The notes under the pieces are model-generated. The model saw nothing but the letters and a program-made list of their open reading frames with translations. It had not been told where the DNA came from and made no database searches. A stretch of DNA of 64,000 nucleotides from Methanosarcinaceae archaeon. GTDB taxonomy: Archaea > Halobacteriota > Methanosarcinia > Methanosarcinales > Methanosarcinaceae. Shown in pieces: positions 1-64,000 of this stretch. The translations under genes were made by a program, and so were the position numbers. The stretch spans positions 1 through 64,000 of the forward strand of contig JAIPUR010000004.1 in NCBI GenBank assembly GCA_020055655.1, in the 5' to 3' direction. The number at the start of each line of letters is the position of its first letter. Within the stretch, counting starts at the first letter, position 1.

Positions 1-267
1 GGCTATGCCGATAACTACTATGTAGATCAACATGTATATCCAGCTTCTTACAAAATTTTCCTTCTTAAATCCCTCGAACACATCACCAATTTCTACTGGT
101 TGGAACCTTGCACCCTTTACTGCCATATGTACAAGTCCATAGTAGAGTGGGGCAATGGTGACTACAAATATCATTCCAATAAAAGCTACAATTATTGCTA
201 TTGCATAAGTAACAAGATTATCCTTCTGGAAACTCCAGGAGCTTTTCAATAAGTTCTCATAATCCAT
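1..267 (-). CDS. Membrane protein, DUF4013-like, N-terminal part only
   Basis: The first 89 residues are visible; the gene runs off the left edge. It starts MDYENLLKSSW and is preceded by a GGAAGTGA ribosome-binding site. A hydrophobic helix lies at about residues 18-38 and a second begins near residue 77, with a charged stretch between them containing GDVFEGFKKENF. This layout resembles the DUF4013 family of archaeal multi-pass membrane proteins of unknown function. It is followed on the other side by the small membrane protein gene at 395-745, on the same strand. The family call rests on pattern memory and only part of the protein. Confidence 0.55.
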   Translation of the reverse strand, partial: MDYENLLKSSWSFQKDNLVTYAIAIIVAFIGMIFVVTIAPLYYGLVHMAVKGARFQPVEIGDVFEGFKKENFVRSWIYMLIYIVVIGIA

Positions 268-394
268 TAAAATCACTTCCTATAAATATACATATAAAAG
301 GTGTTCTGAAAAGTATTTAAAAGTTTTTAAGATATAAAAAACAAAAAAAGTGGTGCAAAATGCGCCATAATATTCTAATTTCAGCTGATGCAAT

Positions 395-745
395 TTATAA
401 AGCAGCTTCTAGTTTGTCTGCGTATTCAGCAAGAACCGGAAGTCTGTATAGATTACCCTTGAATGACATGATCATCAGGTATATCCATAGAACAAGTCCC
501 AACAATCCTATAAGCATTGATATTATTCCAAATATGGCTCCGATGACTGGTATTGAAACAAGGGCTTCAAGAACGATATTTAATACGAACAAGGTAAGGG
601 ACAAAACTGTGGACTGTGCTGCATGGAATCGCACAAACTTGTTTTCTTTTTCGATAACCAGGAAAATAATACCTGAAATCAGTCCCAATAAGTAGGCTAG
701 TACTGCTGTTATATTTTCACTAAGGCCAATTTTAGTTTTGCTCAT
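395..745 (-). CDS. DUF4870 family small membrane protein
   Basis: A 116-residue protein with three predicted membrane helices (about 12-32, 44-66 and 70-95). The N-terminal pattern NITAVLAYLLGLISGIIFLV, followed by a charged EKENKFVRFHAAQS loop, is characteristic of the DUF4870/Tic20-like family of small integral membrane proteins. No enzymatic residues are evident and the role is unknown. The ATG is preceded by AGGAGAG at a normal distance. It has the same orientation as its neighbours but is separated by about 170 bp, so it is probably transcribed alone. Confidence 0.75.
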   Translation of the reverse strand: MSKTKIGLSENITAVLAYLLGLISGIIFLVIEKENKFVRFHAAQSTVLSLTLFVLNIVLEALVSIPVIGAIFGIISMLIGLLGLVLWIYLMIMSFKGNLYRLPVLAEYADKLEAAL

Positions 746-916
746 TCACAACTCTCCTATAAGTACTACATATTTTCAATTGTGCAAATGCACATTGTAT
801 TCAAATATAATTATTTATAATAGTTATTTTGTCTGGGCAATATATAAATCTATGTATAAATAATGATTTTAAAAAAGAAAGAAAAGATGACGCAAGATGC
901 GTCATTAAATATGTGT

Positions 917-1396
917 TTAGAATCTGACGCTCATGTCAGCAATCATCTGCTGGCTTGCTACATCAATGAACTTAACATTGGCTGTTTCACCAGTGGTTGC
1001 AATATCTGCTGATGCGTTGCTTGTGGCATCTGCGGTTGTCTCGTCCATTATTGGGGAGCCATCCATGAAGATGTATGCGGTATCTCCAGCATCATATTGG
1101 GTATCTGAAATATTTCCAAGGTCAGTTGTGTTTCCATCAACAATTATTTTTGTCCTTGCATCTGTCAAAGTTATGGCATCTCCGCCCTGATGTTCAAGTA
1201 CAATTACATTCTGGCTGTCAATTTCGTCAGCGCTTGCTCTAACACTTGCCTGTGGTGCCTGTTCTGGTGGTCCCATGCCGAATACGAATGCTGCGATAAC
1301 TGCAGCGAGAATTACAGTGATTGCGACCATCAGAATTACGCCGATGACCGGGGAAACTGCATCCTCTTCATCTAAGAATTGGTTTGCTTTACTCAT
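917..1396 (-). CDS. Archaeal type IV pilin-like protein (Pilin_N domain)
   Basis: A 159-residue protein. After a short charged leader (MSKANQFLDEEDA) comes a conserved class III signal segment and one hydrophobic helix (VSPVIGVILMVAITVILAAV), typical of the archaeal Pilin_N domain. The prepilin peptidase would cut close to the DAVSP junction. The remaining 115 residues are extracellular, rich in Thr/Ala/Asp, with one NTT and one NAS glycosylation-type sequon. Start supported by GAGAGGAAC upstream. It probably forms an adhesive or structural pilus subunit. No assembly ATPase is nearby, so assembly must rely on genes elsewhere. Confidence 0.8.
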   Translation of the reverse strand: MSKANQFLDEEDAVSPVIGVILMVAITVILAAVIAAFVFGMGPPEQAPQASVRASADEIDSQNVIVLEHQGGDAITLTDARTKIIVDGNTTDLGNISDTQYDAGDTAYIFMDGSPIMDETTADATSNASADIATTGETANVKFIDVASQQMIADMSVRF

Positions 1397-1420
1397 GTGT
1401 GTTCCTCTCTCATTTAAAAA

Positions 1421-1627
1421 TTAAATTTGCTTTTGCTTTTTTTTCTGGACTACTTTCTCAAGCTTTTTCGTCCACATTTTATCATCGAGGTCGGTATATT
1501 CGCACTCGAGATAGTGTTGCACTGCCATACTCAGAGCTTCCTTGGTTGATGATTCATTGCACTTTTTTTTAAGTGCCATCAATTCCTCCTCTGTCAGTAC
1601 TGTTTGTGCGTGTACAATTTTAACCAT
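1421..1627 (-). CDS. Small basic protein, DUF5371-like
   Basis: A 68-residue protein with a strong ribosome-binding site (GGAGATACA before ATG). It begins MVKIVHAQTVLTEEELMALK, continues with an amphipathic segment containing STKEALSMAVQHYLEC, and ends in a lysine-rich tail (KKKQKQI). The STKEALSxAVxHYLEC pattern recalls a small conserved family of Methanosarcinaceae (DUF5371), with a possible ribbon-helix-helix-like fold. It lies just upstream of the pilin gene, 24 bp away on the same strand, so co-transcription is likely. The function is unknown; a DNA-binding role is only a guess. Confidence 0.6.
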   Translation of the reverse strand: MVKIVHAQTVLTEEELMALKKKCNESSTKEALSMAVQHYLECEYTDLDDKMWTKKLEKVVQKKKQKQI

Positions 1628-1947
1628 TGTATCTCCTGATCGATTGATTCACCTAGCGAGCATTACTGCTCAACTATCCTCATAATAATGATAATGACAT
1701 TTATATATAAGCCTTTTTCTTAAAATAGGTGATTTGCTTATATTTATCTAAAATAATATCATAGTTATATATTAATCGAAAAATACATTCCTTGGATGAA
1801 CAATATGTTCATTTCATTCTTTATCAACATTCTACTCAAATACAAATATTAGCTTAATGCATTTTCCCTTCAATTATATGGCAAAGAACAAAATAGTTCT
1901 TCGTCTATTATAAGGCAGATATCAATTATTGAAAGGAAGTATAATAT
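1628..1947. promoter_or_regulatory. Divergent intergenic promoter region
   Basis: About 320 bp without a gene between the small basic protein (minus) and the ACT-domain gene (plus). It contains the self-complementary box TTATATATAA at 1701-1710, which can act as an archaeal TATA element on the minus strand about 75 bp before the 1627 start. The remainder is AT-rich, and I see no RNA gene or clear hairpin. Confidence 0.4.
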
Positions 1948-2226
1948 ATGGTCTCAAATCGTTTTATAATCACAGCTATCGGTGTTGATAAAGTCGGTAT
2001 AGTTGCAGGCATCACTCAGAAAATGGCAGATTACAATGTAGGTATTATTGATATTAGCCAAACCATCATGGAAGATATGTTCACCATGATAATGCTTGCA
2101 GGGGTCGAAGAGGATAATTTTGATCTTTCATCTTTCCAAAAAGCAATGTCTGAAACGGGTAAGATGCTTGATTTGGATATACGAGTACAGAATGAAGATA
2201 CTTTCCGTTTCATGCACAGGATATGA
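1948..2226 (+). CDS. ACT domain-containing protein (UPF0237 type)
   Basis: A 92-residue protein made of a single ACT domain: [20 protein letters not shown] at the N-terminus is the classic beta-alpha start with the D-x-x-G-x-x-A ligand loop, followed by [12 protein letters not shown]. Stand-alone ACT proteins of this type (UPF0237, GcvR-like) bind small ligands such as amino acids and regulate partners. It is preceded by AAAGGAAG. The next gene begins 10 bp downstream, and this ACT plus UPF0210 pair is a conserved gene pair in many anaerobes and archaea, so the two proteins are expected to act together. Confidence 0.85.
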
Positions 2227-2236
2227 GGTGTTTTTG

Positions 2237-3598
2237 ATGCGTGTCCATCCTAAGGAGATACTGGAGACCATAAAGATGGTCTCCAACGAAAATCTGGATA
2301 TTCGCACTGTGACTATGGGTATCAGTTTGCGCGACTGCTGCAATCCTGATATAGATGCTTTTAACAACAATATCTATGAGAAAATGACTACTCATGCGCA
2401 GGATCTTGTAAGTACGGCCGAAGAGATGCAGTCTCTTTATGGAATTCCTGTTATCAACAAGAGGCTATCTGTAACTCCCATTTCTATCGTGGCTGAAAGT
2501 TGTGGGGAAGATGATCTTACTTCAGTTGCAGAAACACTGGATAGAGTTGCTAAAGATGTAGATGTGGATTTTATTGGTGGTTTCAGTGCTCTGGTTCACA
2601 AGGGTATGACCAGAGGAGATGCTGCTCTGATAAATTCTATACCAAAGTCCCTTTCTGGGACAAAAAAGGTCTGTTCATCTGTAAATGTGGCAACCACAAA
2701 GGCAGGTATCAATATGGATGCTGTAGCCCAAATGGGGCATATCATCAAAAAAACAGCCGATATGAGCAAAGATGATGGTGGTATCGGATGTGCAAAATTA
2801 GTTGTTTTTGCAAATGCCCCAGAGGACAATCCTTTCATGGCAGGTGCTTTTCATGGTGTGGGAGAGCCGGAAGTTAGCATCAATGTAGGTGTCAGTGGAC
2901 CTGGGGTAGTAAACTCTGCAGTTAGGGCTTTGAATGACCCTTCACTTGGTGACATTTCAGAATCTATCAAGAAAACATCTTTTAAGATCACTCGTATGGG
3001 TGAGGTAATTGGTAAAGAGGTTGCAAAGCGCCTTGGTGCTCAATTTGGTGTTCTGGACCTTTCACTTGCGCCAACTCCGGCTGTTGGTGACAGTGTCGCC
3101 GCAATCCTTGAAGCGATGGGTCTGGAAAGCTGTGGTACTCATGGTACTACTGCTGCACTTGCTTTATTGAACGATGCTGTGAAAAAGGGTGGTTCTATGG
3201 CTTCATCTTCAGTTGGTGGTTTGAGTGGCGCTTTCATTCCTGTGAGCGAGGATGCGGATATGATCAGGGCAGTTCAGAGGGGATCCCTTAGTCTTGATAA
3301 ACTTGAGGCAATGACAAGTGTATGTTCTGTAGGTTTGGATATGATCGCAGTTCCTGGTGAAACTTCTGCATCTACTATTTCTGCTATCATTGCTGACGAG
3401 ATGGCAATTGGTATGATCAACAGAAAGACCACTGCTGTGAGGCTCATACCTGTGCCTGGAAAAGATATCGGTGACGTGGTGGAATATGGTGGTTTATTGG
3501 GAACTGCTCCTGTAATGGCGGTAAATAATTTCAGTTCAGAACAATTTATCTTAAGAGGTGGAAGAATTCCTGCACCGATACAGGCATTGACAAACTAA
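2237..3598 (+). CDS. UPF0210 / PFL family protein
   Basis: A 453-residue protein of the UPF0210 (DUF711) family, which shares distant fold similarity with pyruvate formate-lyase/ribonucleotide reductase-like barrels but has no proven activity. Recognisable family sequence includes [19 protein letters not shown], the glycine-rich [26 protein letters not shown], and the C-terminal [19 protein letters not shown]. The start is the ATG at 2237, preceded by GAGGTG overlapping the end of the ACT gene; the open frame extends further upstream but lacks a ribosome-binding site there. The tight spacing supports one transcript with the ACT gene and probably the kinase-like gene downstream. Confidence 0.85.
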
Positions 3599-3639
3599 TT
3601 CTTTGGGTAAATTATGCATTAAAAGGGCGAGTTGATAAC

Positions 3640-4167
3640 GTGATACTTACTTTGATAGGTATGTCCGGTGGGGGAAAAAGTACGGTGGGCAAGGTTCTTG
3701 CTCGCCGTCTTAGATACAGGCGTATTGATACCGATAAACTCATAGAGGATACAAAAGGTAAAAAGTTGCAGTCTCTTATTGATGAAGATGGCGATATGGC
3801 ATTGATTGGTATTGAACAGGATTGTATATTGTCCATGCAATTGCCGGATGATTGTATCATCTCTACCGGGGGCAGTGTTGTATATTCTGAAAAGTCAATG
3901 AACTTTCTTAAAGAGAATTCCACTATTATTTTTCTGGATGTGCCATTTACAACTCTTGAAAAAAGACTTTCAAATATTGGTAATAGGGGCGTTGTTGGCT
4001 TAAAGCATGGTTCGTTGTATGATATTTATCAGGAACGTTATCCTTTATATGAAAACTATGCAGATATGACAATACATGTATCTGATTCGGATTCTGTCAG
4101 GGATGTTGTAAAAAAAATAATTGGCCGCTTGGATATAGTTCTTAAGAATGGAAAATACCTGAAATAA
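3640..4167 (+). CDS. P-loop kinase of the bacterial shikimate-kinase family, atypical
   Basis: A 175-residue protein with a GTG start. Walker A is G7-MSGGG-K13-S14-T15, the metal/substrate DxD motif is D30-T-D32, the glycine loop is T76-G77-G78-S79, and the C-terminal RYPLYENYA resembles the RxPLYxxxA motif of AroK. The arginine normally found in the FRxxE motif that binds shikimate is not present in the corresponding stretch (DGDMALIGIEQD), and the third glycine of GGG is Ser. Archaea normally use an unrelated GHMP-type shikimate kinase. This may therefore phosphorylate another small molecule. It lies 41 bp after the UPF0210 gene and may share its transcript. Confidence 0.7.
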   Translation: MILTLIGMSGGGKSTVGKVLARRLRYRRIDTDKLIEDTKGKKLQSLIDEDGDMALIGIEQDCILSMQLPDDCIISTGGSVVYSEKSMNFLKENSTIIFLDVPFTTLEKRLSNIGNRGVVGLKHGSLYDIYQERYPLYENYADMTIHVSDSDSVRDVVKKIIGRLDIVLKNGKYLK

Positions 4168-4219
4168 AAAAATTAAAAAAAGGAACTTGGAATTATTGTT
4201 CTAATAATGTATTTTTCGG

Positions 4220-4903
4220 CTAGTGTGCCATCTTTTTGGCAGAATCAGCTACATCTTCAAGCATCTCAATTGGAATTCCTATTATCATTTCTTCATCATC
4301 AAAACCTGTGAACATGCGACTACCTTCACAACCAAGACTGAGGTTTGCCTGTTTTTGCTGCATCGGACGAACAACACTTTCTGAACAGAAGCTCTGCAGT
4401 CCGGATAAGCTGGAATTCAAGTTGCCACCTGTGTTATATAAGGTTGCCTGGGATATTCTCATGACTGTTTTCGGATTTGCTACAATTACTACTACATCAG
4501 GCACAAGTGGTGCTTTTTCAAGAGGTGCGTAAATAATAGCTTTTGAGGACATTGAATCCATCATTGGCATTTCTTTCATTGTATTTCTTGCACCTTCAAT
4601 GCTACCAAAGCAATTAAGGAAATAATAGAAATCTCCTTTCTGGATCTCACCACAGTGTTCGCTCAGGCCAAGTGCAGCTGCTCCCACGTCACATTTCTGG
4701 TTTTCGAGAAGTGAATATCTTATAGTTCCTTCCTTTCTGGCTTCATCTATCATCTTGCAATGGTGCTTTTCACCTTCTGCCTGCTCAATTCCTTCGGGAA
4801 TATCTCCCTCTGGTGGTATGATCTTAACTGCAACAGGTGATTTGTCCAGTTTAAGGCTATTTATTAATTCCTGACTCATTTTGTGGATTTTTTCCAGGTC
4901 CAT
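4220..4903 (-). CDS. DUF169 domain protein linked to corrinoid methyl transfer
   Basis: A 227-residue DUF169 protein. Family features seen are the N-terminal LKLDKSPVAVKIIPPEGDIPEG, the conserved cysteines in HCKMIDEAR, QKCDVGAAALGL and NCFGS, and the C-terminal SLGCEGSRMFTGFDDEEMIIGIP. DUF169 proteins commonly sit beside corrinoid activation and methyltransferase genes in methanogens and acetogens; their biochemical role is not established. The ATG at 4903 is chosen because GGAG lies 7-8 bp upstream; an in-frame ATG 39 bp earlier has no such signal. It is downstream of ramA on the same strand with a gap of about 105 bp, so it may be co-expressed. Confidence 0.8.
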   Translation of the reverse strand: MDLEKIHKMSQELINSLKLDKSPVAVKIIPPEGDIPEGIEQAEGEKHHCKMIDEARKEGTIRYSLLENQKCDVGAAALGLSEHCGEIQKGDFYYFLNCFGSIEGARNTMKEMPMMDSMSSKAIIYAPLEKAPLVPDVVVIVANPKTVMRISQATLYNTGGNLNSSLSGLQSFCSESVVRPMQQKQANLSLGCEGSRMFTGFDDEEMIIGIPIEMLEDVADSAKKMAH

Positions 4904-5008
4904 AGTTTTTCTCCGGTGATCTCGATCCTTGAAGTATAGCAAATAAACAGGGCATAATCACGTGCAGGTACACATAATTATTACTCTATTGTTGTCAGAT
5001 TGCTGTTC

Positions 5009-6634
5009 TCAATATGAGATTGTCTTTATGTCCTTATATTTTATAACTTTTGAAGGGCAGATCCTGACGCATCTCTTACAGCTCATTCCAAGGCATAGGT
5101 GTGCAGTATATTCTGCCTGAATTGCTCCATTCTTTTCTACGATCTTAATGGCATCCTCCGGACATTCGTCTTCACATATTTTACATCCCATACAGCCAGT
5201 GGTTGGTTCTTCGATGACTATATTGAGGTCGTTTACAACTTCAATTTCGTCATCACCGCTGTCTTCTATATCTTTGCTTGCTCTTCTCTCCATGATTGGA
5301 GCTAGTTCAATTTCAGGGAGAATTGGGAGGTCATATGCTTCAAGGAATCCATTATATTCTTCAATTGACATGCCTTCGGTCCAATATGCGAGTTCACAGG
5401 TGTAGAAATCCTTGAACGTATCGTTTGTTGCCATCATCAGGTGGTCTGCTTTGATCTTGTGAGCAAGTGTACTAATATCTTCGAGTTCGTACTCTCCGTA
5501 TATTACATCTTTTGCAAGTGCAAGTGATGTGTTTCCAAATTGTACTATTTTCTTGGAGAATCCGGGACATAATCCGATCATTCTGGCCTTATTTGCATCG
5601 ACATAGGTTCCTGATGCACCTGACATGTACATATTCTGGAGTTGGCTGTATTTAAGGCCGGCCTCGACCATAAGGGTAAGGTGTGCTGCCCTGATAGCTC
5701 CGATAGCTTTTCCTGCTTCTGCGATATCGTGGTTACTGACCTCTATTCCTTCGGCGAGGATTAGCTTTCCGTTTGGCAACTCAGGTAATTTGTCCACGAT
5801 CTTCATGGTAATTGCAAGTGATATTGCAGAAATAACTCCAGTTCCGGTTATTCCCTTTGCTTCGATCTCTCCTTCCTTACTTATCTTTCCTGTAACAGGG
5901 TCAATCAGGTGTCCTTTTCTCTCCTGCATCATGTCGTCGAGTACAGTAATTCTCCATAGACCATCTTCTTCACTTACGTCTGATATAGCACCTGGACTTG
6001 CAAGCATACCGCATTTGATCCCCTGTCCTTCTATTGCAGGGCCTGCTGCTGCACTAGCTGTTATGATCCTGTCTCCTATCTTCAGTGCCATTTCAGCGTT
6101 GGTTCCATAATCAGTAACAAGTGAAATTTCAGGTTCGTCCATAAAGTCTGTCTTTATCATCATTGCAAGAGCATCTGCACCGATCTCGTGTTGTATGGAT
6201 GGAAGAACAATAATTTCGCAATCATTCATTTCTGGTGTGTCTGCAAATATCTGGCTTCCATTGTATACTTTCAGACCTCTTTCGATATTTTCAACACCGA
6301 GTCTTTTTTGCATGTTCTCTCCAGCATAGGCCAGATCTCTGATCTCTATGTTCTGGAATAGTGACAATTGAATTGGGTTTCCACAGGCTACCATCTTTTT
6401 TATCTGGCCAAGTGGGATGCCTAATCTGCTAAGCATTTTCTTTATTGTAACCATCATTATCTGATGTGTTACCTCTTGCCCCACATGCATGGCAAAGTGG
6501 AGGTGATCTGTTACGTTACCTCCTGGAAGTGGATGTCTCATTGTCATTACTGTTTTTATGACATGTTTTGTCTCAAGGTCTAAAAGTTGTAATCGAAAGC
6601 CACTTGTTCCCAAATCAATTGCAATTCCGTACAA
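5009..6634 (-). CDS. ramA: Corrinoid protein reductive activase (RamA)
   Basis: A 541-residue iron-sulfur ATPase that reductively reactivates Co(II) corrinoid proteins during methylamine metabolism. The N-terminus YGIAIDLGTSGFRLQ is the ASKHA-type phosphate loop, with a second element VTDYGTNAEMAL and the GTGVISAISLAI region. The C-terminus carries two [4Fe-4S] sites: C481, C484, C487, C491 followed by Pro, and C514, C519, C522, C526. Length and Cys layout match RamA. The start is a TTG with a strong GGAGG six bases before it; no better ATG lies upstream. A regulator gene precedes it on the same strand and the DUF169 gene follows. The DUF4445-type activases of bacteria are the alternative, but their ferredoxin is N-terminal. 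Confidence 0.9.
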   Translation of the reverse strand: MYGIAIDLGTSGFRLQLLDLETKHVIKTVMTMRHPLPGGNVTDHLHFAMHVGQEVTHQIMMVTIKKMLSRLGIPLGQIKKMVACGNPIQLSLFQNIEIRDLAYAGENMQKRLGVENIERGLKVYNGSQIFADTPEMNDCEIIVLPSIQHEIGADALAMMIKTDFMDEPEISLVTDYGTNAEMALKIGDRIITASAAAGPAIEGQGIKCGMLASPGAISDVSEEDGLWRITVLDDMMQERKGHLIDPVTGKISKEGEIEAKGITGTGVISAISLAITMKIVDKLPELPNGKLILAEGIEVSNHDIAEAGKAIGAIRAAHLTLMVEAGLKYSQLQNMYMSGASGTYVDANKARMIGLCPGFSKKIVQFGNTSLALAKDVIYGEYELEDISTLAHKIKADHLMMATNDTFKDFYTCELAYWTEGMSIEEYNGFLEAYDLPILPEIELAPIMERRASKDIEDSGDDEIEVVNDLNIVIEEPTTGCMGCKICEDECPEDAIKIVEKNGAIQAEYTAHLCLGMSCKRCVRICPSKVIKYKDIKTISY

Positions 6635-6664
6635 AATAATCCTCCTTTATTGGTGTAAATATGT

Positions 6665-6740
6665 CGGCAGTTTGTGCAAACATGTTTAGCTGTATATTGT
6701 TTGTGCGTGATATGTGCACTATCGTATATAAATGATATTA
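6665..6740 (-). promoter_or_regulatory. ramA promoter and leader with palindromic elements
   Basis: On the minus strand an ATTTATATAC-type TATA box lies at about 6726-6735, roughly 95 bp before the TTG start of ramA. In the leader region GTTTGTGC occurs twice (6670-6677 and 6699-6706), 29 bp apart; the first copy is part of the palindrome GTTTGTGCAAAC. These are plausible sites for a regulator such as the protein encoded at 6814-7596. This is inference from symmetry and position only. Confidence 0.4.
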
Positions 6741-6813
6741 TTTCTTCTTTAGCCTAAACACTAAAGTAGAATATGCATTAAAGATGAAAAAGAAAAGAGT
6801 AAAAAAGGATAGA

Positions 6814-7596
6814 TCAGCTTATTTTTTCTGCGCTTTTTTTATATATTTCAAAGAGTTCAGAACACCATTGGCGTGCACTACAATCAAAACTAATAGCTTT
6901 TTTGTGATCCCATGTTCCTTCTTTGGTAAAGAATACAATATGTATAAGGTCATCTGTGACTGAGAGTGCTCCAATTTTCAGTATGTCATCTTCGCAGACA
7001 TAAACATTGGAATTTTCAGCTTCTATAATTGCATTATAATCTGACCTATAGTCATCTTCAAAGCGTTTGTATACTGATCTCGTAATTATTAATTCGAATT
7101 CAGTCCCTCTCATTGCCAGATCTGAATAATCGGCTGGACATGCAGGACAAAAATATGTATAGAGGGATCTAACTGCTTCAGATTGCTTCAGACTGTCTGA
7201 TAACTCTTTTGGAGGTTCAAAAAGATGGTTAAGGTCAGGTTCGAGTACTTTAACTTCCCCAAGATCGCCTATTCTGTAAAGTAAGTCTTCAGGAACTGCA
7301 CTTAAGTCTCTGCTATCCCAGTATCCTTTGTTACCTTCCAGAACATTAAGTGTTTCTACCAGGGGCTTGATCTTTTTAAGGATTATTTTTCCTGTATGGG
7401 TCAACTGGTATTTTTCATCCTTTTGTTCTATGAGCCCTTGCTCTATAAGGATCTTGATCTGCGCCATAATGGCACTAGCTGTGCCAGTCAATGAGTTCTT
7501 GATCTCATCAATAGTAGCTGGCCCTTCGGTTAGCATAAGGAGTGCTTTTTTTCTTTTCTCAGAAAGGAACACTGTACTTATTAACTCGGCTTTCAT
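6814..7596 (-). CDS. Methanogenesis-type HTH regulator (FilR1/Msr family, DUF1724)
   Basis: A 260-residue transcription regulator. Residues about 10-75 form an ArsR-like winged helix (KKALLMLTEGPATIDEIKNS, then IKILIEQGLIEQKDEKYQLT). The C-terminal half carries the DUF1724/FilR1 signature: FCPACPADYSD, FELIITRSVYKRF and the effector-like VYVCEDDILKIGALSVTDD. Related Msr proteins of Methanosarcina control methanol and methylsulfide methyltransferase operons, so a role in controlling ramA or the neighbouring methyltransferases is likely. It ends about 180 bp before ramA on the same strand. The CPAC cysteines could make it redox- or metal-responsive. Confidence 0.82.
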   Translation of the reverse strand: MKAELISTVFLSEKRKKALLMLTEGPATIDEIKNSLTGTASAIMAQIKILIEQGLIEQKDEKYQLTHTGKIILKKIKPLVETLNVLEGNKGYWDSRDLSAVPEDLLYRIGDLGEVKVLEPDLNHLFEPPKELSDSLKQSEAVRSLYTYFCPACPADYSDLAMRGTEFELIITRSVYKRFEDDYRSDYNAIIEAENSNVYVCEDDILKIGALSVTDDLIHIVFFTKEGTWDHKKAISFDCSARQWCSELFEIYKKSAEKIS

Positions 7597-7733
7597 GCTA
7601 CTCTCTTTTTAGTAATTTTTTCCATTTTTTAGCTCTGAATTTAAAAGAAAAATACTGAAAATAGATTCTGATGATTTTAAATAGAAATCCCAAGTCCTCA
7701 AAAAAGTTGGAATGAACCAACTTGATATAGCTG

Positions 7734-8093
7734 TTATCTTCTTGGATCTTCGCCAAAAGTGCTGTGGTAACGTTTAATGACGCTGTCCATATAATTGGTT
7801 GTCATCCTGCTTGCTCCCTTTGACATAACACTGCTCAATGGGAATTCTGTATGACACTGTATGCAGCATGCTAATTCGCACCCTGTTACAGACTTAGGGC
7901 ATCCACTGCAAAGTTTTGCTCTTGAGTAGAATAGATTGAATGTTTTACCACATTCAGGACAAGTTACCATTCTATTTGAATCATAGAATTGTTTTGTAAC
8001 TCCTCTTCTCTGCAAGTCAATGCTGTATCTGTCATCACGATTCAGGTCGTCTAATGCCTTTTTTTCATCGTCCCTTCGCTCACTTCGTCGCAT
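7734..8093 (-). CDS. Hypothetical Cys-rich zinc-ribbon protein
   Basis: A 119-residue protein I do not recognise. The N-terminal 40 residues are highly charged (MRRSERRDDEKKALDDLNRD). The middle holds eight cysteines in pairs: CPECG, CSGCPKS, GCELACC and IQCHTEF, consistent with one or two zinc knuckles or an Fe-S site. The C-terminus is basic (IKRYHSTFGEDPRR). No clear ribosome-binding site precedes the ATG, so it could be leaderless or start later. It lies between the ramA regulator and the mtbA paralogue, facing away from the latter, which hints at a link to methyl metabolism without proving it. Confidence 0.55.
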   Translation of the reverse strand: MRRSERRDDEKKALDDLNRDDRYSIDLQRRGVTKQFYDSNRMVTCPECGKTFNLFYSRAKLCSGCPKSVTGCELACCIQCHTEFPLSSVMSKGASRMTTNYMDSVIKRYHSTFGEDPRR

Positions 8094-8311
8094 GCGTTCT
8101 CATTTGGGTCTAATATACTTAAATCTTTTGAAGCATTAAGTGGTCCGAAATTTTAAAAAACGTTTTCAAAAAGCACTATTATTCTATTTTTGGCATACTA
8201 ATTTGGTATAGTTTAAAGTATTATTAGTTTTAAATGCTTTCTAAGCAGCTTTAGTAAACTGGCACAATATCTCTTTAGTATTATTATAGCACACATATTC
8301 AGGTGAATCTT

Positions 8312-9331
8312 ATGAATGAAATGACACTTAGAGATCGCTTTATATCTTCAATTAAAAGAAAAAAGACTGATAAGGTCCCTGCATGTTCTGTTACTCAGAC
8401 TGGTACTCTAGATCTTATGAAGCTTACTGGAGCTTACTGGCCAAAAGCACATTTCAATGCTGAAGATATGGCTGCTCTGGCTGTTGCTGCTTATGAGTTA
8501 GCAGGCCTGGAAGCTGTTCGTTACCCATTTGACATCACATCTCCTCTTCCTATGGATATGATCATTGAAGGAAATGTCGAAACTCAACCTTCGATCGTGA
8601 AGTTTCCCTGTGATGAAAAATCTGACCTGGATAACATTGATATTGAACAATTGTTTGATTCGGGCAGGATGGATACTATTATAGATGCAACACAGATCAT
8701 CCGGGACAAAGTCGGTGATGATGTACCTTTGATTGCAGGTGCCCCGGGTCCGGCTAATGTTGCGTATGGTCTTGTGGGTCCGAACAACTATCTTACGTGG
8801 ATGATCACTGATGAGGATACTTTTGGAAACATGGTTGATATTGGGGTGGAGTTCTCCCTTGAATATTCTAATACTCTTTTGGAGAATGGTGTAGATGCTG
8901 TCTGTATGCCTGAATCAAATGCTGGCCCGGATCTTATGCCTCCTCAGTTATTTGAATCCATGATAGTTCCTGCATATAAGGAACTAACTAGCAGATCAAA
9001 GGGTTTGCTTATAATGCATATGTGCGGGGATGCAGTGTGGATAGTTGACCCTATGGCAGATTCCGGTTTTGATGCTATCAGTATTGAAGAGAAGGTAAAT
9101 ATGGAATATGCTAAAAAAGTTATGGGTGATCGTGTTTGCATCATAGGAAATGTGTCTTCTGCAGGCACTCTTTTGTGGAAGTCAGAAGATGATATAATAG
9201 CTGAAGCAAAACAGTGTCTTGATGATGGTGTGGATATTCTTGCTCCAAGTTGTGGATTTGCTCCTCGTACTCCTCTGGATAATATGAAGGCACTTGTTAC
9301 TGCAAGAGATGAATATTATCTGGAAAAATAG
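8312..9331 (+). CDS. Methylcobamide:CoM methyltransferase, MtaA/MtbA family paralogue
   Basis: A 339-residue UroD-fold methyltransferase of the MtaA/MtbA group, which moves a methyl group from a corrinoid protein to coenzyme M. The zinc ligands are H236-M-C238 and C314 (in SCGFAP). N-terminal KTDKVPACSVTQTGTLDLM is the usual substrate-loop region. AGGTGA lies six bases before the ATG at 8312; the GTG three codons earlier is part of that ribosome-binding site and is rejected. It differs clearly from the mtbA-like gene at 13122, so the window encodes two distinct enzymes of this type. Its corrinoid partner is unknown. Confidence 0.85.
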   Translation: MNEMTLRDRFISSIKRKKTDKVPACSVTQTGTLDLMKLTGAYWPKAHFNAEDMAALAVAAYELAGLEAVRYPFDITSPLPMDMIIEGNVETQPSIVKFPCDEKSDLDNIDIEQLFDSGRMDTIIDATQIIRDKVGDDVPLIAGAPGPANVAYGLVGPNNYLTWMITDEDTFGNMVDIGVEFSLEYSNTLLENGVDAVCMPESNAGPDLMPPQLFESMIVPAYKELTSRSKGLLIMHMCGDAVWIVDPMADSGFDAISIEEKVNMEYAKKVMGDRVCIIGNVSSAGTLLWKSEDDIIAEAKQCLDDGVDILAPSCGFAPRTPLDNMKALVTARDEYYLEK

Positions 9332-9335
9332 TTTT

Positions 9336-9387
9336 ATTATAGTACTTGTAGTATTATAGTAGTACTTGTAACACTATTATAGTACAA
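9336..9387. repeat. Three AT-rich direct repeats with ATTATAGTA core
   Basis: Just after the methyltransferase stop codon there are three copies of ATTATAGTA at 9336, 9353 and 9376. The first two continue into a shared ACTTGTA. They may be transcription-termination sequence or a degenerate iteron-like array upstream of the oxidoreductase gene at 9501. Confidence 0.4.
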
Positions 9388-9500
9388 TTAGTGCAATATG
9401 ATTTGCATACAATTATATTATTAATGTATCCGTTTGTAGTATAATATACGTATTATGTGAAGATCTTCCGGATGTATATATTTAGATATTGGTGATCATT

Positions 9501-11669
9501 GTGGCATTTGATAGATTATTTGAAACTGAAAGCATTGGAAAATGTAAATTGAAGAATCGAATAATTATGGCTCCAATGGGCAATATCAATATGGCTGATC
9601 CAGTTGGCCGTCCCATGAATAAGATGATCGATTATTTCGTGGAGCGGGCAAAAGGTGGAGCTGGTCTTCTAATAACAGGACTTGTGCCTGTGTCATATGG
9701 AATTGATCCCACTGTTTCTGAAGATAATGATACTACTTATTTTCCGCGAATAGATGGAACTTCACGCACACGATTATCAGGATGGAGGGATCTTACTGCT
9801 GGGGTAGATCCCTATGGTGCAAAGATGTTCATTCAGCTGACAGCAGGACTTGGGAGAGTTGGTTCTCCTGAGGTGTTGATGAAGGGAAAGATCTTGAGAT
9901 CTTCATCTATAAATCGTAATTTCTATATTCCTCAATTGCCGCATCTTCCCTTTTCTGACCGAAAGATCCGGAAAATTGTGAAAAGCTTTGGTCAGTGTGC
10001 TGTGAACGCAAAGGTTTCTGGTTTTGATGGTGTGCAGTTGCATGGCCATGAAGGATATCTGATGGATCAGCTGACATCCAGTCAATGGAATCGGAGAAGA
10101 CTTGGCAGGTACAGGAACAAGCATCAGTTCGGAATCGATGTTGTTAAAGAGATCAAGAAGCGTTGCGGTGATGATTTTCCTATTCTCTACCGTCTGGATC
10201 TGACCCAAGCATTACAGGAAAGTTATGGTGATGATGTTTTTAAAAAGCGCTTTGGTGGGAAAGAACGTAGTATTGAGGACGGCCTGGAATTTTGCCGATC
10301 CCTGTATGAAGCAGGAGTGGATGCCTTTGACGTTGATAAAGGGTGCTATGATAATTGGTTCTGGCCACACCCTCCTGCTTATTTTGATGATGCCATTTAT
10401 GCAGAGGAGCTTGCAGGAAGGCTAAAAGAGTTCTTCGAAAAAGAGGGAATAGATGCTAAAGTTGTAGCTGTTGGTAAAATGGGAAAACCTGAGGTTGCGG
10501 AGAATGTATTGGAATCCGGATGGGCAGATTTTGTTATGTTGGGCCGTCCTCTTCTTGCAGACCCATATTGGCCACAAAAAGTTAGGGAAGGTCGTATCCA
10601 GGAAATAGCTCATTGTATTGGTGATCACGAAGCATGCCTTGAGTCCCTTAAAATGGGTGGGCATCCCTGCTGCTCTGTAAATCCTTATGCTGGTTTTGAA
10701 GATTCGAAAAAGCTTGTTAAAGCTGAATCCATTAAGCGGGTTGCTGTCATTGGTGCTGGTCCGGCTGGTTGTGAAGCAGCTATGACTGCGCACCTGAGAG
10801 GTCATGATGTTACTGTTTTTGAAAAGGATGATCGTATAGGTGGTCAGCTTTATGCAGGCAGCAAGATGTACATCAAACATGACGTTAAACAATATCTTGA
10901 TAATCTTGCTTATCAGATGGAACTTTTGATGAATGATGGTCTTTCTGTTGAGTTCAACAGGGAAGTATTGGCTGCTGATCTGAAAGGTAAGTTCGATGTG
11001 GTGATATGTTGCAATGGACTTCGGGTGAAAGCTCCTTTTGTAGACGGGATGGATAATATTGGATATCAGGAGGTACGTCCTTTTCTGCTGAATGATATGA
11101 CATTGCCTGAAGGTGCGCAGAAGGTTCTCGTAGTAGGAGGTGGTGTTATTGGCTGCGAGGTCGCCTATTCACTTGCCTATGAGCAGGGTATTGATGCTAC
11201 TGTAGTCGGGCGAAATAATTACCTGATGCCTGATACTGTTCAGACCAACAGGGGTCAGATGATGTGGATGATGATGGGAAACGGCTCCCCTTCAGGCAGA
11301 AAAAGTTCAGCATTATCGAATCCTATAAAGGTTTACAATGCTTCAGAACTTGTTAAATTATCCGGGGATAAGGCATATTTACGCGTTAATAGGTCACGTG
11401 CAGAACCATATACTCCGTGGAAGCCATTGATTCCTGAAAATGTTGTAAATCCATTTGATAGTGTTCTTGATCCGCATAATGTGGAAGAACACGTAATTGA
11501 TGTAGATTTTGTGATCTTTGCTACGGGTGGAGTGCCTGATGATGAACTCTATTATGAACTATTGGCTCAAAATGCTGCAAATGAAATTTATTCAGTGGGT
11601 GATTCCAGTAAAACCGGGCGAGTGTGGGATGCGGTCAATGGCGCCAATGAAGTTGCCCGCAATATTTAG
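9501..11669 (+). CDS. FMN/FAD/Fe-S oxidoreductase of the trimethylamine dehydrogenase / dienoyl-CoA reductase family
   Basis: A 722-residue protein. Residues 1-350 are an Old-Yellow-Enzyme TIM barrel binding FMN (LKNRIIMAPMGN, GFDGVQLHGHEGYLMDQ, VGKMGKPEVAENVLESGWAD). The Fe-S segment follows and then an FAD/NAD(P)-binding half with VAVIGAGPAGCEAA and VLVVGGGVIGCEVA. The Fe-S segment has C372, C379 and C391, but the second canonical cysteine is D375. Start: GTG at 9501 after GGTGAT; an upstream in-frame TTG is weaker. Family members oxidatively demethylate amines or betaines, or reduce enoyl-CoA. Its place between methyltransferase genes suggests a methylated amine or an electron-supply role, which is inference. 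Confidence 0.8.
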   Translation: MAFDRLFETESIGKCKLKNRIIMAPMGNINMADPVGRPMNKMIDYFVERAKGGAGLLITGLVPVSYGIDPTVSEDNDTTYFPRIDGTSRTRLSGWRDLTAGVDPYGAKMFIQLTAGLGRVGSPEVLMKGKILRSSSINRNFYIPQLPHLPFSDRKIRKIVKSFGQCAVNAKVSGFDGVQLHGHEGYLMDQLTSSQWNRRRLGRYRNKHQFGIDVVKEIKKRCGDDFPILYRLDLTQALQESYGDDVFKKRFGGKERSIEDGLEFCRSLYEAGVDAFDVDKGCYDNWFWPHPPAYFDDAIYAEELAGRLKEFFEKEGIDAKVVAVGKMGKPEVAENVLESGWADFVMLGRPLLADPYWPQKVREGRIQEIAHCIGDHEACLESLKMGGHPCCSVNPYAGFEDSKKLVKAESIKRVAVIGAGPAGCEAAMTAHLRGHDVTVFEKDDRIGGQLYAGSKMYIKHDVKQYLDNLAYQMELLMNDGLSVEFNREVLAADLKGKFDVVICCNGLRVKAPFVDGMDNIGYQEVRPFLLNDMTLPEGAQKVLVVGGGVIGCEVAYSLAYEQGIDATVVGRNNYLMPDTVQTNRGQMMWMMMGNGSPSGRKSSALSNPIKVYNASELVKLSGDKAYLRVNRSRAEPYTPWKPLIPENVVNPFDSVLDPHNVEEHVIDVDFVIFATGGVPDDELYYELLAQNAANEIYSVGDSSKTGRVWDAVNGANEVARNI

Positions 11670-12151
11670 GAAATTTGCATGTTTTGAGGCAATGTTTTGT
11701 TTAATTTTATGTAAGCCGTCCCTGTGATTATATAATTTGTAAATTATATTAACATCATTATGTTTTTGGTTTATAGTGGCGTATGTGCTTGATGCACCTT
11801 GTCAATAACTACTGAAATTGATATAATCGAATTTATCGATATACATTATACTAAGAATTCACTGTCATTAAATCAAATTAACTTGTTTGTATCTTCACAC
11901 CTCTGCAGCAACAACAATGATGTTTTTATCAAAGCTTTGATTTCTATCAACGTCATGATACTACAAAAATGAGTTAATTACTCCAAATGAGAGATTATAT
12001 ATATGGCTACTCAAGTACTGATTTATACTCAATGATTACAAATTCATGATTTGTATCGTTGGCTCAGAAACTAATCATTTGAATGTGATTTATGATGGGG
12101 TTTTGAATTGTCCTATCATTGATCACGAACTAAAATATTTGGAGGCATTTA
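11670..12151 (+). promoter_or_regulatory. Long intergenic region with promoter and leader of the corrinoid protein gene
   Basis: About 480 bp without a gene. A TATA box (TTATATATATGG) lies at about 11995-12005, giving a leader of roughly 120 bases before the ATG at 12152. The leader contains 12050-12077, a segment that is nearly repeated at 25211-25236 near the UroD-family gene (shared core ATCGTT-GGCTCAGAA). GGAGG precedes the start codon. The first 300 bp hold nothing I can recognise. Confidence 0.5.
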
Positions 12152-12811
12152 ATGACAGACGAAATTATACAGGGACTCACCGACGCAGTTATCAACGGTA
12201 AGAAAGACCAAGCAATAGAATTAGCTCAGAAAGCACTTGATGAAGGCGTAGACCCATATAACGCAGTTATCGATGGTCTTGCAGAAGGTATGAAGACAAT
12301 GAGTGAAAGGTACGATGCAAAGGAAGTATTTATGCCACACCTTCTCATAGCGTCCAACACAATGTACGGAGGTATGGACATCCTTACACCACACATCAAG
12401 CTAGAAGGTGGCGGAGAAAGAAAAGTTCTCGTAATCTGCACTGTAGAGGGTGACGTACACGATATCGGAAAGAACCTCGTAAAGACCATGATGAGCGCAA
12501 AGGGATTCAACGCAATCGACCTCGGTAAGGATGTACCAATCGAAGACATCGTAGCTGCAGTCGAAGAGAACAAGGCAGATATAGTCTCCATGAGCACACT
12601 CATGACCTCCACAATGGACAACATGCAAAAGGCTATGGACCAGATCAACGCAAAGGGTCTTAGGGACAAGGTAAAGATCATCATCGGTGGAGCACCAATC
12701 ACACCTGACTTCGCAGAAGAGATCGGAGCTGACTTCACAACAACCGATTCAATGGAAGCTGCAACCTGGGCAATGGAACAGGCAAATGCACTTGATGAAG
12801 GTAGATGGTAA
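12152..12811 (+). CDS. Methyltransferase cognate corrinoid protein, MtbC/MttC/MtmC type
   Basis: A 219-residue two-domain cobalamin protein that carries the methyl group between methyltransferases. Residues 1-88 form the helical cap domain (EGMKTMSERYDAKEVFMPHLL), and residues 90-215 the Rossmann-like B12 domain with D101-V-H103-D-I-G106, where His103 is the lower cobalt ligand. Size and motif match the methylamine corrinoid proteins. Which substrate it serves cannot be told: no mtmB, mtbB or mttB gene lies beside it. Codons are noticeably more biased (GTA, AAG, ATC, GAC) than in neighbouring genes, consistent with high expression. mtbA follows 310 bp downstream. Confidence 0.88.
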   Translation: MTDEIIQGLTDAVINGKKDQAIELAQKALDEGVDPYNAVIDGLAEGMKTMSERYDAKEVFMPHLLIASNTMYGGMDILTPHIKLEGGGERKVLVICTVEGDVHDIGKNLVKTMMSAKGFNAIDLGKDVPIEDIVAAVEENKADIVSMSTLMTSTMDNMQKAMDQINAKGLRDKVKIIIGGAPITPDFAEEIGADFTTTDSMEAATWAMEQANALDEGRW

Positions 12812-12841
12812 TTTATCTTTAAATAAATTAATTTGCTAAAA

Positions 12842-12890
12842 TACTGAAATTTGTACGGTTCTTAAGCTGTACAAATTTCTAATTTCAGTA
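12842..12890 (+). terminator. Large hairpin after the corrinoid protein gene
   Basis: An 11-bp perfect inverted repeat (GAAATTTGTAC at 12846-12856, GTACAAATTTC at 12869-12879) separated by 12 bases. An overlapping alternative pair, TACTGAAATT at 12842-12851 and AATTTCAGTA at 12881-12890, could form instead. It may protect the 3' end of an abundant mRNA or switch between two folds. There is no strong T-tract. Confidence 0.55.
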
Positions 12891-13032
12891 CTTGTAATTG
12901 CGATTGAGTGGGCGTCAATCAATCGGTTGTCAGGGTTGGTTTATTTCACTGTAACGGTTGGTTATGTTACGGGCTTATTCGTTTTTATAATTTGTATGCA
13001 AAATTATTTGTGTGGTGTATGATTGGGCACCA

Positions 13033-13084
13033 TTTTTAAATACCAATTCAAACAATTAATCTTGCCTAACTGAGAACCAGTTAG
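13033..13084 (+). promoter_or_regulatory. mtbA promoter with palindrome at the presumed start site
   Basis: TATA-like TTTTTAAATACC begins at 13033. About 25-30 bp downstream, near the expected transcription start, is a perfect inverted repeat CTAACTG (13066-13072) / CAGTTAG (13078-13084) with loop AGAAC. The position suits an operator or an mRNA 5' hairpin. Confidence 0.5.
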
Positions 13085-13121
13085 TCTATTATCCATTAAA
13101 CGATACTAGGAGTTTATTTCA

Positions 13122-14138
13122 ATGGCTGAATATACACCAAAAGAAAGATTAGCACGTGCATTGAGAGGAGAACCTGTTGACAGAATGCCAGCAGTATCCT
13201 TCACACAGACAGGAACAGTAGAGCAGATGGACGCATGCGGAGCAGCATGGCCAGAGGCAAATGAAGATGCTGAGAAGATGGCAACACTCGCATCAGCAGC
13301 ACACACAGAACTTGGCTTCGAAGCTGTACGTGTTCCATTCGACATCAGCGCAGAAGCTGAATTCTTCGGATGTGGCATCAAAGCAGGTACAAAAGAACAG
13401 CAGCCATCCGTGAATACCCACGTTGTAAAAACCATGGAAGACGTTGAGTCACGCAAGGGCTTCGATATTAACACCGGTAGGATTGGTACGATCTGTGAAT
13501 CCATAAAGATCCTTGCAGACAAATATTCTGAACTTCCAATCATGGGAAGTATGCTTGGTCCTTTCTCCCTTGCACAGCACATGGTCGGAGATGACTGGTT
13601 CATGGCAATCATGACAGAACCAGATTTCGCACAGGCAGTTATGGATCTCACAATAGATTTCAATGTCCAGTATGCGAACAAGATGGTAGACAACGGTGCT
13701 GACACAATGGTGATCATTGACCCAACAGCAAGTGCAATGCTCATCGGTGAAGAATACTTCAAGCAGCTTGTAGTTCCTGCACACAAAGCTATTGTTGATG
13801 CAATGGAAGCAAGAGGTGTAACAACCGTCGTCCACATCTGTGGTGACACAACACTCAGTCTTGGACTCATGGAAGAATCTGGTTGCACAGGTATCAGCGT
13901 TGATCAAACTGTAGATATCGCAACAGCAAAGAGTAAGGTAAGCAGAGCAACAATTCTCGGAAACATCGATCCTGTAGCTGTACTCTGGAAGGGAAATCCT
14001 GAATCAGTTGCTGAAGTTACACAGAAGGCAATCGATGACGGTGTAGATATCATCGCACCTGGTTGTGGAATTGTAAGCAAGTCACCAAATGCAAACCTTA
14101 AGGCAATGGCTGACACTGCAAAGAAGCACACCTACTAA
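13122..14138 (+). CDS. mtbA: Methylcobamide:CoM methyltransferase MtbA
   Basis: A 338-residue zinc enzyme that transfers methyl groups from methylated corrinoid protein to coenzyme M in methylamine-dependent methanogenesis. Zinc ligands are H238-I-C240 and C315 (GCGIVS). Sequence stretches such as [20 protein letters not shown] and [19 protein letters not shown] correspond closely to what I know of Methanosarcina MtbA. It has strong codon bias like the corrinoid gene upstream, and its own promoter. GGAG precedes the start. It should receive methyl groups from the 12152 corrinoid protein among others. MtaA is the main alternative, but the N-terminal sequence favours MtbA. Confidence 0.88.
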
Positions 14139-14165
14139 GCTTAAAACTAAACATAAATCTCTTTT

Positions 14166-14206
14166 CGGGAAGCCGTCTTTCACGGCTACCCGGATTATTA
14201 TTTTTG
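14166..14206 (+). terminator. Intrinsic-type terminator after mtbA
   Basis: A GC-rich stem CGGG-A-AGCCGT (14166-14176) pairs with ACGGCT-A-CCCG (14182-14192) around a five-base loop, with one A:A mismatch, followed by a T-rich run (ATTATTATTTTT). This is the clearest terminator in the first 15 kb. Confidence 0.75.
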
Positions 14207-14425
14207 ATTTGCTATTAATTACGTATCTATTTTATTATTATCTGTGTCTATGTCAATTCATTATAATTCTGAATTCTGATGGAAACATTTAATTCCTCAA
14301 ACACTATCAATTATGCAGGTTCGATTTAAGCAGTCGCGGTTCTCTAAAAACAGTTTAATGTAAGCGTTTAATTAGCTGTTTTATATTATTCTGTGTCCTG
14401 TAAAAAACAAAGGAACTATGGTACA

Positions 14426-15295
14426 ATGTCGGGAAAATCTTCTGTAAGAAATTCAATGCACCATTTCTGGGTAAACACTTGTTCATCTCATGGATGTATA
14501 TTGAGGGATAAGGGGAGATTGCTATTAACTAATGTATGGTATTTCCCCATTTTCATGCTCGTTACAATTTTCGGTACGTTAATACTGTATACTTATACCT
14601 ATTCAGGCGATGGTGTTTCCGGTGATCTGCGAGCTGAGTTCCTGCCGACTCTTATTCTTTCATCTTTGTGGCTTTTATTCTGGAAAAACAGTTGTTCTAA
14701 AGGTAGGATATTCCTTGTAGTTGCATCAGTTATTGGGCACGTACATGAAGTTCTGGGTGTACAACACGGCTACTTTACCTATCTTGGTGGTGCCTATGGC
14801 GGTGTTCCGCTTTGGCTTCTTCCTGGTTATGGTACTATATTCTGGTCTGCTCACAACTTATGGAAAGGATTTGAGGGTGCATTTTCAAAGCAGCACTGGT
14901 TCCATTATGTAAATTACTATTTACTTGCAAGTTCGATACTTTTACTGCTTCTAGATTATTTCGTCTTTAGTTTATCTCATGATCTTGTAGCGATAACGCT
15001 CAAATTCGTTATTGTATTCATGCTTTTCAAGGGAATTGCTGAGCTACGACTTGCTTATTTTGTTGCCTTCTTCACTGTGCTGACTGAATTTACAGGTGAG
15101 ATCTTGGGTGCATGGTCTCATCCAAATTTTTCTTTCTTTTCACTCATGGCTGGATATGTTTTCCTTCTATGGGTGTGCATGACGCTTCATGATTACCTCA
15201 AGGGTATTAAAAAATGGGGTAAAATAGAAGCTGTGGCAGCAGTTGTTATGGTAACATTTTATATACTATCACTACTGGGCTACTTTGAAGTTTGA
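14426..15295 (+). CDS. Polytopic membrane protein of unknown function
   Basis: A 289-residue protein with about seven hydrophobic helices. A conserved-looking segment in the middle reads GHVHEVLGVQHGYFTYL and then GGVPLWLLPGYGTIFWSAHNLW, and a later one ELRLAYFVAFFTVLTEFTGE, placing His and Glu residues within or near the membrane. This is loosely reminiscent of carotenoid-modifying DUF422/CruF-type membrane enzymes, but the match is weak. The ATG at 14426 is preferred over the GTG at 14393 because AAAGGA lies upstream and the intervening residues look noncoding. The dehydrogenase genes at 15392 and 16827 follow on the same strand. Confidence 0.6.
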   Translation: MSGKSSVRNSMHHFWVNTCSSHGCILRDKGRLLLTNVWYFPIFMLVTIFGTLILYTYTYSGDGVSGDLRAEFLPTLILSSLWLLFWKNSCSKGRIFLVVASVIGHVHEVLGVQHGYFTYLGGAYGGVPLWLLPGYGTIFWSAHNLWKGFEGAFSKQHWFHYVNYYLLASSILLLLLDYFVFSLSHDLVAITLKFVIVFMLFKGIAELRLAYFVAFFTVLTEFTGEILGAWSHPNFSFFSLMAGYVFLLWVCMTLHDYLKGIKKWGKIEAVAAVVMVTFYILSLLGYFEV

Positions 15296-15391
15296 TTATT
15301 TGGCCATACATCTGCCACTAACATAGAAGTGGGTCAATGCAATTGTTTTTGACCCAACTTATTAATAATTGCTAATACAAAATAGGTTCAA

Positions 15392-16801
15392 ATGGATCCG
15401 GATATTCAAAGGGTTTTTCAATTGCAGCAGAAGCGGGCACCTGAGCTTGCTCTTCTGGATCATCACGCTCGTATAGAGCGTCTGTTGCGAATTGATCGCT
15501 ATCTCAAAGAGGAAAGTCATGTTGCAGAGCTTTTTGATGCTATGCAAAAGGATTTTCGTAAACATGAGGTGGAGGTAATTGCTACAGAGATTGGCGTTGT
15601 GCAGGCACAGATATCTCATGCGTGCAAAAAATTACGGCCCTGGATGAAACCACAGAAGATAAAAACTCCTTTTCCTATGATGGGCACCAGTTCACATATT
15701 GTTCATGAACCAAAGGGTGTTGTTCTTATAATAGCTCCATGGAATTATCCCTTCAATCTTTCTTTTGTGCCACTGGTGTATGCTATTGCTTCTGGGAATG
15801 CTGCTATTGTCAAGCCCAGTGAAGTATCTGCAAACACTTCATTTTTCATCAAGAAAATGATTAATGAACTATTTGATGAAAGTGAAGTAGCTGTTTTTGA
15901 AGGTGGCCCCTCTATAGCAGAAGAATTATTGGAGCAACCATTCAATCATATTTTCTTTACAGGCAGTCCTCAAGTTGGCAAAATAGTCATGGCTGCAGCT
16001 GCGAAGCATCTCTCTAGTGTAACACTGGAGCTGGGTGGAAAATCTCCGGCTATTGTGGACAGTACTGCCAATGTGAGGAAGGCTGCCAGAGGAATTGCCT
16101 GGAGCAAACTGGTCAACAATGGTCAAACCTGCCTTACTCCTGATTACTTAATTCTTCATGAGTCAATATGCGATACTTTTGTTGAAGAGTTCATAATGGC
16201 AGTGCAGGATTATTACAATCCCAATGGCCTTGGTATTGAAAATTCTCCTGACTATTGTCGTATAATCAATGAACATCATTTCCAACGTTTGAAGTCACTT
16301 TATGACGATGCCATCTCTAAAGGCGCTGAAGCATTGGTAGGTGCTCAATTCAATAATTCTGATTGCTTTATTTCTCCTACTTTGCTGGGCAATATCTCTG
16401 ATGATATGGACATCATGAAGGAAGAGATATTTGGTCCTATTCTTCCATTTGTAACATTTTCAAAGCCTGGTGAGGTTGTAGATATTATTCGTCAGAAACC
16501 CAAACCACTTACTCTTTACATTGCAAGCAAGGATGAAGGTAACATTGATTATTTTATGAAGGAAACATCTGCTGGTGGTACAGTTATCAATGATTACATG
16601 CTTGGCTACAGTAACCCTTACCTTCCATTTGGCGGTGTGAATGACAGTGGTATTGGAAAATCTATGGGTGTCCATGCATTCAAGGCATTCTCCAACGAGA
16701 GGAGCGTTATACGTCGGAACTGGGGAACTCTAAGCATGCTTTACCCTCCGTACAATGATCGTATACGCAGCCTGATACAATTACTTTACAGGTGGATGTA
16801 A
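15392..16801 (+). CDS. NAD(P)-dependent aldehyde dehydrogenase, ALDH3-like
   Basis: A 469-residue ALDH that oxidises an aldehyde to an acid. The general base is E213 in TLELGGKSP, the catalytic nucleophile is C247 in NNGQTCLTP, and the cofactor-binding IIAPWNYPFNLS and FTGSPQVGKIV are present. Shortness and the PWNYP / C-terminal PFGGVNDSGIGKSMG pattern place it in the class 3 (fatty or aromatic aldehyde) branch. It ends 25 bp before an SDR gene, so the two are likely co-transcribed and may act on successive alcohol/aldehyde steps. The physiological substrate is not evident. ALDHs of this branch are unusual in methanogens, hinting at acquisition from bacteria. Confidence 0.85.
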   Translation: MDPDIQRVFQLQQKRAPELALLDHHARIERLLRIDRYLKEESHVAELFDAMQKDFRKHEVEVIATEIGVVQAQISHACKKLRPWMKPQKIKTPFPMMGTSSHIVHEPKGVVLIIAPWNYPFNLSFVPLVYAIASGNAAIVKPSEVSANTSFFIKKMINELFDESEVAVFEGGPSIAEELLEQPFNHIFFTGSPQVGKIVMAAAAKHLSSVTLELGGKSPAIVDSTANVRKAARGIAWSKLVNNGQTCLTPDYLILHESICDTFVEEFIMAVQDYYNPNGLGIENSPDYCRIINEHHFQRLKSLYDDAISKGAEALVGAQFNNSDCFISPTLLGNISDDMDIMKEEIFGPILPFVTFSKPGEVVDIIRQKPKPLTLYIASKDEGNIDYFMKETSAGGTVINDYMLGYSNPYLPFGGVNDSGIGKSMGVHAFKAFSNERSVIRRNWGTLSMLYPPYNDRIRSLIQLLYRWM

Positions 16802-16826
16802 CTATTCCATATTTCGTGGGTTTAAA

Positions 16827-17630
16827 ATGACTGGGCGAACTAAAAGAACAGTATTGATCACAGGTGGCTCAAGTGGCATTGGACTTGAGTTTGCAAAGTT
16901 GTTCGCACGTGATAATTACAGTATTTTGCTTGTAGCCCACCCGCGGGATGATCTTGAAGCTACAAAAGCTCAACTTCTTGAATCATATCCTGGCTCTGAT
17001 ATTTCTGTAAGGTCCCAGGATCTTGCGCAGCAAGATGCTGCAGAGCTTCTTTATGGTTTTACAAGAGAGAATAACATTCTGGTAGATGTGCTTGTGAATT
17101 GTGCTGGATTTGGAACGTATGGTTTTGTCGATCATATTGAGCTTGATCGGGATTTGTCCATGTTGCAGCTCCATGTTGGCACCTTGTATCATATAAATCG
17201 TCTTTATGTTCGTGATATGATAGAACGGGATGTTGGTCACATTATCAATATGTCTTCAATATCTGCTTTTCAGCCCAATCCATATTTTGCAACCTATGGT
17301 GCCACTAAGAGCTTCATTCTGAATTTCAGTCGCGCTTTGAATTATGAGCTGCGTGAAAAAGGTTCGAACGTACATATAATGGCTGTATGTCCTACTGCCG
17401 TAAAAGATACTGGTTTCCAGATCACTGCAGGCATGTCTAAGACAAAGACTTTCGATTCATGGATGAGCATAACTCCTGATGTCGTGGCGCAAGATGCATA
17501 CCATGCTATGAAACATAAGAAGGATCTGGTAGTTCCTGGTAGATTTATGGGTCTGGCCAGATCGATCGCATGTCGTCTGCCATCAAAATGGTTAATGCGT
17601 ATGTCTCGTGATCAACTGCGTGAAAAATAA
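16827..17630 (+). CDS. Short-chain dehydrogenase/reductase
   Basis: A 267-residue classical SDR. The nucleotide-binding motif is TGGSSGIG at residues 11-18, the NCAG motif is NCAGFGTYG, the catalytic Ser lies in NMSSISAFQ, and the YxxxK pair is Y157 and K161. The sequence resembles the DltE/YqjQ-type SDR group, which lacks a single known substrate. ATG follows a weak ribosome-binding site. It sits 25 bp after the aldehyde dehydrogenase and 75 bp before the first DUF5714 gene, all on the plus strand, so it may link the two sets of genes. Confidence 0.85.
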   Translation: MTGRTKRTVLITGGSSGIGLEFAKLFARDNYSILLVAHPRDDLEATKAQLLESYPGSDISVRSQDLAQQDAAELLYGFTRENNILVDVLVNCAGFGTYGFVDHIELDRDLSMLQLHVGTLYHINRLYVRDMIERDVGHIINMSSISAFQPNPYFATYGATKSFILNFSRALNYELREKGSNVHIMAVCPTAVKDTGFQITAGMSKTKTFDSWMSITPDVVAQDAYHAMKHKKDLVVPGRFMGLARSIACRLPSKWLMRMSRDQLREK

Positions 17631-17705
17631 CAATCTTTAAGTTCATGCTGTTCTCATAGTATTACAAATATTATTGAAATTCCGGTTCAAGTTAGAGGAA
17701 TAAAA

Positions 17706-18410
17706 ATGGATAGTGATGAGCGAAAAGTTAATTGTATGATATGTGGCGGCGAGGTTGAGTATAACAATGAATCCACTCATTGTAAGTGCTATTACTGCGG
17801 GCTTGAAGAAGAATCCTATTTCAAGTGTGAGAATGGACATTATGTTTGCGATAGCTGTCACACTCATGATTCACTGGATGTTATAAGGCACATCTGCTTA
17901 AATACTGATCTTAAGAATCCTATGGATCTGGCTGAAAAAATGCTTGAACATCCTAAGATTCATATGTTTGGCCCTGAGCATCATTCCCTGATACCTGCTG
18001 CTCTTGTAGCTGCATATCAAAACTATATTGGTAAAAAGGATGCGAAACAGATAATTGAAGCTATCGAACGTGGTAAGAAGGTTCCAGGTGGTTATTGCTT
18101 CTTATGTGGTGCTTGTGGTGGTGGCCTTGGTGTTGGCATTGCTGTGAGTGTGCTTTCAGATGCGACTGCTTTTTCTCCTGAGCCAAGATCTCATGCGAAC
18201 TGGGCAACAGCAAAAGCCCTTCAGGTGGTTGCTGATGCCGGAGGTCCTCGGTGCTGCAAAAAATCAACACGTATTGGAATGGAAGAAGGAGTTAGTTATA
18301 TTTCCAAATTGTTCAATGTGGACTGGGATAAGGATATAGATCTTTCTATAAAATGTAGCTATAGTCATTTGAATAAAGAATGTGATCCTACTTGTAAATA
18401 CAGGCCTTAA
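17706..18410 (+). CDS. DUF5714 Cys-rich protein, copy 1
   Basis: A 234-residue protein. The first 55 residues form a zinc-ribbon-like part (CMICGG, CKCYYCG, CENGHYVCDSCH). The rest is the DUF5714 domain: MFGPEHHSLIPAAL, GKKVPGGYCFLCGACGGGLG, then GGPRCCKK and a C-terminal ECDPTCKYRP. The CGACGGG stretch followed by CC is similar to C-GCAxxG-C-C redox proteins, which probably bind Fe-S or another metal. GAGGAATAAAA precedes the ATG. A second copy lies at 18707. Such proteins occur with TrsS-type radical SAM genes in anaerobes, and one lies at 21679 here. Function unknown. Confidence 0.78.
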   Translation: MDSDERKVNCMICGGEVEYNNESTHCKCYYCGLEEESYFKCENGHYVCDSCHTHDSLDVIRHICLNTDLKNPMDLAEKMLEHPKIHMFGPEHHSLIPAALVAAYQNYIGKKDAKQIIEAIERGKKVPGGYCFLCGACGGGLGVGIAVSVLSDATAFSPEPRSHANWATAKALQVVADAGGPRCCKKSTRIGMEEGVSYISKLFNVDWDKDIDLSIKCSYSHLNKECDPTCKYRP

Positions 18411-18418
18411 AGTAATCA

Positions 18419-18437
18419 TTTTTTTTTCTTTTTTCTT
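18419..18437 (+). terminator. Oligo-T terminator after DUF5714 copy 1
   Basis: A long run of T broken by two C residues directly after the stop codon. Poly-T tracts suffice for termination in many archaea. It separates the transcripts of the two DUF5714 copies, which have 296 bp of AT-rich sequence between them. Confidence 0.55.
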
Positions 18438-18706
18438 GATGCTTTTAGTTTAGTGCTTTTTTCAAAATACATGTTACTTATATAGTTATTTTTAAAAATT
18501 AATTGAAATACCATTACTTTAGGCATGATCATGTATTATTCCTTTTATTTTGTCTTATCCTCCAATAATTCATAAATTATGTATAATGTTAACAGATGTT
18601 GCTTGTTTTTTATGAAATATGACATGAAAACCTTTAAGTGTACTTTTCATTCAATGTTCCTATGAAAGCGTATTAATTATTCTATAATTTAAAAAAGGTG
18701 TTGTTT

Positions 18707-19426
18707 TTGGATATAATCAGTCTGGATATGGGTAGTAAAAAAACAAATTGTATGATTTGTGGAAGTGAACTTGAACATTTGAATGAACCTGTGGCAGCTG
18801 CATGTGAATATTGTGGTGCTGAGGAAGATGGGTATTTCATATGTAAAAGTGGGCATTATGTGTGCAATGGATGTCATTCTAAGGATGCGTTAGAGGTAAT
18901 AATGAATGTATGCTTGAATACTGATAGTGCAAATCCAAATGAAATTGCTGAGGCTTTGATGCTTCATCCGAGTATTCATATGCATGGTCCTGAGCATCAT
19001 GCTTTGGTTCCAACAGTTTTGACAACAGCTTACCTCAATTATATTGACAAAGACGACGATGACGCTATAATTGAAGCAATGGAGAGGGGTAAAAAAGTTC
19101 CAGGTGGTCACTGTGCCCTATATGGTGTTTGTGGTGGGGCTACAGGGGTAGGAATAGCTGTTAGTATACTTACCGAGGCAACACCATTGACAGCAGAGCC
19201 ACGCTCACATGCAATGTGGTCAACTGCCCGCACTTTGGATGTAATAGCAGATTCAGGTGGTGCCCGCTGTTGTAAAAAAGCTGTCAGGATGTCTTTTGAA
19301 GAGGGCGTTAAGTATATGTCCAAATTATTTGGCAATAATTGGGTAGATGATGTGGATCTGTCTGTGAAGTGTACTTACACTAAGCTCAATACAGAATGTG
19401 ATCCTACATGCAAGTACCGGGCTTGA
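18707..19426 (+). CDS. DUF5714 Cys-rich protein, copy 2
   Basis: A paralogue of the preceding gene, about 239 residues, collinear over its length: zinc-ribbon part CMICGSELEH to CKSGHYVCNGCH, domain core MHGPEHHALVPTVL, GGHCALYGVCGGATG, GGARCCKK, and ECDPTCKYRA at the end. Compared with copy 1 the extra Cys in CFLCGACG is Tyr here (CALYGVCG). The start is uncertain: TTG at 18707 has AGGTG seven bases upstream, GTG at 18698 overlaps that signal, and ATG at 18728 aligns with copy 1 but lacks one. The duplication suggests two specialised subunits or partners. No enzymatic function is assigned. Confidence 0.75.
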   Translation: MDIISLDMGSKKTNCMICGSELEHLNEPVAAACEYCGAEEDGYFICKSGHYVCNGCHSKDALEVIMNVCLNTDSANPNEIAEALMLHPSIHMHGPEHHALVPTVLTTAYLNYIDKDDDDAIIEAMERGKKVPGGHCALYGVCGGATGVGIAVSILTEATPLTAEPRSHAMWSTARTLDVIADSGGARCCKKAVRMSFEEGVKYMSKLFGNNWVDDVDLSVKCTYTKLNTECDPTCKYRA

Positions 19427-19462
19427 TTTATATTAAAAAATAAAGTCCTATATTTCTATTTT

Positions 19463-20143
19463 TTAGGTTCTTGTGTTTTCAGCAAACACATTATCATAAA
19501 CCAAAGCTGCAACGGTTCCGCCTATGATCGGTCCAATCCAGTAAATTGCCTGATCAACCCAGTATCCTGATGCAAGCGCTGGTCCAAATGACCTTGCAGG
19601 GTTCATGGATGCACCTGTAATGGGCTCACCTATCAGGATTGCCAGCAGGACTGCTGTGCCGATTGCAAATCCTGCAGATCCATTCGGGGCGCGTTTGTCA
19701 ATGGCTGACCCAAATATTGTGAATACCAAAATAAATGTGAGTATCGCTTCTAACATTATGCCTGATGTGGCATTGACATCTGAAGCAAGGGTAGTCGCAC
19801 CCAAGTTGAAATCTGTAATAGCAGATGGGAATATGCTCAATATTAGAAGACTTGCGATAATTGCACCTGATATTTGAGCAATTATGTATGAGATAGAATC
19901 TGTGATGTTCATTCTTCTAGTAATGAACATCGCTATTGTTACTGCTGGATTGATGTGTGCACCTGATATGTGTTTAGTGGCATAGACCATTGACATGACA
20001 ATAAGTCCTGATGAAATTGCAATTCCGATAAGTCCTAATGAGCCGTTACTCATATTGTTGGTAGCCATTGCTCCTGTTGCTACAAATACAAGTGAGAATG
20101 TTGATATGAATTCAGCCAGATACCTTTTCATTGACTCGTTCAT
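19463..20143 (-). CDS. Aquaporin / MIP family channel (AqpM-like)
   Basis: A 226-residue membrane channel with six hydrophobic helices and the two half-helix NPA motifs: GAHINPAVT and GASMNPARS. The selectivity-filter Arg follows the second NPA. The N-terminus RYLAEFISTFSLVFVATGA is typical of archaeal aquaporins of the AqpM group, which pass water and sometimes glycerol or small gases such as H2S. GAGGTTGAAAG precedes the ATG. It is convergent with DUF5714 copy 2 and transcribed on the same strand as the downstream-facing AMP ligase gene, 255 bp away. Whether it belongs to that gene set is unknown. Confidence 0.9.
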   Translation of the reverse strand: MNESMKRYLAEFISTFSLVFVATGAMATNNMSNGSLGLIGIAISSGLIVMSMVYATKHISGAHINPAVTIAMFITRRMNITDSISYIIAQISGAIIASLLILSIFPSAITDFNLGATTLASDVNATSGIMLEAILTFILVFTIFGSAIDKRAPNGSAGFAIGTAVLLAILIGEPITGASMNPARSFGPALASGYWVDQAIYWIGPIIGGTVAALVYDNVFAENTRT

Positions 20144-20398
20144 CTTTCAACCTCTGTTTCTCATGCACTGTATAATATTGCGGAGCTTTAACACCGTTAA
20201 CAAAACAGGTATTTTATATATAGGTATGTTTGAAATATAATTGAAATATGCATCCTCCGGCACGATTTGTTTCGAATCTCTTTGAAATGGATTGATATTT
20301 CCCACTTAATTCATAGGTTAGTCCATACCGCAGAAACAGCATAGCTATGTGTATCAAATTGTAATAAGCAGCTATAAAAACGAAAAATCAAAGAATGC

Positions 20399-21535
20399 TT
20401 ATTTTGGCATCCTTTTAATATCAGTTATTCTCTGGTCAAGCAGAGCACCGCATTTGCAAGGCTCATCAAGTATTGATGTAAAATCTCTGGTGCTATAGCG
20501 GATAAGTGGCATGCATTTCCTTCTCAGGGTGGTGATAACAAGCTCTCCTTCAACTCCTGGCGGAAGTATTTCTCTTGTTACTGGGTCAACGATCTCTATC
20601 AGGAAATCCGGGTTATCGACATGGAATCCATTCTGTTGGGAACACTCGATGGCATTGGCAAGTCCCAGTTCTGTCATTCCCCATTGTCTCAGGGCTTCAC
20701 ATCCCCATACACTTTCGATGTCTGCCCGCATTTCTTCAGTGAGTGGTTCAGATGAACAGATTATTTTTCTGATGCCTATATCTTTAATTCCATCTATGTT
20801 CTTTGCTTCCATTGATAATTTATGGACAAATGATGACAATCCTATAATATGGGTAGAGCCGGATTCCAGAATAGTATTGATCTGTTCTTCGACGCTTTCA
20901 GAATCATTTATTACGGATTTAACTCCTGCAAGCATGCATGCTTTTCCAAGTATCACTCCCGGGTCCCATGTGGCAGTTATGGTTGGGTACATGATGTGCA
21001 ATGTATCATCCTTAGAGTCCATCTCCAGCATTTTCAGGGCGGATATGATGGCATCCACGATCTCAAGGATCTCGTCCTGGCTATATGCTATCATTTTTCT
21101 AATGCCAGTGGTTCCTGAACTTGTAAATTCCCTAACTATTTTTTTTCTTGGGATGCATAGGAAATGGTATGGTTTTGCAGCAAGATCTTCTGGGTTTGTA
21201 AGTGGGATCTTTGCCAGATCATCGTAGGATTCTATTTGTGATGGGTCAATTCCTTCTTTTTCAAAGACATCTTTGTAATAGCTGCTGTTTTCCATTACAT
21301 AGTTCAGTAGTTCGCGGAATTTTATGAGCTTGTAATCTTTTATATTTTCCCTGCTGAGTTCCTCGGGGTTAAAAAGTTGCTTGAGCTCTTTATTGTTTTT
21401 AATTTCATTTTTGATCTTATTGACTCCCCACTGCTCAAGTGGATTCCCATCTCTATGGTCTATCTTCCTGGATTCCAGTTTACGTTTTGCTACATTCATT
21501 TTAATAGATGTACTTATTTTTTCAGAAAGACTCAA
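20399..21535 (-). CDS. AMP-dependent CoA ligase, phenylacetate-CoA-ligase-like (DVU_1553-like)
   Basis: A 378-residue adenylate-forming enzyme, shorter than full phenylacetate-CoA ligase (about 430). The N-terminal segment FRELLNYVMENSSYYKDVFEKEG is the PaaK signature, the AMP-binding P-loop is FTSSGTTGIRKMIAYS, and further motifs are RQWGMTELG and the C-terminal LIRYSTRDFTS. It ends soon after DQRITDIKRM, so the usual mobile C-terminal domain is missing. TTG start at 21535 with GGAGG seven bases upstream. Short ligases of this kind occur next to TrsS-type radical SAM genes, as here. It may activate a carboxylate for a cofactor or thiol-ester step. Confidence 0.75.
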   Translation of the reverse strand: MSLSEKISTSIKMNVAKRKLESRKIDHRDGNPLEQWGVNKIKNEIKNNKELKQLFNPEELSRENIKDYKLIKFRELLNYVMENSSYYKDVFEKEGIDPSQIESYDDLAKIPLTNPEDLAAKPYHFLCIPRKKIVREFTSSGTTGIRKMIAYSQDEILEIVDAIISALKMLEMDSKDDTLHIMYPTITATWDPGVILGKACMLAGVKSVINDSESVEEQINTILESGSTHIIGLSSFVHKLSMEAKNIDGIKDIGIRKIICSSEPLTEEMRADIESVWGCEALRQWGMTELGLANAIECSQQNGFHVDNPDFLIEIVDPVTREILPPGVEGELVITTLRRKCMPLIRYSTRDFTSILDEPCKCGALLDQRITDIKRMPK

Positions 21536-21616
21536 AACAATTCCTCCGGGTAAAATCTAGGATGAGTATGTCCTAAACTTATAAGTATGTATCATTAAAC
21601 AAAGTAAAAAAGATAG

Positions 21617-21652
21617 TAATATATGTTATCCATTGGTGGATAACATATATTA
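21617..21652 (-). terminator. 16-bp perfect hairpin with T-tract
   Basis: TAATATATGTTATCCA (21617-21632) is exactly complementary to 21637-21652 around a TTGG loop. Read on the minus strand, it follows the radical SAM stop codon by 27 bp and is itself followed by CTATCTTTTTTAC, so it looks like a terminator for the radical SAM mRNA. A CTTATAAG box further on (about 21577-21584) could start the ligase transcript. Confidence 0.7.
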
Positions 21653-21678
21653 TGTAAATTATTCTAGTTCAGATTGTA

Positions 21679-23127
21679 TTATCTGTAAAGGTGATTTCCC
21701 TTACAGTCTGTCATATTGTAGTTACAGAACGGTATGAATTTTCCATCACGTGTAACGACGTGTATGCAGCAGTTTTCAACCCTTTCTTTCTCATATGTCC
21801 ATACGTCCTGGAATGCCATCATTGAGATTGTAAGGTAACTGTTCGTGCTCATGTTCACGAAATCTCCCCACTCGCCTGCAGCATCAGTGTTAATGCTGCT
21901 CGTGGACAGGTCGCTAATTGGTGTTTCGCAGCATGAACTTTTTATTGTTAGGTCACTGAGTGGTTTATCGCAGCATGATCCTTTAATCATAAGATCGCCA
22001 GAGGAGTCATTCTTTTGATCATCAGAGCCCTTCCATCTTCCCATTATGGATCCTTTTGTTTTGCTTGCCACATCTTTTTCTGATTTCATTGCACCCATAG
22101 ATACATCTGTCAATGGCATGTATCCACCATTGGCATTTACCAGTGTAAGACATGTTGCACCGCAGTGGGCTGTGGGCATAAGTGCAGGTGTGAAATTATC
22201 CATTTTGATCTGGCCATTTGTTTGTTCTTCGATGGCCTTTAGGAGCTCGGGTGTGGTAACCTTTGCTTCTATTTCATCAGCAGATCTTCCAGAGAAGAAT
22301 ACCGGTTGGTAATGTACTCCTCTTATAGTTGGCAAATGCTTGCTTGCAAAATCAATTATCTTGCCAACTTCATGAAGGTTGTAGTTCTTTGCAACTAGTG
22401 GTACAAGGACTACTCCGATTCCAGCTTTTTCACATTTGTTAATAGCTTCAGACTTTAGGTCTAATTGCTTTTTACCTGTTCTCTGGATATATATGTCATC
22501 TGAAACCCCGTCAAAGCCGAGGTAAAGGGAATCTACGCCTGCTGCAGCAATCTTATCGAAGTATTCCTGATCTCTGGCAATTCTATTACCATTTGTATTA
22601 AGCTCAACGTGATTGATCCCCATGTCTTTTGCCATCTTGATTATTTCCGGCAGATCGTTCCTTAATGTAGGCTCTCCTCCGGATATTTGTATACATGTGG
22701 GTTCGTTTTGGCATTTTAAGACAGTTTCGAACATCCCCCTGATCGTATCCATATCAGGATCCAGACTTTCATCCATGGAAGAATTTGCAAAACAGTAGGT
22801 GCATCCCATATTACATCTGTCAGTTACTTCTACAACTGCCAGGCATGTATCTTGGGTGTGTTCCGGACATATTCCGCAGTCAAAAGGACAACCCTTCTCC
22901 ACTTTCGTCAAGGGTGCTTTTACTTTTGCTCTGTCTACTTCAAAACATTTGTCCATTAAGTTATAATGTTCAATATCGCTAGAAATAAGGGCTGTAAAAC
23001 TGCCATGTTCAGGGCATTCTTTTTTAATGTAGACTTTCCCCTCTTCTACGAACTTAACTCCCTCGATCCTCTTAAGGCACTCCGGGCAAAGACTTGTGAC
23101 TGTACCTATTTGTTCCATCGGTTTCAT
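21679..23127 (-). CDS. Radical SAM protein of the TrsS / tetraether-synthase-like family
   Basis: About 482 residues. An N-terminal cysteine module (SLCPECLKRIEG, KECPEHGSF, GCPFDCGICPEHTQDT) precedes the radical SAM core with CNMGCTYC and QISGGEPTLRNDLPEII. The C-terminus MAFQDVWTYEKERVENCCIH then FIPFCNYNMTD matches the TrsS family as I recall it; MJ0619-type tetraether synthases share the N-terminal part. About residues 370-410 hold a 14-residue tandem repeat containing SCCDKPLS and SCCETPIS. Start: ATG at 23127 (another ATG at 23118); an upstream TTG at 23148 is less likely. It sits between a palindromic operator-like site and a terminator hairpin, so it is probably monocistronic. Confidence 0.75.
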   Translation of the reverse strand: MKPMEQIGTVTSLCPECLKRIEGVKFVEEGKVYIKKECPEHGSFTALISSDIEHYNLMDKCFEVDRAKVKAPLTKVEKGCPFDCGICPEHTQDTCLAVVEVTDRCNMGCTYCFANSSMDESLDPDMDTIRGMFETVLKCQNEPTCIQISGGEPTLRNDLPEIIKMAKDMGINHVELNTNGNRIARDQEYFDKIAAAGVDSLYLGFDGVSDDIYIQRTGKKQLDLKSEAINKCEKAGIGVVLVPLVAKNYNLHEVGKIIDFASKHLPTIRGVHYQPVFFSGRSADEIEAKVTTPELLKAIEEQTNGQIKMDNFTPALMPTAHCGATCLTLVNANGGYMPLTDVSMGAMKSEKDVASKTKGSIMGRWKGSDDQKNDSSGDLMIKGSCCDKPLSDLTIKSSCCETPISDLSTSSINTDAAGEWGDFVNMSTNSYLTISMMAFQDVWTYEKERVENCCIHVVTRDGKFIPFCNYNMTDCKGNHLYR

Positions 23128-23207
23128 CTCGCTATTTTTTCCTTGCAATATCAGAAGAATTCAAAAGGGGAATGTTGCCCTTGTGAAACACCTGGTAAAC
23201 TGCCAGT

Positions 23208-23240
23208 GGCATAAATGTTGTATGCCTGGCATATAGTATT
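23208..23240 (-). promoter_or_regulatory. Operator-like palindrome over the radical SAM promoter
   Basis: TATGCCTGGCATA at 23221-23233 is a perfect palindrome around one central base, and another GGCATA half-site lies at 23208-23213. On the minus strand it overlaps an ATACTATATG TATA-like sequence about 105 bp before the radical SAM start. This layout fits a repressor that blocks TBP. The rest of 23240-23482 has no gene or obvious structure. Confidence 0.5.
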
Positions 23241-23482
23241 TTGCATTCTATTATCAATTCAGATAATTCCTGTAAAATCAGGAATGGATAATATTTAAGC
23301 CTACGTTTTGAATTGTGTTGAAATACACGTGCTGTGGCAGCATAGTTTACAAACTAGCCTGTGTTAATGTTGCATTTTCAATAAAGTATTTACTGCTAGC
23401 TATAGCTACAGTTATTTGATCTAATGTAAAAGAGAGAAACTATTGGTGTTCTGGTAAAAAAATAAAAAATTAGAGAGCTAAA

Positions 23483-23938
23483 TTAAGCTCTCTTTTCGCC
23501 GAGAATGGACTCAGCTACTGCAAGTGTCTTGACCATTTCTGGTTCTACATAAACGTCCTTGCACTTCTGGCATACAATTGCAGGCCCTACCCTTGACATG
23601 CCCATGAAACTCATGCTTACGTTCATGTTCATTGCGGTCTCGCCACATTTGTTGCAGATATACTTACTCTCAAGTGGTGTTTCCTGTTCTGCATCCCAGC
23701 CGCCAGCAGGCTCTCCAGCTTTCATCTGGTGTGCATAGCAGTTTACAACTTCTTTGTCGTTGTATACTGCGTAGCTGGTGAGATTGTCTGTTACGTTCTT
23801 TGCAATGCATACGCTACCGTCTGCTGCCTTAAGTTTGTCTCCGCTTGCTTCTGCTGCGTTTACAATTTCCAAGACATCGGATTCCTGGAACCCATTGTCC
23901 TTCAATAAAGTCTTTACTTCGTCAGATATAGTTACCAT
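23483..23938 (-). CDS. Zinc-ribbon redox protein (CLJU_RS11820/DUF7479-like) with N-terminal extension
   Basis: A 151-residue protein. Residues about 1-90 are an extension resembling a small regulatory fold (VKTLLKDNGFQESDVLEIVNAA). Residues 95-151 hold YICNKCGETA, MSFMGMSRVGPAIVCQKCKDVYVEPEM and LAVAESILGEKRA, which match the short redox proteins found in TrsS-associated clusters in bacteria. The two CxxC pairs probably bind zinc or iron. GAGGGTTTACTC precedes the ATG. It follows the UroD-family methyltransferase gene by 48 bp on the same strand and is almost certainly in its operon, suggesting that it serves that enzyme as an electron or metal partner. Confidence 0.7.
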   Translation of the reverse strand: MVTISDEVKTLLKDNGFQESDVLEIVNAAEASGDKLKAADGSVCIAKNVTDNLTSYAVYNDKEVVNCYAHQMKAGEPAGGWDAEQETPLESKYICNKCGETAMNMNVSMSFMGMSRVGPAIVCQKCKDVYVEPEMVKTLAVAESILGEKRA

Positions 23939-23986
23939 GAGTAAACCCTCATCATTAGTTATTAATTTTTAGGTGTCCTTTCTGCC

Positions 23987-25099
23987 TCAGAACTTTGTGT
24001 ACTGTCCAAAGTCTCTTGCAGCCTTTACGATTGCACGAACGTTTGCAGGTGGTGCAAAGGTTGGGCATTCACATGATGTACCGAGGATGTATCCGCTTGG
24101 TGAATCTTTACCTGCAAGTACCTGTGACTTAGCCTGCTCGTATACCTGCATCTGTGTACCACGGTCTACAAGCTTTGTGTCGACACAACCAAGACAGATT
24201 GCTCTGTCACCGAAAGCTTCTGTGTGCTTTGCGGATGGGAATATGTCTTTACCATCATATCCGATCTGGACTACTGTGAATGGGCTCATTGGAGCTGTTC
24301 TCCACATGTCGTAGTCGTCTGCGTGGTTTCCACAAAGGTGAAGGTATACACCAGGTCCAGCGCCTGCTTTCAGTACCTTTCTGATAGCTTTGGATACTGG
24401 GTCGAATCCGAATCTCTTTATCTGTTCTCTGTCGAGAAGGTCACCACTAGCAATTACAGATCCGGTGATCATTACGTTTGCGCCGTATCTTTCTGCTGTG
24501 CATGAACATGCGCTCTCCATGTGGTCTCCTGCCTTGGTGAGGAGTTTGTCAACTACTTCTGGTTCTGTAACCATCCACATGAATACATCATCAATGCTTA
24601 CCCAGTTGGTTGCAACTTCCAAAACACCACCAAGTTGTGTGATTGGTGCGAACATCTGTGGGTACTCGTTGAATACTGTGTCGAGTGCTTTGAAGTGTGT
24701 TTCGAATGTTGGACCGTCTTTGAGTTCCTCTGGAGGAAGTACTCTGAATGCGTCTACATCCTCTGCGGTCTTGATCGGGCGGGTCTTAAGTGCTGGTGGT
24801 GCACCTGCCTTTGTAACGAGCTCTCCGCCGTAGTCTGCACCCCAGTAATCTGCATACAGGAAGTGACCTACTGGTGTGATGTCGTAGAGTTCACAAGCAC
24901 CACAAACCATCCTAACTGCTTCGTCTGGGTTTCCGTAGAAGTACTCTACACTTTTCTTGTATACTCCTGCTGCATGTGATAACATGATAGGATCTACAAT
25001 TACTCTTTCCGATGGCACATCTGCGAACGGTGTTGTCCACAGGCTGCCTGCGCTTTCTAACCAATTTGTGTCTATTGGAGCAAAATCTTCTGCTGGCAT
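23987..25099 (-). CDS. Divergent UroD-family zinc methyltransferase
   Basis: A 370-residue enzyme of the MtaA/MtbA/UroD superfamily but clearly different from the two MtbA-like proteins. The zinc site is H254-L-C256 with C343-E-C345 (GTSCECP), giving an extra cysteine near the usual third ligand. It has a longer N-terminus (APIDTNWLESAGSLW) and a central GGVLEVATNWVSIDDVFMWM. Strong codon bias suggests high expression. GGTGATTAAATC precedes the ATG. The adjacent redox protein and a long leader with a motif shared with the corrinoid gene at 12152 point to methyl metabolism. The methyl donor and acceptor are unknown; a methylthiol or quaternary amine is possible. Confidence 0.75.
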   Translation of the reverse strand: MPAEDFAPIDTNWLESAGSLWTTPFADVPSERVIVDPIMLSHAAGVYKKSVEYFYGNPDEAVRMVCGACELYDITPVGHFLYADYWGADYGGELVTKAGAPPALKTRPIKTAEDVDAFRVLPPEELKDGPTFETHFKALDTVFNEYPQMFAPITQLGGVLEVATNWVSIDDVFMWMVTEPEVVDKLLTKAGDHMESACSCTAERYGANVMITGSVIASGDLLDREQIKRFGFDPVSKAIRKVLKAGAGPGVYLHLCGNHADDYDMWRTAPMSPFTVVQIGYDGKDIFPSAKHTEAFGDRAICLGCVDTKLVDRGTQMQVYEQAKSQVLAGKDSPSGYILGTSCECPTFAPPANVRAIVKAARDFGQYTKF

Positions 25100-25996
25100 G
25101 ATTTAATCACCCATTTTTGTTAAAGTATAGAATGCTTAAGAGCGGGAAAACTACTTCCTCTCTTAATTGATGTCAAATTCGATTCATGATTCAATATCAC
25201 AAATTATTAATTTGCATCGTTTGGCTCAGAACCAATAACACAGGTTCGGTCCTATGATTATTGATTATTAAACACTAGTTGATTATGGATATATATAATA
25301 ACTTCCGGGAGTTAATCAAAATGCCCGATATAATCTACGTGGTTGATTAAATCAATGCCATTGATTAATCATTCATGTTTTTAATTTATGTAATATATTG
25401 TACCTTCTATTTTATTGCATGTTGTGTATTATTATACTGTTAGGCTCGAATAATGTTGCTTTTTGATCAGTCGTATATTCTGTTTATGTTCTAAATTGAT
25501 TATACGGGCTTTTAGCATACTGTTTATTTATCTCGCCATATTTTAGAAAGTGTGCATTGGTTGATGGCGGTGGAATAATGTTTATATGTTTACATTTTTG
25601 GACATGCATATTATTTAGAGTAATATTCTTTTTTCACCTGTCCTATTAATAGTGTAAACTAAAAATTCAAAGTTCCTATGTATTTTCATTTTATAATGTG
25701 CTGTTGTACATGGAGTAATTCATGAAATAAAATGGGTATGTTTATATAGGGCCCCTTTCTCCAAATTTCAACTTTCATACTGTCTACATTCATAGATTTT
25801 TGGCCATGTGGTGCATGTAGCATTTACGTCATCTAAAACGAGGGTTTGGGCATTATTGGATGTTCTGATATTTCTTATATTATTATATCTATAAGGGGTG
25901 TATGTTGGCTTATAAGTGGTATCTCTAAAACGTGAACCTGTGATTTCACGTTGTTACACTTATTCATTTTAATATTCATAAAAAAAGTTAGAAAGA
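25100..25996 (-). promoter_or_regulatory. Long noncoding region with promoter and leader of the UroD-family gene
   Basis: Nearly 900 bp without a gene. On the minus strand a TATA box (TTATATATATCC) lies near 25288-25299, so the UroD mRNA would have a leader of about 165 bases. Within it, 25211-25236 carries a sequence close to 12050-12077, in the opposite orientation relative to its gene, containing TTGGCTCAGAACCAA with complementary ends. From 25400 to 25996 I see only AT-rich sequence; a TTTATATAG box at about 25741-25750 followed by GGGCCCC could start an unannotated RNA, without other support. Confidence 0.45.
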
Positions 25997-26071
25997 TGCT
26001 CCGATGGGGATTCGAACCCCAGTCGCAGGAGTGAGAGTCCTGCATGATTGGCCGTGCTACACTATCGGAGC
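25997..26071 (-). tRNA. tRNA-Glu (CTC)
   Basis: Read on the minus strand, the acceptor arms GCTCCGA and TCGGAGC pair perfectly. The anticodon stem GCAGGA/TCCTGC encloses loop CTCTCAC with anticodon CTC, which reads GAG. The T-arm contains GGTTCGAATCC. The discriminator is A and CCA is not encoded. The D-arm sequence AGTGTAGCACGGCCAATCAT matches the archaeal tRNA-Glu pattern. Confidence 0.93.
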
Positions 26072-26156
26072 ATTTCGTTTCGCTTTAACAGCAACTCAGA
26101 AAGTAACTAAAAGCATATTAATCTTTCGTTTAAAAAAGGGTTGTACATGCTTGCTT

Positions 26157-27398
26157 TTAAGCAAACATGCCATGTGGTGTATTATTTACTTCTTCTTCTT
26201 CAACGACCTTCTCGTAAGCTTCCATTACATCTTTCATGGTCACCTGGTCTCCGCGCCTTCTCAATACGAACATGCCCGCTTCCTTTGTGATCACTTTCAG
26301 ATCAGCACCACTTAGGCCTTCGGTCATCTTTGCGATCTTCTTTAGATCTACATCCTCTGCAATATTCATCTTGCGGGTGTGGATCTTCAGAATCTCGCCG
26401 CGTCCTTCTTCGTCAGGTATTGGTACTTCTATTACTCTGTCAAAACGTCCCGGGCGGAGTAATGCAGGGTCTAAAAGGTCTATCCTGTTGGTCGCAGCTA
26501 TCACTTTTACGTTCTCAGCAGCTTCAAATCCATCCATTTCGGCCAGTAGCTGGAGCATGGTTCTGTTTACTTCGGCTGAACCTGTGGTTCCATCGTGTGT
26601 TCTCATGCCACCTACTGCATCAATTTCATCAATGAACAGTATGGAAGGTGCTTTGTCTCTTGCCATCTGGAATACGTCTTTCACAAGTCTTGCGCCTTCT
26701 CCTACGAACTTTTGCACAAGGTCTGACCCTGACATACGAATGAATGTTGCGTTAGCTCTGGAAGCCACTGCTTTTGCAATAAGTGTTTTTCCAGTTCCTG
26801 GGCCACCATGCATTAATACGCCTGTTGGCGGCTCAATGCCTATCTTCTCAAATAGTTCTGGTTCTACAAGTGGTAGCTCGACCGATTCAATGACCTCCTT
26901 AAGGACATCATCAAGGCCGCCTATCATGTCGTAATTAATTCCTGGTGAGTTAATAAGTTCCATGATCTGTGCGCGTACATCTGCTGCTCTGCTGATGGTT
27001 GATATTATTGAAAATGCAGCATTAACACAGACTCGCATGCCTGCCTGTATTTCATCTTGGAACTGTGGTGGTATTTTTGTCACAACTTCCTGGTTATTTC
27101 CATGTTGTCTTATTAGTGCCATGTCATCTTCAACTTCCATGACAGTAGCAATGAACAACGGAGGTCTTGTGAGTTGCTCTATCTGCTTTTTCAGCTTACT
27201 TGTTTCTTCAAGGTAGCTGTCTGCCATCATGCTGGCTTCCAAGAGCTTAGCTTTCATGCCCTCATTGTTGACTTTCAGTAATTCGATCTCTTTGCGCAAT
27301 GCTTCAATGTCTTCATTCGCTGATTCTTCTGAGTTCGTCTGGTTCACAAATTTTGAGTTTTTTGTGTCAATTGGTGATTCTGCACTACTATTTGACAT
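26157..27398 (-). CDS. pan: Proteasome-activating nucleotidase (PAN)
   Basis: A 413-residue AAA+ ATPase that unfolds proteins and feeds them to the archaeal 20S proteasome. Residues about 25-85 form the N-terminal coiled coil, followed by the OB domain and the ATPase with Walker A GGPGTGKT, Walker B SILFIDEIDAVG and the SRH region ending in RPGRFDR. The last residues are HGMFA: the docking tail that inserts in the 20S ring is normally hydrophobic-Tyr-any (HbYX), and here Phe replaces Tyr. The tRNA-Glu gene lies immediately downstream. It is transcribed alone, divergently from the gene at 27919. Confidence 0.93.
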   Translation of the reverse strand: MSNSSAESPIDTKNSKFVNQTNSEESANEDIEALRKEIELLKVNNEGMKAKLLEASMMADSYLEETSKLKKQIEQLTRPPLFIATVMEVEDDMALIRQHGNNQEVVTKIPPQFQDEIQAGMRVCVNAAFSIISTISRAADVRAQIMELINSPGINYDMIGGLDDVLKEVIESVELPLVEPELFEKIGIEPPTGVLMHGGPGTGKTLIAKAVASRANATFIRMSGSDLVQKFVGEGARLVKDVFQMARDKAPSILFIDEIDAVGGMRTHDGTTGSAEVNRTMLQLLAEMDGFEAAENVKVIAATNRIDLLDPALLRPGRFDRVIEVPIPDEEGRGEILKIHTRKMNIAEDVDLKKIAKMTEGLSGADLKVITKEAGMFVLRRRGDQVTMKDVMEAYEKVVEEEEVNNTPHGMFA

Positions 27399-27722
27399 AA
27401 GGTCACTTTATACTATCATTAGATATAAAATCAACTGAAACTTGATTGATGTGTCTCTTTTCACAATACTTTTAGTGAATTGGTTTGTGTGGGTGTATTT
27501 TTTAAAATAGAGTATTTTAAAGCCTTTTTTTATGTATTAGGTGTATTTTGACTGTTTTTATTTTATAGTAGTATCTTAATACAGTTTATAGTCTGTTTAA
27601 TGGAAGCATTTTTCTATCATTAATCTCTATTTATTCTCTGCAGATATTGTGATTATCTGTGTTTCTATGTTTTTCAATCAAATAAAGTGTTTTTAGGCCT
27701 TTAAATTGAATGAAAACATATG

Positions 27723-27766
27723 AATACTCTTATCTTAGCAAACATTTATATACAATTAAGAGTATT
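27723..27766 (+). promoter_or_regulatory. TATA box enclosed by a 10-bp inverted repeat
   Basis: AATACTCTTA (27723-27732) and TAAGAGTATT (27757-27766) are exact inverse copies flanking TTTATATAC at 27744-27752. This is a likely operator and core promoter for the P/Q-rich protein gene at 27919, with a leader of about 140 bases. The other half of the 27399-27918 interval, next to pan, shows no distinct signal. Confidence 0.6.
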
Positions 27767-27850
27767 TATTAATTGTGAAGCGGATTGGGGCACAATGTGT
27801 TTCAGATACGTTCACAACATCACATATCGCGCTTAAATAAGCAACCATTG

Positions 27851-27893
27851 TCTGAGGGGATGTATGGTTGTGGATCCACTATCTGAGGGGATG
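27851..27893 (+). repeat. Direct repeat TCTGAGGGGATG in the leader of the 27919 gene
   Basis: TCTGAGGGGATG occurs at 27851-27862 and 27882-27893, 31 bp apart. Each ATG opens a tiny frame: MYGCGSTI (27861-27887) and MNGFAQR (27891-27914). The GAGGGG lies directly against the ATG, too close for standard initiation, so translation is doubtful; a protein-binding or RNA-structural role is equally possible. Confidence 0.5.
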
Positions 27894-27918
27894 AATGGAT
27901 TCGCACAGAGGTAAAAGG

Positions 27919-28770
27919 ATGAAGATTCGGCTCGAGATCATCGGTGACGATGACACAGAGAATACAAGCATTGAATTTGGCGGACCGCATTGGAAAACGT
28001 GCATTCTTGCCTTTATAGATTCACTACCTTATGGTGATAAGATCAGTGTCGAATCTTCTTCCGATTCATTACCTGTTTCTTCTATTTCACAAGGCCAGCA
28101 GCCGACGCAATCTTTGCCTGCTCAGCCACAAGTATCACAAGAGCCTCTAGTACAGCAGCCCGCTGTGCAACAACCTGTGATTCAGTCTACTACTCAACAA
28201 CAACAACAACAACCTGTAGTGACACAGCCGCTGACACAAGTATATCAGCAACCTGCTCCGCATATGTCGCCAATGCCACCATCAATTTATGGTGCACCTG
28301 GTGTTATGCCTTACTATTACTATACTCAGCCTGTTCAAACACCTCCGTTTGTCCAAGGGCAGATTCCTCCAGCTCCTGCTCAACAGCCTGCTCAAGCAGC
28401 TAGTACACATGCTGAACCTGTGGCGCAACAGGCTCCTGTTCAGAATGCAGCGCCAACACGGCAAACTCCACATCTTCAGGAAAAGCTTAACGACTCATCA
28501 CTAACTATTAGTGAACGACTCGAACTATTCCTGAAATATGAGTATCCACGTGTTTGGTTCTCATCACAGGATGTACAGCAGCATTATGAGCGTGTTTACG
28601 GTCCTATAAAACAGAGCACAGTTTCAACATATCTATCTCGTATGTTCCGCAAGAACATTCTGGAACGTCGTGGCAATCGCACACAACGTGAATACAAGTA
28701 TATTGATGTTGAAATGGAAATGCCTGTGATCTCTTCTAACACTCCAATTTCTGAATATTACAGATTATGA
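27919..28770 (+). CDS. Pro/Gln-rich protein with C-terminal winged-helix-like domain
   Basis: A 283-residue protein. An N-terminal domain of about 50 residues (MKIRLEIIGDDDTENTSIEFGG) is followed by about 140 residues of low complexity dominated by Gln, Pro, Ala and Val, with a run of six Gln and a PYYYY patch. A C-terminal domain of about 85 residues follows (ISERLELFLKYEYPRVWFSSQDVQQHYERVYG, then STVSTYLSRMFRKNILERRG), which looks like a winged helix with a recognition helix. Start: ATG at 27919 with GAGGT six bases upstream; the ATG at 27895 lacks a signal. The long flexible linker is unusual for an archaeal DNA-binding protein. I do not recognise a named family. Confidence 0.65.
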   Translation: MKIRLEIIGDDDTENTSIEFGGPHWKTCILAFIDSLPYGDKISVESSSDSLPVSSISQGQQPTQSLPAQPQVSQEPLVQQPAVQQPVIQSTTQQQQQQPVVTQPLTQVYQQPAPHMSPMPPSIYGAPGVMPYYYYTQPVQTPPFVQGQIPPAPAQQPAQAASTHAEPVAQQAPVQNAAPTRQTPHLQEKLNDSSLTISERLELFLKYEYPRVWFSSQDVQQHYERVYGPIKQSTVSTYLSRMFRKNILERRGNRTQREYKYIDVEMEMPVISSNTPISEYYRL

Positions 28771-28791
28771 TCACAACGTCTTTGTTCTTCT

Positions 28792-29250
28792 ATGATTCTT
28801 TCCCGGAAGTTTTTGAGATATTTTCTAATTTCTATTCTTTTATTAGTTCTACTTCAATTCATCAGTACAATTTTGTTAACACTCGGAAATAGTGCCGATA
28901 TAACTGGTATTATAGTTATAGGATTCATCCCAATAGTTTTTGGATCATCTTCTGAACTGGGGTCTACACTACTGTTATTCATGCTGTCAGTGCTAGTATT
29001 TTATATTTTATTTGTTCTGATGAATACGATTCTATTCATGTATGATGAAAATTCATGCTCAGTTTCTGAACTGGATAACAAAGAGTGTTATGATAGCAGT
29101 TCCTCAAAGTCAAATGTTAGTGCCGGAGCTGTCATCATGCTGGGTCCTATTCCTATTGTTATAGGCTCTGGCAACAAAATATCGATAGTTTTGGCATATA
29201 TTGCATTTGCTCTTGTTTTTGTGTTTTTGATCCTGTTCACAAGGCTGTAA
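28792..29250 (+). CDS. TIGR00304-like membrane protein with duplicated motif
   Basis: A 152-residue protein with four hydrophobic helices. The motif of the archaeal TIGR00304/DUF131 family, GIIxIGxIPIVFGS, occurs twice: TGIIVIGFIPIVFGSSSE near residue 40 and SAGAVIMLGPIPIVIGSGNK near residue 115. Most members I know are about 80 residues with one motif, so this looks like a tandem duplication or fusion. The first helix is a possible signal anchor. No ribosome-binding site is obvious before the ATG. The function of the family is unknown. Confidence 0.6.
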   Translation: MILSRKFLRYFLISILLLVLLQFISTILLTLGNSADITGIIVIGFIPIVFGSSSELGSTLLLFMLSVLVFYILFVLMNTILFMYDENSCSVSELDNKECYDSSSSKSNVSAGAVIMLGPIPIVIGSGNKISIVLAYIAFALVFVFLILFTRL

Positions 29251-29364
29251 CTAGTGGTGGGGGTGTGATGTTGTGAATTTGTTTTATCCGGTTCGAATAT
29301 GAGAAAATGCTATGCTTGTCCACTGTGAATATGTTTATACGGTTTCAGGTCAATACATATTCTG

Positions 29365-31347
29365 ATGCGCCAGTTCAAACTTGTATCTGACTACACTCCT
29401 AAGGGTGATCAGCCAAAGGCAATTGAGCAATTGGTCGATGGAATTGAAAAAAGTAAAAAACATCAGGTACTGCTGGGTGTGACCGGGTCTGGTAAGACTT
29501 TCACAGTTGCTAATGTGATTGAAAAGGTACAAAAACCAACACTTGTCATTGCTCATAATAAAACGTTGGCTGCACAACTGTATTCTGAATTCAAGGAGTT
29601 CTTTCCTGATAATGCAGTAGAGTATTTTGTAAGTTATTATGACTATTATCAACCTGAGGCATACCTTCCTACTACTGATACATATATCGAAAAGGATGCT
29701 TCAATAAACGAAGAGATCGACAGGATGCGACTTTCTGCAACCATGTCTCTTCTCGAAAGACAGGATGTCATTGTTGTTTCAAGTGTATCCTGTATCTATA
29801 ACCTTGGATCACCAGATGAATGGCGAAAAATGTCCGTGACAATGCGTGTGGGTCAGGAGGTCGATCGTTCAGAACTTTTTGAATCCCTTATTAATATCCA
29901 ATATGAAAGAAATGATGTTGAGTTAGGTCCTGGTAAATTCCGCTCTCGTGGGGATACGGTTGAAATAAATCCGGCACAGTGGGATTATGGTATCCGGCTG
30001 GAACTTTTCGGTGATGAGATCGACAGGATAGCATATTTTGATACACTCACTGGTAAAGTGACTGAAGAGCTTGGTGCAGATGAATATGTCTCGGTATATC
30101 CTGCAAAACACTTTATCATGCCTGAAGAATACATTCAAAAAGGTCTTGTCTCCATAGAATCAGAGCTTGAAGAGCAACTTAGCATATTACGATCACAGGA
30201 TAAATTGCTTGAAGCACAGCGGCTTGAGCAGCGCGCAAGATTTGATATGGAAATGATAAGGGAACTTGGGTATTGCAGTGGTATCGAAAACTATTCTCGT
30301 CATTTTGATGACAGGAAGCCCGGAGATCCTCCTTCTTCATTATTGGATTTCTTCCCTGAGGACTATCTTGTTGTAATTGATGAATCCCACGTAACCATTC
30401 CTCAGGTCAGGGGTATGCATAATGGGGATCGTGCGAGAAAGGAGTCTTTGGTCTCCTATGGTTTCCGTCTTCCTTCTGCATATGACAATCGTCCCCTGCG
30501 TTATAATGAGTTTGAGCGCTTGTTGAATTATGTTCTATATATATCTGCGACACCTGCAGAATATGAAATTGACAAAAGTAGTGCTGTGGTGGAGCAGATC
30601 ATTCGTCCGACTGGTCTTGTTGATCCTAAAGTTACTGTAAGGCCTGTGGAAAATCAGATAGATGACCTGATCGGTGAGATCGGCAAGGTCACTGGGGATG
30701 GATTCCGTACACTTGTGACGACTCTGACCAAAAGGATGGCTGAGGATCTCACTGACTATTTGCTGGAACTTGGTATCAAGGTTCGCTACATGCATTCTGA
30801 CATTGATACTATTGAAAGGTCAGAAATAATCAGGGGTCTGAGGAAAGGAGACTTTGATGTTCTTGTGGGAATTAACCTTTTGCGTGAGGGTATCGATCTT
30901 CCTGAAGTTGCGTTTGTTGCAATTCTTGATGCAGATAAGGAAGGTTTCCTGCGTTCGGAGCGTTCTCTCATACAGACAATTGGCCGGGCATCCCGAAATT
31001 CAGAGGGACGTGTAATACTCTATGCTGATAAGATAACTGGTTCAATGGCTCGTGCAATGGGTGAGACCAAACGCCGACGTGAACTCCAAATAGCTTTCAA
31101 TGAAGAACATGGAATTACTCCTAAAACTATAGAGAAGGCTTTGCAGAAGGAACTGGTAGAAGCAGAGGCCTATTCTTCTGATTCCGGTGCTATGTCAATT
31201 GCAGAAAACATGTCTAAAAGGCAATTGTCCGATATGGTCATCGACCTTGAGGCTGAGATGCACCTTGCTGCTAAAAATCTGGAATTCGAACGGGCTGCAG
31301 AGTTGCGTGATCGCTTGAAAGAGTTACGTGAGAATTATTCTTTGTAA
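29365..31347 (+). CDS. uvrB: Excinuclease ABC subunit B
   Basis: A 660-residue DNA damage-recognition helicase of bacterial-type nucleotide excision repair. Walker A GVTGSGKT is near residue 40, the beta-hairpin region [21 protein letters not shown] near 90, Walker [15 protein letters not shown] (DESH box), the helicase motifs [14 protein letters not shown] and [12 protein letters not shown], and the C-terminal UVR domain that contacts UvrC ([24 protein letters not shown]). It loads onto DNA with UvrA and recruits UvrC; neither gene is adjacent in this window. Methanogens acquired uvrABC from bacteria. The gene stands alone between a membrane protein and a convergent ABC ATPase. Confidence 0.95.
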
Positions 31348-31394
31348 TATGCTCTCATTTTATTGTTTTTTGTTTTTGTTCTTCCCCTGCGTTT

Positions 31395-32399
31395 CTATCT
31401 TCGACGGCGATGCATTCTTCCGTGTTTTTTCATGCCTGCTTTTTCCGAGCCAGAGTCGCGAATATCTTTGCCAGTATGGTGGAGAAATACATCATCTAGT
31501 GTTGGTTTGTGAAGGTTGACGGATAATATTTCAAGTTGCATTTGAGAACTTATTTTTAATATCTCCGGAATAGCACGCTCTCCGCTGGATGCTGTGATGA
31601 GCACTTTGTTTTCAGATACGGTTATGCTATCTTCGCTCTCCTTTTCTATGTATTTTGCTTTAAGCTTCTGAGCATCATCTTCAGTGGATAGTCCAAGTGT
31701 GATCATGTCGCCACCAAGGGACGACTTCAATTCCTGTGGAGTTCCCATGGTCACTATATTTCCATGGTCAATTATTGCTATCCGGTTGCACAGCCTGTCT
31801 GCTTCTTCCATGTAGTGAGTGGTCAAAACCATGGTTATGTTCTTTTCCTGGTTTAGCTGTTTGATGTACTCCCAGATGTGATTCCTTGTTTGTGGATCAA
31901 GTCCCAGGGTTGGTTCATCAAGAAAGAGTACGTTTGGGTGATGCATTAGTCCCCTGGCGATCTCCAGACGACGCATCATGCCGCCGGAGTATTTGGTAAC
32001 TGTCTGGTCTGCCCATTCTTCTAGTTCCACAAGTTCCAGTACTTCCTTTATCCTCTCGTGGCGCTCTTTCTTTGCAAGTCCGTAGAGTCGTCCATGGAGG
32101 TCGAGATTCTCCCGTCCGGTGAGTTTCTGGTCAAGAGTGGTTTCCTGAAATACTACTCCAATGGATTTGCGCACTTTTGTGGAGTCTGCTTTTATGTCGT
32201 ATCCCCAAACTTTTGCATTTCCTGAACTTGCTTCTAGCATTGTGGACAACATTCCGATGAGTGTCGATTTACCTGCTCCATTTGGCCCCAGCAGTCCGAA
32301 AAGCTCCCCTTTTTTCACCTCGAGCTTGATTCCATCGACAGCTAACATTTCGTTGTACTTCTTGGTAATTCCTTCTGTATAGATGGCAATATCGTTCAC
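31395..32399 (-). CDS. ABC transporter ATP-binding protein, DrrA family, orphan
   Basis: A 334-residue ATPase of ABC-2 type export systems. Walker A GPNGAGKST, the Q-loop FQETTLDQKLTG, signature YSGGMMRRLEIARGL, Walker B VLFLDEPTLGLDPQ, switch His in VLTTHYMEEADRLC, and the DrrA C-terminal region ending in NLHKPTLDDVFLHHTGKDI. The tail is strongly basic (KKHGRMHRRRR). These ATPases normally precede a permease gene in the same operon, but downstream on this strand lies the convergent uvrB. The membrane partner must be elsewhere or upstream, where only a tRNA gene is seen. Confidence 0.9.
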   Translation of the reverse strand: MNDIAIYTEGITKKYNEMLAVDGIKLEVKKGELFGLLGPNGAGKSTLIGMLSTMLEASSGNAKVWGYDIKADSTKVRKSIGVVFQETTLDQKLTGRENLDLHGRLYGLAKKERHERIKEVLELVELEEWADQTVTKYSGGMMRRLEIARGLMHHPNVLFLDEPTLGLDPQTRNHIWEYIKQLNQEKNITMVLTTHYMEEADRLCNRIAIIDHGNIVTMGTPQELKSSLGGDMITLGLSTEDDAQKLKAKYIEKESEDSITVSENKVLITASSGERAIPEILKISSQMQLEILSVNLHKPTLDDVFLHHTGKDIRDSGSEKAGMKKHGRMHRRRR

Positions 32400-32465
32400 T
32401 ATTAAGCTCCTGTACTAAGGATACATTAGTAGGTATTATACATTTTGTTATTCAGCACCGGGAGA

Positions 32466-32480
32466 AACCTTTATATCTTA
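32466..32480 (+). promoter_or_regulatory. BRE/TATA box of tRNA-Gly
   Basis: GAAACCTTTATATCTT, a purine-rich BRE followed by a TTTATATC TATA element, lies about 30 bp before the mature 5' end of the tRNA-Gly gene. Confidence 0.65.
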
Positions 32481-32506
32481 AAACTACATGTTAGGGAATA
32501 CAACGT

Positions 32507-32581
32507 GCGCTGGTGGTTTAGTGGCTATGACTGAGGCCTTCCAAGCCTTAAACCCGGGTTCGAATCCCGGTCGGCGCACCA
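32507..32581 (+). tRNA. tRNA-Gly (TCC)
   Basis: Acceptor arms GCGCTGG and TCGGCGC pair with two G:T wobbles. The anticodon stem GAGGC/GCCTT encloses loop CTTCCAA with anticodon TCC, which reads GGA. The T-arm is CCGGGTTCGAATCCCGG. ACCA at the 3' end gives discriminator A plus an encoded CCA, which ends at 32581. Confidence 0.95.
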
Positions 32582-32686
32582 AAACTTTTTCTGATAAATT
32601 TTAAACTGATTAGGTCTAACTTTTTATTTTGCTCGATATCTTTCTCATAGTAAAACCTTTTTAACCTTCCAGTCAGATATATCCAT

Positions 32687-33268
32687 ATGGGCAAGGTAAA
32701 GCCGACATATGTTATATTGGCTTTTTTGTTAGTTCTTGCAATCTGGTTTATTGCGGGGGTATGGGCTTCAATGAGTACTGAACAACTTAATTATGATGTT
32801 ATAGAGGAACTTGGGGATGGGGTTGAGCTAAGGCAATATCAAAATAGTACATTCATATCTGCAAAGGCGAAGGACTCAAACTCCGGTTTCAGAATACTTT
32901 CCGGCTATATTTTCGGAAACAACAAGGAGGATATTAAGATCTCTATGACCGCCCCTGTTATATCGCAACAGGAAGAGGACATGCTGCAGATGTCTTTTGT
33001 CCTACCGTCTGATTATGATTCCGACAATGCTCCTCTGCCTGTGGATGAAAGTATTTCCATCCATGAAGTAGCTTCCAGAAAGTTGCTGGTTGTCACCTTT
33101 TCAGGATTTGTAAGCAATTCCAAAATAGAATCTCGAACGGTGATACTTGAGGAAAAGATACAGAAGAACAACATCAATAAAAAGGGTGATTTCTTCATCA
33201 TGCGCTACGATCCTCCCTGGGTGCTTCCCATGTTCAGGCGAAACGAGCTTGCTGTGGAAGTGGAATGA
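32687..33268 (+). CDS. SOUL family heme-binding protein, membrane-anchored
   Basis: A 193-residue protein. Residues 8-28 form an N-terminal membrane anchor or signal, and the rest is a SOUL domain: YDVIEELGDGVELRQYQNSTFISA, GYIFGNNKEDIKISMTAPVI (the conserved MTAPV motif), FVLPSDYD and the C-terminal MRYDPPWVLPMFRRNEL with the PP-W motif. SOUL proteins bind heme or porphyrin and may store or buffer it. The domain is probably outside the membrane. It is a single gene with no close operon partner, though heme genes lie 12 kb away. Start ATG is supported by position after the TTTTTAACC region; the ribosome-binding site is weak. Confidence 0.87.
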   Translation: MGKVKPTYVILAFLLVLAIWFIAGVWASMSTEQLNYDVIEELGDGVELRQYQNSTFISAKAKDSNSGFRILSGYIFGNNKEDIKISMTAPVISQQEEDMLQMSFVLPSDYDSDNAPLPVDESISIHEVASRKLLVVTFSGFVSNSKIESRTVILEEKIQKNNINKKGDFFIMRYDPPWVLPMFRRNELAVEVE

Positions 33269-33459
33269 GTTTCCGGTTCAAATGGTCACTTTTCATATTC
33301 AGATTGAAAGCGGAAACCATATGAAGCCAAAGACTCCTCTCGTCATGAAAAAGAAAATAAGTTATTTCAAGTATTCAGCGGTAAATATTTCACATAAATA
33401 TAAGATATAAGTGAAGGCTGGCGAAATCTCATTCAATTGGCCCCACTCTTTATAAAAAC

Positions 33460-33921
33460 TTAAACAATACCGATCAACTGTGATGCTTTCAAAGCACCAT
33501 TGGCGACAGTATATGTTACAGTATTCACAATGCCAATTGGTTTGACAATAATTTTGCCATCGTCTTTTGCTTCAAGGGCTGTTTCCAGCGGGTCATCAGA
33601 TACGAGGATGCTTTCGATGGTGGCTTCACTTGCAGACACTCTCATGGTCGTATCGAATTCAGTATCTTTCTCAACTTCTTCGAATTCGATTACATATGCA
33701 TCTTTTGTGACCGCTTTCACATATTTCTTCGTGCCACTGTTGGTGGTGATCGTGAGTTTGATAACCTCGTCTCCGAGGATCTTCTTGACATAGGAATGGA
33801 CATTTCCTGAATTTTGGTTATAGTCATTGACCTTTAGGTCCAGATCATTCACTATGGAAGCACTCGCCATGGGTATGCTCATAGTTAATAGTAAAGCAAT
33901 AGCTATTGGTATGATTTTCAT
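33460..33921 (-). CDS. Small secreted protein of unknown function
   Basis: A 153-residue protein with a Sec-type signal peptide (MKIIPIAIALLLTMSIPMASA) and a predicted beta-rich mature part with alternating Thr/Val and Glu/Asp (VIKLTITTNSGTKKYVKAV, EFEEVEKDTEFDTTMRVSASEATIES). Start: ATG at 33921 with GGAG seven bases upstream; the reading frame is open further but those residues look noncoding. I do not recognise a family. The neighbouring glycosyltransferase gene is upstream on the same strand, about 90 bp away, so the two may be co-transcribed. Confidence 0.6.
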   Translation of the reverse strand: MKIIPIAIALLLTMSIPMASASIVNDLDLKVNDYNQNSGNVHSYVKKILGDEVIKLTITTNSGTKKYVKAVTKDAYVIEFEEVEKDTEFDTTMRVSASEATIESILVSDDPLETALEAKDDGKIIVKPIGIVNTVTYTVANGALKASQLIGIV

Positions 33922-34009
33922 CCTATCTCTCCATATGTTCAATTTATTCAATCCACCGGATGAATATACTACGACTATCTGTAATATAATTCGCCATTGG
34001 TCTAAATAT

Positions 34010-35155
34010 TTATACACTGTGCTCTATGTCTTGAAGTTTTTCTTCCAGCATCTCCCTCAAAGCCACAGGCCCATTCAATTCTTCTGCAAGCTCTCGCATC
34101 TCATTTAACTTGTTTTTGTACTTCTCCTCACCAGTAAGCGATCTGATATTCTCCAGAATATCTGATGGTGATGCGGAATAGCCAAGTTTCTTTCCGAGGC
34201 CATCTTCTTCGATAACAATGGCATTGTTTTGCTGTTCGCTGTGGCTTTGGTCGGGGATGCTTATCATGGGGATTCCAAAGCTCAATGCTTCCATCATGGT
34301 GCTGTGCCCTCCGGGGGCTATAATCACATCAGAAGCTTTCAGGTATGGGAACTGGTCTTCGATCAAACTGAGTATCTGTACGTTATCGGGGATTGAATCA
34401 AATTTGTCCTCGTCAACATTTGGACCTGAAAGCAATGTATAATTGATACTGCTATCCATCCTGGCCGCATCTATAACTTTTCTGAATATCGGTTCCCTGT
34501 ATCCAAACCCGCCGACAGTGCATAGTACGTGTGGTCTTTTTAATTCGAAAGCATCTGTTTCTTCAAAGGTCTTTCCTATCAATGGTCCGCTAAAAAACAC
34601 TTTTTTCCAGCTATTCTCTGTTAGTTCCAGATTTTTTCTGCAAACAGTATGTGGAAGAGGGTAATCGGGGATGATCAATCCATCAGTCAGTTTAAATACG
34701 CCTGCGTAAAACGTCTTCACAATTTCAGCAATTATTTTGCTGGAAATTCCAAACCCTTTAAAGAAATTTTCCATATTTGACTGGTTCATCATAAGGTGGC
34801 ATGGAATCGACCTTGATTTTGCAGTAAGAAGTCCTATATAATAGCTATCTGAAACAATAACATCCGGATCTATTCTTTTGAGAAGCTTTCTCAACTTAAT
34901 TACTTCACGCAATTGTCCTTTCCTGAAAGTTGCAAGGATGGACTTTTTCATATTAAGTGATCCGGCTTTGCCAATAAGCGTGATCTCGGAAGATATTGTA
35001 TGGGTGGTATGTCCCTTCTTTTCTATTAATTCTCTGGAATATCCATAAGCTCCAAAATGCACATCATGTCCAGCAGCTTCCATTTCCTTACCTAGGGAAA
35101 TACATCTGCTGGTGTGGCCCAATCCCTCGCCGCAGACTAGTATCATCACTCTCAT
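34010..35155 (-). CDS. Glycosyltransferase, GT28/MurG-like
   Basis: A 381-residue GT-B fold enzyme. The N-terminal MILVCGEGLGHTSRCISLGKEM is the glycine-rich acceptor loop, VIVSDSYYIGLL is typical of the N-terminal domain, and the donor-binding part has TVGGFGYREPIF and IIAPGGHSTMMEALSFGIPM with the SxQxNA-like motif SEQQNNA. Such archaeal enzymes attach sugars to lipid or protein acceptors; the donor is probably a UDP-sugar. GGTGAATTA precedes the ATG. Close to the secreted protein gene downstream. It marks the left border of the degraded interval 35188-37237. Confidence 0.83.
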   Translation of the reverse strand: MRVMILVCGEGLGHTSRCISLGKEMEAAGHDVHFGAYGYSRELIEKKGHTTHTISSEITLIGKAGSLNMKKSILATFRKGQLREVIKLRKLLKRIDPDVIVSDSYYIGLLTAKSRSIPCHLMMNQSNMENFFKGFGISSKIIAEIVKTFYAGVFKLTDGLIIPDYPLPHTVCRKNLELTENSWKKVFFSGPLIGKTFEETDAFELKRPHVLCTVGGFGYREPIFRKVIDAARMDSSINYTLLSGPNVDEDKFDSIPDNVQILSLIEDQFPYLKASDVIIAPGGHSTMMEALSFGIPMISIPDQSHSEQQNNAIVIEEDGLGKKLGYSASPSDILENIRSLTGEEKYKNKLNEMRELAEELNGPVALREMLEEKLQDIEHSV

Positions 35156-35187
35156 TAATTCACCGAGTAATAATTTAAGTGGTGGTA

Positions 35188-35588
35188 TTAATTTCTTACT
35201 ATCTTGCTGATTCTGGATACCTGTGGCTGTTTCGACAACATGTATAAGAAGAACGGTAATCCCGAACTAAATACTCGATGGGCAAGACCCGTTGTAATGC
35301 TATTGAATTGTGGGTATTTCCCCATCCTGTCTTTTCCAACAAGGTAAACTATCCTGTCAATAGTTTTGACACCAGAGGAATAGCTCATCTCATCTGTGGT
35401 TCCTTTTTCAATATTTCTGAAATACTCCCTGAATATGTCGAAACTGTTTTGCAAACTCTGTAACAGCAAGGATTTTGGGATTTTCCCCGGGTTTGAACCA
35501 GAACGGGTGTTTGTACATATGTAATATATCATTATCCTTAAAGTAATCAAGCAAATTGTAGACGTTTTTGTCTCTTTTGATAATGCTT
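35188..35588 (-). pseudogene. C-terminal remnant of an unidentified gene, frameshifted
   Basis: On the minus strand, protein-like sequence begins in one frame (VYNLLDYFKDNDILHMYKHP, then FWFKPGENPKILAVTEFAKQ) up to about 35455. It continues in another frame (SFDIFREYFRNIEKGTTDEM, then YPQFNSITTGLAHRVFSSGL and a hydrophobic PFFLYMLSKQ) to a stop at 35188. One insertion or deletion near 35440-35465 would explain this. There is no start codon; the upstream end runs into a truncated tRNA-Leu. I do not recognise the family. The long nominal minus-strand reading frame across both tRNA sequences is not a real gene. Confidence 0.55.
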
Positions 35589-35594
35589 TCATTT

Positions 35595-35655
35595 GCGGGG
35601 TTTGCCCGGCCTGACCAAAGGCGCAGGGTTTAAGACCGTATTCATAGGGCTTCTT
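35595..35655 (+). pseudogene. Truncated tRNA-Leu (TAA) remnant
   Basis: The sequence follows the 5' part of the intact tRNA-Leu at 35734: GCGGGGTTTGCCCGGCC opposite GCGGGGGTTGCCCAGCC, then an identical CCAAAGGCGCAGGG. The anticodon loop TTTAAGA gives anticodon TAA. Similarity fades in the variable arm, and the T-arm and 3' acceptor strand are missing. The upstream AATGCTTTCATTT is also shared with the intact gene, so the duplication included flanking DNA. Confidence 0.7.
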
Positions 35656-35733
35656 ACTATTTTTATGAAAAATAAATCTCTTATTGCGTAATCTTAATAT
35701 GTGAAGTACATATTTAATCAATGCTTTCATTTT

Positions 35734-35821
35734 GCGGGGGTTGCCCAGCCTGGCCAAAGGCGCAGGGCTTAGGACCCTGTCTCGTAGGAGTTCGTGCGTT
35801 CGAATCGCACCTCCCGCACCA
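35734..35821 (+). tRNA. tRNA-Leu (TAG)
   Basis: A class II tRNA of 88 nt including an encoded CCA. Acceptor GCGGGGG pairs with CTCCCGC, allowing a terminal mismatch or wobble. The anticodon stem CAGGG/CCCTG encloses loop CTTAGGA with anticodon TAG, which reads CUA. The long variable arm is TGTCTCGTAGGAGTTCG and the T-arm is GTGCGTTCGAATCGCAC. A TACATATTTAA box lies about 20-27 bp upstream. Confidence 0.93.
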
Positions 35822-35888
35822 GAATTTAATGAACTTCTTGTTAATTTAAAATATTAACTAAAGCGTATGGATGTTTCAGCAATAATTC

Positions 35889-35923
35889 TTCAATCCTTGT
35901 TTTAGTGGGTCTTGCTTTTGAAT
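35889..35923. repeat. Solitary CRISPR-repeat-like fossil
   Basis: Thirty-five bases beginning TTCAATCCTTGTTTTAGTGG and ending CTTGCTTTTGAAT. They follow closely the 37-base repeat I remember from Methanosarcina mazei type I-B/III arrays (GTTTCAATCCTTGTTTTAA at its start, CTTGCTCGCGAAT at its end), differing mainly in the GTGGG and TTT positions. No second repeat at spacer distance and no cas gene are present, so it is not an array. It lies 67 bp after the tRNA-Leu gene. Confidence 0.55.
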
Positions 35924-35962
35924 TTGCAAACAACATCGGGGTTTAATGAAGTCGCTGAAGGC

Positions 35963-36067
35963 GATTTGGGAAAAATGCGAGCTGAGTATTTTCCATTAAA
36001 TTCCTGTTAATTGACCCGAGCCGACAGGCGAGAGCGCAGCGTGGTCGAGGATTTCGGAAAAATCCGA
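35963..36067. repeat. Two degenerate copies of a GATTT-GGAAAAAT-CGA element
   Basis: GATTTGGGAAAAATGCGA at 35963-35980 and GATTTCGGAAAAATCCGA at 36050-36067 differ at two positions. The second forms a GGATTT/AAATCC hairpin and is preceded by a GC-rich stretch (GAGCCGACAGGCGAGAGCGC) that stands out from the surroundings. The 35824-36098 interval holds no gene. Confidence 0.45.
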
Positions 36068-36098
36068 AGAAGTGTATCTTGAAAGAAAGAATGATAAT

Positions 36099-36431
36099 TT
36101 ATGATTTTAAATTTTTATAACTATTTTTGATAAAATAAATTAGATAACCAACTAAAGCACCAATGATCAAAATAAAAAATGATGTTAATATAATCATAGG
36201 TAACCAATAATTCATTGGATTTTTTACTAAAATATATACTATTTTTAAGCTTAAATAAGCAGCAGGAAAAATTATTATTTTAATTATTTGTTCAAAGAAG
36301 CTTCTTAAGCCAATTGGTGTCGTAATAAATGCAAGTATATTTGTAATCAAAACTATACCTAAGTAACTTAACCCACCAATTATTGAATGTTGGAACCATT
36401 CTGGCTTTGATTTTATAAATTTTATTTGCAT
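36099..36431 (-). CDS. Small AT-rich hypothetical membrane protein
   Basis: A 110-residue protein with three hydrophobic helices (about 18-38, 46-70 and 78-100), a positively charged N-terminus (MQIKFIKSKPEWFQHSI) and a lysine-rich end. I do not recognise it. The codon usage is more AT-rich than its neighbours (many ATA, ATT, TTA), and it sits inside an interval full of truncated elements, which suggests recent acquisition. No clear ribosome-binding site precedes the ATG. It could encode a small membrane toxin-like or phage-type protein, but nothing in the sequence shows that. Confidence 0.45.
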   Translation of the reverse strand: MQIKFIKSKPEWFQHSIIGGLSYLGIVLITNILAFITTPIGLRSFFEQIIKIIIFPAAYLSLKIVYILVKNPMNYWLPMIILTSFFILIIGALVGYLIYFIKNSYKNLKS

Positions 36432-36481
36432 AATATATAATATTCTTTAACCCTTTTAATTATTTCTAAAAAGATACATTG

Positions 36482-36500
36482 GTTTCAATCCTTGTTTTAA
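36482..36500. repeat. Second CRISPR-repeat-like fragment at the edge of the kinase remnant
   Basis: GTTTCAATCCTTGTTTTAA, 19 bases, matches the first half of the repeat remembered from M. mazei without a mismatch and shares its core with 35889. It ends exactly where similarity to the histidine kinase begins (FKQI), as if it were a recombination junction. Confidence 0.5.
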
Positions 36501-36864
36501 ACAGATCATATCGAATCTTGTCATCAATGCTGTTAAATTCACTGAAGAAAAAGGCAGCGTATACATCAATGCAAAAAAAGATGGTGATCTCCTCAACATT
36601 TCAGTTTCAGATTCTGGGATCGGTATATCTTCTGGCAATATAGATAAACTATTCAAGCCCTTCCAACAACTCTATTCTTCCCACTCTCGTATGTATGAAG
36701 GTACAGGTCTTGGTCTTGCACTTGTCAAAAAATTTGTGGAGTTACATGGAGGCAATATATGGGTAGAAAGCACAGAAGGCGAAGGAAGCTGTTTTTCTTT
36801 TTCCGTTCCCATTGCTGATGGCTGTTCATATGTAAAAAATAGGCGAAGTGGATTAAAACAATGA
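36496..36864 (+). pseudogene. Histidine kinase C-terminal fragment (HATPase_c)
   Basis: An open segment of about 122 residues without start codon or N-terminal domains. It begins FKQIISNLVINAVKFT (N box), continues with ISVSDSGIGIS (G1 box), FKPFQQL (F box), EGTGLGLALVKKFVELHGG (G2 box) and ends after FSFSVPIADG. The sensor, dimerisation domain and phosphorylated histidine are missing. It closely resembles the complete kinase at 62991-64000. The 5' end is fused to the CRISPR-repeat-like fragment. It is almost certainly non-functional. Confidence 0.8.
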
Positions 36865-36922
36865 TCCACAAATAATGATAGTTTAATGGATCTTCCATTA
36901 ACTTAAAATTCATATTATTTTA

Positions 36923-37237
36923 TTAATTAACCATGAGGTTTCCAAAAAACCCTGTATTCTGATTAGTTGCAATAATTCTGGTCTTCAAGATTTCAATTCC
37001 GGTATTCATTGTTTTTGAGGCTGCAAGGACATGAAGAATACTAAGTTCTCCCTCTTGGAATTTATCTCCCATATACTTCATACCTTCAATAAATCCTTCT
37101 TCTATTATTTCTAGTGGATCGAGTCCATTATCGAGGGCTTCTCTTGCAACTTCTGCTGCTTCGGTATCATTGTTGTTGAGTACAGCATACTTTGCTTTAT
37201 TGATAATAATATTCTTAATTTGAATTTTTGCGCTCAT
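36923..37237 (-). CDS. Truncated corrinoid protein, cap domain only
   Basis: A 104-residue protein matching the helical cap domain of methyltransferase corrinoid proteins: AKYAVLNNNDTEAAEVAREA, GLDPLEIIEEGFIEGMKYMG, FQEGELSILHVLAASKTMNTGIEILK. Compare KALDEGVDPYNAVIDGLAEG in the intact 12152 protein. It stops just where the B12-binding domain with DxHxxG should begin, replaced by about 20 unrelated residues. GGAAAG precedes the ATG at 37237, so it could still be expressed, but it cannot bind cobalamin in the usual way. I take it as a decayed gene, or less likely an adaptor that binds methyltransferases. Confidence 0.7.
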   Translation of the reverse strand: MSAKIQIKNIIINKAKYAVLNNNDTEAAEVAREALDNGLDPLEIIEEGFIEGMKYMGDKFQEGELSILHVLAASKTMNTGIEILKTRIIATNQNTGFFGNLMVN

Positions 37238-37412
37238 GTTCTTTCCTGTGGAATGGTTGTCTGGGTTGAATGCGATTCTCAACTCTTGAAATTCTCACTG
37301 AATTCTATCTCTTCCAAAGGAAATATTTGATAAATAGATTAGCCAACTGAAATATATTTGAATAAATGAATTATATAATCTATATAGCAGTCGATCATCA
37401 TTTTGTGGATCT

Positions 37413-38639
37413 TTAAATATCAGAAAATTCATCTATTTTGAACACTCTGTCGTTCTTCCTGACTTTGCCTTCAACTCTAATGCCAACCTCTTGCCCTTGC
37501 TTAGCTGATGTGGTTGTTGCACCTTCGAATATCAGTGATCGAACTTCCTGTTCAATGTATGTGGTGCTGCCCTCAATTATTATTTTGTCACCAACACTGA
37601 TTCCCTGTTCCATGAGTCTGACTGATGCAGCGGAATTTTTTGAGAAATAATTGAGGATAGATCCAACTGCCTGTCTGGTGGCTGGCGCTGCATTCTTGTC
37701 ATTGTCTGCTGCGAGTCCATCAGGTCCCGGGTGTCCGAAATAGAATCCTGTGGAAAAACCTCTATTATATTCTTTGGACATTTCTTCTTTCAGTATAGTG
37801 GCCTTCTCAGCATTGAAAGTACCAATCCTGTAATCATCAATCGCCTGACGATAACATTTTGATATCCTGGATGTATATCCTGGATTTTTCAGCCTGCCTT
37901 CAACTTTGAATGCATTGATCCCTGCTTCTGCAAGTTCTGGTATGTGTTCTATCATGCAGAGGTCTTTGGCACTGATCAGGTATTTTCCATCTATGTCTAC
38001 CTTTGCACCATTGTCGCTATGCAGTGTCCATTCCCATCTACATGGCTGGCTGCACTCTCCACAGTTTGCTGACTTTCCAAGAAGGTAAGCAGAAAGGTAA
38101 CATCGTCCTGATACTGACTGGCACATGGCTCCGTGAACAAATACTTCTAACTCGATATCTGTACCCTGCCTGATCTCTTTGATCTGCTCAAGGCTCAGTT
38201 CTCTTGCAAGAACTACTCTGCTTGCTCCAATAGATTTGTAAAAATTAGCAGTTTCATGGTTGGAAACATTTGCCTGCGTGGATATGTGTACTTTAAGGTC
38301 ATGGTCAGCTGCTCTTTTTATAGCGGCCGGATCCCATGCAATAATTGCATCTGCTTCTGCTGATACAGCTGTTTCAAGAACATTGTTCAATTCCTGGATG
38401 TCATCAGGGTATATCACAGAATTAACAGTTAAATAGCCTTTGAGTCCATATTCGTGTACTTCTTCCACAAATTCAGCTAGCATATCAGGCTTTATGTCCT
38501 GCGCTCTTGCCCTTAAACTCAATCTGTCAAGCGAAAAATAGACTGCATCCGCATGGTCTTTACACGCTCGCAGTGCTGCAATATTGCGCACTCCCATTGT
38601 TAGTTCAGGGATGTTCATGTTCTCTTTATTATCTTGCAT
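37413..38639 (-). CDS. Peptidase U32 family protein
   Basis: A 408-residue protein of the U32 (collagenase-like) family. The signature is ELEVFVHGAMCQSVSGRCYL, with further cysteines in NCGECSQPCRW, probably an Fe-S or zinc site; the N-terminal TIM-barrel part includes ADAVYFSLDRLSLRARA and GLKGYLTVNSVIY. Bacterial relatives (TrhP, RlhA) hydroxylate tRNA or rRNA with prephenate rather than cleave proteins, and the Cys pattern agrees with that group. It stands alone downstream of a 170-bp intergenic region and faces away from feoA. Confidence 0.83.
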   Translation of the reverse strand: MQDNKENMNIPELTMGVRNIAALRACKDHADAVYFSLDRLSLRARAQDIKPDMLAEFVEEVHEYGLKGYLTVNSVIYPDDIQELNNVLETAVSAEADAIIAWDPAAIKRAADHDLKVHISTQANVSNHETANFYKSIGASRVVLARELSLEQIKEIRQGTDIELEVFVHGAMCQSVSGRCYLSAYLLGKSANCGECSQPCRWEWTLHSDNGAKVDIDGKYLISAKDLCMIEHIPELAEAGINAFKVEGRLKNPGYTSRISKCYRQAIDDYRIGTFNAEKATILKEEMSKEYNRGFSTGFYFGHPGPDGLAADNDKNAAPATRQAVGSILNYFSKNSAASVRLMEQGISVGDKIIIEGSTTYIEQEVRSLIFEGATTTSAKQGQEVGIRVEGKVRKNDRVFKIDEFSDI

Positions 38640-38859
38640 GGTTTATGGATTCAAATTATGTCTTAAATCTCTTGTGTTAATAAAAAAAACGATACTTTTT
38701 TTTGAATGTGCAGCTAATATTAGCAATATTTATATATGAATAACATCGTCCTTGCAGTAGCTAGATATATTAGGTACGCCTATTGTTGTATTGTAAGCAA
38801 ATATTCTAATGAATATTTTTTACATATATGGCTTAATTAAAAAAATGGTAGAGGTAAAA

Positions 38860-39096
38860 ATGGCTCCAATTATGCCCCTTGCAATGATGTCTGAAGGTAA
38901 AATGAGTAAGATCATTTCCATTAACGCAGGACGTTGTCTCATGGAACGCCTCAGGTCCATGGGATTCGTTGAGAACACTCTTCTCAAGGTTAAAAATTAC
39001 AACATGGGTTCCATTGTTGTGGATATTAATGGTTCCAGCTATGCTCTTGGAAAAGGAATGGCCATCAAGATCATGGTGCAGGAATGCAGCCATTGA
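38860..39096 (+). CDS. feoA: FeoA-domain protein
   Basis: A 78-residue SH3-like protein: MMSEGKMSKIISINAGRCLMERLRSMGF and KNYNMGSIVVDINGSSYALGKGMAIKI match FeoA, the small cytosolic partner of the FeoB ferrous iron transporter. Start: ATG at 38860 directly after GAGGTAAAA; earlier in-frame ATGs give implausible N-termini. No feoB gene is nearby, so it may act as a regulator or with a distant FeoB. It is convergent with the pyrK end. Confidence 0.82.
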   Translation: MAPIMPLAMMSEGKMSKIISINAGRCLMERLRSMGFVENTLLKVKNYNMGSIVVDINGSSYALGKGMAIKIMVQECSH

Positions 39097-39164
39097 TCTG
39101 TATCTATTTTATTTTGAAATACTAATAATCAAAAAAGTAAGAATGATGGTATTTTAGTTTCCCA

Positions 39165-39944
39165 TCAGAATGTCTTTTTATTTCCGCTTGGTCCTCTCAT
39201 ATGAAGTCCAAACTCTGAGCCTACAAGTTGCATACCATTAAATACGGGTCCGTCCTTGCAAACCCTTAGTCCGTCACTGTCCATGCAACAGGCGCCGCAG
39301 ACACCAATGGCACATTTGAAATATCGGTGAAGGCTGAATTCCGTTCTGTCAATAACATCTGCTTTTTCCAATATATTGAAAACAGCTTTCATCATCATTT
39401 CCGGACCACAACTGTAGATCTTATCAAATTCGGATTTATCGATTTCTGAAAGTATTTCGGTCACGAAACCCTGACGATGTGCTGATCCGTCATCGGTTGT
39501 CATGTTGAGTTCACCACATTCTGCAAAGCGGTCAACGAAAAGCAACTCATCTGCGTTTCGGGCACCATTTATTGATGTAACATAACTGCCTTTTTCTTTG
39601 GCATACTCAGCAAGAAGTGCTATGGATGCAGTTCCAACACCGCCAGCAACAATTAGTATCTTCTCATCTTTTTCAGGTAATGTGTATCCCTTTCCAAATG
39701 GCCCGCGGATGCCGAGCTCATCTTCTTCATTAAGTTCAAAGAGCTTCTCAGTTGCATCGCCAACATTCTGTACTGTAATGGCATTCTTGTATGATAGTGT
39801 CATAGGTATCTCGTCCACACCTCTGATCCATACCATTACAAACTGGCCGGGCTGTGCATCTTTTAATTCCTTGTCAAAAAAGAATGTTCTTGTGGATGGT
39901 GACTCATGAACTATCTCTGTAATTTTCACATTAATAGGGTACAT
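39165..39944 (-). CDS. pyrK: Dihydroorotate dehydrogenase electron-transfer subunit PyrK
   Basis: A 259-residue FAD/[2Fe-2S] protein that passes electrons from PyrD to NAD in pyrimidine synthesis. The FAD domain spans residues 1-95 ([20 protein letters not shown]), the NAD domain 100-210 ([20 protein letters not shown]) and the C-terminal cluster is [19 protein letters not shown]. The ATG overlaps the pyrD stop codon by one base (TAATG), showing translational coupling and a heterotetrameric PyrDK enzyme of class 1B. It is the last gene of the long minus-strand run that starts with ahbD. Confidence 0.92.
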
Positions 39945-40846
39945 TAGTTTCTCCTGTGTGCAAGCCCTACGATCTGCGCACTGTTCTTGTATCCTTTTTC
40001 ATTCATGAATTCATCAATACCATCTGCGATATTTGAAAATACGTTGATGTCATCGTAAACTGCAGAACCAATTTGTACTGCACTGGCACCTGCCATTATC
40101 ATTTCAACAGCATCTTCCCATGTGGAAATTCCACCTACTCCAATTATTGGTATCTCAAGTGCAGAATAGAGGTCATAAACACATTTTAGAGCAACTGGTT
40201 TTACTGCTTTACCTGAAAGTCCGCCGAATCTGTTTCCAAGTACTGGGTATCCGCTGTGGATATCAATTGCCATTGCCTTTACTGTATTAATGGCAACTAT
40301 TGCCTCGGCTCCTGCTCTCTGGGCAGCCTGCCCAATAGTGACAATATCGGTTACATTTGGTGTGAGTTTTACCCATACAGGAATATCGACTACATCACAT
40401 ACAGCAGAAGTTACGTCTTCTACTGCACAGGCATCTCCTCCAATGGATGCTCCATAACCCTGTGCGTGGGGGCAGCTAACATTCAGTTCAAATGCATCTG
40501 GATTTGAATCTATTAATCCTTCTGCTACCTTCACAAAATCTGCTGCATCTCCTCCGAATATGCTGGCGATCACTGGTGTATCGGTGTTTTTTTTCACACT
40601 TTCGATCTCATCGGTAAAATCAGGATATGATGGATTTGGAAGTCCCATGGCGTTAATAAATCCATAACCCAGATCTATCATACTGGGGTTGCTATGTCCA
40701 CTCTTTGGCTCCAGACCAATGGATTTAGTAACTACTGCCCCGGCACCCGCATTTGTCATGCGGAGCAGGGATGCACCTGTTGTCCCCATAACACCAGCTG
40801 CCAGCATGGTGGGATTTTTGAGTTTAAGCCCTGTGATCTCTATCAT
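39944..40846 (-). CDS. pyrD: Dihydroorotate dehydrogenase, class 1B catalytic subunit
   Basis: A 300-residue FMN TIM-barrel enzyme oxidising dihydroorotate to orotate. Seen: [32 protein letters not shown] with the catalytic Cys, [34 protein letters not shown] and the phosphate-binding [27 protein letters not shown]. Coupled to pyrK by the one-base overlap. It follows hemC by 24 bp on the same strand, so it may be transcribed with the heme genes, an arrangement also seen in related methanogens to my knowledge. Confidence 0.93.
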
Positions 40847-40870
40847 GTTCTCTCAATGTCAGTATTATTA

Positions 40871-41794
40871 TCAAAATTCATTCATTTCAAGTTGGCAGAC
40901 TGCCCGCTGGACGAGTTCTTTTCCGCCAAGTTTTACCAGCTCTTTACCAAGCATTCTGGCATACTCTGTATATCTATCTACAGGAATAATATCTTCAACC
41001 TTAACATGCTCGCTACCGTCCAGAGCAAGTACTTCTGCACGGACATGTATTTCATCATCATTGAGAAATTGTGCAAAGGATCCGATTGGTGCAGTGCATC
41101 CTCCTTCAACGTCAGTTATGACAATGCGCTCGATCTCAGTCTCAATTCTGGTTTGCTCATGGTTCAGTTCCGCTGTGAGGTCTTCCGCATCGGTGCCTGT
41201 AACTGTCACCACAGCAATGGTTCCCTGATTTGCCGATGGTATGAAACTTTCCGGCATGAGTCTTTCAACATTCATTTCCCATCCCATGCGTTGTAATCCA
41301 GCTTCTGCAAGAAGAATCCCATCATATAATCCATCTTCAAGCTTTTTGATACGGGTATTGATGTTTCCTCTCAGGTCCTGCACTTCTAGGTCCGGTCTGA
41401 ATCTCAATATCTGTGCACGTCTGCGCATGGATGATGTTCCTATAACAGCACCATCTGGCAGGTCATCAATTCGTTCACCGTTGGTTGTTAGAAGTACATC
41501 GTATGGGGAGTCCCTTTTAAGAACTGCAGATGTTGCAAGCTCTTCCGGGCGTACTGTGGGCAGGTCTTTCATGGAGTGGACTGCAATATCAACATCTCCA
41601 CCCATCATAATATCATCAAGTTCCCGCACAAAAACACCAACACCTGCAACTTCGTGTAAAGGCCTGTCGGTAAAAACGTCTCCTGAGGACTTGATGATAT
41701 TTCTGGTGGTCTCAACACCAATATCCAGAAGCTTTCCTTTAATTATATCTGCCTGTGCAAGGGCAAGTGCACTTCCGCGGGTTCCGATTATCAT
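40871..41794 (-). CDS. hemC: Hydroxymethylbilane synthase
   Basis: A 307-residue porphobilinogen deaminase that joins four porphobilinogen units. N-terminal IIGTRGSALALAQADII, the cofactor-region AVHSMKDLPT, GTSSMRRRAQILRFRPDL and VQDLRGNINTRIKKLEDG, plus the conserved Cys that carries the dipyrromethane cofactor in DVEGGCTAPIG. It is 10 bp after hemL. It supplies the tetrapyrrole backbone for heme, siroheme, F430 and cobamides, all needed in this organism. Confidence 0.95.
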   Translation of the reverse strand: MIIGTRGSALALAQADIIKGKLLDIGVETTRNIIKSSGDVFTDRPLHEVAGVGVFVRELDDIMMGGDVDIAVHSMKDLPTVRPEELATSAVLKRDSPYDVLLTTNGERIDDLPDGAVIGTSSMRRRAQILRFRPDLEVQDLRGNINTRIKKLEDGLYDGILLAEAGLQRMGWEMNVERLMPESFIPSANQGTIAVVTVTGTDAEDLTAELNHEQTRIETEIERIVITDVEGGCTAPIGSFAQFLNDDEIHVRAEVLALDGSEHVKVEDIIPVDRYTEYARMLGKELVKLGGKELVQRAVCQLEMNEF

Positions 41795-41804
41795 GAATAT
41801 CTCT

Positions 41805-43070
41805 CTATTTCAGGTTTGCTTCGTAAGCAGCAAGTGTTTTCTCAAGGTCGTCCTCTGTGTGTGCAGTGGAAAGGAAATTAGTCTCATACTGTGATGGTGG
41901 TATGAAAACACCAGTATCCAACATTTTGAAGAAGAATTTGAGGTAGCTTTCTTTGTCACATTTCAATACGTCCTGGTAGTTCAATGGTTTGTCACCGAAG
42001 AAAACCATGAACATGGATGCAATTCCTGAAACAGTGTAATCGAGTCCAATATCTGTTACTATGTCTGTGAGCCTTGACCTGAATACATCTCCTGTGGCAT
42101 TGAGTTTTTTGTGTACTTCTTCTTTTTCCAGTACGTCAAGTACCGCAAGACCAGCTGCAGCAGATGTAGGGCTTCCACTGAATGTGCCTGCCTGATACAC
42201 GCTACCAGATGGGGCTACCATGTCAATGATCTCTTTCTTTCCGCCGAATACTCCGATCGGCAGGCCGCCGCCTATGATCTTTCCAAGTGTTGTCATATCA
42301 GGTGTAACGCCGTAGTATTCCTGGGCTCCACCCATGGCAAGCCTGAATCCGGTGATAACTTCATCGAATATGAGTACGATATCGTTCTCTTCTGTGACCT
42401 TGCGTACTTCCTCGAGATATCCTTTCTCGGGGAGTATGGGTCCGATGTTGCCCATTACAGGTTCCATTATAAGTGCAGCTACTTCATCATCGTTCTTCTC
42501 AATGACTGCTGTGAGCGCTTCGATGTCGTTAAATGGAGTTTGAAGTGTATGTTTTGTAAAATCCGCAGGAATTCCAAGTGAGTCTGGTTTTCCAAGTGTG
42601 CTGGCGCCGGAGCCTGCCTGAACAAGTACTGCATCATGTGCACCGTGGAATCCGCCTTCTATTTTGATGAATTTGTCCTTGCCTGTAAACCCTCTGGCTG
42701 CGCGTATAGCGCTCATGGTAGCTTCAGTACCAGTTGAGACAAATCTGAGCATATCGATGCTTGGGTATATGTCTGCGATCCTGCTTGCAAGGTCTACTTC
42801 AAGGTCTGTTGGGGTTCCGTATAACCATCCCTTGTCGAGTTGATCGATTATTGCTTCTTTAACGGTCGGGTTTGCATGTCCCAATATATTGGGTCCGTAT
42901 GCAAGACAACAATCTATGTATTCATTACCATCGATATCAGTGATTTTAGAACCATTTGCAGATCTAGTGTAGAATGGGTATGGTTTGATGGCTCTTACGG
43001 GACTGCTAACTCCACCTGGAAGGAGTTTATTTGCTTTTTTGTATAATTCTCTGGACTTGTCTAAAGGCAT
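41805..43070 (-). CDS. hemL: Glutamate-1-semialdehyde 2,1-aminomutase
   Basis: A 421-residue PLP enzyme converting glutamate-1-semialdehyde to 5-aminolevulinate. Seen: [60 protein letters not shown] and the PLP lysine in [27 protein letters not shown] precedes the ATG. It lies 15 bp downstream of hemB and 10 bp upstream of hemC. Together with HemA it shows that 5-aminolevulinate is made by the C5 route. Confidence 0.95.
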
Positions 43071-43085
43071 AAGATCACCATAAAT

Positions 43086-44060
43086 TCATTTTAACATTCG
43101 TGCCATATCTTTGGCGAAATAGGTAAGTATCATATCAGCACCGGCACGCTTCATGGATAATAATGATTCGTGCATGACCTTCTTCTCATCGAGCCAGCCA
43201 TTTTGTGCAGCCGCTTTTATCATAGCATATTCGCCACTGACATTGTATGCTGCTGTTGGCATCTTGAATTCGTTCTTGATGCGATATATCACATCAAGGT
43301 AGGATAGGGCAGGTTTGACCATGAGTATGTCAGCACCTTCAAAAACATCAAGTTCCACTTCCCTGATGGATTCATCTGAGTTCGCAGGATCCATCTGGTG
43401 TGTGGAACGGTCGCCAAAACTGCATCCGGAATCTGCTGCATCTCTGAAAGGTCCATAGTATGCTGAGGAGTACTTTGCAGCATAGGACATAATTGGTATG
43501 TCCTTGAAATTGTTTGCATCAAGTTCTGAACGTATAGCTCCTATCATTCCGTCCATCATTCCGGATGGTGCCACCATATCTGCACCGGCTTTAGCATGGC
43601 TCAAAGCAGTTTTTCCAAGCAGTGGTAGAGTAGGGTCGTTCATGATCTCTTCATTTTCAGAGTCTATAACTCCGCAGTGCCCGTGATCGGTATATTCGCA
43701 GAGGCAGACATCTGTAATAACATACATGTCCTTTCCAAGTTCGTTCTTTATTTCACGTACTGCTCTCTGGACAATATCATGTTCTCCCCATGCACAGCTC
43801 CCGTGTTGGTCTTTATGTTCCGGGATCCCAAAAAGTATCAGGGCAGATATGCCAAGATCGGCTGCTTCTTTTGCATCACCCACAACCTTATCTATGGGGA
43901 ATCTGTTAATTCCAGGCATCGATGCTATCGGAGTTTCTGAATTGATGTTTTCATCCACGAACATCGGGTATATCAGATCATCAACCGTGAGTGAATTTTC
44001 CTTGATCATATCTCTGATCTTTCCACTTCTCAACCTTCTCATTCTAAGTTCCGGGAACAT
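43086..44060 (-). CDS. hemB: Porphobilinogen synthase
   Basis: A 324-residue enzyme condensing two 5-aminolevulinates. Metal-site cysteines lie in [17 protein letters not shown], the zinc-type arrangement. Catalytic lysines are in [17 protein letters not shown] and [14 protein letters not shown]. The C-terminus [19 protein letters not shown] is the usual active-site lid region. It is 12 bp downstream of hemA and is followed by hemL. Confidence 0.95.
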
Positions 44061-44072
44061 GGTATCAACTCA

Positions 44073-45329
44073 TTATTTATTATTGTTAATTGGTTTGTTC
44101 ACATTGAACAAAAGGGAAACCATATTAAGCAATGAATCATCATCTTTTTCTGCGGCATGGCGTAATACTTTGGTTGGCTCAGCCATCACTTTGTTAACAA
44201 TGGAGTGTGTAAGGTCATCAATGATCTTACTTTCGATTTCCCCTATTGTGTGATAACTGCTCAACTTGTTCAAAGCACGTTCTTTTTCCTGAATTTTTAC
44301 TTTGTAAAGTTGTTCGTATATTTCAGAAACAAGATAATCTGCTCTTTGACGCTTGTACTGTTTGATAAGTAGTTCGAACTCTTCATCAATGATGGCTTGC
44401 GCTTTTTTAGCTTCTTCAAGTCTCATTTCAAGGTTCTTCTCATTGATAATTCTTAGATTATCGATATTATACAGGGTTACATGAGGGATGTCAGAAACAG
44501 CTGGATCAATATCTCTTGGATTTGCGATATCTATTAAAAGGATATCTTTGTCCCTGTTCTTCACTGCTTTTTTTGCCTGCTCATATCTGAGTACAAAATG
44601 TGGTGCGCCAGTTGCTGTTATAACAACATCGGAGTTCTTGAGTTTCTCATCGATCTGGTCAAAATGGACTGCATGTCCTCCCATCTCATCTGCAAGTTCT
44701 CTGGCGGCTTCGTAAGTGCGATTGGCAATGTACATTAGCTCTATATCTCTGTGGGAAAGCGCTCTTGTTACAAGGGTTCCCATCTCTCCTGTTCCGATAA
44801 CGAGGACTTTCTTGTTCTTGAGGTCTCCGACCGTTTCTTCTGCAAGATCAACAGATGCAGATGCAATGGAGAGTGCACCTCTGTTGATCTCGGTCTCAGT
44901 CCTGACTCTTTTGCCCACCTGTATGGCTTTGCTGAATGCCGTATCCAGCATTTTTCCAGTGGTTCCAAGCTTTTTAGCTACTTGATAGAGATCTTTTATC
45001 TGGCCAAGTATCTGGTCTTCGCCAACGATCATGGACTTGAGTCCGGAAGATAACATTAAAAGATGCATTATTGATTCTTCGTGATCGAAGAAGTCAAGAA
45101 TATTGGCAGACAGGCCAAGATCCTTTGCAAAATGGAAAAGTACACTATTTCCTTTCGCGGATACTATGTACATTTCTACTCTGTTGCATGTCTTGAGTAC
45201 TGCACATTCTTGTACCATCTCATTACTGTGAAGTTGCTTTAGAAGTTTTTCAAGATCTCCGTCCCATGCTTCTTCCATCTCCTCTACAGTTGCCTTGGAG
45301 TGTGTGATAACCATGCTGGATATTTCCAT
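44073..45329 (-). CDS. hemA: Glutamyl-tRNA reductase
   Basis: A 418-residue enzyme reducing glutamyl-tRNA to glutamate-1-semialdehyde. The catalytic Cys is in LKTCNRVEMY; SSGLKSMIVGEDQILGQIK and the NADPH-binding VLVIGTGEMGTLVTRAL follow. The C-terminal dimerisation helix is long and ends in an Asn-rich tail (NVNKPINNNK). It begins the second part of the heme run after a gap of about 120 bp from the precorrin-2 dehydrogenase gene, where a separate promoter is possible. Its substrate could come in part from the tRNA-Glu at 25997. Confidence 0.95.
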   Translation of the reverse strand: MEISSMVITHSKATVEEMEEAWDGDLEKLLKQLHSNEMVQECAVLKTCNRVEMYIVSAKGNSVLFHFAKDLGLSANILDFFDHEESIMHLLMLSSGLKSMIVGEDQILGQIKDLYQVAKKLGTTGKMLDTAFSKAIQVGKRVRTETEINRGALSIASASVDLAEETVGDLKNKKVLVIGTGEMGTLVTRALSHRDIELMYIANRTYEAARELADEMGGHAVHFDQIDEKLKNSDVVITATGAPHFVLRYEQAKKAVKNRDKDILLIDIANPRDIDPAVSDIPHVTLYNIDNLRIINEKNLEMRLEEAKKAQAIIDEEFELLIKQYKRQRADYLVSEIYEQLYKVKIQEKERALNKLSSYHTIGEIESKIIDDLTHSIVNKVMAEPTKVLRHAAEKDDDSLLNMVSLLFNVNKPINNNK

Positions 45330-45451
45330 TATAGTTTCACCTGTTTAATTGTTATTATTTGGGAAAATATATGATCGTACATGTTATCGGACTTTCTCGC
45401 TAATTTTATGTGATATTAATATTGAAGTAAATTGATGCGGAATTCATACAA

Positions 45452-46120
45452 CTAGGCTAAATTCCTGCTAACTATAGCCTGTGCTGTTTTAAACCCTTTT
45501 TCGTAGGATTCTTCAAGGGCGGACCATACATCTTTGCTATCCAGTACCTTCCACAATATATCTTTTCGTTCTTTTTGATCAGAAACATTTTCTTTCAGGT
45601 AGCTGCGTATACTGTCCTGTATCTCTATCATGTCAGCAAATTGGGGCGTGATCACCTTTTCAACTTTCTGTCGTGTGTATTTCGAAAATGCCGGACTTGA
45701 TCCGGAAGTTGATATGCTGACGGTAAGCTCACCTCTTTTGATCACGGAGGGTACTGTCACATCTCCAATTGCATCAACCTGATTTGTAAGGATTCCCTTT
45801 GCTTTTGCAACAGCAACTATTTTTTCATTAATGGGTCTTTCATTTGTGGCAGGAATGACCAAAAAAGCATGTTCAATAAATTCTGATATCATCTCATCTG
45901 AAAGTGTAGCTGCGTCTTCTGTGACCAAAATGATATTTCCATTTTTATCTTTGCTGTTTTCCAGCAATAATGGGGTAAAATCTCTACTTATTACTGTGAC
46001 ATCACTATGCTGGGAAAAAAGCAAGGCTTTGCGCTCTCCTACAGAGCCTCCTCCAAAAATAATAATGTGTTTGTCGCTCATGTCAATGAGCAATGGCAGG
46101 AAATGGTTATCAGATGTCAT
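45452..46120 (-). CDS. Precorrin-2 dehydrogenase / siroheme synthase N-terminal-type (Met8p/CysG-N)
   Basis: A 222-residue NAD-dependent enzyme that oxidises precorrin-2 to sirohydrochlorin and may insert iron. Seen: PLLIDMSDKHIIIFGGGSVGERKA as the nucleotide-binding start, VIPATNERPINEKIV, NQVDAIGDVTVPSVIKRG and SISTSGSSPAFSKYTRQKVE. Its place between the Ahb decarboxylase subunits and hemA agrees with siroheme being the heme precursor. The uroporphyrinogen methyltransferase and hemD genes are not in this window. Sometimes called ahbE or sirC in archaea. Confidence 0.9.
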   Translation of the reverse strand: MTSDNHFLPLLIDMSDKHIIIFGGGSVGERKALLFSQHSDVTVISRDFTPLLLENSKDKNGNIILVTEDAATLSDEMISEFIEHAFLVIPATNERPINEKIVAVAKAKGILTNQVDAIGDVTVPSVIKRGELTVSISTSGSSPAFSKYTRQKVEKVITPQFADMIEIQDSIRSYLKENVSDQKERKDILWKVLDSKDVWSALEESYEKGFKTAQAIVSRNLA

Positions 46121-46169
46121 AATTGATCTTCCAGTCCCATTAGCTGCAAATTAGTTAAATATTTTGTTT

Positions 46170-46628
46170 TTAAAGACGAACTCCAGTTTTCTTGAATTCA
46201 CGCTCACTGAACAAAAGTCTGTAGTCGCTGATTCCCGTTGCTTTTGATATCTCAGATGCTACTTCTACACAATCTTCTTTTGTATATGAGTGTACCATTG
46301 TAAAAAGATTATAGTTCCATTCTGGGCGACGAGGACGTTCATAGCAGTGTGTAACTTCTGGGAAGTTTGCCATAATGGTGCCTACATCCCCCACTCTTTC
46401 ATCAGGTACGTTCCATATGCACATTGCATTGGCTATTATGCCTATATCTCTGTGTCCGATAGATGCTCCGAATCTGCGAATGATGCCTTTTTCGTGCATC
46501 ACTTTGATCTGTGATATCACTTCTTTTTCTGACATATCAAGCTGATTTGCAATTTCCGAAAAAGGTGAATGAGTAAGGGGGATGCCATCCTGTATGGCTC
46601 TTAGTATTTTTTCTTCTACTTCATCCAT
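46170..46628 (-). CDS. ahbB: Siroheme decarboxylase subunit, AhbB-like
   Basis: A 152-residue Lrp/AsnC-fold protein: a winged helix (PFSEIANQLDMSEKEVISQIKVMHEKGIIRRFGASIGH) and a RAM-like domain (VTHCYERPRRPEWNYNLFTMVHS). With its partner it removes two carboxyl groups from siroheme in the archaeal heme route. RRFGASIGHRDIGIIANAMCIW resembles AhbB as I recall it, so I assign beta here, with moderate certainty between A and B. Four bases separate it from the upstream gene. Confidence 0.8.
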   Translation of the reverse strand: MDEVEEKILRAIQDGIPLTHSPFSEIANQLDMSEKEVISQIKVMHEKGIIRRFGASIGHRDIGIIANAMCIWNVPDERVGDVGTIMANFPEVTHCYERPRRPEWNYNLFTMVHSYTKEDCVEVASEISKATGISDYRLLFSEREFKKTGVRL

Positions 46629-46632
46629 ATTA

Positions 46633-47088
46633 TCACCTGATATTGAACCTTACTCCGATCTTGAACAATCTTTTTGTAGGGAGATTTATGAATTCAAGTC
46701 CGGTTTTGCTTTTCAGTTCATCCAATATTGTGCATATCCTTTCTTTATTAGGTGCGGAAACTGTGAACCATATGTTATATTTGTCTGGTCGAAGGTAATT
46801 GTGTGATACTTCGGAGTATTCGTTGATATATCCGGCAACCTCATCGATCCTCGTTACGGGTACGTCCACTGCTATTAGAGTACTGGTGCCTCCGACACTC
46901 CGGCGGTTGATTATGGGTCCTATTTTTCTGACTGCACCTTCATCATGCAATCTTTCAAGCCGTTCTATAACTTCTTCTTCACTGATGCCAATATCCTCTG
47001 CAATTGTTTGAAATGGATGCGTAACCAGTGGAAAATCCAGTTGTATGTGGTTAAGAATTAGTTTGTCTGTTTCATCCAGATCTATCAT
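46633..47088 (-). CDS. ahbA: Siroheme decarboxylase subunit, AhbA-like
   Basis: A 151-residue Lrp/AsnC-fold paralogue of the preceding protein: LILNHIQLDFPLVTHPFQTIAEDIGISEEEVIERL, then KIGPIINRRSVGGTSTLIAVDV and SHNYLRPDKYNIWFTVSAPN, ending LPTKRLFKIGVRF. It forms a heterodimer with AhbB. Both lack any sign of acting as ordinary regulators, since they are embedded between heme enzymes. It starts five bases after the ahbD stop, typical of one operon. Confidence 0.8.
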   Translation of the reverse strand: MIDLDETDKLILNHIQLDFPLVTHPFQTIAEDIGISEEEVIERLERLHDEGAVRKIGPIINRRSVGGTSTLIAVDVPVTRIDEVAGYINEYSEVSHNYLRPDKYNIWFTVSAPNKERICTILDELKSKTGLEFINLPTKRLFKIGVRFNIR

Positions 47089-47093
47089 TTAAA

Positions 47094-48140
47094 TCACTGT
47101 TTTTTAGGCTCGTAACTGCAATATGGTTCTTCTTCCAGATAGTCTCCAGTTGCTGCATAGGCGCGTGCACGACAACCCCCGCACACCGTTCTATATTCGC
47201 ATCTGCCACATTTTCCTTTGAGTTTTGAAACGTCGCGAAGATCATTGAATACCTTTGAGTTGTCCCATATTTCTTTGAAAGATTGTTCTTTTATGCTTCC
47301 GGCAAGGGCTGGCAGGTATCCGCATGGATATACTTCCCCTATACTTGAAATGAAGCAGAAACCTGTTCCTCCCAGGCATCCTTTTGTCATAGCTTCATAG
47401 CCATGGGTCTTGACACTGATATCAATGCCTTCCTCCTTAGCCCTCTGGCGCATAATTCTGAAATAGTGGGGCGCACAGGTTGCCTTGAACTGGATATCTG
47501 TCGTTTTTTGCTGATCGTAGAACCAGTTGAGTATCTTCTCATATTCCTCAGGTGGGATCTCTTCATTTTCAAGTTCCTTGCCTCTTCCAGTTGGTACTAG
47601 CAGGAATATGTGTAATGCTTCAGCTCCAATATCTTTTGCAATTTCCAGGATACCTGGAATTTCCTCAATATTGGTCTTTGTGATCGTAGGGTTTATTTGG
47701 AATCCAATACCTGCATCTTTCAGTATTTCTATTCCTTTTAATGAATTTTCAAAAGCATTAGGTACTCCTCTAAACTCATTGTGGGTTTTTGGATTTGATC
47801 CGTCCAGACTGATGCTAACTCTCTGGATACCAACATCTTTGAGCTTCCCTGCAATTTCTGGAGTAAGGAGTGTTCCATTAGTTGCCATTGCAACCCGAAG
47901 TCCTTTAGTGGTTGCATATTTTGCAATATCGAATATATCTTCTCTAACTAATGGTTCCCCGCCACTGAGGATAAGTATGGGATCTCCCATGTCGGCAATC
48001 TGGTCAATGAGGTCCAGTGCTTCCTTAGTTGTGAGCTCTCCTTCTGGTTTTTCAAAATTTGATGAACCTCTGCAATGTCGGCATGACAGGTTGCAGCCTG
48101 CGGTTGTTTCCCATGCAATGAGTCTTGGAGCTTTTGTCAT
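47094..48140 (-). CDS. ahbD: Radical SAM heme synthase AhbD
   Basis: A 348-residue enzyme that converts two propionates of Fe-coproporphyrin III to vinyl groups, giving heme b. The radical SAM cluster is in TTAGCNLSCRHCRGSSNF, GGE is in LILSGGEPLVREDI, and a C-terminal auxiliary cluster is formed by CGRCEYRTVCGGCRARAYA with a final Cys in EEPYCSYEP. The last motif is specific for AhbD and argues against AhbC, which I do not find in the window. First gene of the minus-strand heme run, with a TATA box 41 bp upstream. Confidence 0.88.
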   Translation of the reverse strand: MTKAPRLIAWETTAGCNLSCRHCRGSSNFEKPEGELTTKEALDLIDQIADMGDPILILSGGEPLVREDIFDIAKYATTKGLRVAMATNGTLLTPEIAGKLKDVGIQRVSISLDGSNPKTHNEFRGVPNAFENSLKGIEILKDAGIGFQINPTITKTNIEEIPGILEIAKDIGAEALHIFLLVPTGRGKELENEEIPPEEYEKILNWFYDQQKTTDIQFKATCAPHYFRIMRQRAKEEGIDISVKTHGYEAMTKGCLGGTGFCFISSIGEVYPCGYLPALAGSIKEQSFKEIWDNSKVFNDLRDVSKLKGKCGRCEYRTVCGGCRARAYAATGDYLEEEPYCSYEPKKQ

Positions 48141-48179
48141 AATTGATCATTTAAAAGGTTTTGTTCAGGATTCACTTTA

Positions 48180-48190
48180 CTATATATAGG
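48180..48190 (-). promoter_or_regulatory. TATA box of the ahbD operon
   Basis: CTATATATAG at 48180-48189 is self-complementary and lies about 40 bp before the ahbD ATG, which implies a very short leader. Beyond it, 48191-48490 is the divergent upstream region of ccmE. Confidence 0.6.
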
Positions 48191-48350
48191 ATGGAGCTAT
48201 ACTACTGCGCACCCATATTAATATTTAGTTATTGCTGGTTTTCCTACATATTGCTCAAGTTGGTATGTATAATCTTTAATATAATCTAAATAATTATGGT
48301 TGATTACTTTAGTAATGGAATTAAACTTGATCTGTTAGAAAAGGTGATTC

Positions 48351-48458
48351 TTTATAAGCGCTTTACATCTTGCATTTGCACTTACATGGCTTACTTTTGC
48401 AGTCTATGTTATTTATTTACTAAAGACTCGTATTTCGCTAAAGAAGAGGCACTCTTCT
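48351..48458 (+). promoter_or_regulatory. ccmE promoter and leader hairpin
   Basis: A TTTATAAGC box at 48351-48359 gives a leader of about 110 bases. The leader carries a perfect 7-bp hairpin AGAAGAG (48442-48448) / CTCTTCT (48452-48458) with loop GCA, 33 bp before the ccmE start codon. It could influence translation or mRNA stability. Confidence 0.45.
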
Positions 48459-48490
48459 AAATGAAGGGTGTTGTTCATTAAGGTGTTGAT

Positions 48491-48871
48491 ATGGAGAAAA
48501 AACAGAAGACTATCGTTGCAGTTGTTTTTATTGCTCTTGTAGCTGCAATTGCTTTGTGGAATGTTGATTTTTCACAGGGATATCTTATGGTTTCTGAATT
48601 ATCGTCAAATCAGGATAGCTACGTTGGTAGTAACGTCAATACTATGGGTATAATAAAAAATAATAGCCTGGACATGTCTACTGACGGTATTTCTTTTATC
48701 CTTCAGGATATTGAGGACGATTCGTTTGAATTGAATGTTGAGTACACTGGGGCACTACCGGCTAATCTGGCCGAAGGTGATAGTATAAGTATTAGTGGAA
48801 ATATGGTATCTGGAACTGATGTAGAAGCCACTCAGATAGTAATGGGCTGCCCTTCAAAATATTCGGAATGA
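48491..48871 (+). CDS. ccmE: Cytochrome c maturation protein CcmE, archaeal CxxxY type
   Basis: A 126-residue heme chaperone. An N-terminal membrane anchor (residues 8-24) is followed by the OB-fold with SSNQDSYVGSNVNTMGII, SFILQDIEDD and NVEYTGALPANLAEGDSISISGN. The heme-binding motif is C120-PSK-Y124 at the C-terminal end; archaeal CcmE uses Cys where bacteria have His. It hands heme to apocytochromes on the outer face of the membrane. AAGGTG precedes the ATG. Its last codons overlap an ATG of the prenyl synthase gene. Other ccm genes are not in this window, so its place beside ahb genes is worth noting. Confidence 0.87.
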   Translation: MEKKQKTIVAVVFIALVAAIALWNVDFSQGYLMVSELSSNQDSYVGSNVNTMGIIKNNSLDMSTDGISFILQDIEDDSFELNVEYTGALPANLAEGDSISISGNMVSGTDVEATQIVMGCPSKYSE

Positions 48872-48891
48872 ATTGCAGGGTATGGACAAGT

Positions 48892-49776
48892 ATGGTAGGT
48901 ATAGAAGATCTGGATGAATTTGCTTTGGTAAAATCCTCTATGTCTGAGCTTGTAGCTTCCATGGATGATAAGTCTCAGATGAAGAAAATGATGCTTCATT
49001 TGTGTATCTCGGGTGGCAAACTGATCCGTCCTGTTATGTTGATACTCTGCACTCAGATCTGCGGTGGTAGGTCTGAAGAGAGTGCTAATGCAGCTCTTGC
49101 AATAGAGCTGATCCATTCGGCGTCATTGATTCACGATGATGTGCTGGACGGTGGTATTATGCGCAGGGGGGTTGAGTCAGCTCATGAGAAATATGGTATG
49201 TCTGCTGCAATTCTCTGTGGTGATTTTATGATCTCACGTGCTATTACTCTTATATCTTCTTATGGCCGCGATTCAGTGTATGAGTTCGGAAAAGCTGGTA
49301 TGTATATGGCTGAGGGTGAAACGATCGATATTGCCAGTGTCAGTGATGAGTTTCTTGAAATGAACTACTTCGAGTGTATTATTAAGAAAACTGCATCTCT
49401 TTTTGCATCAAGTACTGCGATCGGCGCTTATGCTGCCGGAGCAGATGTACAAACGGCTGAAAGATTCCGCTTGTTTGGTGAATATGTGGGAACTGCATAC
49501 CAGATGGTTGATGATCTGTTAGAATACCTTGGTAATCTGGATGGCAAGCAATCAACCTATGAATCTACTACACTGCCTTTAATATTCAGGCGAACTATGG
49601 GCCATGATGTTGCTGTAGGAAAAACAGTGAATGAAATATTGTTCTATGTTAGTAAGGCAAAGGCCTTGATGGCTATTATTCCGAATTCAAAATCAAAGGA
49701 TAATTTGTTACTGGTTGCAGATCTTATTACAATTGACCTGCTTCCTGATTCTATTATTAAAAATAACTCTAATTGA
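48892..49776 (+). CDS. Polyprenyl synthetase, candidate for methanophenazine side chain
   Basis: About 294 residues, a trans-prenyl diphosphate synthase. The first Asp-rich motif is SLIHDDVLDGGIMRRG, and the second reads VDDLLEYLGN with Glu in place of the last Asp. Other landmarks: GGKLIRPVMLILC and LCGDFMISRAI. Methanosarcina has a geranylfarnesyl synthase that makes the C25 chain of methanophenazine, and I infer the same role from its position between ccmE and a radical SAM gene. The start may be the ATG at 48868 overlapping the ccmE stop (ATGA), but the extra eight residues look noncoding. Confidence 0.8.
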   Translation: MVGIEDLDEFALVKSSMSELVASMDDKSQMKKMMLHLCISGGKLIRPVMLILCTQICGGRSEESANAALAIELIHSASLIHDDVLDGGIMRRGVESAHEKYGMSAAILCGDFMISRAITLISSYGRDSVYEFGKAGMYMAEGETIDIASVSDEFLEMNYFECIIKKTASLFASSTAIGAYAAGADVQTAERFRLFGEYVGTAYQMVDDLLEYLGNLDGKQSTYESTTLPLIFRRTMGHDVAVGKTVNEILFYVSKAKALMAIIPNSKSKDNLLLVADLITIDLLPDSIIKNNSN

Positions 49777-49792
49777 ATTATCAGGTGAATAC

Positions 49793-50986
49793 ATGAGGGT
49801 TTATGATAAATCAATCATCAAAGTGAATGCAAGTACTGTAAACGGAAAAATAGTACTCGATACTGAAGGTCCGTTGTCTCCTGTGGCCAAACCAGTAATA
49901 AAAAGCATAAATAAGATCTTCCAGGAAGAAAAACCAATATCTTCTGATGAGGATAACATAATTTTCTCCACGTGGCTACCTCCTATGCCAGGTCCTGTCT
50001 TCAATAGGATGATCAGTGCCGAGGTTGCTTCTATTCTTAAAAGAAGGGTGCCTGATCAATTTTCGATCGCTATCACAGGCAAATGTCCAAATGATTGTAT
50101 TCATTGTGGTGCAGCGGGTACTGTGATAGATCCTGAGTTGAGCTTTGATGAAATTAATAGGACAATAGATCAGGCTCTTGATCTTGGTACTCATTATGTC
50201 TCTTTTGATGGTGGTGAAACCATGCTTCGTAAAGATCTTGTTGAGATGGTTGCCAGGGTTGACAAGAGTCGCTCTGTGGCAACATGTTTCACATCCGGGT
50301 ACGCGCTTAATGAGCAAAGGGCCATAGATCTTAAAAATGCAGGACTCTATGCAGCCCATGTGAGTCTTGACAGTCCGCACGAGGCTGAGCATGACCGTGT
50401 CAGGGGCAGAACGGGTGCATTCAGGGACACAGTAAATGGAGTTAAAAACGTATTGAATGCAGGTATTCTTGCTGATCTCTTTGTGGTAGTATCTCCTGAT
50501 AATATTGATGATCTTGATGGTTTCTATGATTTTGCAGTAGATATGGGCATGCAGGAAATGTCTATTTATGAGATCGTTGCCGTAGGACGATGGCTGGAAC
50601 ATGAGGATGAGGTTATTTCCAAGAATGACGTGAAGCGTCTGGGGGATTTCCACAAGTCTATGAACCGAAAGGTCGAAGGTCCAAGGGTTACCTCTTTCCC
50701 TTATTTCATGGGTCCTGATCAATTTGGTTGCTTTGCAGGAAGGCGATGGATGCATACTACTGCCGGCGGGGATGTATTGCCATGTGCCTATACTCCGATC
50801 TCCTTTGGTAATATTCGCGAGGATGATCTTGGAACTATCTGGAAGCGTATGGGTAAGCATGTGGCATATAGGTGCTCTGCAGAATATTGTATGATGCGCA
50901 ATCCTGAATTTAGAAGTGAATATATCCATACTATTCCTGAAGATGAAAGTTTGCCGTTTAGGATATATCTTCATAATTCTAAATAA
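49793..50986 (+). CDS. Radical SAM protein with C-terminal Cys region, function unknown
   Basis: A 397-residue radical SAM enzyme. The cluster motif is ITGKCPNDCIHCGAAG, with SFDGGETMLRKDLV as the GGE element and SLDSPHEAEHDRVRGRTGAF in the barrel. The C-terminal part has cysteines in FGCFAGRRWMHTTAGG, DVLPCAYTP and RCSAEYCMM, a SPASM-like arrangement. The first 100 residues are a separate N-terminal part. Start: ATG at 49793 after CAGGTGA; the open frame before it overlaps the prenyl synthase. Only 16 bp separates it from that gene, so it may modify a prenylated quinone-like compound such as methanophenazine. It is not AhbC by its motif. Confidence 0.8.
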   Translation: MRVYDKSIIKVNASTVNGKIVLDTEGPLSPVAKPVIKSINKIFQEEKPISSDEDNIIFSTWLPPMPGPVFNRMISAEVASILKRRVPDQFSIAITGKCPNDCIHCGAAGTVIDPELSFDEINRTIDQALDLGTHYVSFDGGETMLRKDLVEMVARVDKSRSVATCFTSGYALNEQRAIDLKNAGLYAAHVSLDSPHEAEHDRVRGRTGAFRDTVNGVKNVLNAGILADLFVVVSPDNIDDLDGFYDFAVDMGMQEMSIYEIVAVGRWLEHEDEVISKNDVKRLGDFHKSMNRKVEGPRVTSFPYFMGPDQFGCFAGRRWMHTTAGGDVLPCAYTPISFGNIREDDLGTIWKRMGKHVAYRCSAEYCMMRNPEFRSEYIHTIPEDESLPFRIYLHNSK

Positions 50987-51143
50987 TGGGGTTTTGGCTC
51001 TCCTTTTTTTTATTCTCCTCATAGAAACTTTTACAAATCCACGTTGGTATTTTTATACTCTCGTTAATAATTATTTACATGTGTGTAACTTTGCACTGTA
51101 GTGATAAATCATTATCAATGTATCCAAAAACGCCTTCGAAACA

Positions 51144-51151
51144 TTTATATG
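51144..51151 (+). promoter_or_regulatory. TATA box of the ATP synthase operon
   Basis: TTTATATG preceded by CGAAAC (BRE-like), 69 bp before the ahaH start. It is the only strong promoter signal in front of the ten-gene operon. Confidence 0.6.
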
Positions 51152-51219
51152 TGATTTAACAGTAGATGATGTAATTTATTCGACATAACTATTAAACCAA
51201 TCATCATATGAGGAGTAGC

Positions 51220-51546
51220 ATGGCCAAAGATAAAATCTTGTCAGAAATTAAAGAGGCAGAGGGCAATGCACGCAGAATGGTTGAAGAAAGCATTAAGCAG
51301 AAGAATGATCGCATTGCAAGTGCTCGTTCTGAGGCCCGTGAAATCCTTAAACAGGCCGAGATTGATGCACAAACATCTGCAAAAAGTGCACTGAAGTCTG
51401 CGGAAGAATCGCTCGCTTCTGAAAAAGAAAAAATCATTCAGGAAGGCAAGGCCGAAGCGGCTAAGATCTCTCAAAGCGCGGAGTCTAAGGTTGAAGAGGC
51501 TGTTCAGAGTTTATTATCAGAGTTTGAGAGGGCAATACATGCTTGA
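51220..51546 (+). CDS. ahaH: A-type ATP synthase subunit H
   Basis: A 108-residue, almost fully alpha-helical and highly charged subunit ([40 protein letters not shown]), forming the coiled-coil peripheral stalk with subunit E. GGAG sits four bases before the ATG at 51220; the ATG at 51208 overlaps that signal and is rejected. The last eight bases overlap the ahaI start. First gene of the operon H-I-K-E-C-F-A-B-D-G, the known Methanosarcina order. Confidence 0.92.
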
Positions 51547-53470
51547 ACCAAAACGGATGAGCCGGGCCGTAATCGTCGGTCATAAAAGTATTCTTGAAGC
51601 AACTGTTGATGCTTTGTATACTGCTAATCTGTTTCAGATGGAAGATTTTGTTGAGGATGGTTCAGGCCTAGAGATAGGAACACCTACTGGGAATGTTAGT
51701 GAAGTTTCAAAGAAGATTGTTCAGATTCGTTCAATTGCCAGCATGCTTGGTATTAAGGATAAGGAAGCCAAGAAGCAGAATGAAAATGACGTACTTCGTG
51801 ACCTGGATGCCAAGTTAAATGAGCTTGATTCCGAGTTAACACGTAGGGCCGATAAAAAGAGCAAACTTGAAGCAGAACTGAAAGATATAGATTCTACTAA
51901 GAAAGAATTAGTTCCTTTTACAAATATCGATCTTGATCTGGGACTTTACCGGGGATATGACAGTCTGGTGGTTTTTGTAGGTCACGTAAAAGAAGATCCT
52001 GGTGTAGTAGTTTCTAACCGTATCTCTTCTTTTGATTATTTCTATGATCCAAAGGAGGGCGTTGTTGCACTCTTTGCAGCAAAGGCCGACTCAGGTGTTG
52101 TCTCTGAAGCACTTTCCAGCGTTGGATTCAGGGAAATTCGGGTTCCTGATGTAAGCGGAATGCCTGCAACTCTTATTTCCGATCTTGAAAAGAAGGAAGC
52201 AGAGATTGTACAGCAGATGGCTGCATTAGATGCAGAAGTGGAATCCTTGAATGACAAATACGCTGATTTCATTCTTGCAAGCGATGAAGTCCTTTCTATA
52301 CAAACAGAAAAGTCAGAAGCACCACTTAAAATAGCTACATCTGATAGTACTTTTATCATAGACGGTTGGGTGCTATCTGAGGATTATGACAAACTCAATA
52401 GTGTAGTTGAATCCGCAACAAACGGACGTGCATTTGTTAGTGAGCAGGAGATCTCACACGAGGCTGAGGACCTTGTTCCGGTAGAATACAACAATTCAAA
52501 GGCTGCTTCACCTTTTGAAGCGATCATGGATCTCTATTCCCGTCCAAATTACAAGGAACTTGATCCAAGTTCTATAATATTCATTACTTTCCCTCTTTTC
52601 TATGGTATGATCCTTGGTGACATGGGCTATGCAGCCATTCTTTTGACCCTTGCGTTTGTCCTTAAGAAAGTCATATCAATAGAAGCTGTAAAACCTTTAC
52701 TAAACATTCTGATATATTGTCAGATATCGACCTTGATATTTGGTGTGCTTTACGGTGAATTCCTTGGATTCCCATTAGCGAGTTTCCACTCTTCTCCTGG
52801 TCTGATCCCTGGCTTTGAAACAATAGATCTGTTCGCTTCTCCGTTTGGAGGGGAGGTTATTACATATCCTGTACACAGGAGCCATCTTGTAATGACTATG
52901 ATCGCTGTAACTTTCCTTATTGGTTTTATCCATCTTGCAACCGGATTCATGTTTGGATTCATCAATGTAAAGAAGCAGCATGGTGTTGTAGAAGCTATCT
53001 TTGAGAAAGGAAGCTGGCTTGTTATACAGCTAGGTCTCGTACTTGCGGTACTTGGTGCACTGGGCACGCTACCTGTCGAAATAGGTGTCGGTGCTTTAGT
53101 CATCGGTCTCATAATGCTTGTTAAAGGAGAGGGTATCAATGGAGTTGTCGAATTACCGGCACTTCTAAGTAATTCATTGTCCTACACGCGTGTAATCGCA
53201 GTAGGATTGTCATCTATCTATATCGCCTCAACTGTTAACGAGATGGCGTTTGGTATGATCTGGCAACCAGGTACATCTATAGGTTTTATGACAATAATCG
53301 CAATAATTGTGTTCTTAGCAGGACACACATTAAACACTGTACTGAGTATTATTGCCCCCGGATTACATTCACTCAGGTTACAGTATGTAGAATTCTTTGG
53401 TAAATTCTACAAAGGTGGGGGACGCAAATATAGTCCATTTGGATATACTAGAAAATACACGGAGGATTAA
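51539..53470 (+). CDS. ahaI: A-type ATP synthase subunit I (a-subunit)
   Basis: A 643-residue membrane subunit. Residues 1-340 form the cytosolic domain with two coiled coils that attach to the E/H stalks ([20 protein letters not shown] and [20 protein letters not shown]). The rest has seven or eight membrane helices forming the ion half-channels, with [18 protein letters not shown] and the conserved Arg-containing [17 protein letters not shown]. The ATG at 51539 overlaps ahaH and has GAGAGGG upstream. Ion flow between this subunit and the AhaK ring drives rotation. Confidence 0.95.
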
Positions 53471-53474
53471 GAAT

Positions 53475-53735
53475 ATGTCAACAGAAGTAGTAGCAGCAGA
53501 AACAGCAGTAAACACAGTAGTCGATAACTCAGCAGGATTAAAAGCAATAGGTGCAGCACTTGCAGTATCCGCAACAGGCTTTGCATCAGCATGGACAGAG
53601 AAAGAGATCGGTTGTGCAGCAATTGGTGCAATGACAGAGAACGAAAACCTTTTCGGTAAAGGTTTGATTCTCACTGTAATTCCAGAAACAATTGTTATCT
53701 TCGGTCTTGTAGTTTCATTGTTGATCATCAGCTAA
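53475..53735 (+). CDS. ahaK: A-type ATP synthase proteolipid subunit K (c-subunit)
   Basis: An 86-residue hairpin of two membrane helices: KAIGAALAVSATGFASAW and the second helix LILTVIPETIVIFGLVVSLL with the ion-binding carboxylate E71 in the PET motif. An N-terminal stretch of about 20 polar residues precedes the first helix. GGAGGA at 53461-53466 is the strongest ribosome-binding site of the operon, matching the high copy number needed for the ring. Codon usage is strongly biased. A stable hairpin follows the stop codon. Confidence 0.95.
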   Translation: MSTEVVAAETAVNTVVDNSAGLKAIGAALAVSATGFASAWTEKEIGCAAIGAMTENENLFGKGLILTVIPETIVIFGLVVSLLIIS

Positions 53736-53740
53736 ATCAG

Positions 53741-53764
53741 TTTAAGAGCATTTTTGCTCTTAAA
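53741..53764 (+). terminator. Intercistronic hairpin between ahaK and ahaE
   Basis: TTTAAGAGCA (53741-53750) and TGCTCTTAAA (53755-53764) form a perfect 10-bp stem with a TTTT loop, six bases after the ahaK stop. It probably stabilises or partly terminates the mRNA so that more K than E is made. Confidence 0.65.
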
Positions 53765-53784
53765 TTTATTGAAGGTGTATGAGC

Positions 53785-54336
53785 ATGGGACTTGAAACTG
53801 TTTTAAAGGATATCGTTGAAGCTTCGCAAGCAGAAGTATCCAAAATCAATTCCGAAGCAGACTCCGAGGTTTCTTCAATTCTTGATGAAGCCAGAGATGG
53901 TGCTAAGAGAATTGTTGGCGAGCGTCTTGCGAAGGTAGAAGACGATGTTAAATATATCAGACAACAAGAAATATCCAGTGCAAATCTTGAAGTGAAGCGC
54001 ACATTGCTCAATGCACGCAAGGAAATTCTCGATAACGTATATGTTCAGGCTGTAGAGGCCATCTCTGCATTCTCTCTTGAAAAGAACGAAGAACTTCTTA
54101 AGGCGCTCATTGATAAATATGAGTCCGAGGGTGCTAAGATCTATTCCAACAAGGAATCTGCAGAAATTGTCAAAAAGCTATCATCTCTCGAATATGGTGG
54201 GGACATCGAATGTCTCGGTGGAATCCTCATCGAGAGTGAAGATGGTAATGTCAGATTGGATTATACTTACGATGTTATCCTAAAGAGCGTGAACGAGCGG
54301 TTGTTGAAACAGACATCTGACATCTTTTTCGGGTGA
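53785..54336 (+). CDS. ahaE: A-type ATP synthase subunit E
   Basis: A 183-residue peripheral-stalk subunit: a long N-terminal helix (SQAEVSKINSEADSEVSSIL, RIVGERLAKVEDDVKYIRQQ) that pairs with AhaH, then a globular C-terminal domain (GGDIECLGGILIESEDGNVRLDYTYD). The start may be ATG at 53779 or 53785; MGLET at 53785 agrees better with related proteins and has GGTG seven bases upstream. It lies after the ahaK hairpin and 7 bp before ahaC. Confidence 0.93.
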   Translation: MGLETVLKDIVEASQAEVSKINSEADSEVSSILDEARDGAKRIVGERLAKVEDDVKYIRQQEISSANLEVKRTLLNARKEILDNVYVQAVEAISAFSLEKNEELLKALIDKYESEGAKIYSNKESAEIVKKLSSLEYGGDIECLGGILIESEDGNVRLDYTYDVILKSVNERLLKQTSDIFFG

Positions 54337-54343
54337 TTTCTAA

Positions 54344-55435
54344 ATGGAGCTGTTGCAGAAATTAAGACGTTATTATCCAGGATCACGAAAAAAAGGCGGA
54401 TCACGAAAGAAAGGTAGTTCTAATTACGCGTATACTACTACACGTGTTCGTGCTATGAAAGTGCACCTTTTTCCAAAGGAAACTTATCCACGACTTATGA
54501 ACATGGACCTCAATGAGATGACCAGATTTATCCAAGAATCCAAGTATAAAGATGCTATTGATGAAATGGCAAGAAATTATAAAGGCGTAGATCTAATCGA
54601 GAACGCTTTGAACAGAAACCTTGCTGTTACTTTCACCAAGTTGATCGATATTTCTGAAGGTGAACTGAATCTTTTGATCTCTGAACAACTTAAAGAATAT
54701 GATATATGGAATATCAAAACCATCCTTAGGGGGAAGTATTGTAATGCTTCCACAGAAGAGATCATGGAGGCAATTGTTGCAGCAGGCAGCATGCACTATA
54801 CAGAATTTGCAGAACTTGCTTCAAAAGATACATATCAGGAAGTTATCTCTGAACTTGTAGAAAGTGAGTATTATCCAATACTGGAGCAATATACTGGTGA
54901 TAATCTAGATGATATCGAAAATCAGCTCGATAAGAAGTATTATGCTGATCTGTTCGATGTAATTGGATTAGCCAAATCCAAAGATCGTAAGTTGTTTGCT
55001 AATTTCACACGAACAGGAATTGATGTCAAAAATTTGATGACCCTTTTCCGTTTGAAGAAATCTGGAATGACCGATCCTGAGTATATGGATCTTATGATCG
55101 ATGGTGGATCTCAGATGACACTCGTGGATATCGAAAGGATGCTGGATCTTCCTTTTGAAGAATTCATTGCAGAACTTGAGAATTACCCATGTTGGGATGA
55201 GATCTCTGATGTGGTGAGTTCAGATATGGAGTCATTGTCCATTGTAGAATCCAGGCTGAAAAAATACAGACTTAAATCTGCAATAAGCTCTTCACGTTTT
55301 TATCCGTTATCAATAGTACCAATTATGGACTACATGCTTAGCAAAAAGAATGAGGTTAACAACCTGCGGATAATTATACGTGGAAAAGCTGCCAATCTTG
55401 GAGATGACTTTATCAGGGAACAATTGGTGATTTGA
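54344..55435 (+). CDS. ahaC: A-type ATP synthase subunit C
   Basis: A 363-residue funnel-shaped subunit that links the central stalk to the proteolipid ring. Family stretches are [54 protein letters not shown] and [20 protein letters not shown] Lys/Arg/Gly-rich N-terminal repeat ([13 protein letters not shown]) precedes the usual start of the family and is an oddity. The final TGA overlaps the ahaF ATG (TGATG). Confidence 0.93.
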
Positions 55436-55734
55436 TGGAATTGGCAGTAGTCGGATCCAGTCAGTTTGTAACAGGTTTTAGGCTGGCAGGCATAAAAAAA
55501 ATATTTGAAGTTAATGATAGCGAACTTGAAGCTGCTGTGAAAACTGTACTTGAAGACCGGGAAATCGGTATTCTGGTTATGCACGGTGATGATTTAGGCA
55601 AGCTACCGGAAGTATTGAGTAACACGATCAACGATTCTGTTGAACCAACTGTTGTAGCTCTCGGTGGTAGCGGTGAAAGTTCTAACCTAAGGGATAAAAT
55701 AAAGCAATCGGTAGGTGTTGATCTGTGGAAATGA
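55435..55734 (+). CDS. ahaF: A-type ATP synthase subunit F
   Basis: A 99-residue Rossmann-like central-stalk subunit: [33 protein letters not shown] and [13 protein letters not shown]. It regulates rotation with subunit D. Start: ATG at 55435, overlapping the ahaC stop; TTG at 55432 is an alternative. Its end overlaps the ahaA start by ten bases, so C, F and A are translationally coupled. Confidence 0.93.
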
Positions 55735-57461
55735 AAGGTGAAATTTATCGAGTGGCCGGACCTGTTGTTACAATTATGGGCATTAAACCAAAGATGTATG
55801 ATGTGGTTCACGTCGGTAACGAGGGTTTAATGGGTGAAGTCATCAAAATAGAAGGTGACAAGGCCACTGTTCAGGTATATGAAGATACATCTGGTGTCAA
55901 ACCAGGTGAACCTGTAGTTAATACTGGCATGTCTCTCTCAGTAGAGCTTGGTCCAGGTTTATTAGAAAGTATTTATGATGGTATCCAGAGACCTCTTAAG
56001 GTTCTCCAGGAACAAATGGGTGACTTCATTCAGAGAGGAGTTACAGCTGATGGACTTGACCGTGAAAGGGTCTGGGACTTCAAGGCAGTAGCTTCCGTTG
56101 GTGATGTGGTCGAAGGCGGAGATGTTATCGGTGTTGTTCAGGAAACGATGAATGTTGAGCACAAGATCATGGTGCCACCAACAGTTTCAGGAACTATCAA
56201 GGACGTAAGATCTGGTGATTTTAAAGTTGATGATACAGTATGTACTCTTGAAGATGGTACTGAATTATCAATGGTTCAGAAATGGCCTGTAAGATTGCCT
56301 CGTCCTGTTACAAAGAAACTAATGCCAACAAAACCTTTGATCACAGGTCAGAGGATTCTTGATGGTCTCTTCCCAGTTGCAAAAGGTGGTACTGCAGCTA
56401 TTCCAGGTCCATTCGGATCAGGAAAGACAGTTACCCAGCAGCAACTTGCAAAATGGAGTGACACCGATATTGTGGTTTATATCGGATGTGGCGAACGTGG
56501 AAACGAAATGGCTGATGTACTGAACGAGTTCCCGGAACTCCAGGACCCTAAGACCGGCCGTCCACTCATGGAACGTACTGTTCTTATCGCAAACACATCC
56601 AACATGCCTGTGGCTGCTCGTGAAGCATCTGTATATACAGGTATCACAATTGCAGAATATTACCGTGATATGGGATACGATGTATCACTCATGGCTGACT
56701 CAACATCAAGATGGGCAGAAGCAATGAGGGAAATCTCATCAAGGCTTGAAGAAATGCCTGGTGAAGAAGGTTATCCGGCATACCTCTCTGCTAGACTTTC
56801 TGAGTTCTATGAGAGAGCAGGATGTGTACACTCATTATCCGGAGAAGAAGGCTCAATTACAGTTATTGGAGCAGTATCTCCACCTGGTGGTGACTTCTCT
56901 GAGCCTGTTACACAGAACACACTCCGTATTGTCAAGGTATTCTGGGCACTGGATGCAAAGCTTGCACAAAGAAGACACTTCCCATCCATTAACTGGTTGA
57001 CAAGTTACAGTTTGTATACTGAGGGTCTTTCCGGTTGGTTTGGTGAAAACGTTTCACCTGAATGGGTATCACTCAGGAACAATGCAATGGATATGCTCCA
57101 GCAGGAATCCGAACTTCAGGAGATCGTTCAGCTTGTAGGTTCAGATGCACTTCCAGAGAACCAGCAACTAATTCTTGAAATTTGCCGTATGCTAAGGGAA
57201 TATTTCCTTCAGCAGAATGCATTCCACCCAGTTGACACATATTGTTCATTCGATAAGCAGTACAAGTTGCTGAAATCAATATCTACCTATGGTGACAAGG
57301 CAATGATAGCTCTTGAATCCGGAATTCCAATGTCAGAGATATTGGCTCTTGAATCCAAGGACGATCTTGCAAAGGTCAAGTTCGAAGAGGACTTTGACGG
57401 TGTATTGAATGAGGTTCTTGCAAAGATGGACAAAGAGTTTGCAAAGCTTGGAGGTAATTAA
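55725..57461 (+). CDS. ahaA: A-type ATP synthase catalytic subunit A
   Basis: A 578-residue catalytic subunit. The P-loop is G228-PFGSGKT, the non-homologous insertion of A-type subunits lies at about residues 110-200, and the nucleotide-site stretches [35 protein letters not shown] and [20 protein letters not shown] are intact. GTG at 55725 is chosen because [15 protein letters not shown] aligns with related proteins; the ATG at 55731 would lose two residues. It binds ATP with subunit B in the A3B3 head. Confidence 0.96.
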
Positions 57462-57462
57462 A

Positions 57463-58842
57463 ATGACCAAGGAATATAAGACAATCACAGAGATAGCAGG
57501 ACCACTGATCTTCCTTGAGAAGACCGAGCCTGTTGGCTATGGTGAACTTGTTCACATTAACCTTCCAGACGGTACAACAAAGAGAGGTCAGGTTCTTGAC
57601 AGTTCCGCCGATGTTGTTGCAGTTCAGGTATTCGAAGGAACCGGTGGACTCAATGAAGAATCCGGTGTAGTTTTCAGCGGTGAGACCATTAAACTCCCTG
57701 TGTCCAAGGACATGTTAGGTCGTATCCTTTCCGGTTCAGGAGAACCATTGGATGGCGGTCCAAGCATAATTCCGGAAGACAGGGTAGATGTAAATGGTGC
57801 ATCAATGAACCCATACTCCAGAATGCCTCCAGAGGATTTCATTCAGACAGGTATCTCTACCATTGATGGTACTAACACTCTTGTTCGTGGCCAGAAGCTT
57901 CCTATTTTCTCAGGATCAGGTCTGCCACACAACGAGATCGCACTTCAGATCGCACGTCAGGCAAAGGTTCCTGGATCCGATGAGGATTTTGCAGTAGTTT
58001 TCGCTGCAATGGGTATTACAAACGAAGAAGCTCAGTATTTCATGCAGGACTTCGAGAAGACTGGTGCTCTTGAAAGAGCTGTAGTTTTCCTTAACCTTGC
58101 AGATGACCCTGCTGTGGAACGTATTGTTACTCCAAGGATGGCATTGACAGCTGCAGAGTATCTTGCATACGAACATGATATGCACGTACTTGTTATCCTT
58201 ACTGATATCACAAACTATTGTGAAGCACTCCGTCAGATGGGTGCAGCTCGTGAAGAAGTTCCAGGAAGACGTGGTTATCCAGGTTATATGTACACTGATC
58301 TTGCATCACTCTATGAGCGTGCAGGTGTTATCAAGGGCTTGAAGGGTTCAGTAACTCAGTTCTCGATCCTGACCATGCCTGGTGACGATATAACTCACCC
58401 GATTCCTGACCTGTCCGGATATATTACAGAAGGGCAGATCGTAGTTTCAAGGGAACTTCACAGAAAGGGTATTTACCCACCTATCAATGTACTTCCATCA
58501 CTTTCCCGTCTGATGAACTCAGGTATTGGTGACGGAAAGACAAGGGATGATCACAAAGCTGTATCTGACCAGATGTATGCTGGTTATGCAGAAGGTCGTG
58601 ACTTGAGAGGTCTTGTTGCTATTGTAGGTAAAGAAGCATTGTCTGAAAGGGATCAGAGAATTCTTGAGTTTGCAGACCTTTTCGAGGACAGATTTGTTCG
58701 TCAGGGAAGGGATGAGAACAGGACAATTGAGGATACATTATCAGTTTCCTGGGAAATCCTGTCAGAGCTTCCTGAATCTTTACTTACCAGAATTGACAAC
58801 AAGTACATAGACAAGTACCACCCTGCTCACAAGAGCAATTAA
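57463..58842 (+). CDS. ahaB: A-type ATP synthase subunit B
   Basis: A 459-residue regulatory head subunit. Seen: [63 protein letters not shown] (the degenerate P-loop position SGSGLPHN) and [23 protein letters not shown] at 57463 follows GAGGTAATTAA, one base after the ahaA stop. No departure from the family is apparent. Confidence 0.96.
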
Positions 58843-58860
58843 GTGGTCAGGTGAACTAAC

Positions 58861-59478
58861 ATGGGCGTAAAAGATGTAACACCAACTCGTTCCGAACTCA
58901 TTGAGCTTAAGAAGAAGATCAAACTCTCGCAAGGCGGTCACAAACTGCTTAAAATGAAGAGAGATGGACTTATCCTTGAGTTCTTCGAGATCCTCAGCAA
59001 AGCTAGGGATGTCCGGTCTGAGCTGGATGTCGCCTATGAAGAAGCTTCCAAAAAGATAGGTATTGCAAATGCTGTTGACGGTGTCATTAGCGTCAAATCC
59101 ACAGCTTTCTCACTTAAGGGTACTCCTGAAGTTGAACTTGAAAGCCGTAACATAATGGGTGTCGTCGTTCCAAAGATCGAGTCCTCAAGTGTTAAGAAAT
59201 CCATAGACGAACGTGGCTATGGTGTTCTTGGTACCAGCTCATACATAGATGAGTCAGCAGATGCTTATGAGATCCTTGTTGAGAATATTATCCTTGCTGC
59301 AGAGATCGAGACCACAATGAAGAAACTTCTTGATGATATCGAGAAGACAAAACGACGTGTAAATGCTCTCGAATTCAAGGTAATTCCAGAACTTGAGGAA
59401 GCAATGGCCTTCATTAGGCTCCGTCTTGAAGAGATGGAAAGAGAAAACACTTTCAGACTTAAAAGGATCAAAGGATAA
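58861..59478 (+). CDS. ahaD: A-type ATP synthase subunit D
   Basis: A 205-residue central-stalk subunit made of two long helices: TPTRSELIELKKKIKLSQGG, HKLLKMKRDGLILEFFEILS and, at the end, RRVNALEFKVIPELEEAMAF. It is the rotor shaft inside the A3B3 head. GGTGA precedes the ATG by six bases. Confidence 0.95.
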   Translation: MGVKDVTPTRSELIELKKKIKLSQGGHKLLKMKRDGLILEFFEILSKARDVRSELDVAYEEASKKIGIANAVDGVISVKSTAFSLKGTPEVELESRNIMGVVVPKIESSSVKKSIDERGYGVLGTSSYIDESADAYEILVENIILAAEIETTMKKLLDDIEKTKRRVNALEFKVIPELEEAMAFIRLRLEEMERENTFRLKRIKG

Positions 59479-59487
59479 TACTTCTTT

Positions 59488-59655
59488 ATGTTTGATGATC
59501 CAATTGATCGACCGACTTTGGTCGATCGATTCATTCTTTTTATGGCCAGGCCTGAAAACCTTGCCAGGATTATAAACTGGGTATGGAGAATTTCTATACT
59601 AATGCTTCTTATGGGCTATGTGCTAATTTATATGCAGATAAAAGGTACATTTTAA
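59488..59655 (+). CDS. ahaG: A-type ATP synthase subunit G
   Basis: A 55-residue protein beginning MFDDPIDRPTLVDRF, with ARPENLARIINWVW and a hydrophobic helix (ISILMLLMGYVLIYM) near the C-terminus. Methanosarcina has a small, hydrophobic-tailed gene ahaG at this position after ahaD; its role is unclear. The start may instead be the internal ATG at 59542. A hairpin covers codons 5-15. The AGGATAA upstream is 11 bases away, so expression may be low. Confidence 0.7.
   Translation: MFDDPIDRPTLVDRFILFMARPENLARIINWVWRISILMLLMGYVLIYMQIKGTF
59502..59531 (+). terminator. 12-bp hairpin inside the start of ahaG
   Basis: AATTGATCGACC (59502-59513) pairs with GGTCGATCGATT (59520-59531) with one T:G wobble around a six-base loop, followed by CATTCTTTTTA. 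It has the form of an attenuator lying within the coding start of ahaG. Confidence 0.55.
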
Positions 59656-59668
59656 ATACTGTTATTTT

Positions 59669-60148
59669 TTATGAGCTCATCTCAATAAGCTTATCAAGTA
59701 CTTTTTGAGCATGCTCCTTTGTTCTTACATTATTCCAGATCTTTGCAATTTTACCTTCAGGGCCGATGAGGAATGTAGTTCTCACAGTTCCCATATATTC
59801 CTTGCCGTAGTTCTTTTTCATTCTCCATACGCCGTAGGCCTGCTGTACCTCTGTACTTTCGTCTGATAGTAATGTTATTGCAAGTTCTTTTTTCTCAATG
59901 AATTTCTGGTGCGATAGCACAGTATCTTTGCTGTTACCCAGAATGACGGCATTGTTTTTTGCAAATTCCTCTTTAAGGGCTGTGAAATCCTGTGCCTCCT
60001 TTGTGCAGCCTGATGTATTATCTCTGGGGTAGAAATAGAGCACTATCCATTTTCCTTTAAGATCTTTCAAGCATACAGTTTCATTAGTCTGGTCAGGGAG
60101 GCAAAAGTCAGGTGCATCCTGTCCTTCTGATAATTGTTCATTGGTCAT
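59669..60148 (-). CDS. Peroxiredoxin, BCP/thiol peroxidase type
   Basis: A 159-residue thioredoxin-fold peroxidase. Seen: LSEGQDAPDFCLPDQTNE, YFYPRDNTSGCTKEAQDFTA with the peroxidatic Cys in the P-D-x-T-x-x-C context, and VRTTFLIGPEGKI. The resolving cysteine is less clear: the nearby T-S-G-C-T-K-E lacks the second Cys five residues later seen in E. coli BCP. It reduces peroxides with thioredoxin. ATG at 60148 follows GGTGA. It converges with the ATP synthase operon, 13 bp away. Confidence 0.9.
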   Translation of the reverse strand: MTNEQLSEGQDAPDFCLPDQTNETVCLKDLKGKWIVLYFYPRDNTSGCTKEAQDFTALKEEFAKNNAVILGNSKDTVLSHQKFIEKKELAITLLSDESTEVQQAYGVWRMKKNYGKEYMGTVRTTFLIGPEGKIAKIWNNVRTKEHAQKVLDKLIEMSS

Positions 60149-60404
60149 GAGTTTCACCACTTATATTAAGGATGCAAAGTAAATAATTTTAATCAATGGT
60201 GGTATATTATGTGCAAAACAGTTGGTATATTTTTGTCAAGAGCAGGCAGATATTTTAACTTTAGTTTTACGAACACTGTCTCCATATCTTCAGCATCTAT
60301 GTGATTCCATTCTATGTCATTTTGGGATATCTATATAGTACATTTAGTAAAATCTAATATACTTTATACATATTTGCTATATTCTGAACTTTGGTGAAAT
60401 ACAC

Positions 60405-61061
60405 ATGCCTAAAAAAACCACATCAGAGATTATCAAAATGGATAATGTCTGCTTTAATTTGGATAATAAGCAGATTCTTAAAGATCTGTCTCTGTCGGTA
60501 AACCGTGGCGACAAGATTCTCATAAAGGGAAAATCGGGTGCAGGTAAGACTACTGTATTCCGTTCAATTCTTGGATTTCAACCCATATCTTCCGGTACTA
60601 TTTTGTTCAAAGGTGAGGGATTGAACTCAGAGCTTGTCTGGAATATCAGGAAAAAGGTAGCCTATGTGTCCCAGGAATGTGATATTGGCGAAGGTATTGT
60701 AATTGATATGATCAAAGAAATGTTCAGTTACAGATCTACTGCCAGTAAATTTGACAATAAAAAGCTTTTATCGATGTTTGCTGAGTTATCCTTGTCTGAA
60801 TCAATTCTTCACAAAAAGTTTGAATTCCTGTCAGGAGGCGAAAAACAAAGGCTTGCCATTATCATATCGATACTTACACAAAAGGATATTTTCTTTTTGG
60901 ATGAAGTAACCTCGGATTTGGATTCTACTTTGAAGAAAAAAGTTGTTGATATATTCTATTCAAATCCTCAATGGACAATCATATCTATATCCCATGATCC
61001 TGAATGGGTGCGTCAAGATGTAAATATCTTTGATTTTGAAAAATTACAGGAAGGCGAATGA
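60405..61061 (+). CDS. ABC transporter ATP-binding protein, FetA-like
   Basis: A 218-residue ATPase: Walker A GKSGAGKTT, signature FLSGGEKQRLAI, Walker B IFFLDEVTSDLD and switch His in IISISHDPEW. Small ABC ATPases of this form pair with UPF0014/FetB permeases, and that gene follows with a four-base ATGA overlap. In bacteria FetAB exports iron and protects against oxidative stress; the neighbouring peroxiredoxin fits this, though it is on the other strand. GGTGAAATACAC precedes the ATG. Confidence 0.85.
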   Translation: MPKKTTSEIIKMDNVCFNLDNKQILKDLSLSVNRGDKILIKGKSGAGKTTVFRSILGFQPISSGTILFKGEGLNSELVWNIRKKVAYVSQECDIGEGIVIDMIKEMFSYRSTASKFDNKKLLSMFAELSLSESILHKKFEFLSGGEKQRLAIIISILTQKDIFFLDEVTSDLDSTLKKKVVDIFYSNPQWTIISISHDPEWVRQDVNIFDFEKLQEGE

Positions 61062-61855
61062 TGCAGACATATGCTATCTCTCCTTTGGGGATGTTCTTTT
61101 GTCTTTTACTTCTTTTAATTCCCATGTCATTGAGCTATTACCTTAAGCTCCGGTTTGTAAGATCGACTATTGTAAGTACTCTCAGGATGCTAATTCAACT
61201 TGGTCTTGTAGGGATTTTCCTGACAGTGGTTTTTGAGATTAACAATAGCTTTCTCAATATACTGTGGGTAATGATAATGGTAATTGTAGCTTCTCATTCA
61301 GTTTTGAAAAATGCAGAATTGAAGATAAGCTCCCTGATCCTTCCTTTGATAATTTCTTTCACGACGACAAATATCCTGATATTGCTCTATTTCAACAGTT
61401 TTGTTATCGGCCTTGGAAATGTTTTTGAAGCTCGATACTTTATTCCAATAGGTGGAATGGTACTTGGCAATTCCCTAAGAGCAAATATAGTAGCAATAAA
61501 TGATTTTTGTAATGAGATTCAGAGAAATGAAAATCGTTACCTTTATCATCTATCTTTGGGTGCTGAAAAAAATGAAGCTCTTATCCCATACCTGAGGAAA
61601 AGTGTCAGGAATGCACTAAAACCCACTCTCGCTAATATAGCAACAATAGGTATCGTGTTTCTTCCTGGCATGATGACCGGCCAGATACTGGGGGGTGCAA
61701 GTCCGCTGATTGCCATAGAGTACCAGGTAGCTATAATGATAGCCATTTACGTGGCAACCATGATGAATGTTGTACTTGGCATTGTTCTGCTTATGAACCG
61801 AGGCTTTGATGACTATGGTATGTTTAAAAAGTCGATTCTACGGCCACAGGAATGA
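61058..61855 (+). CDS. ABC transporter permease, FetB/UPF0014 family
   Basis: A 265-residue protein with seven hydrophobic helices. UPF0014 stretches: RSTIVSTLRMLIQLGLVGIFL, ARYFIPIGGMVLGNSLRANI, SVRNALKPTLANIATIGIVFLPGMMTGQILGGASPL and AIEYQVAIMIAIYVATMM. It forms the membrane half of the FetAB-like transporter. The ATG overlaps the ATPase stop. Substrate is probably iron or another metal by family analogy only. Confidence 0.9.
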   Translation: MMQTYAISPLGMFFCLLLLLIPMSLSYYLKLRFVRSTIVSTLRMLIQLGLVGIFLTVVFEINNSFLNILWVMIMVIVASHSVLKNAELKISSLILPLIISFTTTNILILLYFNSFVIGLGNVFEARYFIPIGGMVLGNSLRANIVAINDFCNEIQRNENRYLYHLSLGAEKNEALIPYLRKSVRNALKPTLANIATIGIVFLPGMMTGQILGGASPLIAIEYQVAIMIAIYVATMMNVVLGIVLLMNRGFDDYGMFKKSILRPQE

Positions 61856-62115
61856 GATTTCATCCAGAATTTTAATTTTTTCACAAGAATTGACCCTATG
61901 TAAAGTATAACAACAGCAAGTGAGGTGGTCGGGTTCATATCACGTTCTAGTAACATTCGTACACCGTTTTGCTTAAAAATAAACTTTCCTAACACTGGCT
62001 ATAACATCCACTAAAGCTACAATCATAGTTTAAGTAGTCATTGCATATCAGCGTTAGATTATAATAGAACCATCATTAATGATTATTATGAATCTATGTA
62101 TTGAGGTGATGCAGT

Positions 62116-62904
62116 ATGCCGGTAATAAGTTTTGTCTCATGTAAGATATTTGAAGATGAGATCATCCACGTCATAAAAAATGATTCTATAATAGAACGGT
62201 TAATATTAATAGAAAACGATGACTATCACAGGATAGCTGAAAAACTTGATAATGTAGGTATACCCTATGAGTTGCTTCCGATCGGGTCCATCCCAAACAA
62301 TATGGATTCTGGTACTTCTGGCAAGGTCACACTAATCGTAGATATGCTGGAACTTGCACTGCATGCATACCCCGATGATTTGCGTAAAGCTGTTTATGGG
62401 GTTAGTGAGGAATTGTCTTCATATTCTGATGGGATTCTTCTTTTCTATGGACTTTGTGGAAATGTGCTTGCAAATGCAGAGGAGGACCTGCAATATTTGC
62501 CATGTCCAGTTTGTATATTGAAAGAAGAAAATGGTCAGATTATAGATGATTGTATAGGTGCAGTTCTTGGAAGTAGGGATGCGTACCTTGAAAAATTAAA
62601 AGGTTGCAATGGGGCCGGGACTTTTTTCATGACTCCTATGTGGGCAGCCAATTGGCGTAAGATGCTGGTTTCTGCAGGTATGACTCCTAATCCTGATAAT
62701 ATAGAAGAATCCAAATTTGTTTTTAAGGAAGTTGGATACAAAATAGTAGCTAAAATAAATACTGGTCTCCTCTATGAAGAAAACTTCGATACCATGGTTG
62801 AGGAATTCGCCCGCCTCTTTGAGTTTGACATTATAGAAATGGATGCCAGCCCTGCATTGCTCGAACGCTGCTATACTGATCTAGTTAAGAAAATTGCAGC
62901 TTAG
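62116..62904 (+). CDS. DUF1638 domain protein
   Basis: A 262-residue protein: VISFVSCKIFEDEIIHVI, DGILLFYGLCGNVLANAE with cysteines near a glycine loop, LPCPVCILKEENGQIIDDCIGAVLGS and FFMTPMWAANWRKML. DUF1638 proteins are frequent in methanogens and acetogens near corrinoid methyltransferase genes; the function is unknown, and the conserved Cys suggest a metal or thiol role. GAGGTGATGCAGT precedes the ATG. It stands alone, convergent with the histidine kinase. Confidence 0.82.
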   Translation: MPVISFVSCKIFEDEIIHVIKNDSIIERLILIENDDYHRIAEKLDNVGIPYELLPIGSIPNNMDSGTSGKVTLIVDMLELALHAYPDDLRKAVYGVSEELSSYSDGILLFYGLCGNVLANAEEDLQYLPCPVCILKEENGQIIDDCIGAVLGSRDAYLEKLKGCNGAGTFFMTPMWAANWRKMLVSAGMTPNPDNIEESKFVFKEVGYKIVAKINTGLLYEENFDTMVEEFARLFEFDIIEMDASPALLERCYTDLVKKIAA

Positions 62905-62944
62905 TGAATAAAAGGTGGTACATCCGCCTGATATTTTTTATTCA
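62905..62944. terminator. Bidirectional terminator between DUF1638 gene and histidine kinase
   Basis: An extended stem: outer TGAATAAA (62905-62912) / TTTATTCA (62937-62944) and inner AGGTGG (62913-62918) / CCGCCT (62924-62929), with a seven-base bulge on one side. A-rich on one flank and T-rich on the other, it suits both converging genes. Confidence 0.6.
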
Positions 62945-62990
62945 GCAAAGTAAAAACATCTACATACGTCTTAATTCTTAATTCTAGTAA

Positions 62991-64000
62991 TTATATGGGT
63001 ATAGTAAATGTAAAAGTACTTCCTTTGCCATATTCACTATCGACCCTGATTTTTCCTCCGTGTAGTTCCACGTAGTTTTTAACAAGTGCAAGTCCAAGCC
63101 CTGTTCCTGCATATTTTCTGGAATCGGATGAGTCTACCTGGTAGAAAGGAGTGAATAAATTTTCTTGCATTTCTTTTTCAATACCAATACCATTATCTGC
63201 AACTGATATTTCAATCATATCATTCTTTTTAGATGCATTAATTTTGATAGTTCCACCATTTTGTGTAAATTTAACTGCATTACTTCCAAGATTATATAAA
63301 ATTTGTTTGAACTTGATACTATCTCCGGTAATTGATAATGTTTCGGGCTTAACTTCAAGTTCCAATGTGATAGACTTTTTCTTTGCAAGTGGTGATATCA
63401 TGGTCAATAAATTTTTCATTACTTCTTTTACCGTGAAAACTTCATAGTAAAGGTCCATTTTTCCTGCTTCTATCTTTGACAGGTCAAGAATATCATTTAT
63501 GAGTTCCAGAAGGTGTTTACCGCTTGTGGATATATGGTTTGCAAATCTATCCTGTTTATCGTTCAATTCACCAAAGTCACCATCTATGAGCATATCTGAA
63601 TATCCAATAATGGCATTTAGGGGAGTTCTTAGCTCATGACTCATCGTTGCAAGGAACTCACTTTTGGTTCTACTTGCAGCTTCTGCAGCAAGTTTAGCTT
63701 CCAGAAGATTCATTTGAGTGCGTTTGATGTCAGTAATGTCGTTATTTACCACTATGCCACCAAGCATTTCTCCGTCATCATCGATAACCGGAGCTGTGTA
63801 ATTATGAATTATCCTTTTAACTCCATCAAATGCATCGATTTCAAGAAGCTCTTTTTCAACGGTAATGCCTTCCTTGATGGTATGACCAAGTGCCCAATCC
63901 TCTGCTTGAAGTTCTTTCATGGATGGGAAATAACGTGCCTTGAATACCCCATATTCTTCAATTCCAACATGTGGTTCTGCTCCCCATATCTTTTGACCTG
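62991..64000 (-). CDS. PAS-domain sensor histidine kinase, N-terminus beyond the window
   Basis: The visible 336 residues run from inside a PAS/PAC domain (GQKIWGAEPHVGIEEYGV at the window edge, LLEIDAFDGVKRIIHNYTAP) through the dimerisation domain SEFLATMSHELRTPLNAIIGYSDML with the phosphorylated His, to the ATPase boxes FKQILYNLGSNAVKFT, EISVADNGIGI, FTPFYQVDSSDS and GTGLGLALVKNYVELHGGKI. An internal ATG at 63920 is not the start, since coding sequence continues upstream without a stop. It would sense redox, light or ligand through PAS domains. The remnant at 36496 is a relative. Confidence 0.88.
   Translation of the reverse strand, partial: GQKIWGAEPHVGIEEYGVFKARYFPSMKELQAEDWALGHTIKEGITVEKELLEIDAFDGVKRIIHNYTAPVIDDDGEMLGGIVVNNDITDIKRTQMNLLEAKLAAEAASRTKSEFLATMSHELRTPLNAIIGYSDMLIDGDFGELNDKQDRFANHISTSGKHLLELINDILDLSKIEAGKMDLYYEVFTVKEVMKNLLTMISPLAKKKSITLELEVKPETLSITGDSIKFKQILYNLGSNAVKFTQNGGTIKINASKKNDMIEISVADNGIGIEKEMQENLFTPFYQVDSSDSRKYAGTGLGLALVKNYVELHGGKIRVDSEYGKGSTFTFTIPI

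Follow-up and report, generated by a model that had tools for sequence, protein, structure and literature searches.

Do the six neighboring genes at positions 17706–25099 of a Methanosarcinaceae contig form one system, and what would such a system do in a methanogen? An earlier note on this DNA had assigned them to two DUF5714 proteins, a PaaK-like ligase, a TrsS-type radical SAM enzyme, a redox protein, and a UroD-type methyltransferase, and had suggested that together they make or insert a cofactor, or demethylate some substrate. We followed up these claims in the window (the whole stretch of DNA analyzed, 64,000 nucleotides) and in other genomes. The observation was confirmed, and the interpretation is partly supported.

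Results

Profile searches bore out all six genes as genuine ORFs of the families claimed. The genes hold together as supposed, but the set was drawn too small: they are half of a larger island (~6.8–25.1 kb of the window) that also includes an OYE-type flavoenzyme, a corrinoid protein (CORR), the methyltransferase MtbA, a membrane protein (MEMB), a class-3 aldehyde dehydrogenase (ALDH), and a short-chain dehydrogenase/reductase (SDR). Also in the island are a small Cys-rich ORF (orf119; 7734–8093, minus strand), which has no Pfam family and carries conserved CxxC pairs, and an Msr/FilR1-type transcription regulator (REG; 6814–7596, minus strand; PF08350, 111 bits), present at the loci of the 16 TrsS-positive genomes. 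Next to them lies a gene for a RamA-type corrinoid reductive activase (5009–6634, minus strand; TIGR04270, 720 bits, cut-off 500), found in the retrieved stretch of nine loci. An aquaporin-family channel gene (19463–20143, minus strand; PF00230) sits between the two halves of the six-gene set and is a frequent neighbor, being found at 10 of the loci.

The co-occurrence survey that the earlier note had proposed was performed on 46 Methanosarcinaceae genomes. TrsS, OYE, the membrane protein, and DUF5714 were found together in the same 16, and this co-occurrence exceeds chance, because all 16 TrsS-positive genomes carry the other three, compared with 0 (OYE), 1 (membrane protein), and 2 (DUF5714) of the 30 TrsS-negative ones. 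OYE is thus confined to exactly the TrsS-positive genomes, and MEMB to these and one more. Carriers include named strains of Methanolobus, Methanococcoides, Methanohalophilus, and Methanosalsum, isolates among them. The TRSS-ligase-redox block is common to all loci not interrupted by a contig end, while gene order and spacing differ among the loci. About a dozen genes are retained or lost together as one unit in some methanogens.

The methyltransferase UROD (23987–25099, minus strand; PF01208, 103 bits) is a divergent member of the UroD superfamily with a His-Cys-Cys zinc site, whose residues H254, C256, and C343 were invariant in 11 sequences. It is remote from every characterized UroD methyltransferase: the best solved relatives were MtaA (E 8e-7) and CdmB (E 3e-6), its identity to MtaA/MtbA is 17–20%, and its best, though weak, NCBIfam models, of the MtaA/MtbA type, gave 42–63 bits and did not reach their curated cut-offs of 235–600 bits. 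On the plus strand of the island are CORR (12152–12811), a methyltransferase cognate corrinoid protein (TIGR02370, 203 bits), and MTBA (13122–14138), the methylcobamide:CoM methyltransferase MtbA (NF041608, 585 bits, cut-off 600), which is present at 10 of the loci and not at every one. UROD is probably a substrate:corrinoid methyltransferase, a role suggested by gene pairing; a 37%-identical relative also adjoins a CORR homolog in another genome (G137). Because a His-Cys-Cys zinc site has been taken as the S/Se type of UroD-superfamily methyltransferase (PMC10418091), a methyl-sulfur or methyl-selenium substrate is favored, the rule being a correlation that is also compatible with a second methyltransferase acting on a thiol. 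A role as O-demethylase, weighed because UroD-type MT1s include such enzymes, was rejected by the same rule.

The radical SAM enzyme TRSS (21679–23148, minus strand) best fits TrsS in the family searches that the earlier note had also called for, its score of 476.6 bits lying just under the NF045646 cut-off of 490; orthologs scored 464–493, with one (G112) above the cut-off. The Tes model gave 383 bits, below its cut-off of 450. In the tree, TRSS joined bacterial TrsS (support 94/82) and the Tes-like proteins formed a separate clade (100/100); two bacterial sequences (L109 and L113) entered it with a stop codon, which should hardly alter where the archaeal proteins fall. By sequence, then, TRSS belongs to an archaeal lineage that is sister to bacterial TrsS, and it is not Tes. 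It is nonetheless homologous over its whole length to Tes/GDGT-MAS (7tol), and the alignment, with metal ligands taken from PMC9433317, shows that it retains the ligands of all four Tes metallocofactors; it differs in having Val in place of Tes Tyr459 and in its extra TrsS-type cysteines. A plasmid search returned distant TrsS relatives only.

The ligase LIG (20399–21535, minus strand) is a DVU_1553/PaaK-like adenylate-forming protein whose best model was that of the DVU_1553 family (NF045666), at 261 bits against a cut-off of 300. It keeps the N-domain motifs SSGTTG, GMTE, and RYxTRD, yet PaaK (4r1l) aligns with it only up to PaaK residue 319 of 436. The C-terminal domain, in which the catalytic lysine of the PaaK and DVU_1553 CoA ligases sits, is absent from all 16 archaeal orthologs: these have 15–21 residues after the CxCG motif, compared with 88–139 in bacterial ligases with intact ends. 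Loss of a whole domain in every archaeal LIG narrows what the adenylate-forming step can be.

The two-CxxC protein REDOX (23483–23938, minus strand) matches NF045645, positions 681–756 of NF045663, and PF24292 (DUF7479; 41 bits, cut-off 27). As its first half corresponds to the C-terminus of NF045663, we read it from the sequence as DUF7479 joined to the C-terminal domain of the bacterial dicluster flavoprotein; the same fusion occurs in Citrifermentans (L102:8373-8873). The Cys-rich DUF5714 proteins are encoded on the plus strand by copy a (17706–18410; PF18978, 190 bits, cut-off 26.2) and copy b (18698–19426, start probably 18728; 189 bits, same cut-off), 59% identical to each other. The duplication is private to this genome, the other TrsS-positive genomes having a single copy. 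The claim that DUF5714 recurs near TrsS genes generally did not survive, since the family occurs in just 2 of the 17 bacterial genomes with TrsS, and DUF5714 was rejected as a general TrsS partner. Nor was it retained as an archaeal counterpart of the C-GCAxxG-C-C protein: a profile comparison was not significant (E 0.083 for a single comparison, probability 0.7%), its best match falling on the CGA motif. The predicted structures of DUF5714 (pLDDT 61) and MEMB (pLDDT 48) were too poor for a fold search, and our literature search turned up no publication about either DUF5714 or the gene set.

The remaining members are all on the plus strand. OYE (9489–11669; PF00724 and PF07992), a flavoenzyme of the 2,4-dienoyl-CoA reductase/trimethylamine dehydrogenase type, matches the structure 1ps9 (E 1e-56) and has an invariant Asp379 in place of one Fe-S cysteine. 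It was rejected as an ordinary enone reductase because its E-G-Y stretch is that of 2,4-dienoyl-CoA reductase, and no confident activity was assigned. ALDH (15392–16801; PF00171) is of the fatty/benzaldehyde type, its best structures including 6k0z, 1ad3, and 4qgk, and its E213 and C247 are invariant, as are Y157 and K161 of SDR (16827–17630; PF00106, 122 bits). MEMB (14393–15295), an integral membrane protein, gave no meaningful Pfam match even at loose thresholds and was not placed in a known membrane family.

Codon adaptation, an indirect proxy for abundance, was scored against mcrA for 53 window ORFs. CORR, UROD, and MTBA were the three most mcrA-like, CORR being highest and UROD at the 98th percentile, which by this proxy agrees with the earlier inference of a highly expressed UroD protein. 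REDOX was at the 91st percentile, TRSS and LIG at the 53rd–60th, and OYE, ALDH, SDR, MEMB, and DUF5714 at the 9th–36th. With MtbA as reference, CORR, UROD, and REDOX were top-ranked in nine or ten genomes as well. In the other genomes the two gene groups differ less in codon adaptation than they do in the window.

The supposed likeness to bacterial TrsS clusters (DVU_1551–1559 type) was examined with the models NF045646, NF045666, NF045645, NF045663, NF045667, NF045669, and NF045668, and was seen in the bacterial loci, which do have the ligase, C-GCAxxG-C-C protein, methyltransferase, and redox protein named in the earlier note. Common to both domains are TrsS, a DVU_1553-type ligase, and a redox protein of the dicluster-C-terminus/DVU_1557 type, with a methyltransferase nearby. 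An aldehyde-oxidizing enzyme lies beside TrsS in most of the bacterial loci examined, as in the archaea. In most bacterial loci there is an aldehyde oxidoreductase of the Mo or W type together with a SAM methyltransferase, whereas the archaeal island uses an aldehyde dehydrogenase and the UroD/corrinoid pair, lacks the full dicluster flavoprotein, the DVU_1555 C-GCAxxG-C-C protein, the DVU_1556 SAM methyltransferase, and any Mo/W oxidoreductase, and adds OYE, ALDH, SDR, MEMB, and DUF5714; its ligase without the C-terminal domain and its separate TrsS lineage are further differences. Maturation of a tungsten aldehyde oxidoreductase was rejected as the archaeal role because the search of the archaeal genomes for AFOR showed no co-occurrence with TrsS. 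As the earlier note had it, our literature search gave no published function for the bacterial cluster.

Discussion

From the gene content, co-inheritance, residues, and codon usage observed, we tentatively favor, at somewhat less than even odds, a substrate-inducible methyl:CoM pathway joined to a low-abundance TrsS module that makes or installs something the pathway needs. In the direction of methyl transfer that we infer, UROD would move the methyl group of some compound, perhaps a methyl-sulfur compound, to CORR, and MtbA would pass it on to coenzyme M; RamA would reactivate the corrinoid, and the Msr/FilR-type regulators would turn the pathway on. TRSS, LIG, REDOX, OYE, ALDH, SDR, MEMB, and DUF5714 would be an archaeal form of the bacterial module, present at low abundance. 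TRSS probably takes hydrogen off an unactivated carbon, the carbon radical being kept on the C-terminal Fe-S cluster in Tes-like fashion, and the route would probably pass via an aldehyde-level intermediate. The product would most likely be a group needed by the abundant UROD, CORR, or REDOX. The split in codon usage speaks more for the making or insertion of a cofactor, as proposed earlier, than for bulk catabolism, although this stays an interpretation.

OYE, ALDH, SDR, and acyl ligases are typical catabolic families too, and may therefore process the demethylated skeleton. It is a less probable reading that UROD and CORR demethylate the substrate while OYE, SDR, ALDH, LIG, and TRSS oxidize or rearrange its carbon skeleton, the electrons reducing the methyl group to methane. 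Enzymes of these classes commonly take part in skeleton oxidation, one bacterial TrsS locus (L096) has acyl-CoA-type genes and most have aldehyde oxidoreductases, and Msr-type regulators adjoin both operons in several genomes; yet the ordinary to low codon adaptation of OYE, ALDH, SDR, and LIG is at odds with the top-ranked methyltransferases that they would have to match, and LIG lacks the domain required by a normal CoA ligase.

More speculatively, and with rather low probability, the module would make a new cofactor or prosthetic group derived from an acyl or lipid precursor, such as one bearing a thiol, for UROD, CORR, and REDOX, where it would act as methyl acceptor or electron carrier. 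If so, the archaeal and bacterial clusters would have one new cofactor in common, each employing it with its own partner enzymes.

That UROD is itself the second methyltransferase, from the corrinoid to CoM or a new thiol cofactor, with the substrate-specific enzyme encoded elsewhere in the genome, is improbable. Its zinc site resembles that of the CoM methyltransferases, its best models are of their type, and some loci have no MtbA, but MtbA accompanies it at 10 loci, its identity to MtaA/MtbA is low, and elsewhere related UroD proteins have a corrinoid protein as partner.

Slightly more doubtful still is the alteration of membrane or isoprenoid lipids by TRSS, MEMB, the fatty-aldehyde-type ALDH, and SDR, with the methyltransferase genes as merely co-regulated neighbors. 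The related Tes and Gms enzymes modify such lipids, TRSS has the Tes cofactor set, ALDH is a class-3 enzyme of the fatty aldehyde type, and MEMB is a membrane protein; against this, the set is co-inherited with UROD and CORR, the Tes-like proteins are in a separate clade and Tyr459 is replaced, and most bacterial TrsS loci have aldehyde oxidoreductases and none was noted to have lipid genes. That the genes are unrelated neighbors, as their several transcription units and the intervening aquaporin might suggest, is contradicted by the 16/16 versus 0–2/30 co-occurrence with variable order and spacing, and is very improbable.

The methyl:CoM pathway with an accessory TrsS module would tie an uncharacterized radical SAM system catalogued mainly from bacteria to methanogenesis, where a growth phenotype becomes testable, and hints at a methyl substrate for methane formation without genes assigned so far; the joining of the two makes both the substrate and the role of the enzyme testable. 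Like known corrinoid methyl:CoM systems (MT1/corrinoid protein/MtaA-MtbA/RamA), the island has a corrinoid protein, MtbA, an activase, and an Msr-type regulator, but its UroD-type methyltransferase is of an uncharacterized lineage and a radical SAM/OYE/ALDH/SDR set is co-inherited with it. The type 1 mlp clusters, as described (PMC10418091), likewise combine a UroD-superfamily His-Cys-Cys methyltransferase with a corrinoid protein and an activase. They differ in that the text makes no mention of radical SAM, AMP-dependent, or aldehyde enzymes, their archaeal members are Methanococcales, and Mlp2 and Mlp3 are described where the island has a single UROD.

Results and Discussion

The six genes that the earlier note had described as one system at 17706–25099 are all present there and match the families named: two DUF5714 proteins, a DVU_1553-type PaaK-like ligase (LIG), a TrsS-type radical SAM protein (TRSS), a DUF7479/DVU_1557-type redox protein (REDOX), and a UroD-superfamily methyltransferase (UROD). 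TRSS scored slightly below its curated cut-off (476.6 vs 490), and LIG below its own (261 vs 300). The DUF5714 pair is separated from the ligase by an aquaporin gene (19463–20143) that the earlier note does not list, and only this genome has a second DUF5714 copy. The extent given to the system did not hold, as the shared families run on upstream of that interval.

Proteins from stretches of roughly 40 kb surrounding most of the family's TrsS orthologues were clustered. The upstream families common to these loci are an Msr/FilR1-type regulator, a small Cys-rich ORF, an OYE-type flavoenzyme (OYE), a corrinoid protein (CORR), MtbA (in 10 of the 16 loci), an integral membrane protein (MEMB), a class-3 aldehyde dehydrogenase (ALDH), and an SDR, followed by DUF5714. 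LIG, TRSS, REDOX, and UROD form a single invariant block, read from UROD to LIG in the window. In G004, MEMB, ALDH, and SDR come directly after OYE, which ends the first fetched stretch, and in G029 ALDH reads as two pieces. The distance from TrsS to DUF5714 is a few kb in some genomes and 12–22 kb in others, so the conservation is not a by-product of a fixed order. In this genome, the island is flanked by an MtaA gene (8303–9331; NF040654, 441 bits, cut-off 400) and by a DUF169 protein (4220–4942) adjoining RamA, both outside the conserved set.

Close TrsS orthologues occur in 16 of 46 Methanosarcinaceae genomes, including Methanolobus species, Methanococcoides seepicolus, a Methanohalophilus, and Methanosalsum natronophilum. 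The earlier note proposed to check for co-occurrence, and co-occurrence was seen over these 46 genomes: OYE is found in all 16 carriers and is absent from the remaining 30, whereas MEMB is in the 16 and one other, and DUF5714 in the 16 and two others, one of them a fragment (Fisher p = 1e-12 to 2e-10, relatedness of the genomes ignored). The distribution is patchy within genera, which requires that the set was gained or lost more than once. In the same genus, two genomes (G033, L069; G069, L071) lack the island and keep only a DUF5714 gene or fragment, which looks like a remnant of island loss. MEMB paralogues outside the island (L196:9091–9954 and L197:8494–9357) lie close to genes resembling ketoacid:ferredoxin oxidoreductases and to a small zinc-ribbon gene. 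A large genus of the same order (L180, L185, L188) has another DUF5714 association, with small ArsR-/DsrE-like genes, a BadF/HgdC-type activator and dehydratase-like partner, and metal-type P-ATPases, as assigned from sequence starts.

Over 295 genomes of the phylum, the island TrsS proteins scored 464–493 bits and all others at most 394, a clear gap. In a maximum-likelihood tree, archaeal TrsS formed one clade (100/100) joined to the bacterial TrsS clade (94/82), apart from archaeal proteins resembling the tetraether lipid synthase Tes (100/100). Tree and score gap together place TRSS in a separate archaeal lineage of TrsS. The rubredoxin-type site, N-terminal cluster Cys and His, radical SAM triad, C-terminal cluster cysteines, and probable labile Met of Tes (7tol) are aligned and conserved in TRSS, whereas the probable Tyr459 position is Val. 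By analogy with Tes, in which a carbon–sulfur intermediate forms on the C-terminal cluster (PMC9433317), TRSS might form such an intermediate.

In adenylate-forming enzymes, the C-terminal domain supplies the adenylation lysine and is required for thioester formation. All 16 archaeal LIG proteins end 15–21 residues past the CxCG motif, whereas the stretch beyond that motif measures 88–139 residues in those bacterial DVU_1553 proteins whose ends are intact and about 117 in PaaK (4r1l). LIG lacks this C-terminal domain, which makes an ordinary CoA-ligase reaction unlikely.

UROD is only 17–20% identical to MtaA/MtbA and resembles solved proteins only at a weak profile level. Its His-Cys-Cys zinc site, of a type associated with S/Se methyltransferases (PMC10418091), is invariant. 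The nearest relative outside the island (37% identity) adjoins a corrinoid protein that shares 46% identity with CORR, at L177:9310–11193 in a genome of another family of the phylum (G137) that has eight UroD-type matches, this one included. Given MtbA, RamA, and Msr-type regulators alongside UROD and CORR, the simplest reading is a substrate:corrinoid methyltransferase (MT1), its corrinoid protein, and a corrinoid:CoM methyltransferase (MT2).

The window's 53 ORFs of 150 or more residues, listed mechanically and including some that are not genes, were ranked by codon adaptation relative to mcrA of the same genome. CORR, UROD, and MtbA were the top three and REDOX was at the 91st percentile; TRSS and LIG were near the median, and OYE, ALDH, SDR, MEMB, and DUF5714 at the 9th–36th percentile. 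When values referenced to MtbA were averaged across nine or ten genomes, CORR, UROD, and REDOX also stood above the rest, with a smaller gap than in the window. On the indirect evidence of this split, we tentatively see the TrsS module as having an accessory or biosynthetic function at low abundance, in preference to oxidizing the demethylated skeleton in bulk.

In the literature searched, we found no published function for the TrsS family or its bacterial cluster, which are known as sequence families, and no mention of the archaeal island or of its corrinoid wiring, truncated ligase, or OYE/MEMB/ALDH/SDR set. We regard the island as a variant, not previously described in that literature, of a known but uncharacterized TrsS system. 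The 18 bacterial loci compared combine TrsS and ligase with varying subsets of a dicluster flavoprotein, DVU_1557 redox protein, DVU_1556 SAM methyltransferase, and DVU_1555 C-GCAxxG-C-C protein; Citrifermentans bremense has the same REDOX fusion as the window. Bacterial TrsS genomes have no close UROD relatives, and most are without DUF5714. The commonest company of TrsS at the 18 loci is a molybdopterin aldehyde oxidoreductase (with MocA-/XdhC-like genes) or a tungsten-type AFOR (L098, L102, L104); no co-occurrence of AFOR with TrsS was seen in the archaeal genomes compared. The element common to both settings appears to be an aldehyde-oxidizing enzyme, not a pterin cofactor. One locus, L096, has acyl-CoA-type genes instead of an aldehyde oxidoreductase, with families assigned from sequence starts only, and at L096:2244–6119 two ligase and two TrsS copies flank 2-hydroxyacyl-CoA dehydratase-like genes and an activator.
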